A stretch of DNA of 25,246 nucleotides, from the IMG/VR virus record IMGVR_UViG_3300030333_004022, positions 1-25,246 of that record; one strand, written 5' to 3'. The position numbers and the translations under genes are program-made. This document shows positions 1 to 25,246 of this stretch, piece after piece. Below the pieces are notes generated by a model. The model was given only the letters and a program-made list of their open reading frames with translations, had not been told where the DNA came from and searched no databases. Source of the DNA: a virus. Position 1 is the first letter of the stretch; each line of letters starts with the position of its first letter.

Positions 1-1310
1 TTTGCCTTAGTAGATGACTGAAATTTTCTATATTCTGCCTTGTAATCTCTTTCAACTTCATTTACGGATTCTTTTGGAAATGCTGGTGAACCATCTTTTT
101 TCCATTTTGCTATATTAATTCCACCACCCTTTGTATAATATTTTTTTGCCCATGCATCTTGTTTTTTCTTTACTGCTCTACTAACTTTTTTAGGTTTCTT
201 TCCTTTTTCTTTTGAGAGTTGGTCAAGTCTGTCTCGTTGCCATTTACTCATTCCACTATATTCACTTATTGATTCTTTAATCTTTTGTAGTATCTTTGGG
301 TCTTCCTTACCAAACATATCAATCAAAGTATCTTGTATTTCACCTCGTGAGTATTTCATTTGTTTGAATTGTCTTTTGGAATTATCAATTGCTTGAAAAA
401 TTGGCCCATATCCTTTTTGTTTCAACAACTTTTTCACGGCTGGTCTCATCTTTTCATTTACTGCTTCTTTTTTTGAATAATCTGGGTCAAGTTTTTTCAT
501 CTTGATTAAAATATCTCTTAACATCTCTCTATCAGTAGAATCATATCCGATTTCAAAATCAGGTTTCTTCTTTAATAATACTGAATATGCCAATCCAATG
601 TCTTTCATCTTTAAAGTTCTTTTCTTTTTATCTGGATAAACACCTTTTGGCCCATAGAAATCATTCATATACTTTACAAATTGTTTATAAGAGTTTATTT
701 CATTCATTATTTTTTTACTTTCAAATAAACCACCTGAATGGTCAACAATTCCCATAATTTTATTTATGTCATCTTTTTTAAATTTAGAAAGTATCAATCC
801 ATCTTTTGTGTATGAATCAACTTCTTCGTGGTTTATTTTAATTCCTCTAATTTCTTTTTTTAATGTATTTATTACCCAATTAACTCTACCTTTTGGAACA
901 AGTACATCTAATTGTTTAAATCTACTTTTCTTTAAAGACCTTGGTGTATCTTTTTTATAATTAATTGTTGTATCTCCCCAATCCTTTTTTTCTTTTAATT
1001 TTTTATCCTCTTCACCAGTTCCACCAGGTGATTTTAGTTTATAAGATGGGTCTTTTGCAGAAAAAACATAACCACAAGATTCCATTTCTGCATCTAATAA
1101 TTCTGTAAATTTGTTTATGAATTCTTTCTTACTAACTTTATTTGGTAATCCTTTTCTATCAGTATTAGCAAAATCTTTAATATCTTTTGTACTCATTGAT
1201 TTTGCAGCATCTTTAACAGATTTATTTACTTTACTTGCAGGAATATCACCTTTCTTATAGGCATGAACCAAACCCATGAATTTTTGTTGTGCTTTGGATT
1301 TGGCTGGCAT
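1..1310 (-). CDS. Partial large phage protein with N-terminal DUF3008-like domain (3' end beyond window)
   Basis: Translating the minus strand from the ATG at 1310 gives an open frame of 436 codons that runs off the left edge without a stop, so the C-terminus is missing. The first ~40 residues (MPAKSKAQQKFMGLVHAYKK and on) closely resemble DUF3008, a small family of unknown function usually found as a free-standing short protein. Here it heads a much longer Lys-rich protein. The remainder is hydrophilic, has no membrane segment, and near the edge holds a basic stretch around SKWQRDRLDQLSKEKGKK followed by RDYKAEYRKFQSS. The start lies one base after the stop of the prohead protease gene. In T4 the gene after the protease encodes the scaffold, so a head-associated role is possible by position, but composition does not prove it. 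Function is unknown. Confidence 0.85.
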   Translation of the reverse strand, partial: MPAKSKAQQKFMGLVHAYKKGDIPASKVNKSVKDAAKSMSTKDIKDFANTDRKGLPNKVSKKEFINKFTELLDAEMESCGYVFSAKDPSYKLKSPGGTGEEDKKLKEKKDWGDTTINYKKDTPRSLKKSRFKQLDVLVPKGRVNWVINTLKKEIRGIKINHEEVDSYTKDGLILSKFKKDDINKIMGIVDHSGGLFESKKIMNEINSYKQFVKYMNDFYGPKGVYPDKKKRTLKMKDIGLAYSVLLKKKPDFEIGYDSTDREMLRDILIKMKKLDPDYSKKEAVNEKMRPAVKKLLKQKGYGPIFQAIDNSKRQFKQMKYSRGEIQDTLIDMFGKEDPKILQKIKESISEYSGMSKWQRDRLDQLSKEKGKKPKKVSRAVKKKQDAWAKKYYTKGGGINIAKWKKDGSPAFPKESVNEVERDYKAEYRKFQSSTKA

Positions 1311-1311
1311 T

Positions 1312-1935
1312 TTATTCGCCTCGGATTATTTTGTTTATGATATCTTCAGCTTTACACCAATCACCACAAGTTCTTCCTTGTGTTTTTTGTGTTGGGTCAA
1401 CACTCTCATTCATTGGATACATAAAAGCTCCATGTGTTGATGGATTAGAAACAAAGTCAAATGCAATTAATTCAAAATCATCACCAACTTTTAATGTTTG
1501 GTCTCCATTATCTTCATTAACTGCTTCAACACTTCCCATTCCACGAGAACTGATACCTAATTTGATACCATTCTTAAATAATTCTCTTAAGATATTACCA
1601 CTTGGTGTGGTTAAAACCTCTACGGTTCCTAAAAGATTATCACCTTCAAAATGCATACCCTTGATATTATGTGATACATTTTGTAAATTCACTACTGAAG
1701 AGTCTGGGTGGTCTAATTCACCTAATGCTCTACTTTGTTTAATAAAATTTTCATCATACTTCTTAGCTTCACGAACCAATATCTCTCTTGGATATACTCT
1801 TCCGTTTTGGTTTTTCGCATCTGCTCTTTGTAATACACCCTTAACCACTAACTTACCATTGTTCTCTTTTAAAGACTCTTGGATTTGTTGTGGTGATAAT
1901 TCAAATGGTATATAATCTACAATTAAGTTTCTCAT
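1312..1935 (-). CDS. Prohead core protease, T4 gp21-like (peptidase S77 type)
   Basis: A 207-residue protein that would cleave scaffold and capsid precursors inside the prohead. The N-terminal NGRVYP motif (about 44-49), the LGELDHP block with His76, ISSRG with Ser129/Ser130 and AFDFVSNPS with Asp160 match the arrangement seen in T4 gp21-type proteases, giving a plausible His/Ser/Asp catalytic set. Length is close to T4 gp21 (about 212). The start overlaps the stop of the upstream 461-residue gene by one base (TAATG). The position downstream of terminase and portal agrees with T4 order. T4-type proteases cut after (L/I)-x-E, which matters for the N-termini of several neighbours. An unusual C-terminal tail contains CGDWC (about 190-194). 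Family assignment is strong; the exact nucleophile (129 or 130) is not settled. Confidence 0.93.
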   Translation of the reverse strand: MRNLIVDYIPFELSPQQIQESLKENNGKLVVKGVLQRADAKNQNGRVYPREILVREAKKYDENFIKQSRALGELDHPDSSVVNLQNVSHNIKGMHFEGDNLLGTVEVLTTPSGNILRELFKNGIKLGISSRGMGSVEAVNEDNGDQTLKVGDDFELIAFDFVSNPSTHGAFMYPMNESVDPTQKTQGRTCGDWCKAEDIINKIIRGE

Positions 1936-3320
1936 TATTTCATCCTCTTCAACATTCCTACAACTTCTCTCATAAACTTAGTAACATTATCTTTGTAGGA
2001 CTTTTTAATATCTTTTGCTAATTTTTTGTTTTCAGGTCTTGGGTCTCTTAGGAAACCTTGTTCAATGTTTAACATTCTTTTTCTGAATGCACCCTCTTGT
2101 TTAATCAACATCTGTAATTGTTTCTTAGTTGCTTTAACATCATCGGGGCCTTCTTTAACATTCTTTTGATGTTTTTCCATTACACTTGATAGTGTTGGTA
2201 ATGGTTGACCAAATTCTCTTTCTAATAAATCTATACTTTCTGTTAAATATTTTTCACTTGGATTATAATTTTCGTTCTGATTGTCTTTTCTTAACTTTTC
2301 TTTTCCAACCATTTCTAATCTTTTTCTTAATTGAAATAATTGTTTAACTTCACTTCTATCATAGCCATACTCTGGATATGAATCATAGTCACTATCTGAT
2401 TTTATATCATCAATTAATTCATCTATTTCAGTAAAGGCTTCATCTATATCTTCTTGTGTATATTTCTCAGGGTCTCCAGCTACAACTTCCTTTACTTTAT
2501 CTATATTAAAATCACCTTGTGTTTCAATGACATCAAGAGCTAACTTTTGAGCTTCAAAATGCATTTTGTGTATAAAATGTTGTGATTTTATTTTTTCCAG
2601 TTTTTCTGTATCATCCGTATCTTTTGCTTCCTCATATTCTTTTGCAAGGTCTTGAAGAACAAGTTTCTGTAACGCTTTCTTTTTAATTATTGTATTTTTT
2701 TGAACTGATTTTATTTTTTTCTTATCACTTGATGCTGCTGGAACATTTTTAGGTTCTTTCTTATCACTACCAGCATTTTTCTTATTAAAATTTCTTATTT
2801 TATTTAATATATGCCATCCAGCTCTTTCTGCATCTTCTCCATGTTCTGGGTCTGAAAAATCATCATCAAAAAATTCATTATCTTCATCACTCCAATTACC
2901 ATACCACTTTATGTCTTCTAAATGACCTTCTAATTCATCAGCCAGTTCTGGATTAGTTTCTTTAATGTGGTCTATTGCCTGTTGAACTTCATTAGGGTCT
3001 ATTTGATGTGGTTCTATTGGAGCATCAAATGTTGATGTTGGACTTTTTTCTTTTTTAACTAAAGGTTTATCTTTACTTGTTGGATTTGGGCCATCATCTT
3101 TAGGTTTATCAAAAATATTTGGAACATTTTTAGATTTTTTCTTACCACTATCATCATCTATTGGTATATATTTACCAGAATCATCTTTACTATATCGTTG
3201 AGCTTTAGGATTATCTTTATCCTTTTCGTTATCTACATAAACACCACCACCTATATGGAATTTCTTTTTCCTTATAACTGGCTCTTCTTCTTTGATTAGT
3301 AAATTTGTTAGTTTAATCAT
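1935..3320 (-). CDS. Hydrophilic acidic/lysine-rich head-region protein, possible scaffold or internal core protein
   Basis: A 461-residue protein of unknown function. It is highly charged, with no membrane segment and almost no cysteine. It begins MIKLTNLLIKEEE, a short amphipathic start ending in I-K-E that resembles the capsid-targeting peptides T4 gp21 removes from internal head proteins. Residues about 20-110 are low-complexity (Asp, Lys, Ser, Pro) with a repeated KNVP motif. Residues about 135-170 are very acidic (EFFDDDFSDPEHGED). The C-terminal half is predicted helical. It sits between portal and protease, where T4 carries small core genes 67 and 68, and its start overlaps the previous stop in an ATGA junction. 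A scaffold/core role is inferred from position and composition only. Confidence 0.85.
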   Translation of the reverse strand: MIKLTNLLIKEEEPVIRKKKFHIGGGVYVDNEKDKDNPKAQRYSKDDSGKYIPIDDDSGKKKSKNVPNIFDKPKDDGPNPTSKDKPLVKKEKSPTSTFDAPIEPHQIDPNEVQQAIDHIKETNPELADELEGHLEDIKWYGNWSDEDNEFFDDDFSDPEHGEDAERAGWHILNKIRNFNKKNAGSDKKEPKNVPAASSDKKKIKSVQKNTIIKKKALQKLVLQDLAKEYEEAKDTDDTEKLEKIKSQHFIHKMHFEAQKLALDVIETQGDFNIDKVKEVVAGDPEKYTQEDIDEAFTEIDELIDDIKSDSDYDSYPEYGYDRSEVKQLFQLRKRLEMVGKEKLRKDNQNENYNPSEKYLTESIDLLEREFGQPLPTLSSVMEKHQKNVKEGPDDVKATKKQLQMLIKQEGAFRKRMLNIEQGFLRDPRPENKKLAKDIKKSYKDNVTKFMREVVGMLKRMK

Positions 3321-3961
3321 TGTAGTTTTCCGACTTTGTTTGCTAATTTAACTAATCTTTCTGAAATTTGATTTAATGCTTTATGTGTAGTTTTCCAATA
3401 AGACTTTGTATCAACATTTAACTCATTCTTTAAACGAACATTAAAATCAATCTGTTTAGATAATGTGTTCAAGGCATTTTTAACTTCTCTCATTGAACGG
3501 CCAATTTTTTGTTTCGGTGATAATGATTCATCGTTTCTCCAATCGTGGTAACGACCCTCATTAACATTTTCAATCTTTTTATCAACTTGTTTACCAATTG
3601 ATGGTTGGACACGAGATACACTTATAATCCCATTTCTTCCTTGTTTTAATTTCTTAGCAACCATTGTTGTTGCAGCACCCTTTGAACCTGCATCTACAAG
3701 AACTTTACCTTGACCTAATTGACCCATATCAATAGTTACTGCCCATTTAACTTCATTTACTTTTTTATATCCACCCTCTTCTGGGTCTTTATGTCCATCT
3801 TTCTTTTTAGAAAAAGCTTTTGGTGTATCGTAGTGACCTGTTCCTGCACCACCAATACCTGCAGATGCAGTAGTACTTGACTCTCCAAGTTCTCTTTCTT
3901 TAAGTTCTTTACGAATTAATCTTTTAAAAAGTTCTTTAATTTGCTTTTTTGATAGTGACAT
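3317..3961 (-). CDS. Basic head-region protein of unknown function
   Basis: A 214-residue protein I do not recognise. The N-terminus is a basic amphipathic helix (MSLSKKQIKELFKRL and on) followed by a Gly/Ala/Ser-rich flexible stretch (about 28-50) and GGYKKVNE (about 63-70). The latter resembles the SGYKKVTE linker in the 1590-residue protein of the same operon. Residues about 73-120 look like a small beta-rich domain (VTIDMGQLGQGKVLVDAG). The C-terminal ~70 residues appear helical. The start has an AAGGAA-type Shine-Dalgarno and overlaps the upstream gene by 26 bases; its end shares an ATGA with the next gene. A virion or prohead role is suggested only by its place between portal and protease genes. 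Confidence 0.8.
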   Translation of the reverse strand: MSLSKKQIKELFKRLIRKELKERELGESSTTASAGIGGAGTGHYDTPKAFSKKKDGHKDPEEGGYKKVNEVKWAVTIDMGQLGQGKVLVDAGSKGAATTMVAKKLKQGRNGIISVSRVQPSIGKQVDKKIENVNEGRYHDWRNDESLSPKQKIGRSMREVKNALNTLSKQIDFNVRLKNELNVDTKSYWKTTHKALNQISERLVKLANKVGKLQ

Positions 3962-4808
3962 CTTGTAATTCCTTAATTAGCTCATAATATCTCATTAATG
4001 ATATTATATTTTTATCTTTAACTACTTTTGATGGAACCAATGTGTCAATGTGGTTAATTGCCTCTTCTAATTTAATACGAGTAATATCATCATCCACTTT
4101 TTTCACATACTTTTTAAGATTTTTTTTGATTTTAACAACTTCACTATTAACAAATTCAGTAAGAGAATTAGTATTTGATAAATTATTAATATATTCTTTT
4201 AATAAATCTTTTTGATTTTCATTTAAAGATTTATATTTTTTATTAAATTTATCAACTAACAACTCATATGCCAATAATCTCAAATCTTTATCTTCTTCTG
4301 TATATGTTTCCAAGATTTCAGACTTTTTAACCTCATTACTTTGTATAGATGTAATGTGTTCTATCAATGTGATTGTACTATCTGTAGTTTCAATAGGATT
4401 TGGATTTTCTGATATACCAAACACTTTATATATTGAAGCAAATACTTTAAAGTTTGGTAATCGTGTATTGAAAAAGTCCTTTACATTGTAGCTTTCTTTT
4501 ATTGTTTTGATAAGATTATATTTTTCGTTATTTAATCTACGATTAGATAATCTTTGGCGATTTGTAACAACTGCCTCAATTAATTTTACTGCATGAGACT
4601 CTTTTGAATATTTTTTCTCACTTAAAATACGATAAAGTTCATATTCTTTACCCAATTCAGTATTTTTATTAAAAAATTCTTTAAAAATCTTAACCGCGGG
4701 TGAATTTTTCGTGTCATTTAGGACATCCACCGTGATTTGACGACTTAATAATTCATATAATATCGCCGTATTCTTTATTTTATTATGTTTTACATTTGAA
4801 ATAGACAT
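3936..4808 (-). CDS. Uncharacterised helical protein downstream of portal
   Basis: A 290-residue protein rich in Lys, Asn, Ile and Leu, apparently all-helical, with no cysteine, signal peptide or membrane segment and no motif I can name. The start MSISNVKHNK is preceded by TTGGAG with a 6-base spacing, a good ribosome binding site. It follows the portal gene after a 60-base gap, the largest in the window, and overlaps the next gene by 26 bases. By position it may be a prohead or portal-associated structural protein, but nothing in the sequence demonstrates this. Confidence 0.82.
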   Translation of the reverse strand: MSISNVKHNKIKNTAILYELLSRQITVDVLNDTKNSPAVKIFKEFFNKNTELGKEYELYRILSEKKYSKESHAVKLIEAVVTNRQRLSNRRLNNEKYNLIKTIKESYNVKDFFNTRLPNFKVFASIYKVFGISENPNPIETTDSTITLIEHITSIQSNEVKKSEILETYTEEDKDLRLLAYELLVDKFNKKYKSLNENQKDLLKEYINNLSNTNSLTEFVNSEVVKIKKNLKKYVKKVDDDITRIKLEEAINHIDTLVPSKVVKDKNIISLMRYYELIKELQDVTIKKAN

Positions 4809-4827
4809 ACTTGCTCCAATATCCTTT

Positions 4828-4857
4828 ATACTACTTTAATAAATATAAAACTTTCAA
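4828..4857 (-). promoter_or_regulatory. Weak candidate sigma70-like promoter in the largest intergenic gap
   Basis: On the minus strand, TTGAAA (4857-4852) and TAGTAT (4833-4828) are separated by 18 bases in the 60-base gap after the portal gene. They match the bacterial -35 and -10 consensus at 5/6 and 4/6 positions. The implied leader would be only about 12 bases, with the ribosome binding site almost at the 5' end. In DNA this AT-rich such matches are common, so this is a low-confidence call. Confidence 0.18.
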
Positions 4858-4868
4858 GAAATGTGTAT

Positions 4869-6734
4869 TTAATCTACACTATTTTTTGATTTATATTCAT
4901 CATATTCTTTACTAATCTCATCTATTTTTTTATCCTCTGAGATTATATCTTTTGCTTTCTTATTACCCATAGATTTAACAACTGCATCATAATGTGCTAA
5001 AGCTAATGGTGATTGGAACTTACTTTTTTTAGTTCTTTTTAAGTTCTCATGTCCTAATGGGTCACGACCTCTTGCTCCAGTTTCTTTGGAATATTTATTC
5101 ATTTCCTTTGGTCTACCAGCACCATCCCATCCGCCTTCTGGTGAACCACCATCATCTTGGAATACTGAACCAGATGAACTATCTTCATCATATCCACCTG
5201 ATTGCATATCACTTGGTGTTCCAACTGAATCACCACTTTGAGCTGGGTCATTACCCTCTTGTTCTATTTGGTCATGTCTGAACTTCTGTTTTTGGTCTTC
5301 TATTATTTGTTTTTTGATTTCTTCTTTTTCTTCATTTGAAAAATTGAACACATTATCATATACCCATTCAGTAGGTAAAATCTTATCACCAATCATATCA
5401 CGAGCTAATCCAACTTTTTGTCCCCATAATTCTACTTTTTCTTGGTCATACATTGTAGATGGATTGGTTAGTTCCAAATCAAAGTTTACCAATTCTTCAT
5501 CGGTGTATCCTTGTGAATATAAGTGAACAACTGCAATTTTTGTCAATTCAGAAATAACAATTCTTTGTATTCTTTCTATGGTTCTGGCAAATCTTACATC
5601 TTCTGCTGCAAGTGTTGCTTTACCACCGACATTTTCATCAAATCCTAAGAATGCCTTTGGAACTCTTAATGCTGCTAACATTTTATTTTTTAAATATTCA
5701 ATATCATCAGTTGAATCATAATCTAATCCACCTAATTCTGAAACTTCTGTTCCACTATCTCCACCACGAACAGGCATAAAGAAATCTTCGGTTAAGTTTT
5801 GTATATTATATTTTAAATTATACTCACCAGTACTTTCATCCATAAATGGTGTCTTTTTCATTTTGTTGATAATTCTTTGCATATAATTGTCAACTTCGTT
5901 TGGTGGTATGTTTCCAATATCTATTTTATAAACTCTTTTTGATGGTGCTCTCATAATTCTATGAATTAACATCGCATCTTCCATAAGAGTTAATTGTTTC
6001 CATGTCTTACGAGCTGCCTCCATCATACTTTTACCATATGGTAAGAAATTACTATCATTAGTTAATCTAAAGTGTGCAATTTGGAAATTTTCAAACTCAA
6101 TACTTTTTCCTTGACTTTGTTTATTATGTTGACCAAGATAAGGATGTGCTCCCTCAATACTTTCTAAGAAGAACTTAGTATAATAAGGATTTTCTGGGTC
6201 TTCTCCCTCTGCTCTTACGACTTCATAAGGTGACAATGGAATAACATTTGTAATACCATACTTTTCACTAACATCTAAATAAAGGTAAAAGTCACCATAC
6301 TTACACATATTACGAACCCAAGGCCATAAGGTGAACTCAATATTCATAATATCATAAAATAAATTATGTAATATCTCTTTTATGTTTTCATTGTCTGATT
6401 TAATTTCTAATACATCACCATATTCTGATTTCATCGTTGATTCATCAGAGTATATATCTAATGCACTTGATATGATACTATCACTATCCATTGATTCATA
6501 ATCTTTGAATAGTGCAAGTCTTGCAGCCATAACTTGATGGACGGTGGAATATCCAGTTCCAACTAAATCCAAATTACTATGTAACTTTGAATATCTGTCA
6601 ACAAGATGTGACTTAACTTGTGTTTGTATTTGGTCTGTATCAGCAATCTTTAATTTACGACCACCGACATTTCTTACGATTACATTTGTACTAAATAATC
6701 GTCTCAGTCTTCCAAATAATGTTGTATCTGCCAT
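4869..6734 (-). CDS. Portal vertex protein, T4 gp20-like
   Basis: A 621-residue portal protein that would form the dodecameric DNA-entry ring and nucleate head assembly. The body (about 1-470) has the features of T4 gp20-like portals: an N-terminal GRLRRLFSTN segment, the SSALDIYSDEST block (about 85-100), WPWVRNMCKYGDFYLYLDV, a long helical region around the KVYKIDIGN segment, and LRVPKAFLGFDE followed by KATLAAEDVRFARTIERIQ. It is longer than T4 gp20 (524) because of a C-terminal extension (about 490-620) rich in Gly, Ser, Asp and Gln, then a basic helical tail. The start has a clear GTGAGG ribosome binding site and lies 12 bases after the terminase stop. T4 places sheath and tube genes between terminase and portal; here they are absent from that position. 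Confidence 0.93.
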   Translation of the reverse strand: MADTTLFGRLRRLFSTNVIVRNVGGRKLKIADTDQIQTQVKSHLVDRYSKLHSNLDLVGTGYSTVHQVMAARLALFKDYESMDSDSIISSALDIYSDESTMKSEYGDVLEIKSDNENIKEILHNLFYDIMNIEFTLWPWVRNMCKYGDFYLYLDVSEKYGITNVIPLSPYEVVRAEGEDPENPYYTKFFLESIEGAHPYLGQHNKQSQGKSIEFENFQIAHFRLTNDSNFLPYGKSMMEAARKTWKQLTLMEDAMLIHRIMRAPSKRVYKIDIGNIPPNEVDNYMQRIINKMKKTPFMDESTGEYNLKYNIQNLTEDFFMPVRGGDSGTEVSELGGLDYDSTDDIEYLKNKMLAALRVPKAFLGFDENVGGKATLAAEDVRFARTIERIQRIVISELTKIAVVHLYSQGYTDEELVNFDLELTNPSTMYDQEKVELWGQKVGLARDMIGDKILPTEWVYDNVFNFSNEEKEEIKKQIIEDQKQKFRHDQIEQEGNDPAQSGDSVGTPSDMQSGGYDEDSSSGSVFQDDGGSPEGGWDGAGRPKEMNKYSKETGARGRDPLGHENLKRTKKSKFQSPLALAHYDAVVKSMGNKKAKDIISEDKKIDEISKEYDEYKSKNSVD

Positions 6735-6746
6735 TTTTTACCTCAC

Positions 6747-8318
6747 TTACAAGAGCCAATTTAGTGACTCTTTTTCTTTATCCTTTCCTAAGTCCCAATC
6801 CCAATAATCATTTGTCGTATCTTGTGGTGTATAAACACCCTCTTGGTTCATCATAGTCAAGGTTTTTTTTGTTAATTCAATTCCCTCTGTTCGTAATCTT
6901 AATGCAGTATCACGAACCCATAAACCGATTGCAAATGACATAACTAAATCATCATTATATCCTACCATTGCTTCGGCTCTGTTATTAACATATACAAATG
7001 TCAATAATTCATCTATTAATCTATTAGAACGAACCAAAACTGATTCGTCTCTAAAATATTCCTCAAGTTTTGCAATAATTAATGGTCTTGTTTTCATAGT
7101 GGTAGTAAATCCTGCCACCATATTTCTCTCAGTTGTTCTATATTTGTTTGTCAACTGATGTTGAACATCAACATATCGTAAATCTTTACTCGTATAAAAT
7201 AGATTAGGATAATCCCTATCTATTACTTGTTGGATGGTTGCCCAACCAATATTATTGTTTTCTATAATTAGTAAGGCATCGTTATATTCTGTTGCAATAC
7301 TCACTAACATATTACCAAAATCTTTAGTATTTATTCTACCTTTGTATTCTGCCACTTGTTCAACACTATCAATATCAATAACATGAAAAGCACTATAATC
7401 AGCACTATCTCCACGACCAACATCTGCACATACTACATAATTCTTTGTATAATTTGGTGGTTCCCAAATCCAACAATTATTATCAATACCTCTTTTTTCT
7501 AATGGGTCTTTACATTCTTTCTTTCTTAAATTTTCTAATAATACTGCATCAATCACACCAGTACCAGATGTCAAGAAGTCACAATCACACTCTTGTGATG
7601 CACCACTTGGCCCTAATAAAACATCTTGTTCTCTTCTCCATTCATCATCTCTTTCTGGGTGAACTGACCAATGTAATTTAATGAAGTTGAACATACCTCG
7701 TCCTTCTTCGGCTTCTACCCAAGTTTTATGAAACCAATTACCAACTCCATTTGGTGTTGAGAGTGCAATACATTGACCACCAGTGGTTAAAGTTGCCTGA
7801 GATGCAGTCCATATATCATCAATCTTATCAATGAATGCTGCCTCGTCCAATATTAATAATGATAGAGCTTCAGAACGAGCTGCTTCAGGTCCTGATGCAA
7901 CTGCCTTTATCTGTGAACCATTAACATATCGTAATGATAATTTATTATCCTCAACACATCGTTGTTTTAACCAACTTGGTAGATTTGCGTGCATAACACG
8001 AACCTTTGTAACTAAATTCTTTGCAACATCTTGTTTAGTTGCAATTACCAATATATTTTTATCTTGATGAAAGGTCATCATCCATAATGAATATCCTGCT
8101 GTCAATGTAGATATACCTAACTGACGAGCTTTCAAAATAATGTTCATACGATTATCTTCAAACTCTTCAATTGTTTTTTCTTGAAAGTCATATAAATCAA
8201 ATGGAACTTTACCATGAATTGGATGTTGAATTACACAATACTTTTTTAAGAAGTATGCAGGGTCTTTTGCAGACTTAATATACTCTTGTTTAATTACATC
8301 TTTTAATTGTTCTGCCAT
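6747..8318 (-). CDS. terL: Large terminase subunit, T4 gp17-like ATPase/nuclease
   Basis: A 523-residue DNA-packaging motor that hydrolyses ATP to pump DNA through the portal and cuts concatemers. Visible motifs: Walker A-type KARQLGIST (about 63-71), Walker B and catalytic Glu in LLILDEAAF (about 154-162), the coupling motif ALSTPNG (185-191), and the RNase H-like nuclease acidic residues in CADVGRGDSADY (Asp299), IIENNNIG (Glu353) and YNDDLVM (Asp456/457). All catalytic positions are present, so it looks active. It is shorter than T4 gp17 (610), lacking part of the N-terminal region. The ATG overlaps the previous stop by one base (TAATG). The small subunit is not obvious; the zinc-ribbon protein at 8992-9558 is a positional candidate. 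Confidence 0.96.
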   Translation of the reverse strand: MAEQLKDVIKQEYIKSAKDPAYFLKKYCVIQHPIHGKVPFDLYDFQEKTIEEFEDNRMNIILKARQLGISTLTAGYSLWMMTFHQDKNILVIATKQDVAKNLVTKVRVMHANLPSWLKQRCVEDNKLSLRYVNGSQIKAVASGPEAARSEALSLLILDEAAFIDKIDDIWTASQATLTTGGQCIALSTPNGVGNWFHKTWVEAEEGRGMFNFIKLHWSVHPERDDEWRREQDVLLGPSGASQECDCDFLTSGTGVIDAVLLENLRKKECKDPLEKRGIDNNCWIWEPPNYTKNYVVCADVGRGDSADYSAFHVIDIDSVEQVAEYKGRINTKDFGNMLVSIATEYNDALLIIENNNIGWATIQQVIDRDYPNLFYTSKDLRYVDVQHQLTNKYRTTERNMVAGFTTTMKTRPLIIAKLEEYFRDESVLVRSNRLIDELLTFVYVNNRAEAMVGYNDDLVMSFAIGLWVRDTALRLRTEGIELTKKTLTMMNQEGVYTPQDTTNDYWDWDLGKDKEKESLNWLL

Positions 8319-8695
8319 TAGTCTGCTAATTGTCCTGCAAGATTAACTGAAATTGCCGTAGCCCCAACACCATAAACAAACCATAACCATTTGTTTTCGT
8401 GCCACTTAGGTCTAACAACTTTAACTTTTTCCTTATAAAGATTAATAGTTTCTTCTTGTAATTGAAGTTGTTGTGTTCTAAAATCAATAATCAATGAATC
8501 AGATTTTGAATTTTCCTCTAATAATGAGATTTGTTTTTCCAAATCCATTACTAAAGATACATTCAAACTATCTTTTAACTCTAATTCTTTGATTTTATTA
8601 GTAAAATTAAGAACTTCTTCCTCTGAAAAAGTAAAGGTTTTCTTATCTTGCCCAAATAACAAACCAATGAATAATATGTAAATTAAATATCTCAT
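8318..8695 (-). CDS. Small membrane-associated coiled-coil protein, spanin-like layout
   Basis: A 125-residue protein with a hydrophobic N-terminus (residues 1-16, MRYLIYILFIGLLFGQ) that looks like a signal peptide or anchor, a long charged coiled-coil-like region (about 22-95), and a second hydrophobic segment near the C-terminus (about 103-122, WLWFVYGVGATAISVNL). A two-ended membrane tether with a central coiled coil would suit a lysis or envelope protein such as a unimolecular spanin, but there is no lipobox cysteine and no homology I can assert. Its neighbours are a coiled-coil protein and the terminase. Function unknown. The FGQ ending of the hydrophobic segment resembles signal peptides frequent in Bacteroidota and Marinimicrobia, a weak host clue. 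Confidence 0.82.
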   Translation of the reverse strand: MRYLIYILFIGLLFGQDKKTFTFSEEEVLNFTNKIKELELKDSLNVSLVMDLEKQISLLEENSKSDSLIIDFRTQQLQLQEETINLYKEKVKVVRPKWHENKWLWFVYGVGATAISVNLAGQLAD

Positions 8696-8710
8696 ATATA
8701 TAAATATATA

Positions 8711-8992
8711 TTACTTACTAAATTTCTTCAAAAATTTTACAGCTTCATCAACATCGTTAGTTTTAGATGCTTCCTCAGCCTTTAATATTTGTTTCTTAGT
8801 ATTAGTCACTTTTCTTTTAAGATTAGCAACTTCTTTTTTGTTTACTTTTTTCTTCTTTTCAAGTTTAACCACTTCTTTTTCAAGTGATTTTACTTCTTCG
8901 TTTTTCTTCTCAATTGCCTTATCTAATTTCTTGACTTCTTCTTTTTTCTTTCCGCCAAAAAATAGATTCATTATGAATTCAATGATACCCAT
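8711..8992 (-). CDS. Small lysine/glutamate-rich coiled-coil protein
   Basis: A 93-residue protein. Residues 1-14 (MGIIEFIMNLFFGG) form a short hydrophobic amphipathic stretch that could touch a membrane. The rest is an almost continuous Lys/Glu coiled coil with heptad-like Leu and Val (about 20-75) and a short tail. A strong AAGGAGA ribosome binding site precedes the ATG, which overlaps the previous stop by one base (TAATG). The adjoining gene at 8318-8695 is also coiled-coil and membrane-associated, so the two may interact. A holin-like or structural role is possible but unsupported. Confidence 0.78.
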   Translation of the reverse strand: MGIIEFIMNLFFGGKKKEEVKKLDKAIEKKNEEVKSLEKEVVKLEKKKKVNKKEVANLKRKVTNTKKQILKAEEASKTNDVDEAVKFLKKFSK

Positions 8993-9558
8993 TATTCATC
9001 TCCTTGTAGTTGTTGTTCAAATTCTTCAATTTTTTCTTTTGCATTTTGAATAAATTCTCGTGCTTCTTTAATGGTTTCTTCAAATTGTGCCTCACCCATT
9101 TCCCATTTCTCTTTTTCAAGTTCTGGAGTGTTGACACCAACATTATTCAACCATTCTTTTTTACCACCAGATTTTTCAAATTCATCAATACTTTGTTCCA
9201 AATCTACTAAATATGCTTTTTGATTTTCTAATTTTATTGTCTCTGCATATTTTTCAAATTCACCATTGATTTTCATCTTATTTTCAATTTCTATCTGACA
9301 ATCAAAGCAATGACCCTTTGTTCTCCAAAACTTTCTATCAAGTTTTTTCTTCATTGCCTTTTTACATGATGGACAAAACCAAGGCATTCTGACAGATTTC
9401 ATAATATCTGTCATTTTACTCTCACGAGTTTTACCACCTTGATTTTCTTGTTTACCCTCGTATCCTACTTGTATATAATCTTTTGTATGTTCTTTTCCTG
9501 ACATTAAATCTTTTAATGCCTTATTTTGTCTTTCTGCTTCTTTACTATATCCTGCCAT
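8992..9558 (-). CDS. Zinc-ribbon protein upstream of terminase
   Basis: A 188-residue protein with a four-cysteine zinc-ribbon signature: CPSC (Cys62, Cys65) and CFDC (Cys84, Cys87), separated by a basic loop (KKAMKKKLDRKFWR). This suggests a zinc-binding fold able to contact nucleic acid. The C-terminal half (about 105-188) is acidic and helical, probably coiled-coil. An AGGAG ribosome binding site lies before the ATG. Because it lies two small genes upstream of terL, a packaging-accessory or small-terminase role is conceivable, but T4 gp16 has no such zinc site and no homology was established. Confidence 0.82.
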   Translation of the reverse strand: MAGYSKEAERQNKALKDLMSGKEHTKDYIQVGYEGKQENQGGKTRESKMTDIMKSVRMPWFCPSCKKAMKKKLDRKFWRTKGHCFDCQIEIENKMKINGEFEKYAETIKLENQKAYLVDLEQSIDEFEKSGGKKEWLNNVGVNTPELEKEKWEMGEAQFEETIKEAREFIQNAKEKIEEFEQQLQGDE

Positions 9559-9566
9559 TATAACTC

Positions 9567-12500
9567 CTATCCAAATTTCAAACTACCAAGTATTTGATTG
9601 ATTGGTGCAAATGCTCCTGTAAATTTATAAACTTTACCTTTGTATTTGAACACTATACCCTCACTTGGAACAATTGATTTTAATCCACCAATTGCATTTA
9701 GTTTTTGAATTTGTGTTTTTAATTTTTTTAGTTTCTCTATGTTACCTTTTTTACTTAAATCCATATAGGCCTTATTCATTTCTTTACGAACTTTTTGAAC
9801 TGCCATATCAGGATTTGCAGCCATAAATCCACTTATGTTTTTTAATATTTGTGCACCCACATCAAAGAACAACACTTCAAATGGTTTAATATTATCTTTA
9901 AAAATTTTATTATGGTCAAATTTATCTGTTTTTAATATCCAATCTAAAAATTTTTCATTATCACCAAAATCTTTTTTAATTTGTTGTATCTTATAACTCT
10001 TATCAAAGTATGCCCATCTCTTTACTAACTTTGCAAATTGTGTAGGTTTTAACTTTACTTTAAATTGTTTTGATGCATTATAAATATATTCTCTCCAATA
10101 TGATTCATGATACATACCCAATGTATCTTTATCACTTAATGCATATTCTGATTGTAGTTTTTTAATTCTATTCATATACATTGTTTTTAATTTATCAAAA
10201 TTTTGATGTTTTGGTACTTTCAAAAAGTTTGGTTTACCTATTTTAAATGTCTTCTGAACATTCTGATTTACTTGTTTAATCATACCTGCCAACATACGAG
10301 CACTATCTTTAGGTTGACCTACTGGTCTTCCACTATCATCATATTCTAATGTTCCATGAAATACTATTTCTGCCACATCATAATCTATTACATTTGCTGT
10401 TTGTGGATACATAACCTCTAAATTCATCCATCTCTTTCCATTACCAAATACTTTTTCTTTTTGTTTATCGGATAATGAACCGATTGCTTTTTCTAAATCT
10501 TTCATTGCACCTACAAAAGCTTTCTTGATTTCTCCTCTACCTTTAAAGATAGATGCAATTCCCTTTGTATCTGGTGCAGTTTTACCAAAATTCTTTAAGT
10601 GTCCTTTGTTACGAGCTGCCTTTAACTTCCCATCAATCCAACTCACCATTAGATTTTGTCCATCAAGTTTCTCTGTAACTCCATCTTCTCTATCTAACTT
10701 TCCACCGATACCATTAATAACTATCTGTTTCAAATCTGAAAATGTCAAATTATTATCATCAAATGGATGTGCCATATGTCCATATGCTCCACCCTCAATC
10801 AATAATTCAATATCTTTCATAAATGACTCTTGTATATCATCAATTGCATCACCCATAGAATCATCACCTGGAGCTAAATCAAGTTCAATTGCCCTTTGTG
10901 TATTTTGGTCTTGTGTTTGAACACCTGGTAGTGCAGGAGCTTCAACAGGAACACCTGTAACATCTCTTTCATTATCTGTTAGTCCAAACCATTTTACAAT
11001 TTCAAATTCTAATCCACTAACTACTTTTTCTAACCATTTTTTATATGCTTTAACTGGGTCTTCACTTGGAAATCTTTCACCATATGGCCCTGCACCTCTT
11101 CTACCATATGCAACCGTAGGGACTTTATCCATTCTTGTTGTAAAATCCAAACCAGGGTCATTTGCATTTTTACTTAAAATATAACTAACTAATTCCCAAC
11201 CAAGACCATCATCAGATGAATACATACTTTTAATCCATTTTTTTGAATGTTTTTTATAATCACTAAATCCATCGTAAAATGTTGGTGGGCCGTCATCAAT
11301 TGGAAATTGATTAGTAGTTGAATTTTCTTTTAATATATCTGTTAAATCATTATGAATAATAAAATTATCAAACACTTCAAATAATTTTCTAAACTTATTA
11401 GTCATCATATTATAAACACCTTTATCAAAATATCCAAAGGCCTGTTTAAATAATTTAGGTCTATCTTTATCATCTATTTTAGGTGAACCTAATAAATTTC
11501 TCATTACGGTTCCACTTACCTCTTGACCACCCACTTTTATAGATTGGTGTGGGGCAGTTAGTATATATCCATGTTCTTCATATCCTACTAAATTTTTCTT
11601 ATTCTTTTTGTAATCTTGATAATAAGTTTTTCCACCACTTTTTTTCTTTCCACCCTTTAATCTTCCTGCATCTTTCTTACCAAAAATATAAACAACTGCA
11701 GTAGTTTCTGGGTCAAACTTTTTTAATGTATTATTTGCCACATATGGTGTTTTTTCTTTTACAATTCTATTCTTTGGAACACCAATTTTTACCATGTGAC
11801 GAACTTTTTCTGTAAAGTTCATTGGGTGTCTTGGTGGTTTTTTAATATCACTTGTTGTTATGTAGGCCTCATCTACTTGTGATTCTAACCACTTATAAGT
11901 CTTATAATGATGTGGGCCGAATGGTTGGAATCTACCACCATAAATACCAATTACTTTTTTGATTTTTGACTTTTCTTCAGTTACTTTTTTATATCCACTC
12001 TGTTTATCTGTTTTATTTTTCTTTACACCTTTTCTACTTGGTGATGGTATAACTCCAGCTGGTGCACCAAACTCTTCATTAATTACACCACCTCGTTCAT
12101 TAAACCATTTTCTAAATTGTCCAGGTTTACCTACGGTTACTTTTCCTTTTGCAATCTTTTCCATTTTTTTTATAAATGGGTCTCTATAACCTGGATTTTT
12201 ATACATCAAACTATCTATTAGAAAAACATCTTGAACATGAATTTGATTTACAATGATTTCATTCCAACCATATTCTGATGGTTTATCTTTTTGACTTAAT
12301 ATGTGTCGTTTGATTTGTGGTTTATACTTTCTTATTACTTTGTAACACATATCAATATATTTTTTAATCCACTTTGCCTTTATTTTATTTAATTCTTTTT
12401 CATATATTGGTTGGACTAAATCATATTTCGGTGTTCCATCGGGTTTTCCATCACTATCTGTAAATTGAAGTTCTGGTCTTTTACCAATTTTATCTCTTAA

Positions 12501-14339
12501 ATCTCTTTCAATAACATACCAAGTATCATAATCTATTTTTAATTTCTTGATACCATTTTGTATTTCTTTATCCATCTTACCACCAGCAACTTTACCTGCT
12601 AAATATAATGGTGAAACCCATCTACGACCTGTTTTGTCTGGGTGAGTTTGCATATCTCTTGTGCTCGCTACTAACAAACTACCCTCTAATTGAAATACAA
12701 CACCACCTTGTGTTTGTATTCCTCGTCCTTTTGCAAGTTTTTCACCTTTATCCACTTTGGTAAATGTAGATAATGCACTTTTCTTACCAATGATTCTTCC
12801 AATTTTTTCTGCACCTTCCACACTACTAACATGAAATACACTTACTCTTTCTCTACCCAAAATACTTTGCATAAATTTAGTAGTTAGTGGAACATGTTTT
12901 GCATAATGACCACCAAACAATGAACTGAATGCACTTTTAGTATGAACTGAATCAAATCCTGCCTTTCGTTCATTTAATATATTTTCATTCATATATAATT
13001 TCATTTCTATATCTTTTATCTTATCACCAATTTCTTTACCTTTTAATCCTACAAATTCTGTTCCACCACCCTTTACTGATAATTGAAATGTTGATAATTT
13101 TTTAAAATCTTTACCAATTAATTTACCATACTCTTGGATTTGTTTTGGTGTTAATGTAGTTTTCTCTTGTGCCTTTTTAACATTATAGATATTCTTTGGG
13201 TTAAAGTTATTCAAATAAACTAAAAATGTTATATTATTTGACTCTTTAGAACTATACTTTAATTTGTTTAAAATTTTTGGTAATTTAGTGACATCATTTT
13301 TTCTAAAAATAGTTGCAAGGAACAAAATATAATCCTTGACATTTGGATAAGGTTTTTGTATATTTAATTGTGGGAAAATTTGTTTTGTAAATCTAAACTT
13401 ATCAAGTGCCTCCATAAATAATTTAGATGATTTTCCTTTTTTAATTCCTTTTATAAACTCATCTCTAATTCTTTCTGCACTAACACCTTTCAAACTTGGA
13501 TTGATTAATAAAGCCTTTTCTGTTTCTTTATCCATCTTACCACCAACCACTGCTTGAAATCTAAGTGCTCTTAGTTTTCTCAATGGGTCTTCATCAAATC
13601 TTCTTTTTGCACTTCCTACCGTTCTAATTAACTTATTTTTTAAATCTTCTAATCCACCTGTCAAGTCAACCACTTCACCTCTACCAATATCAAAGAATAA
13701 AGAATTAATTGTCAAATCTCTTCTTTTTACATCACCTTGAATATCTGAAAAATCTACTGCTTTAGGTCTTCTACCTTTACCTATATCTTTTCTAAATGTT
13801 GCAATCTCATGTCCACCCACAATTACCACACCAAACTTTTTACCAACTGAATATGTTTTAAATCCACCACTCTTTGCAATCTTTAATACTTCATCTGGTT
13901 TTGCATCAGTTGCCATATCAAAATCTTTTGGTTTCTTACCAAGTATCGCATCACGAACTGCACCACCTACGATATATAATTGTTTTTTATTTTTTTTGAA
14001 TAATTGATGTAATCGTTTTACATCACCAGGAACATTTAAACTAACTTTATTTTCTGTGACTTCAAACTTCTTTACTCCTCTCATATCACCATCAGGTGAT
14101 ACTGAATCTTTATCAGTAGTTTTATGTGGTAGTAGTTTTTTGTCTGTCTTTACTATTCTAAACTTTAATGCAGTCCTATTATTAATAAGTAAATCACCTT
14201 TTTCATTATAACCTATTGATTTAACTTTTACTTTTTTATTCTTAAAACGGCCCATTAAGATAGTATCCCCAATCTCTACAGGAATTTTTATATCTTCTAA
14301 TAAAGGTTTAACTAACCATTCTGTAAGTTTATTACTCAT
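9567..14339 (-). CDS. Giant multidomain nucleotidyltransferase: CCA-enzyme-like + ART-like + NMNAT/cytidylyltransferase-like + ligase-like
   Basis: One uninterrupted 1590-residue protein with an AGGAG ribosome binding site. From the N-terminus: a short leader with LLE at 13-15; a beta-rich SH3-like domain (about 20-65, GDTILMG and ALKFRI); a class II CCA-adding/poly(A)-polymerase-type nucleotidyltransferase (about 105-320) with GGAVRD at 125-130, DFDMAT at 139-144 (catalytic DxD), RRDLTIN at 206-212 and RRFDEDPLR from 246; a possible ADP-ribosyltransferase-like fold (about 498-710) with FHVSS at 502-506, STFTK at 524-528 and a candidate Glu694 in NEIIVNQI; a HIGH-superfamily nucleotidyltransferase (about 796-955) with GGRFQPFGPHH at 801-811 and VSGTVMR at 941-947; and a C-terminal ligase-like domain (about 1180-1590) with EKLDG (Lys1224), NLEVMYP (1306-1312), EGIVFKY (1560-1566) and KFTG (1572-1575). 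The ART call is tentative; the other three are well supported. The combined substrate is unknown. RNA end-repair or NAD-linked modification is inferred. Confidence 0.93.
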   Translation of the reverse strand: MSNKLTEWLVKPLLEDIKIPVEIGDTILMGRFKNKKVKVKSIGYNEKGDLLINNRTALKFRIVKTDKKLLPHKTTDKDSVSPDGDMRGVKKFEVTENKVSLNVPGDVKRLHQLFKKNKKQLYIVGGAVRDAILGKKPKDFDMATDAKPDEVLKIAKSGGFKTYSVGKKFGVVIVGGHEIATFRKDIGKGRRPKAVDFSDIQGDVKRRDLTINSLFFDIGRGEVVDLTGGLEDLKNKLIRTVGSAKRRFDEDPLRKLRALRFQAVVGGKMDKETEKALLINPSLKGVSAERIRDEFIKGIKKGKSSKLFMEALDKFRFTKQIFPQLNIQKPYPNVKDYILFLATIFRKNDVTKLPKILNKLKYSSKESNNITFLVYLNNFNPKNIYNVKKAQEKTTLTPKQIQEYGKLIGKDFKKLSTFQLSVKGGGTEFVGLKGKEIGDKIKDIEMKLYMNENILNERKAGFDSVHTKSAFSSLFGGHYAKHVPLTTKFMQSILGRERVSVFHVSSVEGAEKIGRIIGKKSALSTFTKVDKGEKLAKGRGIQTQGGVVFQLEGSLLVASTRDMQTHPDKTGRRWVSPLYLAGKVAGGKMDKEIQNGIKKLKIDYDTWYVIERDLRDKIGKRPELQFTDSDGKPDGTPKYDLVQPIYEKELNKIKAKWIKKYIDMCYKVIRKYKPQIKRHILSQKDKPSEYGWNEIIVNQIHVQDVFLIDSLMYKNPGYRDPFIKKMEKIAKGKVTVGKPGQFRKWFNERGGVINEEFGAPAGVIPSPSRKGVKKNKTDKQSGYKKVTEEKSKIKKVIGIYGGRFQPFGPHHYKTYKWLESQVDEAYITTSDIKKPPRHPMNFTEKVRHMVKIGVPKNRIVKEKTPYVANNTLKKFDPETTAVVYIFGKKDAGRLKGGKKKSGGKTYYQDYKKNKKNLVGYEEHGYILTAPHQSIKVGGQEVSGTVMRNLLGSPKIDDKDRPKLFKQAFGYFDKGVYNMMTNKFRKLFEVFDNFIIHNDLTDILKENSTTNQFPIDDGPPTFYDGFSDYKKHSKKWIKSMYSSDDGLGWELVSYILSKNANDPGLDFTTRMDKVPTVAYGRRGAGPYGERFPSEDPVKAYKKWLEKVVSGLEFEIVKWFGLTDNERDVTGVPVEAPALPGVQTQDQNTQRAIELDLAPGDDSMGDAIDDIQESFMKDIELLIEGGAYGHMAHPFDDNNLTFSDLKQIVINGIGGKLDREDGVTEKLDGQNLMVSWIDGKLKAARNKGHLKNFGKTAPDTKGIASIFKGRGEIKKAFVGAMKDLEKAIGSLSDKQKEKVFGNGKRWMNLEVMYPQTANVIDYDVAEIVFHGTLEYDDSGRPVGQPKDSARMLAGMIKQVNQNVQKTFKIGKPNFLKVPKHQNFDKLKTMYMNRIKKLQSEYALSDKDTLGMYHESYWREYIYNASKQFKVKLKPTQFAKLVKRWAYFDKSYKIQQIKKDFGDNEKFLDWILKTDKFDHNKIFKDNIKPFEVLFFDVGAQILKNISGFMAANPDMAVQKVRKEMNKAYMDLSKKGNIEKLKKLKTQIQKLNAIGGLKSIVPSEGIVFKYKGKVYKFTGAFAPINQILGSLKFG

Positions 14340-14345
14340 TAACTC

Positions 14346-15002
14346 CTACCATTTTCTACAAGACCAATAACGAGCTTTATGTCTTGGGCCAGGATTTTCA
14401 CAATTATGTCTTGCTCTAAATGACTTACGGGCATCAGGGTTAGATTTTTTGATTCTCATAGTTTTTTCACCACCCTTACCTTTATGTCCAAAATTAACCT
14501 TGACTACATTACCCTTTGGATTCTTTACATATACTTTGAACTTCTTTACATCACCAGTAGTTGGTTTACCAAGTTTTACTTTTCTTCCTTGATATTCTGC
14601 CTCGTTCAAATCTTTGGTTCTAATATATTCAAAGGTATATCCATGTCCTTTACCATCAACTTCATAATATATTTCTGTAACTTCTTTTACACAATTAGGA
14701 ACTTTTTTTCCATCTTTATCTTTCATTCCTATTTGTTTGTATCCTACCCAACATGGGTCTCCATCTTTTTTCTCAATCTTTAAAGTTTTTGGATATCCCT
14801 TTTCACCAGGTTTTGCAGGTTTTTCACCTCTTTTTCTTTTTGCGTGAATATTGTGCCAAAGACCTTTATTCTTTTTCTCTTCAAGCCTTTCTTCTAAATC
14901 TTTTTTTAATAACAATTTATCTTTTTTTGATAATCGTTGTTTTTTCTTACCAATTTCACTTGGTTCATCTAAATGTTTTCCAAATTCAGTTATATTTTTC
15001 AT
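14346..15002 (-). CDS. Basic phage protein with C-terminal [10 protein letters not shown]...RYWSCRKW domain
   Basis: A 218-residue, strongly basic protein. Three blocks are visible: a central [20 protein letters not shown] segment (about 43-62), a cysteine-containing [20 protein letters not shown] segment (about 83-102), and a C-terminal domain with [30 protein letters not shown] and RYWSCRKW (about 172-218). From memory, blocks like these recur in proteins of marine T4-like phages, often joined to other domains, but no function is known. The start ATG overlaps the ferredoxin stop (ATGA), with AAGGAG 9 bases upstream. It immediately precedes the 1590-residue protein, six bases away. A nucleic-acid-contacting or virion role is plausible from its charge. 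Confidence 0.85.
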
Positions 15003-15283
15003 TGAAAGAACTCCTTATTAATATTAATATATTTTACCCATTCTTCAGGTAATTCATCTTCATCATAAATTGCTTCTACTGGACACTCTGGTTCACATGC
15101 ACCACAATCAATACATTCATCAGGGTCTATGTATAATTGTTTACCATCTAATGTATCTAATCCAGAAACTTCTGCTCCTGCTCCATCTTTATCTATTGGC
15201 CCATGAATACAATCTACTGGACATACATCCACACATGCCGTATCACATGTTCCAACACAAGGTTCTGCTATTATATATGCCAT
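14999..15283 (-). CDS. 7Fe-type ([3Fe-4S]/[4Fe-4S]) ferredoxin
   Basis: A 94-residue small electron carrier. The N-terminal motif [21 protein letters not shown] (Cys9, 13, 17, 21, 25) and the C-terminal [12 protein letters not shown] (Cys57, 60, 63, 67) match seven-iron ferredoxins. By analogy with Azotobacter FdI, Cys9/17/67 would hold a 3Fe-4S cluster and Cys21/57/60/63 a 4Fe-4S cluster. Cys13 stands where many relatives have Lys. A Gly/Asp-rich loop of about 20 residues (28-48) separates the halves. The tail [14 protein letters not shown] is the usual one for this type. It is acidic and soluble, and looks functional. The redox partner is unknown; the radical SAM protein in the same operon is a candidate consumer. 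Possibly host-acquired. Confidence 0.93.
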
Positions 15284-15286
15284 ATC

Positions 15287-15601
15287 TCATCTCGGTGGTT
15301 TTAAATCCCATGGCCCCCAATGTTCGTGTTTGACCATTAGTTTTGCCATTTCTAAGGATTTGTATTTATAAAGTTTGTAAGGTTTCACTGGTATTCCACC
15401 TAATTCATAATACTTCTTTTTACTTATTTTTATATTTTTACCATTACTGAAATCTAATACTTGACTACCTTTTTCAATCCAACAATGACCAAATGGTTTT
15501 CCATCTGTTGCTAAGATTGCCACACCATGAACTAATCGGTAAGAGTCATCTTTACCAATCATCCATCTACCATTTGCCGAGTAACAATCTCCTTTTGCCA
15601 T
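15287..15601 (-). CDS. Small protein with papain/transglutaminase-like Cys-His-Asp pattern
   Basis: A 104-residue protein. GDCYSANGRWM (Cys6), LVHGVAI (His25), FGHCWIEKG (His39) and QVLDFSNG (Asp50) give a Cys...His...Asp order and local context (H-x-W-x-E then V-x-D) like papain-fold transglutaminase-like or NlpC-type enzymes, in a very compact form. I recall similar proteins of unknown function in other phages. The ATG overlaps the previous stop by one base (TAATG) and the gene ends three bases before the ferredoxin start. It could be a small peptidase, amidase or acyltransferase, possibly acting on cell wall given the nearby endolysin. Enzymatic activity is inference only. Confidence 0.82.
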   Translation of the reverse strand: MAKGDCYSANGRWMIGKDDSYRLVHGVAILATDGKPFGHCWIEKGSQVLDFSNGKNIKISKKKYYELGGIPVKPYKLYKYKSLEMAKLMVKHEHWGPWDLKPPR

Positions 15602-15894
15602 TACTTCAATAATTTAACTACGGTAGTTCCACCATTAACAACTTTTTTCAATGCCACACGATATACTTGACCATTTACCAAACCTGCAGTCAAATCACCA
15701 CCATCAACTGCTGTCAATGTGTAATTAGTTCCTGATTCAATCATGAATGCAGTATTTTTAAATGAACCTGTTGGTTCATAAGTTGTTGATGCCGGTACTT
15801 CATAAGTCGCTGTATATTGACCTATTCTATCTGAACTTTTAGTTCTACTTACAATTCCACCTACATCTGATGGGTTGCCTCCTAATGCTGCCAT
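15601..15894 (-). CDS. Small beta-rich protein, possible virion decoration
   Basis: A 97-residue protein with no recognised family. It is rich in Thr, Gly, Val and Ala with alternating hydrophobic residues, suggesting a compact beta structure: QYTATYEVPASTTY, NYTLTAVDGG and QVYRVALKKV. No cysteine, signal peptide or membrane segment. A good AGGAGA ribosome binding site precedes the ATG. Composition resembles small phage decoration or appendage proteins, and it lies between the endolysin and a putative small enzyme. Function unknown. Confidence 0.8.
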   Translation of the reverse strand: MAALGGNPSDVGGIVSRTKSSDRIGQYTATYEVPASTTYEPTGSFKNTAFMIESGTNYTLTAVDGGDLTAGLVNGQVYRVALKKVVNGGTTVVKLLK

Positions 15895-15903
15895 TATTTT
15901 CTC

Positions 15904-16386
15904 CTATACTGAAAGTGCTCTTTTAAACCAACCAAACAAAAATCTTTCTTGTTCTGGTTTTCTGTTTACTAAATCATAATAATGTTTTAGTCTATAACAA
16001 CGAACTCTTTCCAATGATGGTTTGTAAGTTTCAAGTGCACCTTTAGTTCCTGGCCCAAATCCACCATCTACTGCAAGGTCTGCACCCTTTGCATTACAAG
16101 CTCGTTGTAAAATCTTTACTGCTGTTCCTCTACCTTGATTCACACACATATCAAAGAATATATGTTTTAATTGTTCATCAAGTTCATCTACCTTATTCTT
16201 ATCCCAATAATCTTTTTTGTAAATTTCTTTTGCACCCTCTTCTGTAAGGTTCTTGATATCCACATCAGGATAGAATCTCTTTGCTATTCCAAAATTAGTT
16301 TCACCACCTAAATCATTTGGGTCATGAACATATCCGCCTTCGTGATGTAAAGTAACTTCTATAATTTCATCAAATGTCGTTAACAT
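15904..16386 (-). CDS. Endolysin, glycoside hydrolase family 108 (N-acetylmuramidase)
   Basis: A 160-residue muramidase that would cleave peptidoglycan at lysis or entry. The N-terminal HHEGGYVHDPNDLGGETNFG block carries the catalytic Glu16 typical of GH108. The C-terminal part with AVDGGFGPGT (about 105-114) is the peptidoglycan-binding region usually joined to this family. Length is normal for the family. The frame stays open upstream to an ATG at 16497, but that region overlaps the kinase gene. The start at 16386 is preferred because it has AGGAGA seven bases upstream and begins one base after the kinase stop. No signal peptide is present, so release would need a holin, not identified here. 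Confidence 0.93.
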   Translation of the reverse strand: MLTTFDEIIEVTLHHEGGYVHDPNDLGGETNFGIAKRFYPDVDIKNLTEEGAKEIYKKDYWDKNKVDELDEQLKHIFFDMCVNQGRGTAVKILQRACNAKGADLAVDGGFGPGTKGALETYKPSLERVRCYRLKHYYDLVNRKPEQERFLFGWFKRALSV

Positions 16387-16387
16387 A

Positions 16388-17254
16388 TTATTTTCTCCTA
16401 TTAAGTAGTTTTTGTTTTTCAACCCACATTTTTCCAAGTTTGTTTTTGATAGGTTTGTTAACAAATTTTCTAATAACTTTAGTAACCAATGGAACAAATT
16501 TTGCCTCCGCTTGTTTGTCGTTTAAGTGTTTTGAATTATCCACTATCACGAAGTTGTTTTTAAATAATGCTTGAAAAGAACCAATATTCTTCTGAACATC
16601 TTTCCAACTCTTTTCTAATAATTTTGGTGGTAATATTCTATCTCTTTCTTGATTTCTTTTTTGTGCCACCTCTAATGATGTGTTAACCATTACCATATAG
16701 GTATCGTATCCCTCATCTTCTAATTCTTTTTTCAAAGAACTAATTTTACCAAATTTATGTCCAGTTCCATCTATAATCATTCCTAACTTACCTTTTCTAT
16801 ATAATTTCATTCTTTGTGCAGTAAGTTCTTTTGAAAATCCTCTGAATCCACTATAATCATCATCATCTGGATTTGTAAGTTGATTAAATACTTCATCTGG
16901 CATTTTGTCTAAATCAGTACCGAATCCAAATTTATGTAATAAGTGTTTCAACTCTTTATCTGAGTTTACCATTTTCATACCACTCATACTAATATTAAAC
17001 TTATCAGGTATACCAAATATTTTTTTCGCAACATAAGTTTTACCACTACCTGGCCCACCTGCAAGAAAGACTGCCTTAAAAATACCTTTGTCTTGAATAC
17101 CCTCTGCAATCATTACTTTAAGTTTTTTTGCCAAATCTTTTTTATAGGCATCATAATCTTCAGGTTTTACAAATCCTTTATATCCACCATAGGATTCAGA
17201 ATTTGCACTCTTTCCTGTTATATTTGATTCTAATAAATCTTTTAGTTTAATCAT
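16388..17254 (-). CDS. P-loop kinase, zeta-toxin / polynucleotide-kinase-like
   Basis: A 288-residue protein with an N-terminal leader (MIKLKDLLES), a basic helical segment (about 30-55) and a P-loop phosphotransferase core: FLAGGPGSGKT (Walker A, about 63-73), NSD (97-99), IIDGTGHKF (about 160-168) and NQERDR (about 201-206, a probable lid/arginine motif). The layout suits zeta-toxin-type or nucleic-acid 5'-kinase-like P-loop enzymes, not a AAA+ ATPase. The C-terminal ~50 residues are basic. A GGAG ribosome binding site lies six bases before the ATG. Substrate is unknown: a nucleotide-sugar (zeta-like) or RNA/DNA end (Pnkp-like) are both possible, the second interesting because of the ligase-like domain in the same operon. 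Confidence 0.87.
   Translation of the reverse strand: MIKLKDLLESNITGKSANSESYGGYKGFVKPEDYDAYKKDLAKKLKVMIAEGIQDKGIFKAVFLAGGPGSGKTYVAKKIFGIPDKFNISMSGMKMVNSDKELKHLLHKFGFGTDLDKMPDEVFNQLTNPDDDDYSGFRGFSKELTAQRMKLYRKGKLGMIIDGTGHKFGKISSLKKELEDEGYDTYMVMVNTSLEVAQKRNQERDRILPPKLLEKSWKDVQKNIGSFQALFKNNFVIVDNSKHLNDKQAEAKFVPLVTKVIRKFVNKPIKNKLGKMWVEKQKLLNRRK
16394..16399 (-). promoter_or_regulatory. Ribosome binding site deciding the endolysin start
   Basis: AGGAGA on the minus strand, seven bases before the ATG at 16386. It lies inside the last codons of the upstream kinase gene and supports the 160-residue form of the endolysin over the 197-residue open frame. Confidence 0.8.
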
Positions 17255-17289
17255 TTAAAACTCCAAATGTAGTTTATCAACTATAAATA

Positions 17290-19212
17290 TTAAGTTACGG
17301 AAGTTTCGTATCCTCTGTTTCTTCTTCCCCACCACATATTTATAGTGCACCACTTCTTTACATCTGAATTATAGTTTTCAGAATTGAATTCATAGATATG
17401 ACCACCATTTTTGATAGGTTTATTTTCAAAAATAACCTCTTTGATATTAAAATTAAATGGAACTTTCTTTGGATATTGTTCAAATGGATTAGTACAAATC
17501 ATTTTTTGGAACAAAAGTAAGTCTTCAAGTAAAGATACATCTACTTTTTTAAACTCACTAAATAAAAAACTTCTAAGATTCTTATCAAATTCTTCACGAT
17601 TAGTCACGATTCTGATAGATGTTGCCTCTTCATAATCCCAATAATATTCTCCTGTAGTTTCTTCTATTTTTCTACCCCAAAGTGTTTCTTTTTTTAAAAC
17701 TTTTGTTAAGGTATCTTTAGTAGTATTCATTTCTTTTCCTAAGAAAGTATCAGGATTCTTTTTCATCCAATTATAAAACTTAGTATAAAATTCTTTATAA
17801 GATATATCATGTGTTGAACTTAATACTCTTGAAATGTGTTGTGTAAATCCTAAAAAATGACTAAACATAAACATCCATCTCCAAATAGAGGCCTCTATAT
17901 ATTCCTCTCTATTCATTGTTTCACTACCAACTACCATAAATTCTTTTTCTTTTTTTAACATTTCAGGATAATCATGATGGAAAAATGCAGGTGTGGTCTC
18001 AACAACATCAATACCATATTCTTTTACATAACTTGGTTCAAAAAATGGTGTATTAGGTAATGCAGTCATTGGATACACTCCAACATAATCATGAAATTCC
18101 ATATCCATTATTTGAAATATACCTTCTTTAAATGATTCAATTGTTTCTTTTGGTAATCCCAAAATTAATTCCACATAACTTATCAATTCTTTATCTTTAT
18201 ATAAATCAAAAAATTCTTGTAATTTTCCACTATCAACATTTTTTCTTCTAATTGCCTTTAATACATCAGGATTCATAGATTGTAATGCAATTGTAATACC
18301 TTTCATCATACCTGCTTCTGTAAGTAAATAGGCATATTCAACAACCTTATCTGCCTTTGACTTTGCCCAATCTACACGAATATTATCAGGATATCCAGTT
18401 TCTTTTTTTAACTTTGTCATATACTTTACAATATCAAGGTGTTCTTTCAATAAACCAAAATTAGAATCTGCATTATAGAAAAATTCTACTTTGTTTTTAG
18501 ACAACCAATCCAATTCTTTAAATACTTTTTCATTTGTTTGTCTTGCAATCTTCTGAAAATATTTATCACCTATTTCACAAAATGTGCATTGATAAGGACA
18601 ACCACGAACACTTTCTATTGTACCCTCAAATGCATAGTCATGGTCTTTAATTTTTACTAAATCATCAAATAACCCATCCAAGTAAGGACTTGGCATTGAA
18701 TCAATATCTTTTAATCTTTCTCTTGGTGGTGTTGTGATTAGTTCGCCTAATGGTGGATTAATTGTAACACCATTTACTTTTGTCCAATCTTTATCTATAA
18801 GATATCGTAATAATATATCTTCAAATGTTAACTCACCCTCACCATGAACCAATATATCAATACCTGGATTATCTTTACAAAATTGTTTACACCTATCACC
18901 TTTTGGTGTTCCTTGTCCACCAAATATAACTAAACAATTAGGATTTATTTTTTTTATTTTTTTTATGATTGAAGTATTAACGATTGAATTCCATACAAAA
19001 TTTGAAACACCGATTATATCAGAATCTTTTATTTGATTTATAATCTTATTTTCGTCTTGACGATAATATATCCAATCTTCCATATTGAAAGAATAATTTT
19101 TTTCTATAAGTGGATTAAGTTTGCAATATCCCCATATCAAACCAGTAGAATATGGTAATTTTACTTGATTTGCGGTAATATCTGATAACTCAAGGAAACT
19201 TATTTTGTACAT
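17290..19212 (-). CDS. Radical SAM protein with N-terminal cobalamin-binding-like domain
   Basis: A 640-residue protein with the architecture of class B radical SAM enzymes. Residues about 1-150 resemble a B12-binding-like Rossmann domain (IIGVSNFVWN, VIFGGQGTP at about 95-103, VHGEGELTFEDIL). The radical SAM core follows from about 195 with CPYQCTFC (Cys205, 209, 212) for the 4Fe-4S cluster and a later TIALQSMNPDVLKAIRRKN block typical of the core. The C-terminal third is unassigned. A classical B12 DxHxxG motif is not seen, so cobalamin use is uncertain. The gene overlaps the previous one by 13 bases and ends the sugar cassette. The reaction is unknown: methylation or rearrangement of a sugar or lipid would fit the neighbours. 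The encoded ferredoxin could supply electrons. Confidence 0.9.
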   Translation of the reverse strand: MYKISFLELSDITANQVKLPYSTGLIWGYCKLNPLIEKNYSFNMEDWIYYRQDENKIINQIKDSDIIGVSNFVWNSIVNTSIIKKIKKINPNCLVIFGGQGTPKGDRCKQFCKDNPGIDILVHGEGELTFEDILLRYLIDKDWTKVNGVTINPPLGELITTPPRERLKDIDSMPSPYLDGLFDDLVKIKDHDYAFEGTIESVRGCPYQCTFCEIGDKYFQKIARQTNEKVFKELDWLSKNKVEFFYNADSNFGLLKEHLDIVKYMTKLKKETGYPDNIRVDWAKSKADKVVEYAYLLTEAGMMKGITIALQSMNPDVLKAIRRKNVDSGKLQEFFDLYKDKELISYVELILGLPKETIESFKEGIFQIMDMEFHDYVGVYPMTALPNTPFFEPSYVKEYGIDVVETTPAFFHHDYPEMLKKEKEFMVVGSETMNREEYIEASIWRWMFMFSHFLGFTQHISRVLSSTHDISYKEFYTKFYNWMKKNPDTFLGKEMNTTKDTLTKVLKKETLWGRKIEETTGEYYWDYEEATSIRIVTNREEFDKNLRSFLFSEFKKVDVSLLEDLLLFQKMICTNPFEQYPKKVPFNFNIKEVIFENKPIKNGGHIYEFNSENYNSDVKKWCTINMWWGRRNRGYETSVT

Positions 19213-20603
19213 TTTTCTTCTATCTCTTTGAATAAATTATTAAATTGTTTATTTCTTTCACTACCTAATTTCATAAAATGATTATAATTGTGAATTAGAA
19301 TTTCTTTCATATCAGAATACCATTTTACCATTTCTTCTTCAGGTATATTTTGCAATCTTACTATTTCATCAAGAATCATATTGTATCTTTTTTTATTATC
19401 AACTACTCTATCATATGATTCATCAATAAATGGATGAAAAGTTTTAAATCCAAGTCTTTTTAATTCACCAATTGTATTTGGTCTTCCAAATACTATAAAA
19501 GGATGGAAATTACCAACACATTTCCAAGTCTTTTCTGTTATATAATCACTTCTTCTAAAAAAATTAGATTCTGTTACTACACTATAATAAGTATTTAACC
19601 AAGGTTTTTTAACATCTCCACGAAATCCATGAATTTTGGATAAGTCTTCATGGTCAATCATTCTTTTTTTCATTTTAATAACTTGTTTGATATACTTTTC
19701 AAATTTTTCTCTATAGGTTTGCTCATCATCATAAATCATCTTGTATTCTTCAATGTAGGTATCAATTCTTGTTGGAAATCTAAAATCACCATCTAATGTA
19801 AATTGAAAACTAACTAAATTCTTATCTAAAATACCCAATCTATGTAATTCTGCAACCAACATTACACGATGTGGATGCATTCTTCTATTAAAACACAAAA
19901 ACTTATTATCTCTTTTTTTACCTAAACTATTTTTAAAATCACCTAATGATACAGAACTAAGTTTTCCTTTAGTCTCCTTAGATTCAAACTTATCAATACC
20001 TATATTATACTCATGTCCTTTTTCGTATAAAAAGTAGTGATAGTTCATAACATTAAATCTGTCTGTAGTTTGCATATTCTTTTGGTGCCAAGTGTGATGT
20101 TGTTTTTTTATACCATGGTTACCACTTGTTAATATAATTATCTTTTTCATTGGTAAATTATTTGCTTCACAAATCTGTGCCAATCTTTCAAAAAATACAT
20201 CAACTACTAAACCCTCATGAACCATTGTAATTAATATATAACCATTTGATTGTTTTAACTTACTCATTGTAGTAGGTGGAATTGCCTGTGTAAAATTCCA
20301 ACCATCATATAATGAACCCTTTTCTTGATTTATACCAAATGATTTTTGAAAATCTCCAAAAATTTCTACAGGATATACCCAAGTATCTTCTGGTTTAACA
20401 TCTTTTATGTTTGTTATCATATCTTCATAATAATTCCTAAAACTTGAATTATAAACATGCCAAGGTTCCCCAAATTTTTCTCTAACCGAAACTTCTGTAT
20501 GGTCGTAGAATCCATTATGTTCATTCATAACATACCTTTTAATTTCAAGGTGACATGCATTAGGTATCAGATATGGTACATTTTGGTCAAATACTATTTT
20601 CAT
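19200..20603 (-). CDS. Glycosyltransferase-like protein, GT10 (fucosyltransferase)-like C-terminal half
   Basis: A 467-residue protein. The C-terminal half has KFLCFNRRMHPHR (about 234-246), YYSVVTESNFF (339-349), ITEKTWKCVGNFHPFIVFG (355-373) and LGFKTFHPFIDESYD (384-398). The TEK-x-W segment followed by a Pro-containing strand resembles the donor-binding part of GT10-type GT-B fucosyltransferases. The N-terminal ~200 residues are unassigned. Its C-terminal half is clearly related to the partial protein at the right edge (24427 onward), so the cassette carries two paralogues. A TTGGAG ribosome binding site and an ATGA overlap couple it to the upstream gene. Donor and acceptor are unknown. 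Confidence 0.82.
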   Translation of the reverse strand: MKIVFDQNVPYLIPNACHLEIKRYVMNEHNGFYDHTEVSVREKFGEPWHVYNSSFRNYYEDMITNIKDVKPEDTWVYPVEIFGDFQKSFGINQEKGSLYDGWNFTQAIPPTTMSKLKQSNGYILITMVHEGLVVDVFFERLAQICEANNLPMKKIIILTSGNHGIKKQHHTWHQKNMQTTDRFNVMNYHYFLYEKGHEYNIGIDKFESKETKGKLSSVSLGDFKNSLGKKRDNKFLCFNRRMHPHRVMLVAELHRLGILDKNLVSFQFTLDGDFRFPTRIDTYIEEYKMIYDDEQTYREKFEKYIKQVIKMKKRMIDHEDLSKIHGFRGDVKKPWLNTYYSVVTESNFFRRSDYITEKTWKCVGNFHPFIVFGRPNTIGELKRLGFKTFHPFIDESYDRVVDNKKRYNMILDEIVRLQNIPEEEMVKWYSDMKEILIHNYNHFMKLGSERNKQFNNLFKEIEEKCTK

Positions 20604-21427
20604 ATTAACTCCAATATTTCTGGTTTTATAATTTTGTTAAAATATGTCTTATGTCCATCCCATTCTACATGTAGATTATCATCCCAGAATGGTAAGTCAT
20701 GTTCTTTTGCATATTCATATAAACCATCATAATCATTTGAAAAAACAAAATTTTCAAAATCAATTTGTTCAAATAAATGTTCAGTCTCTTTATATTGTTT
20801 ATGTAGAAACTCTCCATCTTTATTAGTAAATATATTTTTCATAGTATGAAATACATATTTTATTTTATGTAATTTACAAAAATATTGTACTCTTAAAATA
20901 GACTCAAAAGTATTAATGAAAGAATATTCTGTAGTATAATAATTTTCATAATAATTAGTAAACCAATCTGTATATTCTTTAAATGCATATCCATCTTTAT
21001 TTGGAAATCCACCACTTCTAAAATATCCCCAATTTCTATTTTCTTTATTATAGGCGGTATTCATTCCTTCTCCTAATCTTAAAGGTTCAGTATTACCCTT
21101 GTGTTTAGTTAATCCTGGCCATTTATAAGTTTCCTCTAATGAACCAAATAAATCAGTTCGTATTGGGTCACTCCACATAACTGAAACTAAAATATCTTCT
21201 TTTTTTATATTAGGTATTTTTAAAACATTAGATAGTGTATAAATAACTCTTCTTGATATCAAAGAATTACCAGATGCAGGTTCACCTGTATGATAATAAA
21301 ATGGAAAATCAAAATATTCTTCTATTGCATTTGTCCAAGTTTTTTCTTTTTCTTTCATTATAGGTACATCAGCTTTCTTTGAAAAACTACAACCACCCGT
21401 AATAATTCTATATTGGTTATCTGTCAT
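20600..21427 (-). CDS. SGNH/GDSL-hydrolase-like protein
   Basis: A 275-residue protein that resembles SGNH-fold esterases/acyltransferases: the N-terminal TGGCSFS supplies the block I Ser, EPASGNSL the Gly-Asn of block III, and DNLHVEWDGH near the C-terminus the D-x-x-H pair of block V. No signal peptide, so it probably acts in the cytoplasm, for example adding or removing acyl groups on a sugar. The frame also has an ATG at 21442, but that lacks a ribosome binding site. The ATG at 21427 has GGGGA eight bases upstream and reduces overlap with the upstream gene to 11 bases, so I prefer it. Family call is moderate because the motifs are short. Confidence 0.78.
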   Translation of the reverse strand: MTDNQYRIITGGCSFSKKADVPIMKEKEKTWTNAIEEYFDFPFYYHTGEPASGNSLISRRVIYTLSNVLKIPNIKKEDILVSVMWSDPIRTDLFGSLEETYKWPGLTKHKGNTEPLRLGEGMNTAYNKENRNWGYFRSGGFPNKDGYAFKEYTDWFTNYYENYYTTEYSFINTFESILRVQYFCKLHKIKYVFHTMKNIFTNKDGEFLHKQYKETEHLFEQIDFENFVFSNDYDGLYEYAKEHDLPFWDDNLHVEWDGHKTYFNKIIKPEILELI

Positions 21428-22757
21428 TGTAATAATCCCCATATTCTACTAAAATTGTTGAACCATCTCTATTGTATGCTTTTGTAAACTCATTAAATAT
21501 ATCTTCTGTTTTATCAAGCTCAACAATTTTGACTTCAGTTAACATCTCTTTTAGTTGTTTAATATAATTCTGAGTATGTTGTACTCCACCATTTAGTGGT
21601 TCACGAGAACCAACTGCAGTTCGTATTATAACTTTTGGTTTCATTTGACCATTAGTCATATCTTGAATCTTATCTAAATGGTTTACTAAACTATCCATAC
21701 ATCTAAGTAGGAAGTCCATTCTTGGAAAACAACTAATTGGAACATGTCCATTTAGTGCCATACCTGTACTCATTCCCATTTGTATTTCTTCAAACACAGG
21801 TAATTCTAATCTCTTCTCATCATCAATATCTTGTAATGTTCCATAAATAGAATTACCACTATACTTAACTGATTGTCCCATAAAAATAGTATCCTCTTTA
21901 TCACTTAACCATTTCATAGAACGATTTAATTCATCTTTATAATTCATAATAATTGGTTCTCCATTATCATCTTCTACTATTTGAAACTTCATACTCATAT
22001 CGTGAAATCCAAATGCAGTTTGTTTTCTATGTGGAAGAATAGATGTTGTATGATTACCTAAAGAAAACTCACTTGTTAAACTTGGTGATGCAAACTTTAA
22101 ATCATATTTTTTTAATTCTTCATAGTTCTCATGTATCAATAAATCTTCATTTTGTTTAAATACCATACCACTTGATTCATCAAATCTATAAATGATTCCA
22201 TTTTTACTCTTTGCATTAGTAAAATAATCAGATGTAGATTTACAAAACTTTTTAGACCTTAATGTTAGTCCACCATTGAAATGTCCAATGTCTTCTATAA
22301 ATTCAGAATCATCATTTTGACACCCATCAGATATTGTGTATACTAAGTCATAATCAAGAAACTCATCTTTCCATTTATCAATATTGGTTATAAAACAATC
22401 CCATTGAATCAATAATACATGTGGTGCATCAAAATATTTATGTAGATATTTTAATACAAACTCTCCATAATCATGATAGTCCATAGTACCTTTCAATTCA
22501 ATCCAATTGTGTTCTTCACATGGATATGGTGGTACAAGTGGTGAAACAATAGCAAAACTTCTAAAAGGTAATTTCTCCTCAAACTCTTTTAGTACTTCAA
22601 TACTTTTTTCAAGTCTTTGTTGTGAAACTGAATCACCACACCCATCAATTAATCTAACATCAATATCATATTTATAATCTTTATTTTTATAAACATGATT
22701 TATATCAGGATAATAATTGTCTTGCCAATAATATCCTTTTGTATAGTCTTTAATCAT
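21417..22757 (-). CDS. Fusion of DUF5672-like (glycosyltransferase-type) domain with transketolase pyrimidine-binding / E1-beta-like domain
   Basis: A 446-residue two-part protein. Residues about 60-180 resemble DUF5672, a domain frequent near glycosyltransferases: HVLLIQWDCFI (113-123), W and F at the DEFLDYDLVY segment, and GHFNGGLTLRSKKF (158-171). Residues about 268-446 resemble the pyrimidine-binding half of thiamine-diphosphate enzymes such as pyruvate dehydrogenase E1-beta: MNYKDELNRSMKWL, FMGQSVKYSGN, LPVFEEIQMGMSTGMALNG with Glu323 at the position of the conserved TPP-activating Glu, MDSLVNHLDKI and GGVQHTQNY (390-398). No pyrophosphate-binding partner (E1-alpha-like) lies in the window. 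The start overlaps the upstream stop by 8 bases with no clear ribosome binding site, so it is probably translationally coupled. Substrate unknown. Confidence 0.85.
   Translation of the reverse strand: MIKDYTKGYYWQDNYYPDINHVYKNKDYKYDIDVRLIDGCGDSVSQQRLEKSIEVLKEFEEKLPFRSFAIVSPLVPPYPCEEHNWIELKGTMDYHDYGEFVLKYLHKYFDAPHVLLIQWDCFITNIDKWKDEFLDYDLVYTISDGCQNDDSEFIEDIGHFNGGLTLRSKKFCKSTSDYFTNAKSKNGIIYRFDESSGMVFKQNEDLLIHENYEELKKYDLKFASPSLTSEFSLGNHTTSILPHRKQTAFGFHDMSMKFQIVEDDNGEPIIMNYKDELNRSMKWLSDKEDTIFMGQSVKYSGNSIYGTLQDIDDEKRLELPVFEEIQMGMSTGMALNGHVPISCFPRMDFLLRCMDSLVNHLDKIQDMTNGQMKPKVIIRTAVGSREPLNGGVQHTQNYIKQLKEMLTEVKIVELDKTEDIFNEFTKAYNRDGSTILVEYGDYYNDR
21436..21440 (-). promoter_or_regulatory. Ribosome binding site supporting the start of the SGNH-like gene
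   Basis: GGGGA on the minus strand, eight bases before the ATG at 21427. The alternative ATG at 21442 lacks any comparable site, so the downstream start is preferred. Confidence 0.5.
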
Positions 22758-23490
22758 AAAGATTTATTCTTTCTCTTTTCATTTGACCACCTGGATTAAA
22801 GTGTGCATCTTGTCTAAGATAACTACCAAGTGCAGCTCTTCTCCATTTAGTCTCTGATTTATTAGTCTCTGAACCATGAATTACATGTGAATGTAAAAAT
22901 ATAACATCACCTGAATTCATTGGTAGATATATTTTTTCATATCTATCTGTCCAAACACCATCAACCCATTCTCCTGGTATGTGACAAGGTTTACCTCGTT
23001 CATTTCTCCAATCGTCTGGATTTGTTAATAGTCTATCCTCATCAATATTGATTGGTAGACATGATTCCACTTGTGAACCAGGATAAACATATAGACATCC
23101 ATTCTCTTCATCACTATCATCAATGGCACAAGATGCATTTATAATGTCACCTCGGTTTGCATGTGAGTAAAAAATGTTTTGGTGAACATCTCTACCCAAC
23201 TCACCTGGTGGTTTAAAATACATCCAAGTTTGTAATCCATCAACTTTACCACCAATTAGTGTTTCAAGTATTTCTAAAGTTCGTGGGTGTCTCCACAACT
23301 TATCAAATAACTCTGAATCTCTATGTGTATATGCATATGGTCTTGTGTTATCATCTTCTTCTGAAGTTTTCCTCAATTCAATCAATCTATTACCCTCTTC
23401 TCTATACTCATCCATTACTTCTGTAGAGAAAATATTTTCTACATAGTAACCATTCTCTTTGTAAAAAGAAAGTATTTCATTATTCGTCAT
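22750..23490 (-). CDS. Phytanoyl-CoA dioxygenase (PhyH)-like Fe(II)/2-oxoglutarate protein with altered iron site
   Basis: A 246-residue protein of the PhyH superfamily, which hydroxylates or otherwise oxidises small molecules using Fe(II) and 2-oxoglutarate. Recognisable blocks are VHQNIFY (102-108), ENGCLYVYPGSQ (129-140), LPMNSGDVIFLHSHVIHGS (189-207) with the distal His205, and Arg217/Arg218 for 2-oxoglutarate. Family members carry H-x-D at the first block; here it reads His103-Gln-Asn105, so the carboxylate ligand is replaced. The Asn codon (AAC, 23178-23176) is clear in the sequence. It overlaps the epimerase gene by 11 bases with CAGGAG upstream of the ATG. Its place in a sugar cassette suggests a sugar or lipid substrate. 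Activity is uncertain. Confidence 0.88.
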   Translation of the reverse strand: MTNNEILSFYKENGYYVENIFSTEVMDEYREEGNRLIELRKTSEEDDNTRPYAYTHRDSELFDKLWRHPRTLEILETLIGGKVDGLQTWMYFKPPGELGRDVHQNIFYSHANRGDIINASCAIDDSDEENGCLYVYPGSQVESCLPINIDEDRLLTNPDDWRNERGKPCHIPGEWVDGVWTDRYEKIYLPMNSGDVIFLHSHVIHGSETNKSETKWRRAALGSYLRQDAHFNPGGQMKRERINLYD

Positions 23491-24430
23491 TTCCGTACTC
23501 CTGTTTATACCAATCTATTGTCTTTCTTATTCCCTCTGACAATGAAGTTTTTGCTTCCCATTGGTATTTATTTTTCATCTTATCAGAACTTATTTTTCTG
23601 ATTGGTATCATAGATGGTTTGCCACTAATATATTCAATTGGTGCGTTGTAATTATCAACTTCCATACAAGTATCTAATATCTCATTAACACTATAACTTG
23701 TATTAGAACCAATATTAACTACTTCATATTTGTCTTTAGAATTCTCCATGACATTTACTAAACCATCTATAAAATCTTCTATGTATATAACATCTCTAAC
23801 ATCCTCACCATCACCCCAAACTTGAATTGGATTATGTTTGTCAATTACTTTTCTAATTGTTGCAGGTGTGACATGACACTTATCAAAGTCCCATTTATCA
23901 TGGGGCCCATAACAATTTGCAGGTCTCACCACTAAACAATCCATATTTGGTGATAATTGATTTGCATATAAATCACACAACACTTCACCATATCTTTTCA
24001 TCCAACCTACTGCATGATATACAGGATATGGTTCTTCAAATATATTCCAAGTTTCATCAACTAAATCTTCACCACTTGGTGGATATACGGTTGAACTACT
24101 GATAAATACATACTTCTTTACTTTATTGAAATATGTAGCCTCTATCAATTGTGTGTTTACTATAACATTCGGTGTAACATGAACTAAAGGTGACTTTACG
24201 GTATCAACTGCATTTGAAGTATTTGCAGAACAATTAACAACTATATCCATACCCTCTGTGATTTCTTTACAAAATTCCATATCTCGTAAATCACCATAAA
24301 AGTATTCTACACCTTTTACTCTTTTATTGTTTTTATGTATTGTTCCAAATACTTCGTGTCCATCTTTTAATAATCTTTCTACAAGATTATATCCTATTAG
24401 TCCTGATGTTCCTGTTACTAAAATTTTCAT
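23480..24430 (-). CDS. NAD-dependent nucleotide-sugar epimerase/dehydratase (extended SDR)
   Basis: A 316-residue extended short-chain dehydrogenase. GTSGLIG (7-13) is the NAD-binding glycine motif, GDLRD (46-50) the adenine-pocket Asp block, SSSTVYPP (111-118) the catalytic Ser/Thr strand, RPANCYGPHD the substrate-side motif, and WGDGEDVRDVIYIEDFIDG the C-terminal block shared with UDP-glucose epimerases and GDP-fucose synthases. The usual Tyr-x-x-x-Lys is not seen in register: the sequence reads Tyr138-His-Ala-Val-Gly-Trp-Met-Lys145. ATGA overlap links it to the upstream gene, with GGGGA as ribosome binding site. It likely makes an activated sugar for the glycosyltransferase-like proteins. 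The exact reaction cannot be told. Confidence 0.9.
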   Translation of the reverse strand: MKILVTGTSGLIGYNLVERLLKDGHEVFGTIHKNNKRVKGVEYFYGDLRDMEFCKEITEGMDIVVNCSANTSNAVDTVKSPLVHVTPNVIVNTQLIEATYFNKVKKYVFISSSTVYPPSGEDLVDETWNIFEEPYPVYHAVGWMKRYGEVLCDLYANQLSPNMDCLVVRPANCYGPHDKWDFDKCHVTPATIRKVIDKHNPIQVWGDGEDVRDVIYIEDFIDGLVNVMENSKDKYEVVNIGSNTSYSVNEILDTCMEVDNYNAPIEYISGKPSMIPIRKISSDKMKNKYQWEAKTSLSEGIRKTIDWYKQEYGNDE

Positions 24431-25246
24431 ACCGTATCCCCGATTCCTAATATTTTGTTTAAGTCTTCATATACATTTGGTGTTTGATTCAACACTATAT
24501 CAAGTATAACATTTCTATTATGTATAAATTTATCTTCCATACTCCAATAAATTTTATGTAATTCTTTTTTATCAAGTTTCATCACTCTATCTATTTCTGA
24601 TAAAACCATTTTTAATCTTTTTTGTGGGTCAAACTCCTCATCATAACTTTCATCAAATAATTCTGGAAAAGTTTCAAATCCCAATTCTCTTAATTTCTTT
24701 AAACTATGTTTGTGATTCACTATAATGAATGGATGATATGACCATAATGCATTTAAAGTTTTTTCTGTTAAGAATATTGGTAAATGATATGAATAAGTGT
24801 CATTGTCAAACTCCATCTCATAATTTGTCTCACATACAACACTAAAGTATGAGTTGTTATAAAAATCATAATTAGGACTATAACGACCAAGAAAGGATTG
24901 TGAATTATTAAATTCTTCCCAATCTATTCTAATTGGTATTCTATTTAAAAATTCTTTATTAAAATACTCCAATAAATTAAATTCTTTCAAAACTCTTGTA
25001 TCACAAACAACATGGTCTATTTTTTGACCCCGACTATTCACAATATTTTGTAAATTATCATTAAAACTAATTAATCCTTGTTTGTCATATTGATTTTTTA
25101 GTAAATGATTCTGAACAATAACCCTATGTGTCATTGGATTTGCAACAAGTGATAGAATTTTATAATCTCTTAATTGACGATTAGGTTTTAAAAACAATCC
25201 ATCCTTTTCATATAATTTATTATATTCTCCACCCATAGTGGTAACT
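24427..25246 (-). CDS. Glycosyltransferase-like protein, partial (5' end beyond window), paralogue of the gene at 19200-20603
   Basis: The frame is open to the right edge without an upstream stop, so the first ATG at 25236, which has no ribosome binding site, is probably internal. The visible part contains SVVCETNYE (about 132-140 from that ATG), FLTEKTLNALWSYHPFIIVN (155-174) and LGFETFPELFDESYDE (185-200). All align with the C-terminal half of the 467-residue protein of the same cassette (SVVTESNF, ITEKTWK, FHPFIVFG, DESYD). The paralogue suggests that about 200 residues are missing at the N-terminus. It shares the TEK-type segment of GT10-like transferases. Ends in an ATGA overlap with the epimerase gene. 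Confidence 0.8.
   Translation of the reverse strand, partial: VTTMGGEYNKLYEKDGLFLKPNRQLRDYKILSLVANPMTHRVIVQNHLLKNQYDKQGLISFNDNLQNIVNSRGQKIDHVVCDTRVLKEFNLLEYFNKEFLNRIPIRIDWEEFNNSQSFLGRYSPNYDFYNNSYFSVVCETNYEMEFDNDTYSYHLPIFLTEKTLNALWSYHPFIIVNHKHSLKKLRELGFETFPELFDESYDEEFDPQKRLKMVLSEIDRVMKLDKKELHKIYWSMEDKFIHNRNVILDIVLNQTPNVYEDLNKILGIGDTV

What the first reader, a model, noticed from the sequence alone, without database searches (positions are those of the whole stretch)
9567..14339. Four nucleotide-handling domains fused in one 1590-residue phage protein
Seen: CCA-adding-enzyme motifs (GGAVRD, DFDMAT, RRDLTIN), a HIGH-type adenylyl/cytidylyltransferase site (GGRFQPFGPHH, VSGTVMR) and ligase-type motifs (EKLDG, EGIVFKY, KFTG), plus a possible ADP-ribosyltransferase fold (FHVSS, STFTK, Glu694), in one open frame. 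Known: these families add CCA to tRNA, make NAD or CDP-type products, use NAD, and seal nucleic-acid ends via a covalent Lys-AMP. Inference: a single-chain RNA end-processing or NAD-linked modification machine, for example repair of tRNAs cleaved by host defence. I know of no characterised protein with this combination.
Basis: partly seen in the sequence, partly recalled or inferred. Interest (0 to 1): 0.82.

Follow-up and report, generated by a model that had tools for sequence, protein, structure and literature searches.

The report
Phage head-packaged enzyme polyprotein
This giant gene of a T4-like virus of bacteria appears to encode a string of interchangeable enzymes, made as one chain, loaded into the virus head and cut apart there by the virus's own protease so that several tools can enter the host with the DNA; the cutting is predicted from sequence, not shown.

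Summary
The 1590-residue ORF is real. Of the four domains named, the CCA-adding-type nucleotidyltransferase is firm, the HIGH-type nucleotidyltransferase is supported through relatives, the ligase is supported by a weak fold match with the catalytic lysine in register, and the ADP-ribosyltransferase is unconfirmed.

The better reading is a cargo polyprotein, not a single-chain machine. The window carries a T4-type prohead protease (gp21), whose published motif is L/I-X-E. Among about 180 relatives the ends of the chain are nearly fixed and the middle modules are swapped (about 30 complete arrangements). Module borders carry [LIVMF]-x-E in 44 of 56 distinct contexts, against 22 of 1339 control positions. 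The same ART-like and kinase modules also occur alone behind a 10-residue leader (MIKLKDLLxE) shared by 34 otherwise different ORFs, like T4's capsid-targeting sequence. Strict [LI]xE is depleted inside modules (0.52 of expectation).

I infer packaging, gp21 dicing and injection. No virion protein data were available. Multidomain injected 'polyvalent proteins' are known (PMC5512222); what differs is processing in trans by a T4-type prohead protease, and the RNA/NAD-handling content.

The parts
9567..14339 (-). Whole ORF, 1590 aa: predicted cargo polyprotein
14295..14339 (-). Residues 1-15 MSNKLTEWLVKPLLE|: predicted capsid-targeting leader; site after Glu15
   Evidence: leader shared by relatives; leader-type starts concentrated in head region
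14052..14294 (-). Residues 16-96: small N module (DIKIPVEIGDTILMGRFKNKKVKVKSIG...), ends in EVTE|
   Evidence: same module found elsewhere after other [x]E borders and in HTVC008M gp128
12969..14051 (-). Residues 97-457: CCA/poly(A)-type nucleotidyltransferase module, ends in NILNE|
   Evidence: PF01743 6.5e-30, PF12627 3e-7; phrog_2244 1.8e-57; border motif 6/6 contexts
12075..12968 (-). Residues 458-755: ART-like module (identity unconfirmed), ends in GGVINE|
   Evidence: conserved family; stand-alone ORFs MIKLKDLLNE|...; no fold support
11976..12074 (-). Residues 756-788: short basic module EFGAPAGVIPSPSRK...GYKKVTE|
   Evidence: same short module in many relatives in other orders
11325..11975 (-). 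Residues 789-1005: HIGH/NMNAT-like nucleotidyltransferase, ends in DILKE|
   Evidence: PF01467 1.1e-3, above cut-off in relatives; NMNAT best in PDB
10794..11324 (-). Residues 1006-1182: unknown domain, ends in ELLIE|
   Evidence: border motif after residue 1005 and 1182
9570..10793 (-). Residues 1183-1590: RNA-ligase-like module; Lys1224 at 10668-10670
   Evidence: invariant motifs; RNA ligases top the VIA list with Lys in register; stand-alone with leader in LR756500
1312..1935 (-). Prohead protease gp21, predicted cutter
   Evidence: PF03420 5.8e-26; phrog_207 3.5e-51
16388..17254 (-). Separate kinase (zeta/AAA_33) ORF with leader MIKLKDLLE and internal MIAE| before the kinase; the same kinase is a polyprotein module in relatives
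   Evidence: PF06414 3.4e-9
14346..15002 (-). Modular small head-region ORF with internal KEVTE| and LNE| borders
   Evidence: modules recur in other ORFs; related to HTVC008M gp131 by eye

Best explanation
The ORF encodes a cargo polyprotein of a T4-like phage. A 15-residue N-terminal leader ending in LLE acts as a capsid-targeting sequence and brings the chain into the prohead core. When the shell is complete, gp21 cuts after [LIVMF]-x-E sites in the linkers. This removes the leader and frees several enzymes inside the head: a CCA-type tRNA nucleotidyltransferase, an ART-like protein, an NMNAT-like nucleotidyltransferase, a domain of unknown function and an RNA-ligase-like protein. These leave with the DNA at infection, as T4 Alt and IPI do. 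The likeliest use is immediate repair or modification of RNA (tRNA ends, nicks) and NAD-linked host modification before phage genes are expressed. Shown here by sequence: modularity, site placement, leader sharing, presence of gp21. Inferred: packaging, cleavage, injection and substrates.
For: gp21 in the same head block. Swapped middle modules between near-constant ends: 68 architecture strings in 181 core ORFs, 33 with intact 5' end. [LIVMF]xE exactly at module starts in 44/56 dissimilar contexts against 22/1339 control positions. ART-like and kinase modules alone behind the same leader MIKLKDLLxE, which heads 34 dissimilar ORFs and is enriched in the head region. [LI]xE depleted to 0.52 inside modules, 1.18 in non-head ORFs. 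Capsid protein of the clade keeps LIDE|A or S at T4's FLTE|A site. Published T4 rule: L/I-X-E and 10-residue CTS (PMC9026906). Stand-alone ligase or kinase with other leaders in LR756500, HTVC008M and Melnitz.
Against: No virion proteome. The motif is short and also occurs inside folded parts (e.g. FDE250, VTE1223). Five of 12 ligase contexts have ELLLM instead of a site. Border motifs often have Val, Met or Phe at P3, wider than T4's L/I. Sequences are related, so p-values are inflated, and one context per family is circular. Interior depletion is absent in the NMNAT-like and kinase modules. Leader enrichment is not significant in contig G001 alone (3/23 against 6/66).
Confidence: 0.77

Rival explanations
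1. Polyvalent protein delivered whole: the leader is removed, as in Alt, and the chain stays intact in head and host, acting as one multidomain effector. The linker motifs are incidental or rarely cut.
For: Phage polyvalent proteins with many domains are known and some (N4 virion RNAP) are packaged unprocessed (PMC5512222).
Against: Motif sits exactly at module starts across dissimilar contexts and strict [LI]xE is depleted inside modules; the same modules work as free ORFs elsewhere.
Confidence: 0.12
2. Single-chain RNA-end-processing machine of the infected cell, not packaged.
For: Co-occurrence of CCA enzyme, ligase-like and nucleotidyltransferase domains.
Against: Position in the head-gene block beside terminase, portal and gp21; targeting-type leader; parts dropped, exchanged or encoded separately in relatives.
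Confidence: 0.06
3. Scaffold-type core protein: the modules are core filler that gp21 destroys or expels, and the enzyme domains are vestigial.
For: Many small basic modules with the same sites; T4 core proteins gp22, gp67 and gp68 are cut into several fragments (PMC9026906).
Against: Catalytic motifs of CCA are kept in 24/24 ORFs; ligase motif residues are invariant down to 35% identity; motif depletion inside modules.
Confidence: 0.05

Closest known systems
T4 internal head proteins Alt and IPI-IPIII (CTS + gp21 processing)
   Same: Short N-terminal leader ending in the L/I-X-E motif, gp21 in the genome, head-gene location; Alt is a packaged, injected ADP-ribosyltransferase (PMC9026906).
   Different: T4 cargo proteins are separate genes trimmed at their ends; here several enzymes share one chain with sites between them.
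Polyvalent proteins of phages and conjugative elements (Iyer et al. 2017, PMC5512222)
   Same: Many disparate, shuffled enzyme domains in one chain, predicted to be injected with the DNA; zeta-type kinase, ART and ParB domains also occur there.
   Different: There release is by embedded metallopeptidase or C-terminal assemblin-like peptidase; here no peptidase was found in the window chain and sites match a separate prohead protease. CCA enzyme plus ligase-like set is not described in the parts of that paper I read.
T4 gp22/gp67/gp68 core proteins
   Same: One precursor cut at several L/I-X-E sites by gp21.
   Different: Fragments of those are scaffold peptides, mostly expelled, not enzymes.
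RNA ligases Rnl1/Rnl2
   Same: Predicted nucleotidyltransferase core with motif I lysine in register.
   Different: About 250 residues, largely helical in the model, lie between motifs III and IV; 9-16% identity to T4 Rnl1/Rnl2 in the fold alignment; no activity known.
Cyanophage/pelagiphage DUF6267 proteins (e.g. HTVC008M gp127)
   Same: KxDG motif and a leader-like start MYNDLLVE|; hhalign pairs the two KxDG motifs.
   Different: Similarity not significant (E=0.11); single-domain ORF.

Membership tests
T4-type internal head protein (CTS, gp21-processed) | gp21-type prohead protease encoded by the same phage | tested here: met
   PF03420 5.8e-26
T4-type internal head protein (CTS, gp21-processed) | Short N-terminal leader ending in L/I-X-E | tested here: met
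   MSNKLTEWLVKPLLE|; shared leaders on dissimilar ORFs
T4-type internal head protein (CTS, gp21-processed) | Present in the virion and cleaved after the motif | not testable with these tools
   no virion proteome held; Table S5 of PMC6102473 not readable here
Polyvalent protein | Two or more domains of disparate activity in one chain, shuffled among relatives | tested here: met
Polyvalent protein | Phage late/head gene neighbourhood | tested here: met
Polyvalent protein | Embedded peptidase (common, not universal) | tested here: inconclusive
   no peptidase family in the window chain; an Ntn C45-type module in L033
Class II CCA/poly(A) nucleotidyltransferase | PolyA_pol head domain with GGxVRD, DxD, RRDxTIN and EDPLR motifs | tested here: met
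   PF01743 104.5 bits, cut-off 23; motifs in 24/24
Class II CCA/poly(A) nucleotidyltransferase | Full-length CCA equivalog score (NCBIfam) | tested here: not met
   NF009814 169 bits, cut-off 290: superfamily yes, CCA specificity not proven
HIGH (cytidylyltransferase-like) superfamily | PF01467 with HxGH and ISTSS-type motif | tested here: inconclusive
   19.6 bits against cut-off 21 in the window, above in relatives; first His replaced
Covalent nucleotidyltransferase (RNA/DNA ligase) superfamily | Motifs I, III, IV, V and ligase fold | tested here: inconclusive
   motifs invariant; RNA ligases top at Z about 5 on a model of pLDDT 65; Pfam RNA_ligase only 0.045 in L064
ADP-ribosyltransferase | ART fold with NAD-site residues | tested here: inconclusive
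   no Pfam hit; no PDB profile hit; model pLDDT 63; DarT rows only at background Z about 3

The most novel reading that the evidence does not exclude
Tailed phages use a true polyprotein strategy in which the capsid is the maturation compartment: a plug-in chain of RNA-, nucleotide- and NAD-handling enzymes is packaged by one leader, diced in trans by the prohead protease and injected as a multi-enzyme kit, in a T4-like lineage with hundreds of sampled members.
Probability: 0.65. Interest if true: 0.85.

Novelty: new variant of a known kind. Interest (0 to 1): 0.74.

Why it matters
If right, one leader and one protease explain how these phages deliver many early-acting enzymes, and prohead-protease sites become a readable code for finding injected cargo in uncultured phages. 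The module list (CCA enzyme, RNA-ligase-like, kinase, HD, ART-like, Ntn hydrolase) points to RNA repair and host modification in the first minutes of infection, which can be tested on related isolates. It also suggests natural multi-cargo chains for the T4-type protein delivery already used in the laboratory.

Tried and rejected
AlphaFold models of the ligase-like and ART-like modules had low confidence (pLDDT 65 and 63); Foldseek against PDB gave nothing significant. VIA-align helped for the ligase only. Profile searches of PDB sequences failed for ligase and ART and were weak for the NMNAT-like part. hhalign of the ligase alignment against DUF6267 (HTVC008M gp127) and T4 Rnl2 gave the motif I register but only E=0.11 and 0.053. 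BLAST HSP starts were too fuzzy to show motif enrichment strongly (about 2.4-fold near starts, 8-fold exactly at ends), so module seeds were used instead. The ART module has no tblastn match in the phage collection. Literature searches found no report of a gp21-processed enzyme polyprotein; the library is open-access only. Considered and set aside: a frameshift or assembly fusion (same layouts recur in independent contigs).

Full report
What is there. The window is bases 1-25246 of a 37.9 kb viral contig. On the minus strand it holds a T4-like head block: terminase (6747-8318; phrog_2), portal (4869-6734, by resemblance to Mel-JY01 and immuto gp20) and prohead protease gp21 (1312-1935; PF03420 5.8e-26; phrog_207). 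The ORF of the finding (9567-14339) lies a few small genes upstream of the terminase in the direction of transcription. It is a single intact frame. The closest isolates by terminase are Microcystis phage Mel-JY01 and the Flavobacterium phages immuto (54%).

Domains. Residues 121-325 are a class II nucleotidyltransferase (CCA/poly(A) type) with all catalytic motifs. Residues 799-883 match the HIGH nucleotidyltransferases weakly in this protein but above Pfam's cut-off in relatives, closest to NMN adenylyltransferases. Residues 1183-1590 keep EKxDG (Lys1224), a motif III Glu, EG(I/V)xF and YKxTG down to 35% identity. The low-confidence model places this region best on RNA ligases: P. pacificus ligase, Naegleria ligase, T4 Rnl2 and Rnl1 are among the top rows at Z 4.2-5.1 over about 90-110 residues at 4-4.8 A. 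The aligned ranges put model residue 56 (Lys1224) on the catalytic lysine (Naegleria K170, P. pacificus K92 and T4 Rnl1 K99 by the entry titles; Rnl2 K35 from my own knowledge). The Z is modest and unrelated folds follow at 4.2, so this is support and not proof. Residues 458-755 form a conserved family whose ADP-ribosyltransferase identity I could not confirm.

Modularity. A scan of IMG/VR found 302 relatives of the whole protein and at least 554 of the ligase module. The N-terminal leader with a small module, and the C-terminal block (NMNAT-like, unknown, ligase-like), are nearly constant; the middle is swapped. Scoring 18 modules gave 68 architecture strings in 181 core ORFs, 33 of them from ORFs with an intact 5' end (some contigs were fetched twice, many are cut, and divergent modules can be missed). 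Alternatives in the middle are the CCA enzyme, the ART-like module, a zeta/AAA_33 P-loop kinase, an HD domain (PF01966 1.5e-7), a C45-type Ntn hydrolase (NF040521 7.1e-7) and several small basic modules.

Sites at the borders. T4 gp21 cuts after Glu in L/I-X-E, and a 10-residue capsid-targeting sequence at the N-terminus suffices for packaging (PMC9026906). In this clade the major capsid protein has LIDE|A (or S) where T4 has FLTE|A. I took six module families, grouped their occurrences by dissimilar upstream sequence and asked whether [LIVMF]xE ends exactly at the module start: 44 of 56, against 22 of 1339 positions 4-15 residues away (Fisher p=2e-55). The seeds were placed behind the motif in one member each, so six of the 44 are circular; 38 of 50 remain. 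The kinase scores 13/13 and CCA 6/6. Exceptions are real: five ligase contexts read ELLLM|GGAYGH. Inside five enzyme modules the strict [LI]xE is seen 129 times against 248 expected from composition; non-head ORFs of the same phages have 1.18 of expectation, and control patterns inside the modules are not depleted to that degree. The effect is strong in CCA, ART-like and ligase-like modules, and absent in the NMNAT-like and kinase modules. Because the sequences are related, all p-values and z-scores are too optimistic.

Leaders. The ART-like module occurs alone as MIKLKDLLNE|AEPKFQSVHTKS...GGIINE and the kinase alone as MIKLKDLLFE|GVDDPGIFKAVF. Thirty-four dissimilar ORFs in the fetched loci begin with M[IV]KL[KT]...xE, followed by different sequence. 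In three long contigs, leader-like starts are concentrated in the head region, 17/75 against 11/181 (p=3e-4; p=0.008 without the contig on which the pattern was framed). In other phages the same modules carry other leaders: LR756500 MKFLKSYEEFLNENLILE|GGSYGH (ligase-like), HTVC008M gp129 MIPFILKE|GLYDPG and Melnitz MKTFAELQE|GVYDP (kinase). In Atu_ph07 gp53 the kinase again sits inside a chain behind EVTE|. That gene lies in a cluster (CDS 31-76) in which 29 proteins were found in virions (PMC6102473); whether gp53 is one of them I could not read.

Reading. The chain looks like T4's CTS/gp21 system extended to a polyprotein: one leader packages several enzymes, gp21 frees them in the prohead, and they leave with the DNA. 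Shown by sequence: the modular chain, sites at borders, shared leaders, and the protease gene. Inferred: packaging, cutting, injection and substrates. A tRNA or RNA repair role is plausible from the CCA enzyme, ligase-like, kinase and HD modules, and NAD-linked modification from the NMNAT-like and ART-like ones, but no substrate was tested.

Prior knowledge. Multidomain injected 'polyvalent proteins' of phages and plasmids were described in 2017, with the analogy to viral polyproteins and release by embedded peptidases (PMC5512222). ARTs near head genes are thought to be packaged (PMC9503650). I found no report of a T4-type chain processed in trans by gp21 into separate enzymes, nor of this domain set; the library searched is open-access only. 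I therefore rate it a new variant of a known kind.

Noticed in passing
window 3-1310 (-): Another modular head-region ORF beside gp21: starts with DUF3008 (2e-12) and holds several stretches divided by [VIM][NS]E motifs (IMNE, AVNE, SISE, SVNE), one of which recurs as a module of the polyprotein in relatives.
   Followed up: partly
L096 (Agrobacterium phage Atu_ph07 gp53-gp62): A tandem array of about ten ORFs that begin M[KR]W[A-Z]QL[TN]E-like and mostly carry a YRG[MI] motif, as in ADP-ribosyltransferases, inside a cluster rich in MS-detected virion proteins. Looks like a CTS-led ART family; Pfam gave no hit for gp54.
   Followed up: partly
L093:2245-3477 (HTVC008M gp127): DUF6267 protein (3.4e-135) with leader-like start MYNDLLVE| and a KWDGAP motif resembling ligase motif I; relatives in 465 phage records, mostly cyanophages.
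   Followed up: partly
L088:22429-23595 (Mel-JY01 WWT39312.1): Unannotated protein between the gp21 and capsid genes with YRAV, STT and ESE motifs typical of an ADP-ribosyltransferase; no Pfam hit.
   Followed up: no
L119, ORF starting MIKLKSLILE|KKLRVFDFDDTLVKS: The shared leader also heads what looks like a HAD-type phosphatase (DFDDT motif), a further candidate cargo enzyme.
   Followed up: no
window 14999-15283 (-): Small ferredoxin (4Fe-4S, PF00037 1.9e-10) in the middle of the head-gene block.
   Followed up: no
window 17290-24430 (-): A run of metabolic or surface-modification genes: B12-binding radical SAM, DUF5672, PhyH dioxygenase, NAD epimerase.
   Followed up: no
L089:7575-10322 (huge phage LR756508): Relative of the C-terminal block with canonical HxGH in the nucleotidyltransferase and a ParB-like domain (4.4e-4) in front, after INLIEE.
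   Followed up: no
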